Part shown: one piece after another, positions 1 through 43,523 of the stretch
Position numbering within the stretch: the stretch's first letter is position 1
Layout: each line of letters begins with the position of its first letter
The notes under the pieces: model-generated
The model's input: only the letters and a program-made list of their open reading frames with translations
What the model was told of the DNA's origin: nothing
The model's database searches: none
Translations under genes and position numbers: made by a program
Assembly: GCA_947450545.1 (NCBI GenBank)
Contig: CANFVU010000010.1
Location: 1 to 43,523, forward strand
From: Actinomycetota bacterium
Lineage (GTDB): Bacteria; Actinomycetota; Actinomycetes; Nanopelagicales; Nanopelagicaceae
Length of the DNA stretch: 43,523 nt
Direction: 5' to 3'

Positions 1-1
1 G

Positions 2-94
2 ATAGACCCAAAGGGGAAACTTAATCCACGTGTTGAAGCAACCAGACGTTATTTCCTAAGTGCGGGATTCCCAGAACGAAAGGGTGAGAAATGA
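2..94 (+). CDS. C-terminal fragment of a probable NarL/LuxR-family response regulator
   Basis: An open frame enters from the left edge and ends at TGA 92-94, overlapping the ATG of the next gene by an ATGA junction. The 30 visible residues (IDPKGKLNPRVEATRRYFLS...) resemble the last helix of NarL-type response regulators, where a 'KLGID...RRVLAV' like segment closes the DNA-binding domain. The coupled downstream gene is a histidine kinase, which fits a response regulator-kinase pair. The receiver domain and most of the helix-turn-helix lie outside the window, so the family call rests on a short match and on context. Another small regulator cannot be excluded. Confidence 0.45.
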   Translation: MDPKGKLNPRVEATRRYFLSAGFPERKGEK

Positions 95-1839
95 CGGGAA
101 ATCGAGATTTGCTCAATCCAAAGTATCTACTTTCTCTGCCTACATTCTTTGCCACGTTGGTTTTCGCACTACTGACTCACTTGGTGGATACAGCCCATAA
201 TGTAAATGGTTATCTTTTTCAACGAATTGTGATCGTAACTCTCATACATTTTTTCATCTTCTTCTATATGTGGGTTGTGAATGTCTTGGTTCTAAAAAGA
301 GTAGAAAGGTCCGCACTTCTTTACTTGGTATTAGGAACAATCATCTCCGCCACCGCATTGCGGGGATTGCTTATCTACAGCATTTTGAAGGCGCTCGGCA
401 TTGAAAATGGCGTTGGCTTGGCATTTCGAATGCAGGCGTCAATTACAAACATTGGCCTAGCTATCCTGGTGGCTACTCTGGCGGTCGCTTTCAGTTCTAG
501 CCATGCTGCATCAACTAATCGATTGATTGCGGATCAAAGAAAATTACGACAACTCCGTGACGCAACAATAGAAAAGATCAATCTCTTTGATGAAACTTTC
601 AAAAATTCAATCGCTACTCAATTACAAGATTCAATCTCAGCATTCAAAGGGGCTAAGTCTGAAGATGCTCTTAAGATACTTCGCCTCGCAATTGACCAAG
701 TAGTCCGACCTTTAAGTGAAATACTTGATAAGCAAACTAGAGGAATTCTCGAATCGCCCTCACAAGATGTGGCCTACAAGATTAATTGGAAGAGAGTTTT
801 CTCGAAGAGCACACACATAGACCGAATTTCTGAGGTTCCAATTATTCTTGCTCTTATCCTCTTTGGTGGATCAGCGCTGGTGCATGATTTTCCGTTGCGT
901 ACATCTTTACTTGAAATAGCTTCAGTCCTCTTCTTAGGGATACTTCTTATCAAGATATCGAAAATATTTTTTGCTCGAGTAACTAAAAGATTAAAGCGGG
1001 TTCCAGAAGCGCTTTTCATGTTTCTCTCCCTTTATCTGCCGGGACAGTTCGTAGGGCTGGAGTCCTACTTTGTTATTAAAGATAGTCAGCACCCAGGACA
1101 ATTCATTTTCTTAATCCCAGTTTTTACTGTACTTCTCGGATTACTCTTCGCGGTATTTAATTCAGCTCGCAGAGAAGCTCTTGAAGTAAGGGTTGGGATT
1201 GAAATCATTAGTGCTGAACTCAATTGGGAACTTGCACGCGCCCGCGAGCTTAATCGACAACAACAGCGGTTACTTTCTTTTACGCTGCATGGGCAGATTC
1301 AGGCCGCGATGGAGGCTGCATTTATTAAGTTACGTCTGGCTATTGATTCTGGCGTAGATAACGATTCTCTTAGATCAAGTTTGGCTGAATTGATTGAATC
1401 CGCCGTTACACATATTTACAGAAATTTTAAAAGTCCTGATTCTCTTGATTCAGTACTAGTGAAGATTCGCGACACATGGAACGGGATAGCAGAAGTAACC
1501 TGGGATATGCCTTCTGAAGTATTGAAGAAAGTCGCCGCAGACCCAATTTCTAATACCGCTCTGATTGATTTGATCACAGAGATGTCGTTCAATGCGGTAA
1601 AGCACGGAAAGGCAAGTTCTATCGAGATACGCTGTCAGGAAGTTGATTCTCGAATTCTTGAACTTATTGTTTCCAATGACGGAAACGTCCTCGAACCTTC
1701 GGAGAGGCGAGGGCTTGGATCCAAACTTTTAGAGGAATCGACTATTGATTGGAATCGCTTCACAGAAGAGGCGAAAACTGTGACGATTGCGCGTATCCCA
1801 ATTGTTTCGGGAAAGACTGGCGGAGACGAAGAGATTTGA
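91..1839 (+). CDS. Eight-helix membrane sensor histidine kinase (HisKA_3-like)
   Basis: The protein has 582 residues. Two groups of four hydrophobic segments are visible, about residues 12-145 and 250-365, with a hydrophilic stretch between them. The C-terminal part reads as a NarX/DegS-type kinase: the LHGQIQ motif contains the likely phospho-acceptor His400, an N-box with Asn501 (SFNAVKHG) follows, and a G-box-like RRGLGSKL is near the end. The start has a good AAGGGTGAG ribosome site and is coupled by ATGA to the preceding regulator fragment. It is therefore likely the sensor of a two-component pair. No known ligand-binding domain was recognised, so the signal is unknown. The last codons lie inside a tRNA-Ser gene on the other strand. 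Confidence 0.7.
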   Translation: MTGNRDLLNPKYLLSLPTFFATLVFALLTHLVDTAHNVNGYLFQRIVIVTLIHFFIFFYMWVVNVLVLKRVERSALLYLVLGTIISATALRGLLIYSILKALGIENGVGLAFRMQASITNIGLAILVATLAVAFSSSHAASTNRLIADQRKLRQLRDATIEKINLFDETFKNSIATQLQDSISAFKGAKSEDALKILRLAIDQVVRPLSEILDKQTRGILESPSQDVAYKINWKRVFSKSTHIDRISEVPIILALILFGGSALVHDFPLRTSLLEIASVLFLGILLIKISKIFFARVTKRLKRVPEALFMFLSLYLPGQFVGLESYFVIKDSQHPGQFIFLIPVFTVLLGLLFAVFNSARREALEVRVGIEIISAELNWELARARELNRQQQRLLSFTLHGQIQAAMEAAFIKLRLAIDSGVDNDSLRSSLAELIESAVTHIYRNFKSPDSLDSVLVKIRDTWNGIAEVTWDMPSEVLKKVAADPISNTALIDLITEMSFNAVKHGKASSIEIRCQEVDSRILELIVSNDGNVLEPSERRGLGSKLLEESTIDWNRFTEEAKTVTIARIPIVSGKTGGDEEI

Positions 1840-1909
1840 ACTCTTGAAGGGTTTTACCCCTTACCTCGTTAGCAGTGAGGCGCACTCGACCGGGCTATGC
1901 GACGTCTCC
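1818..1909 (-). tRNA. tRNA-Ser(GCT), CCA encoded
   Basis: The reverse strand folds into a class II tRNA: acceptor stem GGAGACG/CGTCTCC, D-arm, anticodon loop CTGCTAA with anticodon GCT (reads AGC/AGU), long variable arm AAGGGGTAAAACCCTT, T-arm AAGAG-TTCAAAT-CTCTT, discriminator G and an encoded CCA at 1818-1820. The anticodon stem has one A-C mismatch at its loop end. A -10-like TATACT (plus strand 1922-1927) precedes it. Its 3' end overlaps the last 22 bases of the histidine-kinase gene read on the opposite strand. Confidence 0.95.
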
Positions 1910-1990
1910 AAGTACGTACGAAGTATACATTGATGAATTGGGTGCTCCATCATGCACACTTTTACTCTTCACGGTCAGAAGGTCAAAATC

Positions 1991-2851
1991 TTATATTTGA
2001 AGCGCTTTCATCAACTCATTGGTTAGATCTACGGGATTTACGTCCACGCCCGACCACTCTTGAATGGCAATTACAGCTTGATTGACGACCATACCGATAC
2101 CTTGGATTGTGGTCGCACCCCGTGCAGCCGCTTTCAAAAGAAATGCTGTATTTAGCGGATTTATTATTACATCAGCAACAATCAAGCCCGGGCCAATACT
2201 ACTGTAATCAATATCTTGGTCAACCGGCTCTCCAATCATTCCCAGTGAAGTTGAATTGATTAATACATCCGCATCACTCGGAATTACGTAAGTTTCATTC
2301 CATGAAATAAACTCTGCTGTTGAATCCGTTTTAGAATTTAGAAGTTCTTTTAATTCTATGCCTCGCTGACTTCCACGGTTAACTATGTAAAACTTAACCG
2401 CCCCTGCTAAAGCTAATTCGACTGCAATGGCGCGTGCTGCACCTCCTGCACCTAAAAGCACAATCGTTTTACCTTTAGGGTCCGCTATTTCGTAAAACGA
2501 CTGTAAAAAACCTTTGCCGTCTGTATTCTCACCAATTAATTTCCCGTTTCGGTTCACAACACAATTCACAGCACCTATAACTTTTGCAGATTCTCCAAGT
2601 TGATCAAGATATTTTATAACTGAAACTTTGTGTGGAATTGAACAGTGAAACCCTTTCCAATTCATAGCCTTGGCACCAGCAACAGCATCCTGCAATTGAT
2701 CAGGATTTACTTCACAGTTTATATAGCGATAATGCATTTTGTTTACACGATAAGAAGCCTCAACCATGGCAACAGTGGGATTCGAGTTCGAACCTTGCGA
2801 GAAACATCCCGTCAGCTCATGGCGAAAATTCCCACCAATATCGAGCGTCAT
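1991..2851 (-). CDS. AroE/YdiB-like quinate/shikimate dehydrogenase family protein
   Basis: This is an NAD(P)-dependent oxidoreductase of the shikimate dehydrogenase family, 286 residues from the ATG at 2851. That start lies 4 bases after the TAG of the upstream ManA-like gene; the longer frame would overlap that gene by 53 bases. Family landmarks are the catalytic lysine in SIPHK, Asn in AVNCVV, Asp in NTDGKG, the Rossmann loop GAGGAARA, the NR motif for the cofactor, and Gln in MVVNQA. The N-terminal substrate loop, normally HSxSP, here reads GSNSNP, so the S-x-S is kept but the context differs. It is the last gene of the tetritol operon. It may be a real shikimate dehydrogenase using pathway-derived erythrose-4-P further downstream, or a paralogue acting on another polyol acid; the sequence does not decide. 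Confidence 0.75.
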   Translation of the reverse strand: MTLDIGGNFRHELTGCFSQGSNSNPTVAMVEASYRVNKMHYRYINCEVNPDQLQDAVAGAKAMNWKGFHCSIPHKVSVIKYLDQLGESAKVIGAVNCVVNRNGKLIGENTDGKGFLQSFYEIADPKGKTIVLLGAGGAARAIAVELALAGAVKFYIVNRGSQRGIELKELLNSKTDSTAEFISWNETYVIPSDADVLINSTSLGMIGEPVDQDIDYSSIGPGLIVADVIINPLNTAFLLKAAARGATTIQGIGMVVNQAVIAIQEWSGVDVNPVDLTNELMKALQI

Positions 2852-2855
2852 CGTT

Positions 2856-3881
2856 CTATTGAGCGAGTCGTGCGTAGTGTGGGAGCGGTGGACGGGTAAG
2901 AATTCCACCGACTCCAGTTAAAGTCCACCCGCCAGCTGAATGCGGAATCACTACTGCTTCACCTCTGGAGATTTCCATTTCACCTGCATTTTCAAAATTT
3001 GCTCTTCCCTGACCGCTGAGCGCTAGAAATATAGCAAAACCAGCTTCAACTGAACTTACTTTACCCGAGAGGTAATTTGCACGAAAATATGGATTAGCTG
3101 ATTCAGAGAAAATATTGACATCAGTCGCAGCGTTTAACCTGTCATGCGTGATCCATTTTTCAATTTCATTCTTGTTAAGGGGTGAGTAGCGCAAATCATC
3201 AAGAAGTATGTCGAAACCTAGATCGTAATGTCCGTCTTTTTCACCATCGACCGCAAAACCTTCCCATTCAAGTAAGCCTGAATAGTCGGTTGGTTCTTGC
3301 ATTTCCATCACGAAAATTCCCGCACCAATGGCGTGAGGAATTCCAGAGGGAACAAAGAAAGCATCTCCTGGCTTGACCTCAAAAAACTCAAGTGAATCAA
3401 TAATTGCTTGAGATTGCTTCCCCGCAACCAGAGGTAGGACTTCTGTTTTACTCATCTCTTTTTTAAAACCAAGGCCGACTTTTGCTCCAGCAGGTGCATC
3501 AACAATGATCCAAGCCTCGGTCTTTCCGTGACTAACGCCAAGATGTTCTTTTGCAAATTTTCTGGTGGGGTGAAAATGCACGGGTAGCGCCTGGTCGGGA
3601 TCAAGCAGCTTCACTAAGATTTCAGTACTCGATCCAAAAGTATTGAGGTGTTCTCGACCGAGCCACGCTTCAGATTCTCGACCGATGACATCGACAAGTA
3701 ACTCTCCGCTCGAAAGTTTTGAGAGTCCAGTATCTGTCTCGCCATAACGAGTTGTTGTGGAGCCAATCCATTCCTCCGGGCGCATAGGTCCGCCCGGCCC
3801 CCCGCGAAGTGAACCAATTTTGTAACCACCCTTATAAAAATGGTCGAATTGATTTGGCGGTAACTTTTCTGGTTTTGCCAC
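2856..3881 (-). CDS. Class I mannose-6-phosphate isomerase-like cupin
   Basis: A 341-residue protein of the Bacillus ManA-type class I phosphomannose isomerase family. The zinc-site motifs are visible: HFHP near residue 103, KTEAW near 120, and the PSGIPHAIGAGI segment whose His completes the site. The C-terminal cupin (about residues 255-341) is present. It starts 9 bases after the stop of the erythritol/L-threitol-type dehydrogenase, and its stop is 4 bases before the AroE-like start, so it is co-transcribed with the tetritol enzymes. Family members interconvert aldose and ketose phosphates. In this setting a role on a tetrose or pentose phosphate is possible, but ordinary mannose-6-P/fructose-6-P isomerisation cannot be ruled out. 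Confidence 0.75.
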   Translation of the reverse strand: MAKPEKLPPNQFDHFYKGGYKIGSLRGGPGGPMRPEEWIGSTTTRYGETDTGLSKLSSGELLVDVIGRESEAWLGREHLNTFGSSTEILVKLLDPDQALPVHFHPTRKFAKEHLGVSHGKTEAWIIVDAPAGAKVGLGFKKEMSKTEVLPLVAGKQSQAIIDSLEFFEVKPGDAFFVPSGIPHAIGAGIFVMEMQEPTDYSGLLEWEGFAVDGEKDGHYDLGFDILLDDLRYSPLNKNEIEKWITHDRLNAATDVNIFSESANPYFRANYLSGKVSSVEAGFAIFLALSGQGRANFENAGEMEISRGEAVVIPHSAGGWTLTGVGGILTRPPLPHYARLAQ

Positions 3882-3890
3882 AATTACTCC

Positions 3891-4964
3891 TTAAGGAACC
3901 AGAGAAACTTTAATTGATTCAGTTCCAGCGTCGACCATGTCAAGTCCCTTTTGGAAATCAGCTAATGGGAATTGATGTGTGCAGATCTCATCAAGAGGCA
4001 AAATTCCCGATTCAATCATCTTGATTGCGGCAGGCCAGCAATGAGGACCAAGGTGCGCACCAAGGACATCCAATTCCTTATCATCAGAGATAATGGACCA
4101 ATCCACGGTTACATCCTCCTTAAATACTGAGTAGCAGACGAAGGTACCGAGTTTCCGAAGAATCTTGAGCCCTTGTGGGACTGCGGCAGGGTGACCTGTG
4201 CCTTCTAGGTAAATGTCCGCGCCATATCCTTCCGTCAAGTCGCGAACAATCTGAACTGCATCTTCCTTGCCGACGTTTATAGTGATGTCAGCACCACACT
4301 TCTTGGCAACTGCAAGTTTACGATCATCAAAATCAAGCACGACGAGAATTCGAGGATTCTTTGCACGTACGCCTGCCACCATTCCAAGTCCGATAGGACC
4401 TGCACCAGCAACAACAACAACGTCATCAAATTTAATATTTGCGCGCTCAACTGCATGAAGTGCACACGAAAGTGGTTCTGCGTATGCAGCATGCCAAGGC
4501 TTTACATCTTTTGAGATTTTATGAACGAGCGCTTCTACAGGGAAGACCATATATGAAGCCATCGCACCCGGAGTTGCTCGCTTGAATCCAAACATGCCGT
4601 GAGGTGCGCACATATGGTAATCACCACGTTGACAGTAGCGACACGTTCCACATGGAACAATCTGTTCGGCGACTACACGATCACCGACTTTGACATTCCA
4701 ACGCTTGGAAGCGGCGGCATCGAGTTCTACGATTTCGCCAACAAATTCATGCCCTGGAACAACTTCAGTCTCTGCCCAAGCCGGACGATTGGCATCTCCC
4801 CAGAACTTTGCAGCTCCGTGATAGCACTTCAAATCGCTTGCGCAAATTCCTACGGCTTCAACTTTTACAAGCGCTTCACCTGGACCTGGCTTTGGAATAT
4901 CAATCTCTTCAAGCTTGTAATTCATTGGTGCGTGGCACACAACAGCTTTCATTTTTCCGGACAT
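3891..4964 (-). CDS. eltD: Zn-dependent erythritol/L-threitol dehydrogenase-like protein
   Basis: A medium-chain dehydrogenase of 357 residues. Visible motifs are the catalytic zinc ligands (GICASD, GHE, AEPLSC), the four-cysteine structural zinc loop CGTCRYCQRGDYHMC, and the NAD Rossmann loop GAGPIG. Stretches such as KCYHGAAKFWGD and WSIISDDKELDVLGAHLGP closely resemble, from memory, the Mycobacterium smegmatis enzyme that oxidises erythritol and L-threitol to L-erythrulose. The ATG at 4964 is chosen because an AAAGGAG site lies 6 bases upstream; the longer frame from 5024 would overlap the TIM-like gene. The neighbours (TIM-like and RpiB-like isomerases and a DhaK-type kinase) supply the remaining steps of that route. 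The exact substrate is inferred. Confidence 0.75.
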   Translation of the reverse strand: MSGKMKAVVCHAPMNYKLEEIDIPKPGPGEALVKVEAVGICASDLKCYHGAAKFWGDANRPAWAETEVVPGHEFVGEIVELDAAASKRWNVKVGDRVVAEQIVPCGTCRYCQRGDYHMCAPHGMFGFKRATPGAMASYMVFPVEALVHKISKDVKPWHAAYAEPLSCALHAVERANIKFDDVVVVAGAGPIGLGMVAGVRAKNPRILVVLDFDDRKLAVAKKCGADITINVGKEDAVQIVRDLTEGYGADIYLEGTGHPAAVPQGLKILRKLGTFVCYSVFKEDVTVDWSIISDDKELDVLGAHLGPHCWPAAIKMIESGILPLDEICTHQFPLADFQKGLDMVDAGTESIKVSLVP

Positions 4965-4990
4965 ACTCGACTCCTTTGCTATAGATATTT

Positions 4991-5779
4991 TTAGGAAACT
5001 GCTGAAATTCTTTGTGCTGACCAAAATTCATCCACAACTACGGCAAGCGCTTGAGGTTCATGGGCCATGCGACCCAAGAACAAGCCGTCTATATTTTGTG
5101 AAACTTCAGAAAATAGGCCAGGACCAGCGCTACCGCCATACATCACCCAATAATTTGTTAAGCCCAAGGCTTTCAACTCGTTATGAATCGCTGCGCACAA
5201 CTGATTTATATGAGCTGGTGAGGCCGGTTTTTCAGCACCAATCGCCCATGACGGTTCATAGGCAATGACCGTCGGTAGATTCTTATATTCAGTTGACAGC
5301 AATAAAGCCGATTGGATTTGACTGATAGTTTCGAGTTCAGAAGATTCCTCATCTACAAAATCTGTTTCTCCAACACAAATAATTGGTGCAATTTGATTCC
5401 GAAAGGCGGCGCTGACTTTTTCTGCAATTTCACTTTCATTTTCTTTGAAATGTGTGCGACGTTCAAAATGACCAATTGCTGCATATTGGCATCCAAGTTG
5501 CTTAAGTACAACTGGACTTACTTCCCCAGTAAGTGCCCCTGCATCCTGATGTGAAAGGTTCTGCGAACCAACTACTAATTTTGTTCCTTCAAAAATTTCT
5601 GCAACGTCTGCGATCAGAGGAAAGCTGGGAAGTGAAAATACAGATATTACCCCAGAGGTCACGGCAGGGTGGCTGGCGAGAAGCGACTTCACTTCACGAG
5701 CCCATGCCACAGTCGCAGCACGGTCCATATACATCTTGAGACTTACGCCGACAACCTTCGCTGGGTGCTTTGATGTCAT
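4991..5779 (-). CDS. lerI: TIM-barrel isomerase, probable L-erythrulose-1-phosphate isomerase
   Basis: A triosephosphate-isomerase homologue of about 262 residues. The catalytic set is conserved: Lys in SLKMYM, His in AIGHFERR, Glu in AYEPSWAIGA, and the phosphate-binding YGGSAGPG and GLFLGRMA segments. It sits between an RpiB-like and an erythritol/threitol dehydrogenase-like gene, away from any gap-pgk cluster. This suggests conversion of L-erythrulose-1-P to D-erythrulose-4-P rather than glycolysis, the role known for LerI/EryH proteins. Two starts are possible: ATG at 5779, 4 bases after the RpiB stop (used here), or ATG at 5800, which overlaps the RpiB gene by 17 bases. Neither has a strong ribosome site, so translation is probably coupled. 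Confidence 0.75.
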   Translation of the reverse strand: MTSKHPAKVVGVSLKMYMDRAATVAWAREVKSLLASHPAVTSGVISVFSLPSFPLIADVAEIFEGTKLVVGSQNLSHQDAGALTGEVSPVVLKQLGCQYAAIGHFERRTHFKENESEIAEKVSAAFRNQIAPIICVGETDFVDEESSELETISQIQSALLLSTEYKNLPTVIAYEPSWAIGAEKPASPAHINQLCAAIHNELKALGLTNYWVMYGGSAGPGLFSEVSQNIDGLFLGRMAHEPQALAVVVDEFWSAQRISAVS

Positions 5780-5783
5780 CGAA

Positions 5784-6248
5784 TCAACAATTCGCTTCAT
5801 ACTGATTAATCAGCTCAACTTTTTCAGCAGATGCTGAAGTTATATCGAATTCGTAAGTAAGCCATTCCTTAGCAAGTCGACGTGCAAGTTCAATACCGAC
5901 AACTCGCTGACCCATACAAAGTACTTGTGCATTATTGCTAAGAACTGCACGTTCGACCGAGAAACCATCATGTGCGGTTACTGCACGAATTCCCTTAACT
6001 TTATTTGCAGCAATAGCGACGCCTAGTCCCGTTCCACAAATTAAGAGTGCGCGATCCGCTGATCCAGAAGCAACTATCTCCGCTGCTGCTGTTGCGATTG
6101 AAGGATATGCCGTGTGACTTTCTGCCTCAACCCCAACATCTACCACGCTTTCAACCAATGGGCTTGCGAGAAGATCTGCCTTCAAAACTTCCTTGTATTG
6201 ATATCCAGCTTCATCGCTACCAATCACTAATTTCAGTTTCTTTGTCAT
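5784..6248 (-). CDS. derI: RpiB/LacAB-family isomerase, probable D-erythrulose-4-phosphate isomerase
   Basis: A 154-residue sugar-phosphate isomerase of the RpiB family. It shows the catalytic cysteine in LLICGTGLG, the anion-binding [10 protein letters not shown] segment, and the [13 protein letters not shown] motif. Ribose-5-phosphate isomerase B and the erythrulose-4-phosphate isomerases DerI/EryI share this fold. The sequence [19 protein letters not shown] resembles the latter in memory. The last step of the tetritol pathway, D-erythrulose-4-P to D-erythrose-4-P, is the likely role because the kinase, TIM-like isomerase and tetritol dehydrogenase flank it. It begins 6 bases after the stop of the kinase gene. 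Confidence 0.75.
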
Positions 6249-6254
6249 AGCCGG

Positions 6255-7979
6255 TTACGCAATCTCTCTAATAAGTGGAATCAAGTCGCGTGTAATCATG
6301 GCGAATGAGATCGCACCTGGGTCTGGGTGCCCAATGCTCTTTTCGGCGTGAGGACGGGCGCGGCCGATTCTTGGAAGAAGTGCCCCTGTTGCATCGGCTG
6401 CAGTAATCGCGGCAGTTGCGGCTGATTCCCATGCCTCTGCAAGGTTTTCTCCGGATCTGACTTGTGATTGCAAAGTCTCAGCAAAAGGAACGAGCGCGTC
6501 AACAAGTGTCTTGTCTCCGATTTGTGCCTTTCCAAAAGACATAACCTCATTCTTTGCACGGACGATGCTCGCAGCCACGGAGGCAGCGCTTGGTTTTGCA
6601 GAATTCCCTAGTTCCTTGCCAATCTCGCGAAGAATAATTCCCCAGATCGCACCGGAGGTTCCTCCGGCGCGATCGGCCCAAGAATCTCCAGCTTTTTCAA
6701 GAGCCGTTCCGACGCCAGCGCTACGTGAAACTACTTGCTTAATTCCATTTAGTGCGGCATGAGTACCACGCGCCATTCCAATTCCGTGGTCACCATCTCC
6801 AGCATATGAATCGAGTTCACCCAGGTAGGATTCATTTTCAGTGATAGTGGCATCGATGGATGCGACCACACGCTCAATATTCTTCGCACAAGCAATCGAA
6901 TGGGCTGATGCGACTGGGATAGCCGCTTCCACAATTTCATTGCCCCCACTGGAGTTATCAGCTCCGGTTATTTGGACTGATCCCTTCTTATATGCAGGCG
7001 TATACGCCGGTGCTGCCCAAAGTTTTTCTAATTCCTCGTCAAGCCACGTAAATGTCAACGAGAGTCCCGCCATCTCAAAGCTTGTAACAAGCTCTCCAAC
7101 TTCTGGTTCAACAATAGTGATGCCTTTTTCCTTCAAGATACGAGCTACTGAGCGATAGACCACGAAGAGTTCTTCGTATTTCACGCCACCAAGCCCGTTA
7201 AGCAGTACGACGATTCGCGCTGCATCATTAGTACAACCCGCTGGAGTCTCTTCAAGCAAGCGCGCCACGAGATCTTCAGCAAGATCGTTGGCAGTTGGAA
7301 TCTTTGTTTCGGAGAGTCCTGGTTCGCCGTGAATACCAAGACCTAAAGCCATGATTCCTTCTGGAACCGTAAACAGAGGATGTTCTGCACCTGGCAAAGT
7401 GCAGCCAGAGAACGCAACGCCGATTGTGCGGGTGCGATCATTAGCGAGATTTGCGACGCGAACTACATCATCAAGTGAGTAGCCCGCTTCCGATGCTGCT
7501 CCCGCTATTTTAAACACGGTTAAATCTCCAGCGATTCCACGACGCTTATGAATCTCCGCTTTCGACGCGCTCATTATGTCGTCTGTAACCACAACGGTCT
7601 GGCATGGGATACCTTCTGAATTAAGTTTCTCTTGTGCCTGATTAAAGTTCATTACATCACCGGCATAATTTCCGTACGACATAAAAACGCCAGACTTTCC
7701 AGCAGCTGATTTACAAACATTATAAATTTGTTGTGCGGATGGTGATGCAAATACATTTCCCATGGCCGACCCGTGAGCTAGTCCGGGTCCGACTACTCCA
7801 GAGAAAGCTGGGTAGTGCCCTGATCCGCCTCCAACTATGATTGCTACACGATCGGCAGGGGTCGCCTGTGCACGCACAACTCCTCCGTACACCGAACGTA
7901 CAAGATGCGAATTTGCAGCGACAAAACCTTCTGTCATTTCATCTACGAATTCAGATGCATCATTAATCAGATAAGCCAA
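6255..7979 (-). CDS. lerK: Fused DhaK-DhaL ATP-dependent kinase, probable L-erythrulose kinase
   Basis: A 574-residue single-chain kinase. The DhaK domain covers about residues 1-330, with glycine-rich GGGSGHYP and the GIHGEPG loop (His217) that binds the ketose covalently in the family. A linker follows, then a DhaL domain (about 365-574) with the Mg-ATP aspartate cluster DSYAGDGDHG. This ATP-dependent fusion differs from the PTS-linked three-subunit form. In a tetritol locus the expected reaction is L-erythrulose to L-erythrulose-1-P, as in LerK; dihydroxyacetone remains an alternative substrate. The upstream 192-base gap to the binding-protein gene contains a strong hairpin, so its expression may be lower than that of the binding protein. 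Confidence 0.8.
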   Translation of the reverse strand: MAYLINDASEFVDEMTEGFVAANSHLVRSVYGGVVRAQATPADRVAIIVGGGSGHYPAFSGVVGPGLAHGSAMGNVFASPSAQQIYNVCKSAAGKSGVFMSYGNYAGDVMNFNQAQEKLNSEGIPCQTVVVTDDIMSASKAEIHKRRGIAGDLTVFKIAGAASEAGYSLDDVVRVANLANDRTRTIGVAFSGCTLPGAEHPLFTVPEGIMALGLGIHGEPGLSETKIPTANDLAEDLVARLLEETPAGCTNDAARIVVLLNGLGGVKYEELFVVYRSVARILKEKGITIVEPEVGELVTSFEMAGLSLTFTWLDEELEKLWAAPAYTPAYKKGSVQITGADNSSGGNEIVEAAIPVASAHSIACAKNIERVVASIDATITENESYLGELDSYAGDGDHGIGMARGTHAALNGIKQVVSRSAGVGTALEKAGDSWADRAGGTSGAIWGIILREIGKELGNSAKPSAASVAASIVRAKNEVMSFGKAQIGDKTLVDALVPFAETLQSQVRSGENLAEAWESAATAAITAADATGALLPRIGRARPHAEKSIGHPDPGAISFAMITRDLIPLIREIA

Positions 7980-8077
7980 TTTCCTTCACCATTTCTAGAT
8001 AAAAATGCTTTGATTGCTACTTTGTCATAATTTTTAAAATATAAATCTTTAAAATCTAAGTAATTATTCAGTTTGAG

Positions 8078-8127
8078 TGAGAGCACCGGTGCCTTCACCG
8101 GGAGTCGGGAACTCTGCGGTGCTCTCA
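8078..8127 (-). promoter_or_regulatory. Intercistronic hairpin with a competing inner hairpin
   Basis: In the gap between the binding-protein stop and the kinase start, arms 8078-8088 and 8117-8127 are perfect 11-base complements (TGAGAGCACCG). A second stem, CCGGTG-CCTT-CACCGG at 8086-8101, reuses three bases of the large stem. On the minus transcript no T-run follows, so a simple intrinsic terminator is unlikely. A 3' stabiliser of the binding-protein mRNA, or an attenuator, fits better. Confidence 0.6.
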
Positions 8128-8171
8128 AACAAACCTCTGACAATTACTTGCTAATAAGTACTTTTTTTAAC

Positions 8172-9140
8172 TTAAGCCTTAAGAGCCCAAGATGTGTACT
8201 TAGCAGCGTTTGCCTTTGTGATAAGTGTGCAGTCAACAGTTTGCTTCTCTGATGAAGCGCCCGTCTTCTTTGTTTTGATGTAGTTGTTTGCTTGATCTAC
8301 AGCCATCTTTGATAGAACTGTGATTGGTTGTAGAACTGTATAAGCAAGTGTTCCTGCCTTTACAGCGGCAACAGCATCAGGTGATCCATCGAACCCACCC
8401 ACGAGAACGCCAGTCTTACCAGCAGCCTTAAGTGCAGCAATTGCACCAAGAGCCATTTCGTCGTTTCCGTTGATGATTCCCTTTACATCAGGGTGTGCTT
8501 GAAGCATTGTTTGAGCCTTAGCGAAGCCCTGCTGACGATCCCAGTTAGCAACTTCCTTTTGGAGGTTAGCCATTCCTGGGTATTGTGACATTACAGACTT
8601 GTAACCTGAAGAACGAACTTCAGCATTGTTATCTGTTGGGTTGCCGTAAAGCTCTAGGTAATCGCCCTTTTGACCCATGATACGTGCGAACTCAGCGCCA
8701 CCGATAGCAGCACCTTGTGCGTTGTTAGAAACGATCTGAGCCTTAGCAATGCCTGTCTTATTGATTTCAGCGTTAACTAGGAATACTGGAATACCAGCTT
8801 TTGTAGCCTTTGTGATTGGTCCAACTGATGCATCTGCACCAGCATTATCCAAGATGATTGCAACAGATTTGTTGGCAATAGCAGCGTCGATAAGTTGGCT
8901 CTGCTTATTTACATCTTGCTCGTGAGCAGCTGACTTTGTGGTGTAGCCCAAAGCCTTAGCTTCTGCTTCAGCAGCTTTCACTTCAGCCTGCCAGAAAGGG
9001 TTCTTTAATGTAACAGTGATGATTGAGATCAATCCACCCTTTTTAGCTGCAGCGTGTCCCGCTGTTGCACCAACTGTTGTCATACCGACAACTGCAAGAA
9101 GTGCTCCTGCAATACCGGCAATTTTGATGTTCTTCTTCAT
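8172..9140 (-). CDS. RbsB-like periplasmic sugar/polyol-binding protein
   Basis: A 322-residue substrate-binding protein of the Peripla_BP_4 type. Residues 1-31 form a signal peptide (KKNIKIAGIAGALLAVVG... ending near AGHAA), without a lipobox cysteine. The mature part follows the ribose/galactose-binding pattern (VTLKNPFWQAEVKAAE, ILDNAGADAS, GINGNDEMALGAIAAL, GGFDGSPDAV). It is the recognition component for the adjacent RbsC-like permease and RbsA-like ATPase. The operon context predicts erythritol, threitol or erythrulose as ligand. An AAAGG ribosome site lies 6 bases before the ATG. Hairpins flank the gene on both sides, which suggests separate control of its mRNA. Confidence 0.85.
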   Translation of the reverse strand: MKKNIKIAGIAGALLAVVGMTTVGATAGHAAAKKGGLISIITVTLKNPFWQAEVKAAEAEAKALGYTTKSAAHEQDVNKQSQLIDAAIANKSVAIILDNAGADASVGPITKATKAGIPVFLVNAEINKTGIAKAQIVSNNAQGAAIGGAEFARIMGQKGDYLELYGNPTDNNAEVRSSGYKSVMSQYPGMANLQKEVANWDRQQGFAKAQTMLQAHPDVKGIINGNDEMALGAIAALKAAGKTGVLVGGFDGSPDAVAAVKAGTLAYTVLQPITVLSKMAVDQANNYIKTKKTGASSEKQTVDCTLITKANAAKYTSWALKA

Positions 9141-9162
9141 GTACTGCCTTTCTTTTGCTCCT

Positions 9163-9184
9163 AATGTCAGAGGTTTCTGACATT
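9163..9184 (-). promoter_or_regulatory. Short perfect hairpin before the binding-protein gene
   Basis: AATGTCAGA and TCTGACATT form a 9-base perfect stem with a 4-base loop. It lies in the 79-base gap between the permease stop and the binding-protein start, 22 bases before the ATG. It could be an RNA processing or stabilising element, or a protein-binding palindrome. No T-run follows on the minus strand. Confidence 0.5.
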
Positions 9185-9219
9185 CATTCCGGTACTCCGT
9201 GAAGGCACCAGAAACTTGT

Positions 9220-10287
9220 TTATTTTTCAGCTGCTACTTTTGCTAGTTTCTGTTTTTTCTTTGATCCTTGTTGTGCCTCATCGAGTGCAACAGCAAGAAT
9301 GATTACAGCACCTTGGATAACCATCTGCCAGAAAGATGAAACGCCGACAATAACCAGACCATCCCCTAGAAAACCGATAACGAATGCGCCAAGAAGTGTT
9401 CCACGAATATGACCACGACCACCTGAAAGGGCTGCACCACCAATCACTACAGCCGCAATTGCATTCAATTCATAGGACTGACCCGTTTGTGGAGCACCAG
9501 CTGTAAGTTCTGATGCAATGATTAAACCTGTAGCTGCGGCGCAAATTCCTGAAAGTGTGTAAACCCAAATTTTTACTCGCTTGATTGGTACGCCAGATAG
9601 TTCTGCTGCTCGTTCGTTGCCACCCAGGGCATACAACCAACGACCAAATACTGTCTTGGTTAACAAGAGGGCGGTGACGAGAGCTACGACGATCATTACC
9701 CATACACCAGTTGGAAGTCCAAGAAATTTTCCAAGTCCAAGTACGTGAAAACCAGTATTTCCAAGTTCTGGCTTGCCTGTCATGTCATTGAACGTTTCGC
9801 CTTTTGCAATCAAAAGTGCAGTACCGCGAACAACATAAAGAGTTCCAAGAGTTGTAATAAATGGTGCCACTTTAAAGCGAGTAATGAGAACCCCATTTAA
9901 GAGCCCCACCAGCGCACCAGCACCTAAACACAGAACAACAATCACCCAAACAGACGGATACAGAACGGTTTGTGTACCTGGAATTTGAATTCCTTGCATC
10001 AACATAAATCCTGCAAGCACGCCGCTAAGGCCAACTGTTGAACCAACAGACAAATCAATACCGGCTGTCAAAATTACTAACAACATTCCAATAGCAAGAA
10101 GTGCATTAAGTCCCACGTGGCGAGTCATAACGATGACGTTGCTCAAGTTCAGATAGTTAGGAGACAAAGAAGCAAACACAACAATAATTACGGCAAGCGC
10201 AATAAATGCTCGTCCTTCTGTTAACAACTTTCCGAAGGTGAATCCATCGAAGATGTTCTTCGTTGACTTACTGACTTGATTGCTCAT
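9220..10287 (-). CDS. RbsC-like ABC transporter permease
   Basis: A 355-residue integral membrane protein of the BPD_transp_2 family with about eight to ten hydrophobic helices. Signature segments are AGIDLSVGSTVGLSG, the EAA-like ELNAIAAVVIGGAALSGGRG, and SSFWQMVIQGAVIILAV. It forms the channel of the importer with the RbsA-like ATPase, probably as a homodimer. The ATG overlaps the ATPase stop by four bases (ATGA), so translation is coupled. Substrate class (tetritol or related polyol) is inferred from the operon. Confidence 0.88.
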   Translation of the reverse strand: MSNQVSKSTKNIFDGFTFGKLLTEGRAFIALAVIIVVFASLSPNYLNLSNVIVMTRHVGLNALLAIGMLLVILTAGIDLSVGSTVGLSGVLAGFMLMQGIQIPGTQTVLYPSVWVIVVLCLGAGALVGLLNGVLITRFKVAPFITTLGTLYVVRGTALLIAKGETFNDMTGKPELGNTGFHVLGLGKFLGLPTGVWVMIVVALVTALLLTKTVFGRWLYALGGNERAAELSGVPIKRVKIWVYTLSGICAAATGLIIASELTAGAPQTGQSYELNAIAAVVIGGAALSGGRGHIRGTLLGAFVIGFLGDGLVIVGVSSFWQMVIQGAVIILAVALDEAQQGSKKKQKLAKVAAEK

Positions 10288-11825
10288 GCACCTGCTCCAA
10301 TGCGTAGTTTGCTTGTCTTGTCATCTGCCGCCGCCATGACATCAGATTGGGATACTTTCTTTGGATCCATTTCAGCTGTTACGTGTCCCTTTGATAGGAC
10401 GATAATGCGATTAGCCGAAGCCATTGCTTCACTGATTTCAGAGGTTGCGAAAAGAACAGCAAGTCCAGATTTTGCTTGTTCCGAAAGTAATTGGAAAATT
10501 TCAGCTTTCGCACCTACATCAATTCCTCGCGTTGGCTCATCAAGAATTATTGCTTTTGGATTTGTTAAGAGAACTTTGCCGATAACAACTTTTTGTTGAT
10601 TGCCACCACTCAACGATGTAATCAAAGATTTATGGCTAGAGGTCTTTACGCGAACATCTTTAATCTTCTGTTCGATACTTGCGACCTCAGGTGAAGTACG
10701 CATGATGAATTTCTTTACGAAATCACCCACACTTGAAAGTGCAATATTGTGACCAACAGTCATGAGTTGCACTAAGCCATCGCGTTGACGATCTTCGGGT
10801 ACGAGTGCAACACCAGCTTTAATACGGCTGTTAATAGAAAGTGTTGCGATATCAACGCCATTGAGAAGAATCTGACCCGAAATTTGGCTCAAACGTCCGG
10901 CAATAGTTTCAAGAAGTTCCGTGCGTCCCGCGCCCATTTGCCCGTATAGGCAAACGACTTCACCAGCATGAACTTTCAGGTTGAAGTTATCAACCGCCAA
11001 ACGTGCTGGGTTGGCTGGGTCTGCAATAGTGAGATTCTTGAGCTCAAGAACTACTTGATCTGTCTTCTGATCAATTGCAGTAGATCCAGCGCCATCCCGG
11101 CCAATCATCATACGTACGATTCCTGGAAGGTCAACGTTCTTAGCTTCATCGGTCGCAATCATGTTGGAATCGCGCAAGACATAGATGTAATCGGCAACAT
11201 GGAGAGCTTCTTCTAGGTGGTGAGAAATGTAGACAATTGAAACTCCGTGAGCCTTGAGATCTTCGATAACGGTAAAGAGAATTTCAATTTCAACATTTGA
11301 GAGGGCTGAAGTTGGTTCATCCATAATCAAGATACGGGCATCAGAAGCCAAAGCGCGAGCAATTTCAACGATTTGCTGTTGACCGAGTCTCAGATCCCCA
11401 ACAATTTCATCAGGGCCAATGTCATGTTGTAGCCGCTTCATAATTTCGCGGACTTTTTCATTCTCTGCCGCATAATTCACGCGCGAACCGAGAGAGCGAA
11501 TTTCACTTCCAAGAAACATATTGTCTCGAACAGTTAGATTCGGAGCGAGGCTAAGTTCTTGGTGAATAATTGAAATTCCGTTTGCTCGAGCCTCTGTTGA
11601 GCTATCGAATGAAATATCTTTTCCATCTAACTCCAGTGATCCAGAAGTTGGCCTTTCAATGCCAGCAAGAATCTTCATCAAAGTTGACTTGCCGGCGCCA
11701 TTTTCACCAAAAAGGGTAGTTACTTTTCCGCGCACTAAGTCAAAATCGACGTCATTGAGTGCGACCGTTAAACCGTACTCCTTACGGACCTTTTTAGCGC
11801 GAAGAACGAGATCTGATTTGGACAT
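10284..11825 (-). CDS. RbsA-like ABC transporter ATPase with two nucleotide-binding domains
   Basis: A 513-residue ATPase with two tandem ABC domains, the usual length for RbsA/XylG/MglA. The first half has Walker A GENGAGKST, signature-like LRLGQQQIVEIARAL and Walker B ILIMDEPTSAL. The second half has the degenerate Walker A GQMGAGRTE, signature LSGGNQQKVVIGK and Walker B IILDEPTRGID. This asymmetry is normal in the family. Its ATG shares one base with the stop of the DUF2291 gene (TAATG) and its stop overlaps the permease start, so the transporter block is tightly coupled. Confidence 0.9.
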   Translation of the reverse strand: MSKSDLVLRAKKVRKEYGLTVALNDVDFDLVRGKVTTLFGENGAGKSTLMKILAGIERPTSGSLELDGKDISFDSSTEARANGISIIHQELSLAPNLTVRDNMFLGSEIRSLGSRVNYAAENEKVREIMKRLQHDIGPDEIVGDLRLGQQQIVEIARALASDARILIMDEPTSALSNVEIEILFTVIEDLKAHGVSIVYISHHLEEALHVADYIYVLRDSNMIATDEAKNVDLPGIVRMMIGRDGAGSTAIDQKTDQVVLELKNLTIADPANPARLAVDNFNLKVHAGEVVCLYGQMGAGRTELLETIAGRLSQISGQILLNGVDIATLSINSRIKAGVALVPEDRQRDGLVQLMTVGHNIALSSVGDFVKKFIMRTSPEVASIEQKIKDVRVKTSSHKSLITSLSGGNQQKVVIGKVLLTNPKAIILDEPTRGIDVGAKAEIFQLLSEQAKSGLAVLFATSEISEAMASANRIIVLSKGHVTAEMDPKKVSQSDVMAAADDKTSKLRIGAGA

Positions 11826-12490
11826 TACTTACCTACTGTTATTTCAGTTGGAATCACAATGTAATTTGTCGGATTAGTAACCGACATAGCTCCGTACAAA
11901 GTAATTGTCTTTCCAACAAGATCACCGTGCTTAAATGGCTTCAATACCGTCTCGCGAACCTTGTCGTTTAGCTTCGTTGCCGCATCTTGATATGCGAGTT
12001 GATTTACAAAATCTTCAAACTTGACTGTTCCGGTCACGTCACGAAGAGATGTTCCATTAAGAGCTGGTCCCATCTGCACGTAAATCGTTGCCGCCGATGA
12101 AAGCCCAGCCACCTTCACAGGAAGAAAATCATTCACCATAGCTTGGCCAACGCCAGTGAATTTAACTGGTACGGCATAAGCATTTCCTGGCCCATCCGTG
12201 TGGCCATACTTAGGGCCAACATTTGTAATGTCAGCTTGAATTCCCTTGTCAACTTCAAGGATGTCCACAGCGTGGGCCTTAATGTAAGGAACTACCTCAG
12301 GCCACTTCTTGTCAGCAAATGAAACAGAAAGTTTTGGGTTGGCTTGCAGAGAAGTTGTTCCTGTACGGAAAGTTAAGTTGGCATCCGACAAGCTAACAAC
12401 CTTTGTTGAAAGAGCCATTGCTACAACTAAAGCTACTGTGATTCCGATAAGAACAATACGTAGTTTGGTAAATTTAACTCTCGGCGACAT
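11825..12490 (-). CDS. DUF2291 membrane-anchored protein linked to sugar ABC importer
   Basis: A 221-residue protein with one N-terminal hydrophobic segment (about residues 10-32) followed by an extracytoplasmic domain containing the segments AHAVDILEVDKGIQADITN and KYGHTDGPGNAYAVPVKFTG. It is recognised as the DUF2291 family, whose genes commonly sit next to RbsABC-type importers for sugars and polyols, including erythritol loci. No biochemical function is established. There is no clear lipobox cysteine, so it is probably anchored by an uncleaved helix. It could assist the binding protein or the importer at the cell surface; this is inference from constant gene proximity. Confidence 0.7.
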   Translation of the reverse strand: MSPRVKFTKLRIVLIGITVALVVAMALSTKVVSLSDANLTFRTGTTSLQANPKLSVSFADKKWPEVVPYIKAHAVDILEVDKGIQADITNVGPKYGHTDGPGNAYAVPVKFTGVGQAMVNDFLPVKVAGLSSAATIYVQMGPALNGTSLRDVTGTVKFEDFVNQLAYQDAATKLNDKVRETVLKPFKHGDLVGKTITLYGAMSVTNPTNYIVIPTEITVGK

Positions 12491-12519
12491 TTGAATGAAA
12501 GCTCCTTTGATTGCCTTAT

Positions 12520-13545
12520 TTAGAGGGAAATTAATGTTCCTGATTGCAAAGCACTTGGTCTGATTTGCAGCTTACGGCCTGTTCCCTTGCGGAACATATC
12601 CATTGCTTCAGCGTAATCATCGAGCGAGTAGAAGTGAGAAATCATTGGTTCCGGATTAATTGCTCCAGCTTCAAAAAGATCAACGGCGCGACCAAAGCAT
12701 GAAACAGTTGCCATCGTTCCGACAATATTTACTTCGTCGCGATAAATGCGAAAAGGTGAATATTTTGCACGAGCGTCAACTGGGGCAACTCCAAAGTGTT
12801 GGAATGTTCCACCAGGCTTCACACGTGGGAGTCCATCTTCAATAGCGGCTACAACACCCGTGCAATCGATTACAACTTCAAAAAGATTTCGGTTCGACTC
12901 ATTTGCATTTGTGAATGTGTGTTCGACACCTACTTCACGAGCGGCTTGCAAACGCTTTTCGTTAGTATCAACAATTGAAATAGAAACAGCACCAGCACGA
13001 CGGGCAAGTTGTGCCATCAACAATCCCATCGTTCCTGCGCCGTAAATTAAATAATGTGATCCCATTTCACGAGGAAGAACGTCGAATCCACGAACGGCAC
13101 ATGCAAGTGGCTCAATCAATGCTGCGTGATTTAAATTTGTTCCGGGTTGAAGTTTGTGACAGTTTCGTGCAGGTGCCCGGAGAAATTCTGCAGATGCACC
13201 GTCGTTCGCGACAACACCCATTCCTTGCCAATTGCGACAAAGGTTGCTCCGACCGGTCAGGCAGAATTCGCATTCTTCACATGTGAGAGTTGGGTTAACG
13301 GTTACGAGATCTCCGACCTTGAGATTTTTAACAGCTGAACCAACTGCAACAATCTCGCCGGAGATTTCGTGACCTGGAATGATTGGAAATACGCCCCCCT
13401 CAAACTCTCCGTCATAAACATGGATATCTGTACCGCACATTCCGACCGCAGCCACCTTGAGAACTACATCCTTCTCGCCAGGGGTTGGATCGGGCAGGTT
13501 TGTAACAGTCAGTTTGCCCTTGCCTTCGAATACGACAGCTCTCAC
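12520..13545 (-). CDS. Zn-dependent polyol dehydrogenase (sorbitol/arabinitol dehydrogenase-like)
   Basis: A medium-chain dehydrogenase of about 341 residues. It has catalytic zinc motifs (GMCGTDIH, GHE, IEPLAC), the structural cysteine loop CEECEFCLTGRSNLC, and Rossmann loop GAGTMG. It is the first gene of the catabolic operon, 29 bases before DUF2291. Family members oxidise sorbitol, arabinitol, threitol or xylitol at a secondary hydroxyl. A GGAGG site directly abuts an ATG at 13554, leaving no spacing; the GTG three codons later lies 9 bases from it and gives the typical 'MRAVVFEGKG' start, so 13545 is preferred. The substrate may be a second tetritol such as D-threitol, or a pentitol. Confidence 0.75.
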   Translation of the reverse strand: MRAVVFEGKGKLTVTNLPDPTPGEKDVVLKVAAVGMCGTDIHVYDGEFEGGVFPIIPGHEISGEIVAVGSAVKNLKVGDLVTVNPTLTCEECEFCLTGRSNLCRNWQGMGVVANDGASAEFLRAPARNCHKLQPGTNLNHAALIEPLACAVRGFDVLPREMGSHYLIYGAGTMGLLMAQLARRAGAVSISIVDTNEKRLQAAREVGVEHTFTNANESNRNLFEVVIDCTGVVAAIEDGLPRVKPGGTFQHFGVAPVDARAKYSPFRIYRDEVNIVGTMATVSCFGRAVDLFEAGAINPEPMISHFYSLDDYAEAMDMFRKGTGRKLQIRPSALQSGTLISL

Positions 13546-13560
13546 GTTTTTCATCCTCCA

Positions 13561-13590
13561 ATTAACATTTTATGTTAATACTTTTGTTAA
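13561..13590 (-). promoter_or_regulatory. Probable DeoR operator in the leader of the catabolic operon
   Basis: ATTAACAT-TTT-ATGTTAAT (13561-13579) is a perfect 8-base inverted repeat with a 3-base centre. A further half-site, TTTGTTAA, follows at 13583-13590. It lies between the putative promoter and the first dehydrogenase gene and shares TAACA/TGTTA arms with a repeat before deoR. Confidence 0.55.
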
Positions 13591-13625
13591 TTTCACACAT
13601 TTTTTGTCGGAAATCACATAACTGA

Positions 13626-13654
13626 AGTTAAATCGGTGGGAATGTGGGTGTCAA
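13626..13654 (-). promoter_or_regulatory. Putative promoter of the tetritol operon
   Basis: On the minus strand a consensus -35 TTGACA (plus 13649-13654) is followed after 17 bases by a weak -10 TTAACT (13626-13631). Transcription would start about 70 bases before the dehydrogenase and pass through the inverted repeats at 13561-13590. Confidence 0.35.
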
Positions 13655-13727
13655 TAGCGGTTGCACTCAAATACGCAATATTTTTATAACAGTTTTGTAA
13701 CAGTAAGAATGTTAAACTAACAAAAAG

Positions 13728-14522
13728 TTATGCGGGAATCACTTCGAACTTAACGCCCGCGCGAGTGAGTTCCTCAAGAGAGGCCGTGGATGCACCTTCG
13801 CCTATAAAGACGAGATCAAAGTCAGTCAGTGGGGCCAGTTTATGGAAGGCGACCTTGTCCAGTTTGGTGTGGTCCAGAAGAAGATATTTTGAATTGGCTG
13901 CCTTCATCATTGCTTGCTTGAAGGCCACTATACGACTTTGGCGTTGGTAGGCGGAGCCGCCCGATACCGCCGATGCGGAGAAGAAGCCAGCATCCACACG
14001 AATTGATTCAATTGCCTGCTCTGTGAGAACGCCAGTGAATGTGTCGCTCGTGGGATCAAAGTCCCCGCCGAACGTGACAAGGCGAATATCTGGAATTGAC
14101 GATAGTTGGTTGATGGCCTTGAGAAAGTTGGTTGCAACGTAAATCGGAGTTACATCAGCAAGGAGAGGTACCATCTGCAAGACAGTTGTGGAGTTATCCA
14201 AAACAATGGTCATACCAGGTTCGACGTATTTGATTGCAGCTTCAGCAAGCGTGCGTTTCTCGCCAGGATTGGCGTCCATGCGGAAGCCCACGTTTGATTC
14301 AAAGACAACAGATGGTTGGGCAGAAACACCACCGCGGAATTTTCGGACAACGCCTTGACGTTCGAGATCTTCAAGATCGCGGTGTACGGTCATGATAGAC
14401 ACGTTGAGCTCATTAGCAAGTTCTTGAGCCGAAAGTGATCCGCGTTCGGTAACAAGTTGAGCTAATGCACGCTGACGAATCGCGCGCTTATTCGTTGCTA
14501 CGCTGAGAGACTCAATCGTCAC
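13728..14522 (-). CDS. DeoR-family transcriptional regulator
   Basis: A 264-residue regulator. The N-terminal helix-turn-helix (about residues 10-60) contains LSAQELANELNVSIMTVHRDLEDLERQGVVRKFRGGV, split here as the typical DeoR recognition region. The C-terminal DeoRC sensor domain shows LDNSTTVLQM and the TFTG/SASAVSGG segments that bind phosphorylated intermediates. The start is GTG at 14522, with AAGGGGG nine bases upstream; a longer frame from TTG 14558 has no such site. It lies between the rbsD-like gene and the catabolic operon, all on the minus strand. It probably represses the operon and itself through the TAACA...TGTTA repeats; the inducer could be an erythrulose phosphate. Confidence 0.82.
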   Translation of the reverse strand: MTIESLSVATNKRAIRQRALAQLVTERGSLSAQELANELNVSIMTVHRDLEDLERQGVVRKFRGGVSAQPSVVFESNVGFRMDANPGEKRTLAEAAIKYVEPGMTIVLDNSTTVLQMVPLLADVTPIYVATNFLKAINQLSSIPDIRLVTFGGDFDPTSDTFTGVLTEQAIESIRVDAGFFSASAVSGGSAYQRQSRIVAFKQAMMKAANSKYLLLDHTKLDKVAFHKLAPLTDFDLVFIGEGASTASLEELTRAGVKFEVIPA

Positions 14523-14594
14523 GCGGTCTAGCCCCCTTCGTCTTGTAATCCTAGGCAAACTTAATCACAAGAAATGTTAAAAAGAAAGTCAAAC

Positions 14595-14611
14595 TAACAA
14601 TCTCTTTGTTA
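14595..14611 (-). promoter_or_regulatory. Inverted repeat before deoR, probable operator
   Basis: TAACAA-TCTCT-TTGTTA forms a 6-base inverted repeat. It shares the TAACA/TGTTA half-sites of the repeat in front of the catabolic operon, which suggests autoregulation by the DeoR protein. Confidence 0.45.
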
Positions 14612-14629
14612 ATTCTAAAAGTATGGCTA

Positions 14630-15019
14630 TCAACCTGATTTTAAAATGACACTGCTGTAGGGAACTGCATCTCCCGTGTGAATGATGGCGAGAGCTTGGC
14701 CCACTTTTACTTTAAATTCTGAATGTGGAATGTATTCGATAGGGATCCCTTGATAATGAGATTTGTACTCTGTCACTGTCTTAGGATCGACTTTCTCATC
14801 AAATTCATTTGCGAGATATAAACCGGTCAACTCCATGAGGGGAAGAATTGCATCCAAGATCTCAGGAATCGTTGGTTGCCCTTTGATAACTGCTAAATCA
14901 ACGATTTCTACTCCTGGATAGCTAGGAAATGGTCCATCGACAATCGCAAGAGTATTCACGTGACGGAATCGTGCGAGAACGGAAGCTAATTGTCCGTTGA
15001 TAACACCTTCGCGAAGCAT
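14630..15019 (-). CDS. RbsD/FucU-family sugar mutarotase-like protein
   Basis: A 129-residue protein of the RbsD/FucU family, which interconverts anomers or ring forms of ribose and fucose. Family features are the early segment NGQLASVLARFRHVNTLAIVDG (shown in part), PSYPGVEIVDLA, and the C-terminal VKVGQALAIIHTGDAVPYSSVIL. The ATG at 15019 has an AAAGGA site 7 bases upstream; a GTG-started extension of six codons has none. It is the first gene of the minus-strand group, ahead of deoR. Its role in a tetritol locus is unclear because four-carbon ketoses cannot form pyranose rings. A furanose anomer or a different substrate is possible. Confidence 0.78.
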   Translation of the reverse strand: MLREGVINGQLASVLARFRHVNTLAIVDGPFPSYPGVEIVDLAVIKGQPTIPEILDAILPLMELTGLYLANEFDEKVDPKTVTEYKSHYQGIPIEYIPHSEFKVKVGQALAIIHTGDAVPYSSVILKSG

Positions 15020-15106
15020 TGTGGTTCCTTTCCACACAAATGAGAATCTCTACTGATACGAGGGTATCTCTTATTGGTCTGACATAAAAGAGTCTCAACT
15101 TCTTTA

Positions 15107-15112
15107 TAGACT
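15107..15112 (+). promoter_or_regulatory. -10 box of leaderless benE-family gene
   Basis: TAGACT lies exactly 6 bases before the ATG at 15119. No ribosome site is visible, so the transcript probably starts at or next to the ATG. The box is inside an inverted repeat GAGTCT...AGACTC (15090-15095/15108-15113). Confidence 0.5.
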
Positions 15113-15118
15113 CGTGGC

Positions 15119-16375
15119 ATGGAAAAAAGCCCCAACTCACTCGAAGTTGGAACCACTCACCTTCCGGTCTTTCAGGCCATCAAAGAGAACTCACGTGATC
15201 TCAAGAAATCTGCATCATGGAGCGCACTTCTCGCTGGATTCTTGGCAGTACTTATTTCAGTTACCGGGCCTGTTGCAATTTTGTTTCAAGCTGCGCAAGC
15301 AGGACACCTTTCAGAAGGACAAACCAATTCTTGGTTATGGACGATCTTTCTCGGCTCCGGAATTTTTGGATTAGTTCTCACTCTTCGTTATCGCATGCCA
15401 ATCATTGGAGCATGGGGATCGGCCACAACGGCGTTACTTGTTGACAGTCTCACGTCGCATCCTTTCCCAGAGGTCGTTGGTGCATATTTCATTGCATCAA
15501 TTGCAGTAACAGCACTAGGAATGAGTGGGCTCTTTAGCAAATTTATTCACCTTGTACCCCGTCCAGTTGTAATGGCAATGTTAGGTGGAGTTCTCTTTAA
15601 TTTTGGAGTCACTGCTTTCTCTTCCGTTCGTAGCGGACCATGGATTGCACTTCCAATGATTGTGATCTTCTTTGCAGGACGTGCATTTAAATTTAAGGCC
15701 ACAATAGTTTTTGCTCTTCTCTCCGGTTTGCTCGTCGCAGCACTTCAAAAGAAGTTAGTGAATCCACATATTCATGCCGATCTTGTGCATCCAATGTGGA
15801 CCAACCCAACATTCACCGTTGCTTCCGCAATTAACTTAGCTCTTCCAATCTTTCTTTTGGTGATGACTACCCAATTTGCCACAGGTTCCGCTGTACTTTT
15901 TAATATGAATTACGAAGCACCGATAAATGCAATTGTGACAACGGGCGGATTTCTTTCACTCTTGTCCGCTGGATTCGGTGGTAGCGGAGTTAACTGCGCC
16001 GCGATGACTGCAGCAATTGGTTGTGGTCCAGATGCAGATCCCAATCCAAAGACTCGATATTTCGCAGGTTTTGTTTCAGGGCTTATCTATCTAGCGCTCG
16101 GTTTATATGCAGGAGTAGAAAGCGGCTTTCTATCATCACTTCCCGCTGTTTTAGTTGCAGTACTAGCTGGATTGGCACTTATTCCTACTATTTCTTCAGC
16201 TATTCACGAAGCTTTGGTCGATGCTGAATATCGAGATGCAGGAATTGTTGCACTCTCCATTTCAGTTTCTGGAATAAAATTCTTCAGTATTGCTGCCCCA
16301 TTCTGGGCTTTGGTTGGTGGAATTCTTGTTCATCAATTTACTGTGTGGGGAAATAAAAAAGGAGACGAGAAGTGA
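15119..16375 (+). CDS. BenE-family (benzoate/H+ symporter-like) transporter
   Basis: A 418-residue integral membrane protein with roughly 11-12 hydrophobic helices. It fits the BenE family of the nucleobase/benzoate transporter superfamily. Landmarks are GFLAVLISVTGPVAILFQAA near residue 40, PIIGAWGSATTALL near 95, and FGGSGVNCAAMTAAIGCGPDADPN near 285, a conserved BenE loop. No benzoate-degradation gene is in the window. It overlaps the class II aldolase gene by 4 bases, and both are transcribed away from the tetritol operon. This suggests uptake of a carbohydrate-derived acid or similar compound; the substrate is unknown. Confidence 0.8.
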   Translation: MEKSPNSLEVGTTHLPVFQAIKENSRDLKKSASWSALLAGFLAVLISVTGPVAILFQAAQAGHLSEGQTNSWLWTIFLGSGIFGLVLTLRYRMPIIGAWGSATTALLVDSLTSHPFPEVVGAYFIASIAVTALGMSGLFSKFIHLVPRPVVMAMLGGVLFNFGVTAFSSVRSGPWIALPMIVIFFAGRAFKFKATIVFALLSGLLVAALQKKLVNPHIHADLVHPMWTNPTFTVASAINLALPIFLLVMTTQFATGSAVLFNMNYEAPINAIVTTGGFLSLLSAGFGGSGVNCAAMTAAIGCGPDADPNPKTRYFAGFVSGLIYLALGLYAGVESGFLSSLPAVLVAVLAGLALIPTISSAIHEALVDAEYRDAGIVALSISVSGIKFFSIAAPFWALVGGILVHQFTVWGNKKGDEK

Positions 16376-17208
16376 GCGAGCGCAAATTCACGGGGGCTTC
16401 CCTCGTCCACGAAGCAGCTAAACGCGGTGGGGCTATTGGTGCGTTCAACGTTATCCTCATTGAGCATGCAGAGGCTTATTCCATCGGCGCGAATGAAGCA
16501 AAGCTTCCAACAATTCTTCAGATTTCAGAGAATGCAGTTCACTATCACGGTTCATTAAAACCAATCGCTCGCGCATGCCAAGCTATTTCCGAAGATTCAG
16601 ATGTGCCTCTCTCGGTGCACCTTGATCACGCTGAAGATGAAGAACTTATTCGTGAAGCGCTCGATCTCGGATTTGATTCCATCATGTTCGACGGTTCTAA
16701 ATTGGATTACGCAGCTAATGTCGCAAAGAGCGCTGATCTTGCACAATTGTGCAAGAAGTATGGTGCTTCGATTGAAGTTGAACTTGGTGAAGTTGGTGGA
16801 AAAGATGGAGTGCACGCTCCTGGAGTCCGTACCAATCCTGATGAGGCAAAAGCGTTCGTGGATGCGACAGGTGTTGACCTTCTCGCTGTGGCTGTTGGCT
16901 CTTCTCACGCGATGACAACACGCGATGCAGCTTTAGATTTTGATTTGATTCGCTCCATTGCGAGCACTGTCTCCGTTCCGCTAGTTCTTCATGGATCTTC
17001 TGGTGTGGCAGATGGCGACATTCAAAAAGCAGTCAAAGCTGGAATGCGTAAAATCAATATCGCTACACACCTCAATCATGTTTTTACTAATGAAGTTCGT
17101 GGCGCTTTGAATAGCGACCCAAAACTTGTCGATCCTCGCAAATACATCAAACCAGGTCGTAAAGCTGTCGCCTCTGAAATCGCTCGTCTTCTCCTCTTGC
17201 TTGGCTGA
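16372..17208 (+). CDS. Class II (zinc) ketose-bisphosphate aldolase, GatY/FbaA-like
   Basis: A 278-residue aldolase. The zinc and catalytic motifs are visible: HLDHAED near residue 82, the EVELGEVGG segment with a zinc-ligand Glu, the HGSSG zinc/phosphate loop near 205, and KINIATHLN for phosphate binding. It starts with GTG at 16372, overlapping the stop of the BenE-like gene, with AGGAG 7 bases upstream. Family members cleave fructose-, tagatose- or deoxy-sugar bisphosphates to dihydroxyacetone phosphate plus an aldehyde. Because it is coupled to a transporter and followed by a LacI regulator, it is more likely catabolic than the housekeeping FBP aldolase; substrate unassigned. Confidence 0.82.
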   Translation: MSERKFTGASLVHEAAKRGGAIGAFNVILIEHAEAYSIGANEAKLPTILQISENAVHYHGSLKPIARACQAISEDSDVPLSVHLDHAEDEELIREALDLGFDSIMFDGSKLDYAANVAKSADLAQLCKKYGASIEVELGEVGGKDGVHAPGVRTNPDEAKAFVDATGVDLLAVAVGSSHAMTTRDAALDFDLIRSIASTVSVPLVLHGSSGVADGDIQKAVKAGMRKINIATHLNHVFTNEVRGALNSDPKLVDPRKYIKPGRKAVASEIARLLLLLG

Positions 17209-17297
17209 AGTAGTCAGAGTTCAGCCGGTTCTATTGCGCCTCACACCTAGCTTCTCTACCCTTTCACTCTGTTGTGGATTCTCTCTGAGGGGCTGAA

Positions 17298-18290
17298 ATG
17301 GCTGGTATTCAAGAGATTGCTGAGAAAGCGGGGGTCTCACCCGCAACTGTCTCGCGCGCTCTTCGAGGACTTCAACACGTTAATGAACGCACACGCGCAA
17401 AGATTGTCGAAGCGGCAGAGCTTCTTGGATATCCGATTGATTCCGTTTCAAAGCAAAGTGGAAAGACCAACACGGTAGGAATAATTTCTCCCTATACGTC
17501 ACGATGGTTCTTCGCTGAAGCGATTGCCGGTGTTGCTCAAGCTCTTCGCGATGCAGATATGGATATTTTGCTGTACAACTTTTCACAAATTAAGGGCCGC
17601 GATAAATTAGCTGTCGCCAAGAATTTACGTGAAAATGTTGATGCGCTTATCACGATTAGTCTTCCTCCGACTGAAGAAGAATTTAAAACGATGTTGAGTT
17701 TGGACATGCCAATCTCCCTTATTGGTTTTCATCGGCCAGAATTTTCATCTGTTGCAATCGACGATGTGCTCGGGGCTCGAATTGCCACACAACATTTAGT
17801 AAGTCTTGGCCACAAGAAAATAGGTATTCTCTCTGGAGATATCCAAACATCTTTTGAATTTCCCGTTCACAATAATCGACGTGCAGGATTTATTTCTGTG
17901 CTTGAAGAGAACGGTTTGGAGTTAAATCCTCAGCACGAAGTTTTTGCTAACTTCACTATTGAAACAGCGATCAGTGCAATGGAAGATTTACTGTCACGCA
18001 AGGATTTGCCGACGGCTATTTTCTGCGAGTCTGATGAAATGGCATACGGCGCAATGATGGCAATGAAAAAGCGAGGGCTTAGGTGTCCTGAAGATATTTC
18101 TATTATAGGTTTTGATGGTCACACCATGGCTGAATTTGCTGATCTCACCACTGTTGCACAACCAGTTCGCACCCTAGGCGAGATGGCTGCTTGGGCAGTA
18201 ATGGAAAAAATAAATAAGCCAGATGGACTTCCAAAGACTTTAACGCTTCCAACAACTCTCATTGTCAGAGGTTCTACTCGAGCTATTTAA
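17298..18290 (+). CDS. LacI-family transcriptional regulator
   Basis: A 330-residue regulator. Residues 3-50 form the LacI helix-turn-helix and hinge (IQEIAEKAGVSPATVSRAL, then YPIDSVSKQ). Residues 60-330 form the sugar-binding-protein-like sensor, with GIISPYTSRWFFAEAIAG, DALITISLP, and the C-terminal ISIIGFDGH and TTLIVRGST. A GAGGGG site lies 6 bases before the ATG. It ends 6 bases from the stop of a convergent alpha-glucosidase gene and follows the aldolase gene by 89 bases. It probably controls the glucosidase, as in other actinobacteria, or the BenE-aldolase pair. No clear LacI palindrome was identified. Confidence 0.85.
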   Translation: MAGIQEIAEKAGVSPATVSRALRGLQHVNERTRAKIVEAAELLGYPIDSVSKQSGKTNTVGIISPYTSRWFFAEAIAGVAQALRDADMDILLYNFSQIKGRDKLAVAKNLRENVDALITISLPPTEEEFKTMLSLDMPISLIGFHRPEFSSVAIDDVLGARIATQHLVSLGHKKIGILSGDIQTSFEFPVHNNRRAGFISVLEENGLELNPQHEVFANFTIETAISAMEDLLSRKDLPTAIFCESDEMAYGAMMAMKKRGLRCPEDISIIGFDGHTMAEFADLTTVAQPVRTLGEMAAWAVMEKINKPDGLPKTLTLPTTLIVRGSTRAI

Positions 18291-18296
18291 AGCTAA

Positions 18297-19940
18297 TTAG
18301 CTCTGTAACCAGAGTGTTGTATGTGCGGGAACAGTAACGATCGTTCCATCAACACTCGCGCCACCCTTTGATTCAAGAATCACCATCACTGCTGTGTGGA
18401 CGTTAACGTCGATAGGCGCATCCGTAGTGTTAGCAAGAACGCTAAATCCACTGCCACGAGTGAAATACACAATTCCTTCTGGTCCCTCTCTCCACACCAA
18501 CTCTTTTGACACTCCTTGAGTGGCAAGGCGTTTGCGTAGAGCAAATGAGGTTCGATAAAGATTGAGGAAGCTTCCAGAATCACCTTCTTGAAGATCGGCA
18601 GAGTGCGCTTTCATTGAGGAATGCATAGGCAACCACGGGGTTCCAGTCGAGAATCCAAAATTACTTTCTTTTGAATTCCATGGAAGTGGGACACGTGCTC
18701 CATCGCGGCCCTTATCTTTTCCGCCAGAGCGAATGTAGGAAGGATCTTGACGTGCTTCATCAGGAATAATTCCGTCAGCTAAACCAAGTTCTTCACCTTG
18801 ATAAACATAAACAGCGCCTGGGAGTGCGTGAGTCAGTAGAGCAAATGCGCGAGCTTTATCTTCGGATTTCAGACGTGAAACAACGCGTGGTGAATCGTGG
18901 TTATCCATTACCCATGAAGGAATGGCGCCAACACCTGCGAGTTCCTGAATGCTGCGATTAACCGAATCGCGGATCTTCTCCGCGCTCCATTCAACTGCCA
19001 TGTAATCAAAATTAAATACTTGATGAAGTTCATCTGGACGCACATAATCAGCTAAACGAGAAGTTGGGTAGAGGAAGGCTTCTGCAACAGCCATTCGTTT
19101 ATCTGGATATGAATCGAGAATTGTGCGCCATTTTCGATAAATCTCGTGAGTCTTTGTTTGACCAAAGAATGGAATATCGCTCAACAGCGCTGTGCGAACA
19201 TCGTGATCCATTCCGCCAAGATCTAAACGAAGAGCGTGGGTTAAACCTTCAGGATCGCGGTGGTTGGTATGAATATCTGATTTATAAAGTCCATGCGCAA
19301 CATCAATTCGGAATCCATCGAGGCCGCGATCAAGCCAGAATCGAATTGTCTTTTCGAAATCATCTGATACGTCTTTATTCTCCCAATTGAGATCCGGTTG
19401 AGATGAATCAAAGAGATGTAAGTACCACTGACCAGGCTTACCGTCAGTTTCGATAACGCGAGTCCAAGCTGGACCATTGAAAATTGAATTCCAGTTATTG
19501 GGTGGCGTATTTCCACCTTCACCTTGACCATCTGCAAAGTGGAAGCGATCACGTTCTGGCGAACCAGGCTTGGATGCCAGCGCCGCTTTAAACCAGAGAT
19601 GCTCGCTTGAGAAATGATTTGGCACAATATCGAAAATTACTTTTATGCCAGCACTGTGTGCCTCTTCAATCAAATCTTCGGCATCGCTGATTTTTCCAAA
19701 ACGAGGGTCGACATCTCGAGGATCAGATACATCATAGCCACCATCTTTATTTGGAGATTTAAAGAATGGGCTGAGCCAAATTGCGTCAATACCAAGTGAT
19801 TGCAAATAAGGGATTTCGTTAATTACTCCGCGAAGGTCACCTTCACCATCACCGTTGCTGTCTTTAAAGGAACGTGGATATACCTGATAAATAACAGCGG
19901 TATCCCACCAAGCAACAGTGCTTTTTTCGCTTTTGAACAT
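18297..19940 (-). CDS. GH13 alpha-glucosidase / oligo-1,6-glucosidase-like
   Basis: A 547-residue cytoplasmic glycoside hydrolase of family 13 without a signal peptide. The conserved regions are in order: DIVPNHFSSEHLWF (region I), GFRIDVAHGL with nucleophile Asp (region II), AVAEAFLYPT with acid/base Glu (region III), and WVMDNHDSPR with the transition-state Asp (region IV). The C-terminal beta domain ends the protein. It hydrolyses alpha-glucosides such as maltose, isomaltose or sucrose-like compounds to glucose; linkage specificity is not readable here. It converges on the LacI gene. A TAAGAT box 7 bases before the ATG suggests a leaderless transcript. Confidence 0.85.
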   Translation of the reverse strand: MFKSEKSTVAWWDTAVIYQVYPRSFKDSNGDGEGDLRGVINEIPYLQSLGIDAIWLSPFFKSPNKDGGYDVSDPRDVDPRFGKISDAEDLIEEAHSAGIKVIFDIVPNHFSSEHLWFKAALASKPGSPERDRFHFADGQGEGGNTPPNNWNSIFNGPAWTRVIETDGKPGQWYLHLFDSSQPDLNWENKDVSDDFEKTIRFWLDRGLDGFRIDVAHGLYKSDIHTNHRDPEGLTHALRLDLGGMDHDVRTALLSDIPFFGQTKTHEIYRKWRTILDSYPDKRMAVAEAFLYPTSRLADYVRPDELHQVFNFDYMAVEWSAEKIRDSVNRSIQELAGVGAIPSWVMDNHDSPRVVSRLKSEDKARAFALLTHALPGAVYVYQGEELGLADGIIPDEARQDPSYIRSGGKDKGRDGARVPLPWNSKESNFGFSTGTPWLPMHSSMKAHSADLQEGDSGSFLNLYRTSFALRKRLATQGVSKELVWREGPEGIVYFTRGSGFSVLANTTDAPIDVNVHTAVMVILESKGGASVDGTIVTVPAHTTLWLQS

Positions 19941-19947
19941 TCTGGGA

Positions 19948-19953
19948 ATCTTA
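19948..19953 (-). promoter_or_regulatory. -10 box of leaderless alpha-glucosidase gene
   Basis: TAAGAT on the minus strand lies 7 bases before the ATG at 19940, with no ribosome site between. Confidence 0.4.
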
Positions 19954-20046
19954 GGTGAGAAGGGTTTCTTAATAAAGCCAATTCCATTATTATTGATAAC
20001 GACTGAATAACACTTTATGCAAATAACTGGAAAAGGTTTTCATACC

Positions 20047-21537
20047 ATGGCAGCGAAAAAAGCACAGAATAAGAAGTCGGCGGCTAAGAGCGTTTCTCCT
20101 TTTGATAACAAAGGAACTCGTCTTCACGACATTCCACCCTCAACAGATCACTTAACTTTTATGTCTCAAGGTTGGGCACCATCACCTCTTGAAGGCGTGA
20201 GTGCACATCCGTCTGTTCCCTTCACTAAAAAGCGCCGTGCAAAACTTTCAAAAGCATACAAAGGTGTTCGGCTTGTTATTCCAGCAGGAAATTTAAAAGT
20301 TCGCTCTAATGACAGTGACTTTCAATTCCGTTCCCATTCCGCTTATTCATGGTTTACAGGAATTGGCGCTGCGGATGCAGTCCCTGATTCGGTATTAGTT
20401 CTCGAACCTATTCCTGGTAAGAACGGTCACGAAGCTCTCCTCTTTATTCATCCTCGTTCACCTCGCGATCAAGACGAATTCTTCCGCAACGCTCGTCACG
20501 GTGAGTTCTGGGTAGGCCGCCGCATGACAAAAGAAGAGACCGAAACTCGTTATGGAATCACTGTTCGCCATATCGATACTCTTCCAAAGCTCCTTAAAAG
20601 CAAGAAGAAAGTTCTTGTAATTCGTGGCGAAGATGCCGAGGTCGACAAAATTGTAAAGGCGACCAAGACACAAGATAAAGAATTTGCAACTCATCTTTCC
20701 GAAATGCGTCTTGTTAAAGATCAATATGAAATTGATGAGATGAAGAAAGCTATCGACACCACAGCTCGTGGATTCGATGACATGATTAAAACTTTCCCAG
20801 AAGCCGTTAAATCACCACGAGGTGAGCGCGTTATTGAAGGTGCATTCTTTACCCGCGCACGTATCGAAGGCAACGATGTTGGATATCCATCAATCATTGC
20901 ATCGGGTTCACATGCTTGTATCTTGCACTGGATTCGCAATGATGGTCAGGTTAAAAAAGGCGACCTCATTCTTATTGATGCTGGAGCAGAAACAGATGCG
21001 CTATACACAGCTGATATCACTCGTACTCTTCCTATCAACGGCAAGTTTTCGAAAGAACAACGCCGTATCTACGAAATCGTGCTCGAAGCTTCTAATGCAG
21101 GTATCGCCGCAGTAAAGCCTGGCGCTGATTATGGAGATTTCCATGCTGCTGCGATGAAAGTTGTTGCACATCGCATGTCTGAACTTGGAGTTCTTCCAAT
21201 CTCACCTGAAGAATCACTTCGCCCTGATCGTGGATTACATCGTCGTTGGATGCCACATAGCACTGGACATATGCTCGGAATTGATGTGCATGATTGTGCG
21301 CAGGCGCGCCGCGAGAATTACACCTTGGCAAAACTTGAGCCAGGAATGATTCTTACGGTTGAGCCAGGAATTTATATTCATCCTGACGATGAGTTTGTTC
21401 CACCTGAGTATCGCGGCATTGGTGTTCGTATTGAGGATGACATCTTGGTAACAAAGGATGGCAACATCAATCTCAGCGCTGGAATTCCTCGCGACCCTGA
21501 TGCTGTTGAGAAGTGGGTACGCAAACTCGCTCGTTAA
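20047..21537 (+). CDS. Xaa-Pro aminopeptidase (M24B), PepP-like
   Basis: A 496-residue metallopeptidase that removes an N-terminal residue before proline. An aminopeptidase P N-terminal domain (about residues 40-190) precedes the pita-bread catalytic domain. Metal ligands are seen in LIDAGAETD, YTADITRT, the STGHMLGIDVHD segment, VEPGIYI and the late RIEDDILV. A lysine-rich, low-complexity stretch occupies the first 20 residues. The ATG at 20047 is preferred because a GGAAAAGG site precedes it; another ATG lies ten codons upstream at 20017. The stop overlaps the stop of the convergent FluC gene by four bases. Between 19941 and 20046 only promoter-like sequence is seen. Confidence 0.85.
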   Translation: MAAKKAQNKKSAAKSVSPFDNKGTRLHDIPPSTDHLTFMSQGWAPSPLEGVSAHPSVPFTKKRRAKLSKAYKGVRLVIPAGNLKVRSNDSDFQFRSHSAYSWFTGIGAADAVPDSVLVLEPIPGKNGHEALLFIHPRSPRDQDEFFRNARHGEFWVGRRMTKEETETRYGITVRHIDTLPKLLKSKKKVLVIRGEDAEVDKIVKATKTQDKEFATHLSEMRLVKDQYEIDEMKKAIDTTARGFDDMIKTFPEAVKSPRGERVIEGAFFTRARIEGNDVGYPSIIASGSHACILHWIRNDGQVKKGDLILIDAGAETDALYTADITRTLPINGKFSKEQRRIYEIVLEASNAGIAAVKPGADYGDFHAAAMKVVAHRMSELGVLPISPEESLRPDRGLHRRWMPHSTGHMLGIDVHDCAQARRENYTLAKLEPGMILTVEPGIYIHPDDEFVPPEYRGIGVRIEDDILVTKDGNINLSAGIPRDPDAVEKWVRKLAR

Positions 21538-21878
21538 TGAGCGAGCGCAATTCCAATTCCTGCTGCGCCTATACCTAGGATGAAGGTCAGAACCAAATAG
21601 GTAAAGGCTTTTGCATGCGACTTTGTCTTTACGAGTGCATGCGCCTCAACTGCAAGAGTTGACCATGTTGTAAATGCCCCGGCAAAACCTGTTCCAAGAA
21701 TTAAGAGCGTATTGCCGTGGCTATTGAGAACTAAACCAAGTATGAACGATCCTGCGATGTTGATACCAAGCGTTTCGAGCGGGATCCAATGGCTATGCAA
21801 TTTCTTTACTGCAAGGTCAATGAGATATCTGGCAGATGCGCCAAAACCTGCGCCGAGAGCAACAAGGAGCGCTTTCAT
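21534..21878 (-). CDS. crcB: Fluoride channel FluC/CrcB, copy 1
   Basis: A 114-residue four-helix membrane protein. It carries the FluC features: an early GAGFGASARYLIDLAV segment, TLGINIAGSFILG, and GFAGAFTTWSTLAVEA with the conserved Gly-Thr-Thr-x-Ser/Thr motif around the pore. FluC works as a dual-topology dimer exporting fluoride. Its ATG overlaps the stop of the second FluC gene by four bases. Paired FluC genes usually form a heterodimer. Confidence 0.88.
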   Translation of the reverse strand: MKALLVALGAGFGASARYLIDLAVKKLHSHWIPLETLGINIAGSFILGLVLNSHGNTLLILGTGFAGAFTTWSTLAVEAHALVKTKSHAKAFTYLVLTFILGIGAAGIGIALAH

Positions 21879-22255
21879 CGCGAGACTCGCTTCGTCATGG
21901 CTTTATGAACCGACACAACAATCACATATGTTCCAATGACGGATGCACCCATATACAAAGTCGCCCCCAGATAATTATGGGAGCGCATATATTCATCAAC
22001 TTTTACGGCGAATGCTGAATAGGTCGTAAATCCCCCACAAAACCCTGATCCCAACGCTGGGCGCCACCACCATCGAGGTGCTTGATGATGGTTGATGTAT
22101 ACAACGAGGGCCATTAACAGCCCCGATCCGATGTAGTTATCGAGAAGAGTGGCCCAAGGAAATCCGTGTTCATTCAGAGCAAGTGCCATGCCCCATCGCG
22201 TTAGCGACCCGGCAATTCCGCCAAGTGCAACAACGAGAACGTTTTTAGTATTTAT
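21875..22255 (-). CDS. crcB: Fluoride channel FluC/CrcB, copy 2, with unclear start
   Basis: The conserved pore motifs TLLDNYIGSGLLM and GFCGGFTTYSAFAV are visible, so this is the partner FluC. From the first ATG (22189) the product is 104 residues and lacks most of helix 1. The frame continues upstream with a perfect FluC helix 1 (VLVVALGGIAGSLTRWG) but has no ATG, GTG or TTG before an in-frame TGA; ATA at 22253-22255 is the only near-canonical codon in a suitable place, just before the preceding gene's stop. The start given is therefore an inference. A non-canonical start coupled to the upstream gene, or a sequencing error, are both possible. Confidence 0.7.
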   Translation of the reverse strand: MNTKNVLVVALGGIAGSLTRWGMALALNEHGFPWATLLDNYIGSGLLMALVVYINHHQAPRWWWRPALGSGFCGGFTTYSAFAVKVDEYMRSHNYLGATLYMGASVIGTYVIVVSVHKAMTKRVSR

Positions 22256-22607
22256 CGTTGCCGCCGACTTTTTTCACGGTGCGATTGAGAAATGACGAGA
22301 CGACGCTGATGATGAGTGAAGCAAAGAGAGCTGACCAGAAGCTGGTGATATCAAGTGCAGTACTCCAGCGCGCAGTTAATTCGAGCATCGCTGCGTTAAT
22401 GACCCAGATAAATATGCCAAGAGTCAGAATGACTGCAGGCAAAGTAAGAACTTTGAGAAGTGATCCGATAAATGTATTAATGAGTCCAAAAATCAAAGCA
22501 ACCCAGAGATAACTCCAAGCGCCACCATGAACTGTGATTCCAGGAATGATCAGCGTAGATACCCACACTGAAAGTGCCATGACTGCCCAGCGAATGAAAA
22601 TCTTCAT
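22245..22607 (-). CDS. Small four-helix membrane protein, phage-holin-IV-like (YvlD family)
   Basis: A 120-residue protein with four hydrophobic segments (about residues 3-20, 28-50, 55-75, 90-110) and the family segments VALIFGLINTFIGSLLKVLTLP and LGIFIWVINAAML, shown in part. This matches the membrane family often annotated as 'phage holin family protein' or YvlD. These chromosomal members are not phage genes and have no established function. It is first in a group with the two FluC genes. A TAAACT box lies 6 bases before the ATG, consistent with a leaderless transcript. Confidence 0.75.
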   Translation of the reverse strand: MKIFIRWAVMALSVWVSTLIIPGITVHGGAWSYLWVALIFGLINTFIGSLLKVLTLPAVILTLGIFIWVINAAMLELTARWSTALDITSFWSALFASLIISVVSSFLNRTVKKVGGNDKY

Positions 22608-22613
22608 TGCACT

Positions 22614-22619
22614 AGTTTA
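22614..22619 (-). promoter_or_regulatory. -10 box of leaderless holin-like/fluC transcript
   Basis: TAAACT on the minus strand, exactly 6 bases before the ATG at 22607. Confidence 0.45.
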
Positions 22620-22640
22620 CTAGCAGAGTGCTAGTTGGGC

Positions 22641-23402
22641 TTAAAGCACTTCCTCACGGCGACGAATTTTTGAACCGAGCCAACGAATTGGGTCGTACTT
22701 CTCGTCTGCAACGCGCTCCTTCATAGGAATGATTGCGTTATCTGTGATCTTGATGTGTTCAGGGCAAACTTCAGTACAGCACTTGGTGATGTTACATAGA
22801 CCAAGACCGTGCTCTTCTTGAGCTGTCTTCTTGCGGTTACGCAACATATCCAATGGGTGCATATCGAGTTCGGCGATGCGAATGAAGAAACGTGGTCCAG
22901 CAAATGACTTCTTGTTCTCTTCATGATCACGAATAACGTGACATGTGTTCTGACACAAGAAACATTCAATGCACTTACGGAACTCTTGTGAACGCTCGAC
23001 ATCCACTTGTTGCATACGTGGCTCACCTGGTTTCAAGCCTTCAGGCATCTGAAGTGAAGGGATCTCCATAGCTTTCTTGAAGTTAAAGGAGACATCGGTG
23101 ACGAGATCCTTAATCACAGGGAAAGCGCGAAGTGGAGTAATGGTGATGGTTTCATCTTCTGGATATGCGGCAACTTGAGTCATACATGCAAGACGAGGCT
23201 TACCGTTGATCTCCATGGAACATGATCCACACTTACCAGCTTTGCAATTCCAACGAACTGCAAGATCTCCCATTTGTGTCGCTTGAACACGATGGATGAT
23301 GTCGAGAACTACTTCGCCGTGGTTTGCTTCAACGGTGACATCTTGAAGTCCACCAGTCTTGTCATCGCCGCGCCAGATACGGAGCTTGAGTGTGCGTGCC
23401 AT
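22641..23402 (-). CDS. sdhB: Succinate dehydrogenase iron-sulfur subunit
   Basis: A 253-residue iron-sulfur protein. The N-terminal ferredoxin domain has the [2Fe-2S] cysteines (NCKAGKCGSCSMEI, then Cys in RLACMT). The C-terminal domain has CIECFLCQNTC and CNITKCCTEVCPEHI for the [4Fe-4S] and [3Fe-4S] clusters. It passes electrons from the SdhA flavin to menaquinone in the membrane. The ATG shares one base with the sdhA stop. It belongs to the fumarate-reductase-like succinate dehydrogenase type (single SdhC) common in actinobacteria. Confidence 0.95.
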   Translation of the reverse strand: MARTLKLRIWRGDDKTGGLQDVTVEANHGEVVLDIIHRVQATQMGDLAVRWNCKAGKCGSCSMEINGKPRLACMTQVAAYPEDETITITPLRAFPVIKDLVTDVSFNFKKAMEIPSLQMPEGLKPGEPRMQQVDVERSQEFRKCIECFLCQNTCHVIRDHEENKKSFAGPRFFIRIAELDMHPLDMLRNRKKTAQEEHGLGLCNITKCCTEVCPEHIKITDNAIIPMKERVADEKYDPIRWLGSKIRRREEVL

Positions 23403-25294
23403 TACTTGGAACCACCTTTCGCAATTTCTTCTGATGTCATGTACTTCTCGAGTTCATGCACATCAAAGAGATCGAAGAGTTCTTTAGGAAGTGCTGGAAG
23501 TGCTTGTGCTTTGATGTTGACTTTGTCGCCATCAAAACTTGCAATGTGATTGACCTGGCGCCATGTTGAATTCATTCCAGGGAAGTCATCACGAGTATGT
23601 CCGCCGCGTGATTCTTCACGGAGCAGAGCAGACTTCGCAGTGCTTTCTGCAACGAGCAACATATTGTCGAGATCGAAAGCCAAGTGGAAACCAGGGTTGA
23701 ACTTACGATCACCTGTCACAGAAATATTTGCACTGCGCTTGCGGATATCTGCAATCTTTGCGATTGCTTCCGTTAGCTCTGCGCCGGTACGAATAATTCC
23801 TACGAGGTTGTGAGTAATTTCTTGAAGCTCTTGGTGCAAGGTGTAAGCATTTTCTCCACCTGTGCGGGTGAAAGGTGCTTCGATTTTTGCAGATGCTTTT
23901 TCAATCGCGCTTTCAGAAACTGGATTCGCACCATGTCCCTTTACATATTCAGCTGCGCCTTTACCTGCGCGGCGACCGAATACCAAAAGGTCGGTGAGTG
24001 AGTTTCCGCCAAGGCGGTTCGATCCGTGCATTCCGCCGGCAACCTCACCTGCAGCAAAGAGACCGTCGACGCCTACTGCTGCTGCGCTATCTGGTTCTAC
24101 TTCTACTCCGCCCATAACGTAATGGCAGGTTGGACCAACTTCCATTGGCTCCTTGGTGATATCTACGCCAGCAAGCTCATAGAACTGGTGCCACATAGAT
24201 GGAAGGCGCTTCTTAATAACTTCTGCAGATAAACGCTTTGAAACATCGAGGAATACTCCGCCATGTTCAGTTCCGCGTCCTGCTTTAACTTCGCTGTTGA
24301 TTGCGCGTGCAACTTCATCGCGTGGAAGCAACTCAGGTGGGCGGCGGTTATTGTCTTGATCAAGATACCAACGATCAGCTTCAGCTTCGTTGTCAGCATA
24401 CTTATCTTTAAATACATCAGGGATGTACTTGAACATAAAGCGTTCACCAAGTGAATTGGTAAGGATTCCACCTTCACCACGAACAGATTCTGTTACGAGG
24501 ATTCCTTTTACAGAAAGCGGCCAGACCATTCCTGTTGGGTGGAATTGCAAGAACTCCATATCAACCAAGTTTGCACCGGCTTTGAGAGCGAGCGCATGAC
24601 CATCGCCCGTGCCTTCCCAAGAGTTAGATGTAATTTTAAATGTCTTACCAACGCCACCTGTTGCAATAACAACTGCAGGTGCTTCGAAGAGAACTTCTGA
24701 ACCAGTTTCACGGCGATAACCATATGCACCAGAAACTTTGCCATTCTCTTTCAAGATCTCAGTGATTGTTACTTCAGCAAAAACCTTCATGTTCTTTTCT
24801 GCATCACCAAATTCTTTTGCATCTTGTTGCTGCAAAGCAACGATGCGTTGTTGCATGGTGCGAATGAGTTCTAGACCTGTGCGATCTCCAACGTGTGCAA
24901 GACGTGGATATTCATGTCCACCGAAGTTGCGTTGTGAAATCTTTCCTTCTTGTGTGCGATCAAAGAGCGCGCCCCACATCTCAAGCTCCCAGATGCGATC
25001 TGGTGCTTCCTTCGCATGTAATTCAGCCATGCGATAGTGGTTAAGGAACTTTCCGCCGCGCATTGTGTCGCGGAAGTGAACCATCCAGTTGTCGTTGTCG
25101 TTGACGTTACCCATTGAAGCAGCAGCGCCACCTTCAGCCATAACTGTGTGGGCTTTGCCGAATAGGGACTTACAGACAATGGCAACAGAGAGGCCTGCTT
25201 CGCGGGCTTCTACAGCTGCGCGCAAACCCGCTCCGCCGGCGCCAATGATGACGACGTCGTACTTATGTTTTTCTAGCGTTTGTGACGATGACAT
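23402..25294 (-). CDS. sdhA: Succinate dehydrogenase/fumarate reductase flavoprotein subunit
   Basis: A flavoprotein of about 630 residues that oxidises succinate to fumarate. Visible features are the FAD-binding GAGGAGLRAAVEA, the KSLFGKAHTVMAEGG segment containing the histidyl-FAD site region, the active-site stretch MEFLQFHPTGM, the ESVRGEGG loop, and the second FAD segment GMHGSNRLGGNSLTDLLVFG. A GGAG site fits the ATG at 25294 (9 bases) better than the ATG at 25300 (3 bases). It follows sdhC by about 10 bases. Confidence 0.95.
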   Translation of the reverse strand: MSSSQTLEKHKYDVVIIGAGGAGLRAAVEAREAGLSVAIVCKSLFGKAHTVMAEGGAAASMGNVNDNDNWMVHFRDTMRGGKFLNHYRMAELHAKEAPDRIWELEMWGALFDRTQEGKISQRNFGGHEYPRLAHVGDRTGLELIRTMQQRIVALQQQDAKEFGDAEKNMKVFAEVTITEILKENGKVSGAYGYRRETGSEVLFEAPAVVIATGGVGKTFKITSNSWEGTGDGHALALKAGANLVDMEFLQFHPTGMVWPLSVKGILVTESVRGEGGILTNSLGERFMFKYIPDVFKDKYADNEAEADRWYLDQDNNRRPPELLPRDEVARAINSEVKAGRGTEHGGVFLDVSKRLSAEVIKKRLPSMWHQFYELAGVDITKEPMEVGPTCHYVMGGVEVEPDSAAAVGVDGLFAAGEVAGGMHGSNRLGGNSLTDLLVFGRRAGKGAAEYVKGHGANPVSESAIEKASAKIEAPFTRTGGENAYTLHQELQEITHNLVGIIRTGAELTEAIAKIADIRKRSANISVTGDRKFNPGFHLAFDLDNMLLVAESTAKSALLREESRGGHTRDDFPGMNSTWRQVNHIASFDGDKVNIKAQALPALPKELFDLFDVHELEKYMTSEEIAKGGSK

Positions 25295-25309
25295 ATTCAT
25301 TAGCTCCGA

Positions 25310-26143
25310 TTAGAAGAAGTATTTGTTCCAGGTAGGGTGAAGTGAAACCATGCGTACGAAGAAGTCAGAGAATGCAACCCAGATCAAAGAGACCCAAGCG
25401 AAATTCTGGTGCTTCTGGTTGAGGCGAGATACAACTGTCCAAGCCTTATAACGGAATGGATGCTTCGAGAAGTGACGAAGACGTCCACCAATTGCATGGC
25501 GACATGAGTGACATGAAGCTGAGTAACCCCAGAGGAATGTTGCATTCAAAAGAAGTACAACTGTTCCGATGCTCATGTGGCCCCATTGACCTTGAGGATT
25601 CTTAAATGCAAGAAGCGCATCGATTGTTAAAAGAGTATTGAAAACGAGTCCGATGTAGAAGAAGTAACGGTGACCGTTATTCACAATCAAAGGAGCTTTT
25701 GTTTCACCTGTGTATTTTGCGTGTGGTTCTGCAACTGCACATGCAGGTGGAGACATCCAGAATGAGCGGAAGTACGCCTTGCGGTAGTAGTAACACGTCA
25801 TACGGAAACCAAGTGGGAAAATCAAAATAATAAATGCTGGCGATAAAACCATTCCGAAAATAACAATGTGGCCGAATGGTGTGCCGAGAAGAGATGAACC
25901 CTCAACGCATGTTGTTGATAAACATGGTGAATAGAAAGGAGAGATCAACGGTTCTGCGTAGTAGTGCGCGCCTTCAAATGCGCGCCACGTTGCATAAACA
26001 ATAAATGAGAGCAGAACTCCAACAGTGATGAGGGGTTGAATCCACCATTTATCTGTGCGCAAAGTGCGCTCGGAAATCTTCGCTCTTCCTTGAGAAAATA
26101 CGCCTGTAGCCATAAGGAGAAGTCTGCCGAGGCGAGGTTGCAT
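25310..26143 (-). CDS. sdhC: Succinate dehydrogenase cytochrome b subunit (actinobacterial SdhC)
   Basis: A 277-residue membrane anchor with five or so hydrophobic helices. It is the single-subunit type found with mycobacterial Sdh1, replacing separate SdhC and SdhD. Histidines suited to heme or quinone sites occur in PFGHIVIFG, NNGHRYFFYIG and ASCHSCRHAIGG. It is the first gene of sdhCAB, 70 bases after the 3' end of tRNA-Ser(TGA). No ribosome site is seen before either the ATG at 26143 or the in-frame ATG at 26110, so the start is not certain. Confidence 0.88.
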   Translation of the reverse strand: MQPRLGRLLLMATGVFSQGRAKISERTLRTDKWWIQPLITVGVLLSFIVYATWRAFEGAHYYAEPLISPFYSPCLSTTCVEGSSLLGTPFGHIVIFGMVLSPAFIILIFPLGFRMTCYYYRKAYFRSFWMSPPACAVAEPHAKYTGETKAPLIVNNGHRYFFYIGLVFNTLLTIDALLAFKNPQGQWGHMSIGTVVLLLNATFLWGYSASCHSCRHAIGGRLRHFSKHPFRYKAWTVVSRLNQKHQNFAWVSLIWVAFSDFFVRMVSLHPTWNKYFF

Positions 26144-26160
26144 ACGCTAGATACAGCTAT

Positions 26161-26191
26161 GCGCAGGGGCTGTGAAGTCAGCCACCTGCGC
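26161..26191 (-). terminator. Hairpin between tRNA-Ser(TGA) and sdhC
   Basis: GCGCAGG and CCTGCGC pair, and GGCT/AGCC extend the stem inward past one bulged base. It lies downstream of the tRNA and 18 bases before the sdhC ATG. It lacks a T-run, so it may be a tRNA processing or termination structure or an operator for sdhCAB. Confidence 0.4.
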
Positions 26192-26213
26192 ATGCAGTGA
26201 TACTTATATCGAG

Positions 26214-26296
26214 CGGAGGGCGTGGGATTTGAACCCACGAAGGTTTCCCTTGCCGGTTTTCAAGACCGGTGCACTCGGCCGCTATGCGAGCCCTCC
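26214..26296 (-). tRNA. tRNA-Ser(TGA), CCA not encoded
   Basis: The reverse strand folds as a class II tRNA: acceptor GGAGGGC/GCCCTCC, anticodon loop CTTGAAA with anticodon TGA (reads UCN codons), a variable arm CAAGGGAAACCTTC, T-arm GTGGG-TTCAAAT-CCCAC and discriminator G. The following bases are CTC, so CCA is added after transcription. It lies between the HAD gene and sdhC, three genes from serS. Confidence 0.95.
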
Positions 26297-26333
26297 GTGG
26301 GCAAACTTACCGGCTCGGTGGTTATCGACAAAA

Positions 26334-27164
26334 TTAAGCGGGTAATTCCAGCAACTTCTCGATGACTTTCGCTACTCCATCATCGGTATGAGCATCAGCG
26401 ATAAATTTTGCATGGTTCTTTGCCTCAGGGTGGCCATCAGCCATCGACCATGAGCGATGTGCCCATCGCAACATCGAAAAGTCATTGGGGTTATCGCCGA
26501 ATGTCACTGAATCCTCAGGACCAATTCCTGCGCGAGCAGCCATCTTCGCAAGTGTTTCACCTTTACTTACACCGACTGCAGAAATTTCTAGGATTGATTC
26601 AGATGAATTGGAGTGAGTGATTGTTGCAAGCTCACCAACTTCGCGATGTGCTATGTGAAGCATTTGATCTGATGTCATGTCGTAATTGGAACAACGTGCC
26701 AATAACTTAAATGCGGGCTTGACCATTTTTTCTTCAATCATTGGTGAAGGTTGGAGATCTACTCCGATATCCCAACGAGGAACATACGCAACTTCATGAT
26801 GAAATTCATTGTTGTATTCGACTGCAAAAGAAATATTAGGAATATGTAAGCGAAGACGTTTCACAACTTCAAGTTGTTCTTCGATCGGCATCAACCACTC
26901 TTCAAGAACGCGGTCATTCATCAAGTCATACAACATTGCACCGTTGGCACAGATTGCATTTCCAAATCCAAACGTTTCACGAATCTCTGGCATCCATCGT
27001 GGTGGTCGTCCTGTTACAAAGAAGATTTCAATTCCTTCATTGTGTGCAGCGCGAAATGCTTCAACGGTGCGTTCTGATACTCCGGAATAATCGCGAACGA
27101 TTGTTCCGTCGAGATCGGTGCCAATGAGTTTGGGGCGTTTGCCGGGAATCAAAGAGTTGCTCAT
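26334..27164 (-). CDS. Cof-type HAD-superfamily phosphatase
   Basis: A 276-residue HAD hydrolase with the Cof-type cap. Motif I is [11 protein letters not shown] (nucleophile Asp at about residue 17), motif II is the VTGRP threonine, the motif III lysine is in GVSKGETL, and motif IV is [11 protein letters not shown]. Such enzymes dephosphorylate sugar phosphates or flavin-pathway intermediates; no specific substrate is readable. The ATG overlaps the serS stop by four bases, forming an operon with serS. Confidence 0.85.
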
Positions 27165-28429
27165 GCAGGAAGAAGTGTGTCCATGCCAAGGAATGGACGA
27201 AGCGCCTGTGGCACATTGACCGAACCATCTGCGTTCTGGTGATTTTCTAGAACAGCAACAATCATGCGTGGAATTGCAACAAGTGTCCCATTAAGCGTTG
27301 CTACCGCTTTAGTTCCATCATCAGTCTTGTGGCGAATGTTGAGACGACGAGCTTGGAATTCGGTGCAATTAGATGTGCTTGTTACTTCGCGATAGGCGTT
27401 TTGTGTTGGAACCCATGCTTCGCAGTCGAATTTACGAATAGCAGATGATCCAAGATCTCCTGATGCAACATCGATTACGCGATAGGGAATCTCCATTGCA
27501 TTGAGGAAATCCTTCTCCCATTGCAACAACTTTGCATGCTCTGCTTCAGCTTCTTCTGGTTTGCAGAAAATAAACATTTCAACTTTATCGAATTGGTGAA
27601 CGCGAATAATTCCACGTGTGTCTTTGCCGTAGGTTCCTGCTTCACGGCGGAAACAAGATGAATACCCTGCATAACGGATAGGTCCGTTATCTACATCAAG
27701 GATTTCATCCATGTGATACGCAGCGAGTGGGACTTCAGAAGTTCCAACCAAATACACATCATCTTCTTCAAGATGATAAACATTCTCTGCTGCTTGACCA
27801 AGGAATCCAGTGCCTTCCATGGCAGGCGGCTTAACCAATACAGGTGGAATCACTGGAGTGAATCCAGCTTTTACTGCTAATTGAATTGCGTAATTCACCA
27901 TGGCAAATTCAAGAAGAGCGCCAACGCCAGTTAAATAATATGAGCGAGAGCCTGCAACTTTTGCTCCGCGCTCGGTATCAATTGCTTTTAAAACTTTTCC
28001 AAGTTCTACGTGATCTTTTGGTTCAAACCCTGCTGCTGCAAAATCGCGTGGTGTGCCGATATGTTCGAGAACTTTGAAATCAGCTTCTCCACCGACGGGT
28101 GTATCTGTGTGAACAATGTTTGAGATCTGAAGAAGTATTGCTTTTGATGCTTCTTCGAGTTCTGCACGTTTCGAATCTGCTGCTTTTACCTTTGCAGCAA
28201 GCTCTTTAGCGCTCTCCAAAAGCTTTGCTTTTTCATCGCCTTTTGCTGAGCCAACGCTCTTTGAAAGAGTATTTTGTTCGGCGCGAACTGCTTCAAATTC
28301 ATTCACTGCCAAACGGCGAGCCTCATCGGCTGCAATCAGTTGATCAACGAGCCCAACATCTTCACCGCGCGCCTTTTGGGAGTTGCGGATGAGGTCAGGG
28401 TTCTCGCGAAGCGTTTTAAGATCAATCAC
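27161..28429 (-). CDS. serS: Seryl-tRNA synthetase
   Basis: A 422-residue class II aminoacyl-tRNA synthetase. An N-terminal long coiled-coil arm (about residues 25-105) that contacts the tRNA variable arm precedes the catalytic core. Motif 2 is in [22 protein letters not shown] (part shown), serine-binding residues are in [13 protein letters not shown], and motif 3 is [17 protein letters not shown]. It starts with GTG; a TAGACT box 6 bases upstream suggests leaderless expression. The window also holds two serine tRNA genes. Confidence 0.97.
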
Positions 28430-28435
28430 TGCGTC

Positions 28436-28441
28436 AGTCTA
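28436..28441 (-). promoter_or_regulatory. -10 box of leaderless serS
   Basis: TAGACT on the minus strand, exactly 6 bases before the GTG at 28429; no ribosome site between. Confidence 0.5.
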
Positions 28442-28449
28442 TCGTGAGG

Positions 28450-29277
28450 CTAACGAGTGCGCGGATATGAGCCTAAGAAGCGGATGTCATCGCAAATTCC
28501 GCGCAGACCATCGACTGCTGCCTTTACCGGAGCATCGTTGATATGGCCTTCTGCATCAATGATGAAGTGATAGTGGCCGAGTTGGCGCCCAGTCGGCCGT
28601 GATTGAATGAATGTGAGATTCACTTTCTGCTTTGCAAACTCAGTCAAAATTTCAAGCAGAGCACCTGCATGGTCAATATCAATGTATGCAACTAAAGATG
28701 TGCGATCTGCGCCGGTAGCGGCAGGAAGGTTGCCAGGTTTTTCAACGACAACAAATCGTGTGATTGCACCTTCGTTATCACCAATATTTTCAGCAATAAC
28801 TTTAAGTCCGTAATTCTCAGCAGCAATTTTTGCAGCGATTGCTGCATCGTAATTGCGCTTGCTTAGCCCTTCAGCACCTGCAGCTGTGGAAGGTGTATCA
28901 ATCATTTCTGCATCAGGATAATTTTCAGCGATGAATCCACGTGTTTGAGCTTCAGCATGTGGATGCGTTGCAATTTTCTTAATTGGTTTTCCGTCGTTTT
29001 CAGGAAGAATCATGAGGGCGAAAGAGACAGGAAGAGTTGTTTCAGCAGAAATAACAAGTTCATCACCAAGTGCAAGTTCATCGAGAGTGCGAGCAACGAC
29101 GCCTTCGACAGAATTTTCAATAGGTACAAGTGCTTTATCGACAGCGCCGGTACGCACTGCTTCAAGAGCAGCAGTCACATTTCCATAAGGCAGGAGCTCG
29201 TCACCGGGTTGGGTGATTTGGCGAAGTGCTGCTTCGGTAAATGTTCCGGCAGGGCCAAGGTACGAATATCTGGTCAC
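28450..29277 (-). CDS. pheA: Prephenate dehydratase
   Basis: A 275-residue monofunctional enzyme that converts prephenate to phenylpyruvate in phenylalanine synthesis. The catalytic domain starts with YLGPAGTFTEAALRQ and carries the TRF active-site triplet in GAITRFVVVE. The C-terminal ACT domain has the ESRPT-type phenylalanine-binding segment, here IQSRPTGRQLGHYHF, so feedback control by phenylalanine is expected. It begins with GTG overlapping the stop of the upstream hydrolase gene by four bases. Confidence 0.93.
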   Translation of the reverse strand: MTRYSYLGPAGTFTEAALRQITQPGDELLPYGNVTAALEAVRTGAVDKALVPIENSVEGVVARTLDELALGDELVISAETTLPVSFALMILPENDGKPIKKIATHPHAEAQTRGFIAENYPDAEMIDTPSTAAGAEGLSKRNYDAAIAAKIAAENYGLKVIAENIGDNEGAITRFVVVEKPGNLPAATGADRTSLVAYIDIDHAGALLEILTEFAKQKVNLTFIQSRPTGRQLGHYHFIIDAEGHINDAPVKAAVDGLRGICDDIRFLGSYPRTR

Positions 29278-30062
29278 TGCGAAAGTTTACCCTTTCGCAA
29301 ACGTGGCCACTTGGTAATAGGAAATGCGAGATTGGCGTAGAAATCAATCAAGATTGCAGTAACGAGGTCATTCTTCTCTTTCACAACATAGTGAGAAGCC
29401 CCCGGAACAATTGCAAGGCGACCATCGTAAAGTGCTTCATACAGCTCAACAGTATGGTGATTGCTATGTGGTTCATCATCACCAGATAGAACAAGCGTTG
29501 GACAAGTAATTGTTGCAAGTTCTTCCACTGTCATGGTGGGTTCTTTGCTCCAAATTCCAAATGCTTTCTTTACTGTTGCAATTCCTATTTCAACCGGATC
29601 AGGTGAACGAGAACTCCATAGCGCTTGCTCTTCTTCATCCCACGTAATGTCTACGTTCTCATCAAAAACCATTCCACCAGAATTCCAATGGTAATTCGCG
29701 CCAATCAGGACAAGTGACTTCACCAAATCAGGACGCTTGAGTGCAACAAGGAGAGCGATGATTCCTCCATCGCTGTACCCCACCAAGTGTGTTGGTGCTT
29801 TGATGACATCTTCTAAATATGCAATTGCTTCGTCGCGTTGAAATTCAAAGTGGTAATAACCCTCGCGCATACCTGTACGACCTTGGCCAGTACGGTCATA
29901 ACCATAAACGTGATGCGTTTTCTCCACTGCAGGAAGAATGTATGAGTCGAAATCTTCTGTTGCGCTCAATCCACCATGCAAAAGCAGGAGTGGTTGACCA
30001 TTATTGGCATATTCGACCGACCAAGTCTGATGCCCACGAAGATCGATATATCCAGATTTCAT
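29274..30062 (-). CDS. Alpha/beta hydrolase
   Basis: A 262-residue alpha/beta-hydrolase-fold protein. The nucleophile elbow is VGYSDGG (Ser), the oxyanion loop is LLHGGLSATEDF, the acid is in LVLSGDDEPH, and the catalytic His is in PGASHYVV. Esterase, lipase or C-C hydrolase activity is possible; the substrate is unknown. It is the first gene of a group leading into pheA. Only 22 bases separate its ATG from the divergent PP2C gene, and a TAGGTT box is 6 bases upstream. Confidence 0.83.
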   Translation of the reverse strand: MKSGYIDLRGHQTWSVEYANNGQPLLLLHGGLSATEDFDSYILPAVEKTHHVYGYDRTGQGRTGMREGYYHFEFQRDEAIAYLEDVIKAPTHLVGYSDGGIIALLVALKRPDLVKSLVLIGANYHWNSGGMVFDENVDITWDEEEQALWSSRSPDPVEIGIATVKKAFGIWSKEPTMTVEELATITCPTLVLSGDDEPHSNHHTVELYEALYDGRLAIVPGASHYVVKEKNDLVTAILIDFYANLAFPITKWPRLRKGKLSQ

Positions 30063-30068
30063 ACTCCT

Positions 30069-30078
30069 AACCTACACT
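30069..30078. promoter_or_regulatory. Overlapping divergent -10 boxes of the hydrolase and pstP genes
   Basis: TACACT (30073-30078, plus) lies 6 bases before the pstP ATG. TAGGTT (30069-30074, minus) lies 6 bases before the hydrolase ATG. The two hexamers share two bases, so both promoters would occupy the same DNA. Confidence 0.45.
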
Positions 30079-30084
30079 TTCACT

Positions 30085-30873
30085 ATGTCCACGGCTTCCC
30101 GTTCCTTTCGAGTGCTTGCTCGCACCGATGTGGGTTTGGTGCGCGATGGCAATGAGGATTCGGCTTTGACCTCTGCTCGCCTTGTTGCTGTTGCAGATGG
30201 AATGGGTGGTCATGCCGGCGGAGAAGTTGCTTCTAAAATTGCAATTACTGCTCTAAAAAGTTTGAGCGAAATTTTAAATGATGGCGATGTCGATGCTGAA
30301 TCACGTGAAGATTTATTAATGAATATTTCTTTTTCCATTGATGACAAGATTGCACTCGAGAGCGCATCAAAACCGGAGCTTGCAGGAATGGGAACCACTC
30401 TTACTGCTCTTCACCTTGGTGAGAAAACTGTTGAACTGCTTCACGTTGGTGACTCTCGTTGCTATCGCTGGTCAAAAAATAAACTAATTCAATTAAGTGT
30501 TGACCATACTGTTATGCAAGAGCTCATCGATCAAGGCCGCATCACTGCTGAAGAAGCGCTCAGCCATCCTCAACGTTCACTTCTCACCCAAGCTCTCATG
30601 GGCGATAGCGGAATTGATCCAGTTCTCGTGGTTTACCCAGCAGATATTGGGGATCAATTCTTACTCTGCAGCGATGGACTCAATGGCGTTCTCTCGGACT
30701 TTGAAATCAGCGCGGTTATTAAGAAGTATCAAGATAAAGAAGAGGATCTCTTGGACGCATTGATTGATGCCACTAAAGCAAAAGGTGCACCAGATAACAT
30801 CACGCTGATTTGGGCTGAAGTGGTTGATGAAGAGCCTCATGCTGAAATTTCATTACTGGGGGCTGCACAGTGA
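30085..30873 (+). CDS. pstP: PP2C-family serine/threonine protein phosphatase
   Basis: A 262-residue PP2C phosphatase. Metal-binding aspartates are in the early RDGNEDS and ADGMGGHAGGEVAS, the later LCSDGL, and GAPDNITLI. It lacks the membrane helix and extracellular tail of the mycobacterial PstP (about 510 residues), so it is probably soluble. It ends inside the start of the PknB gene (four-base overlap) and presumably dephosphorylates that kinase and its targets in cell-wall and division control. Confidence 0.88.
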   Translation: MSTASRSFRVLARTDVGLVRDGNEDSALTSARLVAVADGMGGHAGGEVASKIAITALKSLSEILNDGDVDAESREDLLMNISFSIDDKIALESASKPELAGMGTTLTALHLGEKTVELLHVGDSRCYRWSKNKLIQLSVDHTVMQELIDQGRITAEEALSHPQRSLLTQALMGDSGIDPVLVVYPADIGDQFLLCSDGLNGVLSDFEISAVIKKYQDKEEDLLDALIDATKAKGAPDNITLIWAEVVDEEPHAEISLLGAAQ

Positions 30874-32420
30874 GCGCTTCCAAGAAAACTTTAGGGGCAC
30901 GCTACGAAGTAGGCGAGATGATTGGCTCTGGTGGAATGGCCGATGTCTATCGTGGTGTTGATACGCGGCTTAACCGCGAAGTTGCAATCAAAATTCTTCG
31001 CAGTGACCTAGCTCGTGATCCTGCATTTATTGCACGCTTTAAAAAAGAAGCTCTTGCTGCTGCAGGTTTGAGTCACTCAGGAATCGTTGCTGTGTATGAC
31101 TCTGGTGAAGATAGCGGTAGTTCATACATCGTTATGGAGCTTGTAAATGGCCGTACTTTGCGCGATTTATTGCAGAGTGATGAAGTCATCACGATCAATC
31201 GTGCTTTAGAAATCACTTCTGGAATTTTGGATGCTTTGGATTATTCACATCGCAAGGGAATAATTCATCGCGATATCAAACCTGGAAATGTGATGATCAC
31301 TGATTCTGGTGTTGTGAAAGTGATGGACTTTGGAATTGCACGCGCACTTTCAGATATTGGTGCAACCATGACGAGCACATGGAACATTGTTGGTACCGCT
31401 CAATATCTTTCACCTGAACAAGCAACGGGTGAATCAGCTGATCGTCGTAGCGATATTTATTCCGTTGGTTGCGTTCTCTACGAACTACTCGTTGGCGAAC
31501 CTCCTTACACAGGTGACACTCCGGTTTCGATTGCATACCAACATGTATCCGGAGAACTTGTTCCTGCATCTGATTTCGTTGATCATCTTGATAAAGATAT
31601 CGACACAATTATTTCTGTTGCGCTTTCAAAAGATCCAGCCAGCCGTTACCAAGATGCTGGTGCAATGGATGCAGATATCAAACGTGCCCTCAAGGGCGAT
31701 CCCGTTACCACCAAGATTCGCCGCATCAATCGAAAGCGCAGCGCTGTCATTGCACTCGTGCTTCTCTTAGCTGTTGGTGGAACTGCTGCAACGTTCCTCA
31801 ATGTTTCGTCAAAGAGTTCGACTGCTGCATTTGAGCTTCCCAATGTTGTGGGACTTTCTGAAGATAGCGCTCGCGCACTTCTCCCTGGATTTACAGTCAC
31901 TGTTCAACACGCGCCAGATGCGCGTATTCCTAAAGATCGCGTTGCTAGCCAACTTCCACTTGCAGCTTCCAAAGTTCAAAAAGGAAGCGCTGTAACACTC
32001 ACTATTTCTGATGGTCCTGGTGACACCGTTGTTCCTGTAGACCTTGTTGGAAAAACTCTCGAACAAGCGCGTATCTCACTTGCTGCAGCAGGACTTGTTA
32101 TTTCTAAGACTGAACCAGTCGATTCGAATATGGATCCAGGTGTTATTTTGAAGTCAGATCCTGCTCCTGGCACAACAGTGACTGCGGGCAGCGGAATTGT
32201 TCTACAAATTGCCAGTGGGCAAGTCTCGGTTCCACAGTTAATAGGAATGACTGAGATTGAAGCTCGTACTGTTCTTACACAAGGCGGTTTCTTGCCTCGC
32301 GTTATTTATGCTTTCCAAAGTGGAAAAGATCTTGACACTGTCTTGGCCCAAGCACCTGATGCTGGAACGTCAGCAAATATTGGTTCGGTAATAACGATTA
32401 CAGTTAATAAGAACGCTTAA
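30870..32420 (+). CDS. pknB: PASTA-domain serine/threonine protein kinase (PknB type)
   Basis: A 516-residue membrane kinase. The cytoplasmic kinase domain (about residues 10-270) has the glycine loop GSGGMADVYRG, Lys41 in VAIKIL, HRDIKPGN with Asp135, DFG and activation segment threonines near TSTWNIVGTAQY. A single helix lies at about residues 290-312. Three extracellular PASTA repeats follow (roughly 317-516); mycobacterial PknB has four. PASTA domains sense muropeptides or lipid II. It starts with GTG overlapping the phosphatase gene, and its stop overlaps that of the convergent trpG by four bases. Confidence 0.92.
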   Translation: MSASKKTLGARYEVGEMIGSGGMADVYRGVDTRLNREVAIKILRSDLARDPAFIARFKKEALAAAGLSHSGIVAVYDSGEDSGSSYIVMELVNGRTLRDLLQSDEVITINRALEITSGILDALDYSHRKGIIHRDIKPGNVMITDSGVVKVMDFGIARALSDIGATMTSTWNIVGTAQYLSPEQATGESADRRSDIYSVGCVLYELLVGEPPYTGDTPVSIAYQHVSGELVPASDFVDHLDKDIDTIISVALSKDPASRYQDAGAMDADIKRALKGDPVTTKIRRINRKRSAVIALVLLLAVGGTAATFLNVSSKSSTAAFELPNVVGLSEDSARALLPGFTVTVQHAPDARIPKDRVASQLPLAASKVQKGSAVTLTISDGPGDTVVPVDLVGKTLEQARISLAAAGLVISKTEPVDSNMDPGVILKSDPAPGTTVTAGSGIVLQIASGQVSVPQLIGMTEIEARTVLTQGGFLPRVIYAFQSGKDLDTVLAQAPDAGTSANIGSVITITVNKNA

Positions 32421-33055
32421 GCTTTTATTACAACTGGCGACAAACCTTCAGAACGTTTGCGGCCATCTTTATCTCCACATGCAACCAACCAATTACCAAG
32501 CATTTGATGGCCGTGTTCAGTGAGAACTGATTCTGGATGGAATTGAACTCCAGAAATCGGAAGAGATTTATGTTGAATAGCCATCACAACACCTGAATCA
32601 GTTGTGCAGATAACTTCTAATTCATCAGGCATCGTTGCTGGTTCGATTGATAGTGAGTGATAACGCGTCACTGTTAATGGCGATGGAAGATCTGCAAGAA
32701 CCCCTTTATTAGAATGTGTAACAACAGAAGTCTTGCCGTGAAGAAGTTCAGGTGCGCGTGAGACTGTTCCGCCAAATGCCACACCAATTGCTTGGTGGCC
32801 AAGACAGACTCCGAAAAGTGGAATCTTCTTCTCAGCGCAGTACTTCACCATTGCAATGCTCACGCCAGCTTCTTCTGGAGTTCCAGGTCCTGGCGACATG
32901 AGAACGCCATCGTAATTTTGAGCGTCTTCAGGCTTCACTTCGTCATTACGAAGGACGGTGCATTCAGCGCCGATCTGTCCGAGATATTGCACGAGGTTGA
33001 AGACAAATGAGTCGTAGTTATCAACGACCAATATCTTCGCTCGTGAGGTGCTCAT
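32417..33055 (-). CDS. trpG: Anthranilate/aminodeoxychorismate synthase glutamine amidotransferase
   Basis: A 212-residue class I glutamine amidotransferase. The catalytic triad is visible: Cys in FGVCLGHQAIG and His/Glu in VQFHPESVLTEHG. The start at 33055 gives the typical ILVVDNYDSFVFNLVQY opening and has an AGGAGAG site; the longer frame would run into crgA. It supplies ammonia to TrpE or PabB. The position between pknB and crgA is the same as mycobacterial trpG (Rv0013). TrpG and PabA roles are often shared by one protein. Confidence 0.9.
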   Translation of the reverse strand: MSTSRAKILVVDNYDSFVFNLVQYLGQIGAECTVLRNDEVKPEDAQNYDGVLMSPGPGTPEEAGVSIAMVKYCAEKKIPLFGVCLGHQAIGVAFGGTVSRAPELLHGKTSVVTHSNKGVLADLPSPLTVTRYHSLSIEPATMPDELEVICTTDSGVVMAIQHKSLPISGVQFHPESVLTEHGHQMLGNWLVACGDKDGRKRSEGLSPVVIKA

Positions 33056-33082
33056 GGACTTATTCTCTCCTAATTTTTGTAG

Positions 33083-33088
33083 TAGCCT
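33083..33088 (+). promoter_or_regulatory. -10 box of leaderless crgA
   Basis: TAGCCT, exactly 6 bases before the ATG at 33095. Confidence 0.45.
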
Positions 33089-33094
33089 TCCCTC

Positions 33095-33361
33095 ATGCCT
33101 AAATCCAAAGTGCGCAAGAAGGTCAAGCAACAACATCACCACGAGGTGGAGGTTGCTGAACACGCTCCTGCCGTTCCTGAAGAGAGCCCACGCTGGCTCG
33201 CTCCAGTGATGGTCGCGGCTTTCCTCGTTGGCCTCTTCTGGATCGTCGTCTTCTACATCTCAGGCACTCTCTACCCAATCCCACATATCGGTGCATGGAA
33301 CATGCTCGTGGGCTTTGGCTTCATTGGCGCTGGCTTTACGCTCGCGACCAAGTGGCGCTAA
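33095..33361 (+). CDS. crgA: Cell division protein CrgA
   Basis: An 88-residue protein with a charged N-terminus rich in Lys and His (KSKVRKKVKQ then HHH) and two membrane helices (about residues 32-52 and 66-84) separated by a short extracellular loop. The PRWLAPVMVA and WNMLVGFGFI segments match CrgA, the actinobacterial divisome protein that recruits or coordinates FtsZ, FtsQ and penicillin-binding proteins. Its placement beside trpG and pknB agrees with the conserved actinobacterial order. Confidence 0.9.
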   Translation: MPKSKVRKKVKQQHHHEVEVAEHAPAVPEESPRWLAPVMVAAFLVGLFWIVVFYISGTLYPIPHIGAWNMLVGFGFIGAGFTLATKWR

Positions 33362-33413
33362 CTGCGCTCACCGAACTACACGCCTGTAATTCCTTCCACA
33401 TGGGGATAAATTC

Positions 33414-33450
33414 TGTGGATAAGGCCACCCTCTTTTAGTAGGCCACCCTC
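33414..33450 (+). repeat. DnaA-box match and paired 11-base direct repeat before a response-regulator gene
   Basis: TGTGGATAA (33414-33422) is a perfect DnaA box in reverse orientation. AGGCCACCCTC occurs twice, at 33422-33432 and 33440-33450, 18 bases apart. The repeats could be a binding site for the OmpR-type regulator encoded downstream; this is inference. Confidence 0.4.
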
Positions 33451-33510
33451 GGCTAGTTCTCAGGAAACCCCCAGCGTAGAGGAGAATTCTTCCTCTCGGA
33501 GGAAACCACT

Positions 33511-34251
33511 ATGACCGCATTAATTGAAAAGAAGAACAGCTCGACACCTACCGCGACCACGTCTCGCATCCTTGTTGTTGATGATGAAAATAGCATCAGC
33601 GATCTCATCGCAACGAGCCTTCGATTCGTTGGATTTGAAGTTCGCACTGCAGCGACCGGCGCTGAAGCACTTCGCGTCGCTGAAGAGTTCAAACCGCATG
33701 CGTTGATTCTCGATGTGATGCTCCCCGACACCAATGGTTTTGATGTCTGTCGCCAACTTCGTATCGATGGACACAGCGTCGGCGTTCTCTTCCTTACTGC
33801 GAAAGATACTGTTGAAGACAAAATTCAAGGTTTAACAATTGGCGGCGATGATTACGTCACCAAGCCATTTAGTTTAGAAGAACTTGTTGCTCGTCTTCGC
33901 GCACTGCTTCGCCGAATCGGTGCTGTGGAAGTTGAAGCAGACGAAGAGAAGATTCGCTTTGCTGATCTTGAACTTGATGAAGCAACTCATGAAGTTCGTC
34001 GTGCGGGCAATTTGATTGATCTCTCCCCTACAGAATTTTTACTTCTCCGTTATTTAATGATCAACGCTGATCGCGTTGTCAGCAAAGCACAAATCCTTGA
34101 TCATGTATGGCAATACGATTTCCGTGGAGATGCAGGAATTGTTGAAACTTATGTCTCGTACCTTCGTAAGAAAATTGATATTTACGAACCAGCGCTAATT
34201 CATACAGTTCGTGGCGTGGGTTATCGCATGAGAATGCCAGCGAAGAAGTAA
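33511..34251 (+). CDS. OmpR/PhoB-family response regulator
   Basis: A 246-residue regulator. The receiver domain (about residues 18-135) has VVDDENS, phospho-acceptor Asp68 in LILDVMLPDTNG, and Lys in VTKPF. The winged-helix domain (about 150-243) has DLSPTEFLLLRYLMI and ETYVSYLRKKID with VRGVGYRM at the end. A GGAGG site lies 8 bases before the ATG. The next gene is its likely partner histidine kinase. The pair resembles MprAB/TrcRS-type systems; the stimulus is unknown. Confidence 0.92.
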   Translation: MTALIEKKNSSTPTATTSRILVVDDENSISDLIATSLRFVGFEVRTAATGAEALRVAEEFKPHALILDVMLPDTNGFDVCRQLRIDGHSVGVLFLTAKDTVEDKIQGLTIGGDDYVTKPFSLEELVARLRALLRRIGAVEVEADEEKIRFADLELDEATHEVRRAGNLIDLSPTEFLLLRYLMINADRVVSKAQILDHVWQYDFRGDAGIVETYVSYLRKKIDIYEPALIHTVRGVGYRMRMPAKK

Positions 34252-34254
34252 ATT
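34249..34254 (+). promoter_or_regulatory. -10-like box before the histidine kinase gene
   Basis: TAAATT overlaps the response-regulator stop and lies 6 bases before the kinase ATG, so an extra leaderless transcript for the kinase is possible. Confidence 0.3.
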
Positions 34255-34260
34255 TCCTTT

Positions 34261-35721
34261 ATGAAGATGAGTTTTAGTAACTGGAGCTTGCGCAATCGCT
34301 TGTTGCTTGCCACAGTCACTGTCGCTGTGATTGGTATTGCCGCATCTGATTTTGCTGCCCATACTGCGCTGCGTTCCTACCTCATTAAGCAGGTAGATTC
34401 ACAAATTCAAAGCATCACAGATGGTTCTCTTGGACGTTTGGATCGCGCAGGTATTGCTCCATCTACCGAAAACGATGAATCACAAACATTTCGCCCAGTA
34501 AGACCACTTCGCAATATCCCAACAGCAACGATGGTCACTTTGCTCGATTTAGATGGTAAAACAGTCGGTACTTTAGGCGGAGAAATAGCTTCAATGATGG
34601 GGATGCACGCAACTGATTTCTCATATCTCACCTCATCAAAAGTGATTGCAACACAAGGGGCTGCTTTTACTATTAAAGGAAAGGGCGAGAACCCCGATAT
34701 TCGCGCTGTTGCAAAGATTCTGCCTTCAGGTCTTGGCAGCGTTGTCGTTTCTACATCTCTTGCAGATGTCGAAAAAACACAACGCCAGCTCCAAGGTTTC
34801 TTCTTTCTTATTACCTTAATTGTTCTCTTGTTGATCGCATTTGTTGCACGTTGGATTATTCGTATCTCACTTCGCCCGCTGCGCGAAGTTGAAAACACTG
34901 CAGCAGCGATTGCTGATGGAGATTACTCGGCTCGTCTTCCTAAAGCAGATGAGAATACTGAAGTTGGCAGACTCTCTGCTTCGCTCAACACGATGTTAAG
35001 CCGCATCGAAGAATCCTTCGCTCTGCGTACGGCATCCGAGTCGCGTCTGCGCCGCTTTGTTGCTGATGCATCCCACGAGCTACGCACACCGTTGACAGCA
35101 ATCCGCGGATTTGCTGAGCTCCATCGACAAGGCGCAGTAACTGGTGAAGAGAATACGAAGGAACTTGTTGCTCGAATTGAGAAAGAATCGATTCGTATGA
35201 GCTCACTTGTTGAAGATCTCTTGCTCCTTGCACGTATGGATCAAGCACCTCAATTTAATTTGCAGCCTGTTGATCTCAATAGAGTGATTGGTGACTGTGT
35301 TGCATCAGCTCGCGCTGCAGGACCTCGGCATCCCATCGCAGTGGAAACTTCGCTGGATGAGAACTATGTCCTTGGCGATGAGACTCGAATTCATCAAGCA
35401 ATCCAGAATTTGCTCGCTAATGCGCGTACACATACGCCTGCCGGAACAACCATTACGATTTCAGTGAAGGCATCAGATTCCGAGACAACTATCTCGGTTC
35501 ATGATGATGGCCCAGGTTTAGACCCAGATGTTCAAGCGAAGATCTTTGAACGCTTCTTCCGCGCCGATCCTTCTCGCGCCCGCACGGGTGGGGAGGGCTC
35601 AGGCCTTGGATTATCCATTGTTGACGCTGTTATGAAGGCCCACGGCGGAACTGTGACCGTTGAATCCAGCGCAGGCAATGGATCAACCTTTACTTTGCAC
35701 TTCCCACTCTCAAACGATTAA
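34261..35721 (+). CDS. Sensor histidine kinase, partner of the OmpR-type regulator
   Basis: A 486-residue membrane kinase. Helices at about residues 13-33 and 178-200 enclose an extracellular sensor of about 145 residues. A HAMP domain follows (RISLRPLREVENTAAAIADG, about 200-250). The HisKA domain has His272 in DASHELRTPL. The ATPase domain carries the N-box NLLANARTHT, DDGPGLD and GGEGSGLGLSIV. Its stop overlaps that of the convergent HtpX gene by four bases. Confidence 0.93.
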   Translation: MKMSFSNWSLRNRLLLATVTVAVIGIAASDFAAHTALRSYLIKQVDSQIQSITDGSLGRLDRAGIAPSTENDESQTFRPVRPLRNIPTATMVTLLDLDGKTVGTLGGEIASMMGMHATDFSYLTSSKVIATQGAAFTIKGKGENPDIRAVAKILPSGLGSVVVSTSLADVEKTQRQLQGFFFLITLIVLLLIAFVARWIIRISLRPLREVENTAAAIADGDYSARLPKADENTEVGRLSASLNTMLSRIEESFALRTASESRLRRFVADASHELRTPLTAIRGFAELHRQGAVTGEENTKELVARIEKESIRMSSLVEDLLLLARMDQAPQFNLQPVDLNRVIGDCVASARAAGPRHPIAVETSLDENYVLGDETRIHQAIQNLLANARTHTPAGTTITISVKASDSETTISVHDDGPGLDPDVQAKIFERFFRADPSRARTGGEGSGLGLSIVDAVMKAHGGTVTVESSAGNGSTFTLHFPLSND

Positions 35722-36626
35722 TAGCTCTCGGGATTCGCTTCCATACGACGAAGAGTTGCAATGCGCTCTTGAATCGGTGGATGAGTACTAAATAGCTTCG
35801 ACACCGAACTTCCATCCAGTGGTGATTCAATCCAAATATGTGCAACGGCAGTTGAGCGTTGTTCAACAACAGTGCTATCGGCAGCGAGAACTTCAAGTGC
35901 GCGGCGCAGACCAGTTGGGTTACGTGTGAATGCAACAGCAGTCGCATCGGCAAGTGCTTCACGGCGACGTGAGATTGCAGAACGCAACAACATTGCAGCA
36001 AGTGGAGCGAGAATCAAAATGATAAGCGAGAAGACCAGAGCAAGTGGATTTTGATTGCTCTCGCGATCATCACGACGGCCTCCACCAAACCACATCATGC
36101 GAGTTAAGAAATCACTCAAGATCGCAATCGCGCCAGCTGTGGTTGCTGCTACAGCAGAGACCAGCGTGTCTCGGTTAGCAACATGGCTTAACTCGTGCGC
36201 AATGACACCTTGCAACTCTTCACGATCCATAACGTTGAGAATTCCGGTAGTGAAAGCGATGAGCGCTTTATCTGGATTGCGACCTGTTGCAAATGCATTT
36301 GGCGCTGAATCTTGAACAATTGCAACTTTTGGCATTTTCAAGCCGCTTGCAATGCAGACTTCTTGGATGAGTGCGAAGAGTTTTGGATTATCTGATTCTT
36401 GAATCTCTTGCGCACCAGTCATCGTTAAAACAATTGTGTCGGATGCCCAATACGAACCCCACACTGAAATCAGCGCGATGCCGACTGCAAATGGAACAAC
36501 ACCGACGCCACTCTTTCCAAAATATGTCAGCGCTGCATAAACAACAACTCCGACGAGCAGGCCTAATCCAAAGAGAAGCTCAATTGTTTTGCGTCGATTT
36601 GCTGCTTGTAGCTTGCGAAAATTCAT
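35718..36626 (-). CDS. htpX: HtpX-type membrane zinc metalloprotease (M48)
   Basis: A 302-residue protease with N-terminal helices at about residues 15-55, the zinc motif HELSHVANRD, two more helices after it, and the downstream glutamate in SRRREALADATAV. It degrades misfolded membrane proteins. It follows the LemA gene with one base between stop and start, a common LemA-HtpX pairing. Confidence 0.92.
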   Translation of the reverse strand: MNFRKLQAANRRKTIELLFGLGLLVGVVVYAALTYFGKSGVGVVPFAVGIALISVWGSYWASDTIVLTMTGAQEIQESDNPKLFALIQEVCIASGLKMPKVAIVQDSAPNAFATGRNPDKALIAFTTGILNVMDREELQGVIAHELSHVANRDTLVSAVAATTAGAIAILSDFLTRMMWFGGGRRDDRESNQNPLALVFSLIILILAPLAAMLLRSAISRRREALADATAVAFTRNPTGLRRALEVLAADSTVVEQRSTAVAHIWIESPLDGSSVSKLFSTHPPIQERIATLRRMEANPESY

Positions 36627-36627
36627 A

Positions 36628-37182
36628 TTAGAACTTTACGTTGGGAGCCTTGCGATCAGCAGGATCTTCCACTTCGTAAAATGCACGTGATGAAACCTTT
36701 GCAAGACCTGCAAAAAGGTTAGATGGAAATGTCTTTACAGCGCTGTTAAGCGAGCGCACATTGTCATTGTAAAACTGGCGAGCAAATGAAACTTTATTTT
36801 CAGTAGTAGAAAGTTCCTCTTGCAAAGATAAGAAATTTGCAGATGCTTTGAGATCTGGGTATGCCTCTGCAACAGCGAGCAAACCACGAAGCGCGGTTGT
36901 CATTGCTCCGTCCGCTGCAGCAACATCAGCAACGGTCGTAGCGCTTGTTGATTTCGCGCGAGCTGCGACAACAGCATCAAATGTGCTCTTCTCGTGAGCT
37001 GCATATCCTTTAACAGTCTCGACAAGATTAGGAATCAGATCGCTACGTCGCTTGAGTTGGACTTCAATTTGCGCAAACGCTTCATCAACAGAAACGTTGA
37101 GACGAATAAGTCGGTTGTAACCTGCTACAACAATAAGAACTAGTACTGCGATTACTGCAAGAACGATCAGTGTTGTACTCAT
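36628..37182 (-). CDS. LemA-family membrane protein
   Basis: A 184-residue protein with one N-terminal helix (about residues 4-22) and a helical domain with the family segments RRSDLIPNLVETVKGYA, FDAVVAARA, LSTTENKVSFARQFYND and FPSNLFAGL. LemA proteins have an extracellular N-end and are frequently co-encoded with HtpX; their function is not settled. A TAGAGT box 6 bases before the ATG points to leaderless expression. Confidence 0.9.
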   Translation of the reverse strand: MSTTLIVLAVIAVLVLIVVAGYNRLIRLNVSVDEAFAQIEVQLKRRSDLIPNLVETVKGYAAHEKSTFDAVVAARAKSTSATTVADVAAADGAMTTALRGLLAVAEAYPDLKASANFLSLQEELSTTENKVSFARQFYNDNVRSLNSAVKTFPSNLFAGLAKVSSRAFYEVEDPADRKAPNVKF

Positions 37183-37188
37183 GTCTTT

Positions 37189-37194
37189 ACTCTA
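37189..37194 (-). promoter_or_regulatory. -10 box of leaderless lemA-htpX transcript
   Basis: TAGAGT on the minus strand, exactly 6 bases before the ATG at 37182. Confidence 0.5.
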
Positions 37195-37201
37195 CGCCTG
37201 T

Positions 37202-37780
37202 CTACTCGACCTTTGACTTGTGGAAGTTGAGCCAAGATTTAGAAGCTGTTGGGCCACGTTGACCTTGGTAACGAGAACCGTAGAGCGCAGAACCGTAAGG
37301 ATGCTCGGCAGGAGATGAGAGTTTGATGAGACAAAGTTGACCGATCTTCATTCCAGGAAAGAGTTTGACTGGAAGGTTTGCAACATTGGAGAGCTCGAGC
37401 GTGATATGTCCGCTAAAACCAGGGTCGATAAATCCTGCAGTTGAGTGTGTAAGCAGACCTAAGCGACCGAGTGAGGATTTACCTTCAAGGCGCCCTGCAA
37501 TGTCATCAGGCAACGTGATGACTTCATACGTGCTCGCCAAAACGAATTCGCCTGGATGCAAGATAAAGAAGTCATCCGATCCCACAGCGATCTCGCGGGT
37601 GAGTTCTGATTGTTCGATTGATGGGTCAATCGACTCGTACTTGTGGTTCTCAAAGACGCGGAAGAAGCGGTCGAGGCGAACGTCGACGGAGGATGGTTGG
37701 ACCATCTTCTCTTCGAATGGCTCAACTTTGACTCGGCCTGCGGCGAGTTCGGAACGGATATCGCGGTCACTTAGAAGCAT
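37202..37780 (-). CDS. dcd: dCTP deaminase, possibly bifunctional with dUTPase
   Basis: A 192-residue trimeric nucleotide deaminase. Visible motifs are [21 protein letters not shown] with the catalytic Glu region, [10 protein letters not shown], and [21 protein letters not shown]. It makes dUTP for thymidylate synthesis; some actinobacterial enzymes also hydrolyse dUTP to dUMP. A TAGGGT box is 6 bases before the ATG, suggesting a leaderless transcript. Confidence 0.93.
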
Positions 37781-37786
37781 GGGCAG

Positions 37787-37792
37787 ACCCTA
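37787..37792 (-). promoter_or_regulatory. -10 box of leaderless dcd
   Basis: TAGGGT on the minus strand, exactly 6 bases before the ATG at 37780. Confidence 0.45.
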
Positions 37793-37817
37793 TCTGAGCG
37801 GGGGATATTGATTAAGT

Positions 37818-37829
37818 TACCCACGGGTA
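37818..37829 (+). promoter_or_regulatory. Palindrome in the fadE5-like promoter, possible operator
   Basis: TACCC-AC-GGGTA lies 13 bases before the ATG of the acyl-CoA dehydrogenase gene, next to a -10-like CATTAT 6 bases before the ATG. A TetR-type fatty-acid regulator could bind here; this is inferred from position. Confidence 0.35.
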
Positions 37830-37842
37830 GCATTATTGCGCC

Positions 37843-39672
37843 ATGAGCCATTACATAGCCAACCTACGCGATATCGAATTCTGCCTCTTCGACCTGCTTA
37901 AGCGCGAAAGTGTTCTCGGTACATCTCTCTATAAAGATATGGACCGCGATACAGCTTCAGGCATGCTCGGTGAAATCAAGCGTTTAGCTGAGAATGATCT
38001 CGCTGCATCATTTATTGACGGCGATCGCCTTGGAACAACATTCGATAAAGCAACAGGATCTGTCACTCTTCCTGAAAGTTTCAAGAAGTCCTATCGCGCA
38101 TATATCGATAACGAGTGGTGGCGTTTAGATGCACCAGTTGAAATTGGTGGAATGGCAACTCCTCCATCGATTCGTTGGGCGATTGCAGAAATGATTTTGG
38201 GTTCAAACCCTGCAATTCATATTTATGCTTCTGGTTCTTCCTTTGCTCACGTTGCATATGCACTTGGAAATGATCAGCAGAAGAAGATGGCAAAGCACAT
38301 GGTTGATAAGGACTGGGGTGCAACGATGCAACTTACTGAACCTGATGCAGGTTCAGATGTAGGAGCGGGTCGTTCTAAAGCCGTTCAACAACCAGATGGA
38401 ACCTGGCACATCACTGGAACAAAACGATTTATTACATCAGGGGATAGTGATTTGAATGAAAATATCATTCACTATGTCTTAGCTCGCCCAGAAGGAGCAG
38501 GTCCTGGAACAAAGGGTCTCTCACTTTTCTTAGTTCCAAAGTTTATGTTTGATTTTGAAACAGGAGCACTTGGAAAACGTAATGGCGTTTATGTCACTAA
38601 CGTTGAACACAAAATGGGGCTCAATGTTTCTTCTACTTGTGAAATGAATCTTGGTGAAAAAGAACCCGCTGTTGGTTACTTGCTTGGTGATGTTCATAAT
38701 GGAATTGCACAAATGTTTAAAGTTATCGAGTTCGCTCGCATGATGGTCGGAACTAAAGCAATATCAACGCTTTCTGCTGGTTATCAACAAGCGCTCGCTT
38801 ACGCAAAAGTGCGTGTGCAAGGCGGCGATATGAAGGTAATGAACGATAAGAACTCCCCTCGTGTCACCATCATTAAGCATCCCGATGTGCGCCGGTCTTT
38901 GATGGTGCAAAAAGCGTATTCCGAAGGTATGCGCGCACTCGTTCTCTACACCGCATCCATTCAAGATGAGATTGCGATTGCTCGCGCTGAAGGTAGCGAT
39001 AAATTAGATGATCTTGAGAAGCTCAATGACTTGCTACTTCCTATTGTGAAGGGTTACGGCTCAGAAAAGTCATGGGTACTTCTTGGGACTGAATCGCTTC
39101 AAACATTTGGTGGTTCTGGCTTCACACAAGATTGGCCACTGGAGCAATATGTTCGCGATGCAAAGATCGATACTTTGTATGAAGGAACAACTGCCATTCA
39201 AGGTCTTGATTTCTTCTTCCGCAAAATTGTAAAAGATGGCGGACGCGCAATCGGACTTCTTGGAAAAGAAATTGGAGCATTTGCTGCGTCTGGTGGCGCA
39301 CACGCTGCTGAGAAAGAGAAGCTTGGCAAAGCGTTGATGGATGTCAATGAAATGATGGGAACTCTCGTCGGTTATGCGATGGCATCACAAGAATCTGGAT
39401 CAGAAGCTGAGATTTACAAAGTTGGTCTCAATACTTCTCGTTTGTTGATGGCAGTTGGCGAAGTAATTATTGGTTGGCTCTTGCTGCGCCAAGCCGATAT
39501 TGCTGCAGAACGACTTCCCAACGCATCTGGTAAAGATCTTGATTTCTATACCGGCAAGGTTGCTGCAGCTTCATACTTCATTCGAACAGTTCTTCCACAT
39601 ATCACTGCTGAAAAGAAGATTATGGAGAGCGAAACTGGGGCACTTATGGAGATTCCTGAGTCTGCCTTTTAG
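37843..39672 (+). CDS. fadE5: FadE5-type acyl-CoA dehydrogenase
   Basis: A 609-residue flavoenzyme, the length of the FadE5 group rather than the usual 380-400. Core segments are MQLTEPDAGSDVGAG, the WHITGTKRFITSGD loop, MVGTKAISTLSAG and LQTFGGSGFTQDWP...YEGTTAIQGLDFFFRK, and a C-terminal extension follows. The opening SHYIANLRDIEFCLF and many later blocks agree, from memory, with mycobacterial FadE5, which oxidises a broad range of acyl-CoAs. It starts beta-oxidation; no other beta-oxidation gene is in the window. Confidence 0.9.
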   Translation: MSHYIANLRDIEFCLFDLLKRESVLGTSLYKDMDRDTASGMLGEIKRLAENDLAASFIDGDRLGTTFDKATGSVTLPESFKKSYRAYIDNEWWRLDAPVEIGGMATPPSIRWAIAEMILGSNPAIHIYASGSSFAHVAYALGNDQQKKMAKHMVDKDWGATMQLTEPDAGSDVGAGRSKAVQQPDGTWHITGTKRFITSGDSDLNENIIHYVLARPEGAGPGTKGLSLFLVPKFMFDFETGALGKRNGVYVTNVEHKMGLNVSSTCEMNLGEKEPAVGYLLGDVHNGIAQMFKVIEFARMMVGTKAISTLSAGYQQALAYAKVRVQGGDMKVMNDKNSPRVTIIKHPDVRRSLMVQKAYSEGMRALVLYTASIQDEIAIARAEGSDKLDDLEKLNDLLLPIVKGYGSEKSWVLLGTESLQTFGGSGFTQDWPLEQYVRDAKIDTLYEGTTAIQGLDFFFRKIVKDGGRAIGLLGKEIGAFAASGGAHAAEKEKLGKALMDVNEMMGTLVGYAMASQESGSEAEIYKVGLNTSRLLMAVGEVIIGWLLLRQADIAAERLPNASGKDLDFYTGKVAAASYFIRTVLPHITAEKKIMESETGALMEIPESAF

Positions 39673-39677
39673 TTCGC

Positions 39678-39683
39678 TACTCT
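39678..39683 (+). promoter_or_regulatory. -10 box of leaderless EamA gene
   Basis: TACTCT, exactly 6 bases before the ATG at 39690 and just after the fadE5 stop. Confidence 0.45.
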
Positions 39684-39689
39684 TGCCTG

Positions 39690-40604
39690 ATGCAAAAGTC
39701 GCATCGTGGTGAGCTGCTCTTAATCCTCGCTGCTCTTTTCTTCGCTTTTAATGGAGTAGTTGCTAAGTGGGTTCTGCTCACAGGTATTTCTTCGATGCGT
39801 TTGACTGAAGTTCGTACTCTTGGAGTCGCAGTATTACTCGGTACCTACCTATTGCTGCGCAAACCGCAAGATATAAAAGTGGAACGCAATCTAGTAAAGC
39901 GCTTGATTATTTTCGGCGTGATTGGTGTGGCCGCAGTCCAGGGCTTCTATTTCTTCTCAATCTCAAAACTTCCAGTCTCTATCGCTTTGATTATTGAGTT
40001 CACTGCTCCCATTTGGATCACTCTCTATATTCGATTTGTTAAGAAAGAGAGCGTTGCTCGATCGATGTGGCTGGGGCTTCTCTTCGGATTTGGTGGGCTA
40101 ATTCTTGTCGGACAAGTCTGGCAAGGGCTGACATTCAACGGGATTGGATTGATCTCATCCATTCTTGATGCGCTTGCACTGGCTTTCTATTTTTACCAAG
40201 CATCCAAACTTCGAAAATATGTCAGCGGAGAAACGTTGGTGCTTTATGGCATGGGCGTTACAGCGATCTTCTTCTCCATCGTTCAACCGTGGTGGAGCTA
40301 TCCATTCCACATCTTCACCGATGCAATTCCATTGACGGGAAGATTTGCTGGCCATACCGCGCCAGGTTGGCTTTTAATTGGTTGGGTCATTGTTATGGGA
40401 ACTCTCGTTCCTTATCTGCTTGTTACATCCGCCATTAAGAACATCAATGCAAGCACGGCATCAATCATTGGAATGCTCGAGCCTATTTTCGCTGGTGCAT
40501 TTGCATGGATATTGCTTCACGAGACATTTACTCTCGTTCAGCTCATCGGTGGCGCAGTCGTACTTGTGGGTATTTATCTCGCGGATAAAGCGGCGACAAA
40601 CTAA
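39690..40604 (+). CDS. EamA/DMT-family transporter
   Basis: A 304-residue membrane protein with ten predicted helices in two EamA repeats (about residues 5-140 and 155-295). The ends of the repeats show SIALIIEFTAPIWITLYI and ASTASIIGMLEPIFAGAFAWILLHE, the usual EamA signature. Members export amino acids or other metabolites (RhtA, YdcZ-like); the substrate is not identifiable. A TACTCT box 6 bases before the ATG suggests its own leaderless promoter. Confidence 0.87.
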   Translation: MQKSHRGELLLILAALFFAFNGVVAKWVLLTGISSMRLTEVRTLGVAVLLGTYLLLRKPQDIKVERNLVKRLIIFGVIGVAAVQGFYFFSISKLPVSIALIIEFTAPIWITLYIRFVKKESVARSMWLGLLFGFGGLILVGQVWQGLTFNGIGLISSILDALALAFYFYQASKLRKYVSGETLVLYGMGVTAIFFSIVQPWWSYPFHIFTDAIPLTGRFAGHTAPGWLLIGWVIVMGTLVPYLLVTSAIKNINASTASIIGMLEPIFAGAFAWILLHETFTLVQLIGGAVVLVGIYLADKAATN

Positions 40605-40607
40605 TAC

Positions 40608-40613
40608 TAGAAT
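40608..40613 (+). promoter_or_regulatory. -10 box of leaderless carbonic anhydrase gene
   Basis: TAGAAT, close to consensus, exactly 6 bases before the ATG at 40620. Confidence 0.55.
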
Positions 40614-40619
40614 TGAGCC

Positions 40620-41114
40620 ATGGAGAATTTCGCAGACCTTCTTAAAGCAAATGAAGAGTATGCATCTGATTTCACTAAAGAAGAGCTCACTGGTTACGCC
40701 CAAAAAGGCTTAGCAATCGTTACGTGCATGGATTCTCGTATTGATCCACTTCGTATCGTGGGTATGCATGCTGGTGATGCAAAGATTCTCCGTAACGCTG
40801 GAGCTCGCGTTACTGAAGACGTTCTACGCACATTGGTTCTTGCAAGTCATCTTCTTGGCGTTACTCGTATTCTTGTTATGCCTCACACTGATTGTCGAAT
40901 GGCGAGCGCTGAAGAGTCAGAGATTCACCAACAAATTAAAGAAGCGAGTGGTGTTGATACTCGCGGAATTGAAATTCGCACAGTGCGCGATCAAAATAAA
41001 GCTCTCTTCGAAGATATCCAACGTATCGAGTCATATCCATTGTTGCCACTTGGAATTCAAGTGATGGGCGCAATCTATGATGTTAAAACTGGAAAGCTTG
41101 CACCAATTAACTAA
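40620..41114 (+). CDS. Beta-class carbonic anhydrase
   Basis: A 164-residue small beta-carbonic anhydrase. Zinc ligands are Cys in VTCMDSRIDP and His/Cys in MPHTDCRM; the Asp-Arg pair of the active site is in MDSR. RNAGARVTEDVLRTL is the following conserved segment. The length and ending (GAIYDVKTGKL) resemble mycobacterial Rv1284. It interconverts CO2 and bicarbonate in the cytoplasm. Confidence 0.92.
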   Translation: MENFADLLKANEEYASDFTKEELTGYAQKGLAIVTCMDSRIDPLRIVGMHAGDAKILRNAGARVTEDVLRTLVLASHLLGVTRILVMPHTDCRMASAEESEIHQQIKEASGVDTRGIEIRTVRDQNKALFEDIQRIESYPLLPLGIQVMGAIYDVKTGKLAPIN

Positions 41115-41123
41115 CAGTTAAAG

Positions 41124-42521
41124 CTAGTTATCTTTAATAAAGCTTTCAGTCGGCGCTTGGAAACTTGGCGCAATATCTGCAAAGCGAGCAAAGTGAAGTT
41201 GAGCAGCAACAGTAATTGTGCGAGTTGGTCCGTTACGGTGCTTAGCAACAATCAAATCTGCTTCACCAGAACGGTTTGAGCCTTCATACAAATCATCGCG
41301 GTGCAAGAGAATTACCATGTCAGCATCTTGTTCGATCGATCCAGATTCACGAAGGTCAGAGAGCATTGGCTTCTTATCTGCACGTTGTTCAGGTGAACGG
41401 TTGAGCTGGGAGATTGCGATAACAGGAACTTCGAGCTCTTTAGCGAGAAGCTTGAGGTTACGAGAGAACTCTGAAACTTCTTGTTGGCGGCTTTCGACTT
41501 TCTTACCCGAACTCATGAGCTGGAGATAGTCGATGATGATGAGTTTGAGGTTATGACGCTGCTTCAATCGACGCGCTTTCGCACGGATTTCCATAAGTGA
41601 AAGGTTCGGAGAATCATCGATAAAGAGCGGCGCATCAGAAATCTCGCCCATACGCTTTGCGAGGCGGCCCCATTCATCATCAGAGAGTGAGCCAGAACGA
41701 ATGTTATTGAGACCTACGCGCGCTTCTGCAGAGAGCATACGCATTGTGATTTCAGAGCGAGACATTTCAAGAGAGAAGATGACAGATGCATCACCGTTGT
41801 GAATAGATGCATGGCGCGCAATATCAAGACCAAGTGTTGATTTACCAACAGCAGGACGCGCAGCAAGAACGATCATATTTCCTGCATGCAGACCATTTGT
41901 TAACGCATCGAGATCTTTAAATCCTGTTTTGATTCCTTCATCTTTAACACCTGTTGCAATTGCTTCGATTTCATCAAGTGCATCGGGAAGAAGTTCAGAG
42001 AGTTGAATGTAATCTTCAGATGCGCGGCGTTCGGTAACTTCGTAAACCTCTGCTTGCGCTTGGTCGACAACATCATCGACTTCGCCTTCGTTGGAGTAAC
42101 CAAGTTGAACGATCTTTGTTCCAGCTTCAACGAGGCGTCGCATGATTGCGCAGTCGCGAACAATCTTTGCGTAGTAACCAGCGTTTGCTGCAGTCGGTAC
42201 AGATGAAATCAAAGTGTGAAGGTAGGGAGCTCCACCTGCGCGTGCGATATCTCCGCGACGTGTAAGTTCTGCAGAGACAGTGATGGGATCAGCAGGTTCG
42301 CCTTTTCCGTAGAGATCAAGAATTGCATCGTAGATAAGTTCGTGTGCAGGGCGATAGAAGTCGCGCTCTTTTAATATTTCAACAACATCTGCAATTGCAT
42401 CTTTAGAGAGAAGCATTCCGCCAAGAACAGATTGCTCAGCAACGAGATCTTGTGGCGGAGTGCGCTCAAACTCAACAGGGTTGTTGTTATTTGAACGTGC
42501 TGGAAACTCCGCGATACTCAT
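41124..42521 (-). CDS. dnaB: Replicative DNA helicase DnaB
   Basis: A 465-residue hexameric helicase. The N-terminal DnaG-interacting domain (PPQDLVAEQSVLGGMLLSKDA) precedes the RecA-like motor with Walker A AARPAVGKSTL, Walker B IIIDYLQLM, the ISQLNRSPEQR loop and DLRESGSIEQDADM. No intein is present. It is in the usual actinobacterial order rpsR-rplI-dnaB but separated from rplI by a terminator, with a CAGAAT box 6 bases before the ATG. Confidence 0.96.
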   Translation of the reverse strand: MSIAEFPARSNNNNPVEFERTPPQDLVAEQSVLGGMLLSKDAIADVVEILKERDFYRPAHELIYDAILDLYGKGEPADPITVSAELTRRGDIARAGGAPYLHTLISSVPTAANAGYYAKIVRDCAIMRRLVEAGTKIVQLGYSNEGEVDDVVDQAQAEVYEVTERRASEDYIQLSELLPDALDEIEAIATGVKDEGIKTGFKDLDALTNGLHAGNMIVLAARPAVGKSTLGLDIARHASIHNGDASVIFSLEMSRSEITMRMLSAEARVGLNNIRSGSLSDDEWGRLAKRMGEISDAPLFIDDSPNLSLMEIRAKARRLKQRHNLKLIIIDYLQLMSSGKKVESRQQEVSEFSRNLKLLAKELEVPVIAISQLNRSPEQRADKKPMLSDLRESGSIEQDADMVILLHRDDLYEGSNRSGEADLIVAKHRNGPTRTITVAAQLHFARFADIAPSFQAPTESFIKDN

Positions 42522-42527
42522 GGTCGT

Positions 42528-42533
42528 ATTCTG
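42528..42533 (-). promoter_or_regulatory. -10-like box before dnaB
   Basis: CAGAAT on the minus strand, exactly 6 bases before the ATG at 42521, one mismatch from TAGAAT. Confidence 0.35.
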
Positions 42534-42585
42534 GCTTCGAGCACTGACATTCCCTACTAACGCTCACCTCCCATGTGTATGTGCC

Positions 42586-42691
42586 TGTGGGGAAGCTGTG
42601 CACCACCGTGGAAAGCCTGTGGGTAAAGGGTGGATAACCTTCCAACGAAAGTGGATTTCGCGCTCAATTACGCTCTTTACCCTGTGCACAA
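42586..42691. other. Cluster of DnaA-box-like 9-mers in the rplI-dnaB gap
   Basis: TGTGGGGAA (42586-42594), TGTGGGTAA (42618-42626), GGTGGATAA (42629-42637) and TGTGCACAA (42683-42691) each differ from the DnaA box by one or two bases. The rest of the 253-base gap holds the rplI terminator and dnaB promoter region; no gene is seen. Confidence 0.3.
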
Positions 42692-42718
42692 AGGTTTTTT
42701 GAAACGTCTCACAATATG

Positions 42719-42760
42719 AAAAAAGCCCCGTTCCAGATTAAATTCCAGAACGAGGCTTTT
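42719..42760 (-). terminator. Rho-independent terminator after rplI
   Basis: Read on the minus strand, AAAAGCCTCGTTC pairs with GAACGGGGCTTTT (one G-U pair) and the stem runs into a T-run of six. It lies 14 bases after the rplI stop. Confidence 0.85.
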
Positions 42761-42774
42761 CAAAACATCAGAAG

Positions 42775-43218
42775 TTAAGCAGCAACAACCTCGATGACGA
42801 CGTTTGCTGATACTTGGCTGGTGAGTGCAACCTTAACGGTGTACTTACCAAGCTTCTTGATATGTGCAACCTTGAGCTTATGACGATCGATATCAACGCC
42901 AGTTGCGCCTTTGATAGCAAGAACGATCTGCTTATCAGTGACAGAACCGAACAATGAACCTGTTGAGCCAACCTTTGCTTTTACAGCAATAGGTGCCTTC
43001 TCAAGTGAGTTCTTGATTTCAACTGCATGTTCGCGGTCGCGAATTTCACGAGCTGTACGAGCGCGACGAATTGCTTCGATCTGCTTCTCGCCACCAAGTG
43101 ACCAGACGATTGCGTGGCTACGTGGCAACAAGAAGTTGCGACCGTATCCATCTTTCACATTAACAACATCGCCAGCTTGGCCGAGGCCAGTGACTTCACG
43201 AGTAAGGATGAGTTTCAT
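42775..43218 (-). CDS. rplI: 50S ribosomal protein L9
   Basis: A 147-residue protein. The N-terminal RNA-binding domain shows MKLILTREVTGLGQAGDVV and VKDGYGRNFLLPR, then a long central helix rich in charged residues (about 45-75), and a C-terminal domain with GSLFGSVTDKQI. It follows rpsR by 18 bases with an AAGGAACGG ribosome site. Confidence 0.96.
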   Translation of the reverse strand: MKLILTREVTGLGQAGDVVNVKDGYGRNFLLPRSHAIVWSLGGEKQIEAIRRARTAREIRDREHAVEIKNSLEKAPIAVKAKVGSTGSLFGSVTDKQIVLAIKGATGVDIDRHKLKVAHIKKLGKYTVKVALTSQVSANVVIEVVAA

Positions 43219-43236
43219 TTAGTAATCCACCGTTCC

Positions 43237-43523
43237 TTATCGCGCTGTTGATGTGTAAGGCAGAAGTGCCATTTCGCGGCTGTTCTTAACAGCTGCGGCA
43301 ATCTGACGTTGGTGTTGTGTGCAAGCACCTGTTACTCGACGCGCACGAATCTTGCCGCGATCTGAGATGAACTTGCGAAGTGTTGCGATGTCTTTGTAGT
43401 CGATGTAGTTGACCTTTTCACGACAGAAAGAACATGGCTTCTTCTTGAACTTCTTGAGCGCTGCAGCAGAAAGTTTTGGTGCGACCTTCTTTGGCTTCAG
43501 CGTCTTATTACTTCTTGCGCCCA
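43237..43523 (-). CDS. rpsR: 30S ribosomal protein S18 (start just outside window)
   Basis: The frame has 94 codons ending in [10 protein letters not shown]. It contains [29 protein letters not shown] and [15 protein letters not shown], which are S18 signatures. No start codon is seen inside the window. The last two bases (TG on the minus strand, then GGC GCA) suggest an ATG cut by one base, which would give [13 protein letters not shown] and an N-terminal extension rich in lysine. This start is inferred. Confidence 0.93.

Follow-up and report, generated by a model that had tools for sequence, protein, structure and literature searches.

By "the window" we mean the whole stretch of DNA that was analyzed, 43,523 nucleotides in length. 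The genes of interest are 13 consecutive minus-strand ORFs that, in the ORF list, span window positions 1991-15037. Their products were assigned to families with Pfam and NCBIfam, except for RbsA and RbsC, which were assigned by their identity to proteins of orthologous operons.

1991-2908, minus strand: extra AroE-like dehydrogenase, accessory (PF08501, 63 bits)
2856-3881, minus strand: ManA-like cupin isomerase, accessory (1qwr mannose-6-P isomerase, E 4.7e-14)
3891-5024, minus strand: MDR2, predicted EltD-like erythritol/L-threitol dehydrogenase (clade with annotated EltD)
4991-5800, minus strand: TIM-fold isomerase, LerI-like, predicted to convert L-erythrulose-1-P to D-erythrulose-4-P (PF00121, 181 bits)
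5784-6248, minus strand: RpiB-fold isomerase, DerI-like, predicted to convert D-erythrulose-4-P to D-erythrose-4-P (PF02502, 152 bits)
6255-7979, minus strand: fused DhaK-DhaL kinase, LerK-like, predicted L-erythrulose 1-kinase (Dak1, 378 bits; Dak2, 166 bits)
8172-9140, minus strand: binding protein, EryG-like (tree, ligand residues, AlphaFold model; Peripla_BP_4, 174 bits)
9220-10287, minus strand: CUT2 permease, EryF/RbsC-like (64-95% identity to rbsC of orthologous operons)
10284-11825, minus strand: CUT2 ATP-binding protein, EryE/RbsA-like (58-89% identity to rbsA of orthologous operons)
11825-12490, minus strand: DUF2291 protein heading the importer block, the place it also has in rhizobial ery loci (PF10054, 126.4 bits)
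12520-13554, minus strand: MDR1, zinc polyol-type dehydrogenase (Pfam/NCBIfam; clade from LerK operons)
13728-14558, minus strand: DeoR-family regulator (Pfam DeoRC, 135 bits; HTH_DeoR, 50 bits)
14630-15037, minus strand: RbsD/FucU-type mutarotase (NF008761, 89.2 bits, just under the cut-off of 93)

Neighboring ORFs are separated by 192 bp at the widest and overlap at five of the 12 junctions; the TIM/MDR2 and ManA/AroE overlaps hinge on the choice of start codon, and the true start of MDR2 probably lies about 20 codons inside its ORF. An earlier end point for the block, 15019, lies 18 bp inside the longest RbsD ORF, an immaterial difference. Since the order mdr1-DUF2291-rbsA-rbsC-rbsB-lerK-rpiB-tim recurs in other actinobacteria, these genes have not come together by chance. 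The sequence-only reading had described a minus-strand block with an RbsABC-type importer, DUF2291, a DhaK-DhaL kinase, RpiB-like and TIM-like isomerases and a dehydrogenase, and the 13 ORFs and their family matches bear this description out. Scans found no excess of promoters (10 sites versus 18.1 in shuffles) or terminators (10 sites versus 12.8). The genome, likely that of an acI organism, is 88% complete and carries second copies of TIM, RpiB and AroE at C15, C2 and C12, respectively.

Sequence comparisons support the view that the kinase, the TIM-like protein and the RpiB-like protein belong with those of other LerK loci and are distinct from the genome's own second TIM and RpiB copies. 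The kinase, in which Dak1 and Dak2 lie within one protein and whose gene is 6 bp from rpiB, scores 744 bits on NF011049 (cut-off 492) and has 80 relatives at 55-64% identity; TIM-like and RpiB-like genes are both found in 65 of the 80 LerK loci. The window TIM carries the motifs of the LerK-cluster copies, with which it agrees rather than with the rhizobial ones, and lacks the loop seen in the other TIM of the genome, to which it is 33% identical. The window RpiB has the SN[N/D] site common to copies from LerK and ery clusters, which is present in 98 of 99 RpiB rows and missing only from the second RpiB of the genome (both the RpiB and the TIM comparison left out candidates carrying an internal stop). 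The same protein passes TIGR02133, a ribose-5-P isomerase model (RPI_actino), with a score of 198.7 against a cut-off of 168.2, yet reaches only 145.3 on the rhizobial DerI model, below the cut-off of 240, a result that counts against a four-carbon reading of the locus.

The two dehydrogenases fall in different clades of a 51-row tree, from which candidates shorter than 280 residues or with internal stops had been removed. MDR1 lies in a 14-row clade (100/99) composed of dehydrogenases from LerK operons, and MDR2 in a 28-row clade (99/99) that also holds an annotated EltD. MDR2 shares only 48% identity with that EltD, whose CUT2 binding protein is 29% identical to that of the window. In a single genus, probably Mycobacterium, 71 of 396 genomes carry closer relatives of MDR2 (57-75%); all seven of the neighborhoods fetched contain LerK-like and RpiB-like genes, and in these seven stretches a TIM-like gene was not found.

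The importer appears, on our best reading, to be of the EryEFG type and not of the type of M. smegmatis MSMEG_3599, whose structure (4rsm) is 27% identical to the window binding protein. The AlphaFold model of the latter (pLDDT 84.7) has 4ry0 as its top fold match, at 54% identity. In the binding-protein tree (row L090 left out, candidates with an internal stop dropped), a 30-row EryG-like clade (94/99) takes in the window protein, and two proteins from apiose loci stand outside as a pair of their own (100/99); ribose proteins, too, are separate from it; the splits at 94/99 and 88/86 are below the strongest grade. Asp89-Arg90 of E. coli RbsB, which we take to be contacts for ribose, is replaced by Asn-Ala in all 30 rows of this clade and kept in E. 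coli RbsB and four other rows, two from apiose loci and two from Pseudomonas. Compared with EryG, the acI trio of binding proteins has two ligand-site changes, Val for Asn at position 9 and Phe for Tyr at position 15. EryG-like proteins 60-63% identical to the window protein occur in rhizobial loci that hold FGGY kinase, G3P-dehydrogenase-like, TIM-barrel, TIM and RpiB genes along with DUF2291. EryEFG is the erythritol transporter of R. leguminosarum (PMC3599248); that level of identity does not reach the 73% cut-off for EryG given there, which its authors set for their own data set. A literature search on DUF2291 found nothing.

We favor the view, with a probability of roughly three in four, that the block combines EryEFG-type import with EltD-LerK-LerI-DerI catabolism of four-carbon sugar alcohols. 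In E. coli, EltD, LerK, LerI and DerI convert L-threitol and erythritol to E4P, according to PMC10733421. The block would then be an inducible operon for the uptake and breakdown of four-carbon sugar alcohols, with DeoR probably the regulator. The EryG-like protein would bind erythritol or a close acyclic polyol, which the EryE- and EryF-like proteins would bring in, DUF2291 acting as an accessory. MDR2 would oxidize the tetritol to L-erythrulose, with MDR1 perhaps serving for a different stereoisomer; the LerK-like kinase would form L-erythrulose-1-P, the LerI-like TIM would convert this to D-erythrulose-4-P, and the DerI-like RpiB would yield D-erythrose-4-P.

The main substrate could be another acyclic polyol, be it a pentitol, D-threitol or some mixture, the four-carbon route serving only part of it. 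Two dehydrogenases from different clades, the acI-specific Val9 and Phe15, the three extra sugar genes in the block and the flanks of the orthologous G097 cluster (a split transketolase, an FGGY kinase and a RhaI/XylA-like isomerase) would all fit such a substrate, but LerK together with LerI-like and DerI-like proteins points to four-carbon ketose phosphates (PMC10733421), and we regard this alternative as unlikely. A further alternative is D-apiose, which would be imported, oxidized and decarboxylated to L-erythrulose, with LerK-LerI-DerI completing the route. The idea of its import came from 5ibq/4ry0 (E 9e-91), the closest binding protein of solved structure, an R. etli protein from a locus with an annotated OiaX; the ligand in 5ibq is presumably apiose. 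We have set it aside on the tree and the ligand-site residues, the apiose-locus proteins forming their separate, Asp-Arg-bearing pair. Apionate-type genes, the labels of which are weak, occur in 38 of 80 LerK loci, but in only two of the 17 whose binding protein is at least 49% identical to that of the window; among the remaining 63 loci, 36 have them (Fisher p 0.0009, kinship uncorrected). In the window's own, 88% complete genome, a search for a single apionate-type protein (apionate oxidoisomerase type), with a weakly assigned acI query, gave only a 25% match (E 4.9e-6). We give D-apiose very little credence. D-ribose or another pentose, imported by RbsABC with RbsD and with RpiB acting as ribose-5-phosphate isomerase, is hinted at by RbsD and its conserved residues, by a ribokinase gene that adjoins RbsD in the related G265 operon and by the TIGR02133 match, but is highly improbable: Asn-Ala replaces the ribose contacts (on which ground ribose import was set aside), a ribokinase was not found among the 13 ORFs (six PfkB genes are on other contigs), a second RpiB is encoded at C2, and neither the pair of MDRs nor LerK nor the TIM-like protein would be accounted for.

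Import and breakdown of four-carbon sugar alcohols, as we prefer to read the block, recalls the EltD-LerK-LerI-DerI tetritol pathway that Huang is said to have described in Mycobacterium smegmatis in 2015; PMC10733421 gives a summary of this pathway. The two have in common an EltD-clade dehydrogenase, a fused DhaK-DhaL kinase, TIM-like and RpiB-like isomerases and a single operon; they differ in that the window importer is another family member and that MDR1, RbsD and the ManA-like and AroE-like genes are added. The sequence-only reading had proposed a tetritol route of this mycobacterial type. The grouping of MDR2 with the annotated EltD, the match of the kinase and isomerases to LerK loci and the grouping of the binding protein with EryG support tetritols, but the importer is not of the mycobacterial type. 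In comparisons with an annotated EltD and with other LerK loci, the dehydrogenase, the kinase and the TIM-like protein fall as that reading predicted, and RpiB is mixed. The extra genes it had pointed to are present, but, judging from the operons compared, RbsD and the ManA-like and AroE-like genes lie outside the conserved core.

The eryEFG/eryABCD locus of R. leguminosarum (L083-L086; PMC3599248) shares with the window an EryG-type binding protein with Asn-Ala, a CUT2 transporter preceded by DUF2291, homologues of TIM and RpiB, and DeoR, but phosphorylation comes first there (FGGY kinase, G3P-dehydrogenase-like EryB), where the window has dehydrogenases and a DAK kinase. On an Arthrobacter plasmid (NZ_CP084551, L082), nine genes, mdr1-DUF2291-rbsACB-lerK-rpiB-tim-deoR, stand in the same order at 37-75% identity; its own extra ADH is only 28-31% identical to the window MDRs, and matches to RbsD, the ManA-like and the AroE-like protein were not found in L082. 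The R. etli D-apiose locus with OiaX (L087) likewise has an RbsB-type importer with DUF2291, TIM, RpiB and DAK genes, but its binding protein, which has retained Asp-Arg, is not a member of the EryG-like clade, and its Gfo/Idh, phosphogluconate-dehydrogenase-like and OiaX genes are absent from the window block.

Because other actinobacteria and, in rearranged form, Halomonadaceae share the core operon, the cluster is a variation on a known system. The enzyme set is already known; less familiar is that it occurs with an importer of rhizobial type and three unusual extra genes. The importer is rare in the window's acI-like family (five of 296 genomes). If our reading is right, some streamlined acI-like lake actinobacteria use four-carbon sugar alcohols, a link that a limited literature search did not find. 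An erythritol-type importer and what we read as a dehydrogenase-first tetritol pathway form a shared operon, widespread in actinobacteria and Halomonadaceae, so that DUF2291, MDR1 and the AroE-like protein become testable as parts of polyol metabolism.

Orthologues of the DeoR protein are 88% identical in the G097 operon and 75% in the G265 operon. Aligned with E. coli RbsD, the window RbsD retains its conserved His, Asp, His and Tyr, residues that we take to be catalytic. The ManA-like protein matches its families weakly (Cupin_2, 26.6 bits, cut-off 27.2; TIGR00218, 53.7, cut-off 116.2), and its gene is present in 91 of the 296 genomes of the family. None of eight ManA-like stretches fetched from other family genomes has an AroE-like match, and the two genes as a fixed pair were rejected on that count; membership of the ManA-like gene in a PfkB locus of its own genome was not borne out either. 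The AroE-like protein, which scores 199.4 on TIGR00507 (cut-off 200.2), is not the genome's sole AroE, given the second copy at C12. It retains a Lys and an Asp, which we assume to be the functional pair of AroE, and the Ser-x-Ser of AroE, presumably its substrate motif, is Asn-x-Thr in the window copy and in L029, L070 and L162. We speculate, though we think it doubtful, that this protein could be a dehydrogenase co-opted for the catabolism of sugars or polyols and not a shikimate enzyme, one of a rare Asn-x-Thr subfamily of the AroE fold found beside sugar operons, and that, together with RbsD and the ManA-like cupin, it might extend the four-carbon pathway to aldotetroses (erythrose, threose), for a combined diet of tetroses and tetritols in streamlined lake actinobacteria. 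The AroE-like gene is the newest element of the cluster; L029 and L070 have relatives of it next to the same operon.

The tetritol (erythritol/L-threitol) island proposed in the sequence-only reading was described as a single minus-strand gene block, and we confirm that arrangement.

15037 to 1991, minus strand: gene block of 13 ORFs

In order from 15037, the genes encode RbsD/FucU, DeoR, the zinc dehydrogenase MDR1, DUF2291, RbsA, RbsC, the binding protein RbsB, a fused DhaK-DhaL kinase, RpiB, TIM, a second zinc dehydrogenase (MDR2), and ManA-like and AroE-like proteins; families were assigned with Pfam and NCBIfam for 11 of the 13 ORFs, and by similarity to relatives for RbsA and RbsC. Intergenic gaps do not exceed 192 bp, 5 of the 12 junctions overlap, and GC content (0.43-0.49 along the window in 2-kb steps) does not shift at the block. 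At 1818-1909, 81 bp from its downstream end, the block is followed by a tRNA-Ser (gct) gene, a position at which islands commonly insert; adjoining the block at 15119-18290, and divergent, are genes for a BenE-type transporter, a class II aldolase and a LacI regulator. Contig C10 (the window) belongs to a genome of 1,314,809 bases (88% complete), whose host we infer to be acI-like (Nanopelagicaceae); the four complete acI genomes span 1.35-1.55 Mbp, from IMCC25003 to IMCC26077 (PMC5301498).

The best reading of the block is that a tetritol would be taken in by an EryEFG-type transporter and then oxidized to L-erythrulose, which a LerK-like kinase would phosphorylate, LerI-like and then DerI-like isomerizations leading to D-erythrose-4-phosphate. 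Tetritol catabolism is supported in outline by gene context, trees and ligand-site residues; the reactions themselves we infer for every window protein. EltD, LerK, LerI and DerI together are reported to allow E. coli ΔtktAB to replace E4P supplements with L-threitol or erythritol (PMC10733421). Among the papers listed by literature searches, none connected acI actinobacteria with erythritol.

Among the best 80 kinase loci found in genome contigs (55-64% identity), tblastn detected an RpiB-like gene in 72, a TIM-like gene in 72 and both in 65. A binding protein of at least 49% identity occurs in 17 of these 80, and genes that we label apionate-type in 38; the two coincide in only 2 (Fisher p 0.0009, with loci treated as independent despite kinship). 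The label is a weak one: of four representatives compared with NCBIfam, three had no match and one matched D-apionate lactonase at 207 bits against a cut-off of 750. Relatives of these proteins are encoded in an R. etli locus where OiaX is annotated. An annotated Arthrobacter plasmid carries the core order mdr1-DUF2291-rbsA-rbsC-rbsB-lerK-rpiB-tim-deoR, and Salinicola and Halomonas have the same importer with MDR2-type dehydrogenases in another gene arrangement.

Support for an EltD-like dehydrogenase comes from MDR2, one of 28 rows in a clade (99/99) that includes a Providencia protein with the annotation erythritol/L-threitol dehydrogenase; this protein sits on a long branch and is 48% identical to MDR2. 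MDR1 belongs to a separate 14-row clade (100/99) with members from LerK operons; long-branch warnings attach to both trees. Operons contain MDR1, MDR2 or both, which suggests that the two do related jobs. MDR2 matches (E 1e-80 or better, 57-75% identity) occur in 71 of 396 genomes of one genus, taken to be Mycobacterium; all seven neighborhoods fetched there (19.9 kb each) hold LerK-like (50-52%) and RpiB-like (68-71%) genes, and none of these stretches has a TIM-like match.

The block's TIM, RpiB and AroE are extra copies, the genome encoding others on contigs C15, C2 and C12, respectively. The C15 TIM and the C2 RpiB each show 33% identity to their window counterparts and do not have the same motifs. 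SLKMY and LFLGR.AH are common to the window TIM and the TIM-like proteins encoded at LerK loci; the C15 TIM and the TIMs of rhizobial ery loci differ at these positions. For RpiB, Ser-Asn-[Asn/Asp] is present in 98 of 99 rows, a selected set, drawn as it was from LerK, ery and apiose loci; the genome's other copy has His-Asn-Asn.

The importer differs from M. smegmatis MSMEG_3599: its binding protein is nearest, among solved structures, to 5ibq/4ry0 of R. etli (E 9e-91) and much further from 4rsm, the MSMEG_3599 structure (6e-24). Because the R. etli protein sits in the locus with annotated OiaX, D-apiose was first suggested as the ligand. The tree, which has an E. coli outgroup on a very long branch and excludes L090, argues against this: a 30-row clade (94/99) joins the window protein to rhizobial ery-locus proteins, and two apiose-locus proteins form their own pair outside it (100/99), the fork uniting clade and pair being weak (80/40). 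At the positions of the RbsB ligand contacts Asp89-Arg90, all 30 clade rows have Asn-Ala; Asp-Arg is kept in two apiose-locus rows, two Pseudomonas rows and E. coli RbsB, and the Providencia row has Asp-Ala. Loci L026 and L074, additional to the two overlap loci counted above, combine a 46%-identity binding protein bearing Asp-Arg with apionate-type genes. An AlphaFold model (7 sequences, pLDDT 84.7) has 4ry0 as its best fold match.

EryEFG is the R. leguminosarum erythritol transporter, and a hypothetical gene, taken to be the DUF2291 gene at the same place in the fetched rhizobial ery locus, opens its transcript (PMC3599248). At 60-63% identity, the window protein is below the 73% EryG cut-off given there. 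The orthologous operon is present in G097, of the window's genus, and in G265. Relative to EryG, these two and the window have Val for Asn at position 9 and Phe for Tyr at position 15, and their ligand preference may therefore have shifted.

Kinase matches at 1e-60 occur in 27 of 296 family genomes; DhaK and DhaL are both covered in 15 of the 296, two of these with an internal stop, and among the remaining matches one is ended by a contig edge and the others comprise only the DhaK part. The binding protein is found at 1e-70 in 5 of the 296. A second family variant (L104 in G177, L106 in G054) has a kinase at 47-48%, a binding protein at 55-58%, and RpiB-like and TIM-like genes. In G097, the stretch beside the operon (L114 2189-7623) encodes a split transketolase, a SorC/DeoR-type regulator, an FGGY glycerol-kinase-like protein and a RhaI/XylA-like isomerase, which may make up a second sugar pathway linked to the first.

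Among the loci first compared, RbsD matches occur only in the window and G265, and a further one lies in G126 (L152); in G265, ribokinase and RbsD follow MDR2 (L118 13474-14819). At 1e-45, the AroE-like protein has matches in four other genomes out of 396 sampled from the phylum (best 47%). Relatives border the same operon in L029 and L070, both from Microbacteriaceae MAGs, and one in G503 lies near CUT2 transporter genes. The substrate motif Ser-x-Ser is Asn-x-Thr in all four close members, which is only suggestive, as a Thr could still bind a carboxylate. The ManA-like gene had no match in the other loci compared for gene content, and is present in 91 of 296 family genomes, its own included; in G126 and G097 it adjoins a DeoC-type aldolase, a Gfo/Idh protein and an FGGY kinase. 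The recurring acI locus there (L152 2506-8872, L155 530-8404) encodes a uridine-kinase-like protein, Gfo/Idh oxidoreductase, DeoC/LacD aldolase, ManA-like cupin and FGGY kinase. At L152 12130-13792, in a single-contig acI-like genome, two genes are 31-32% identical to apionate-type enzymes.
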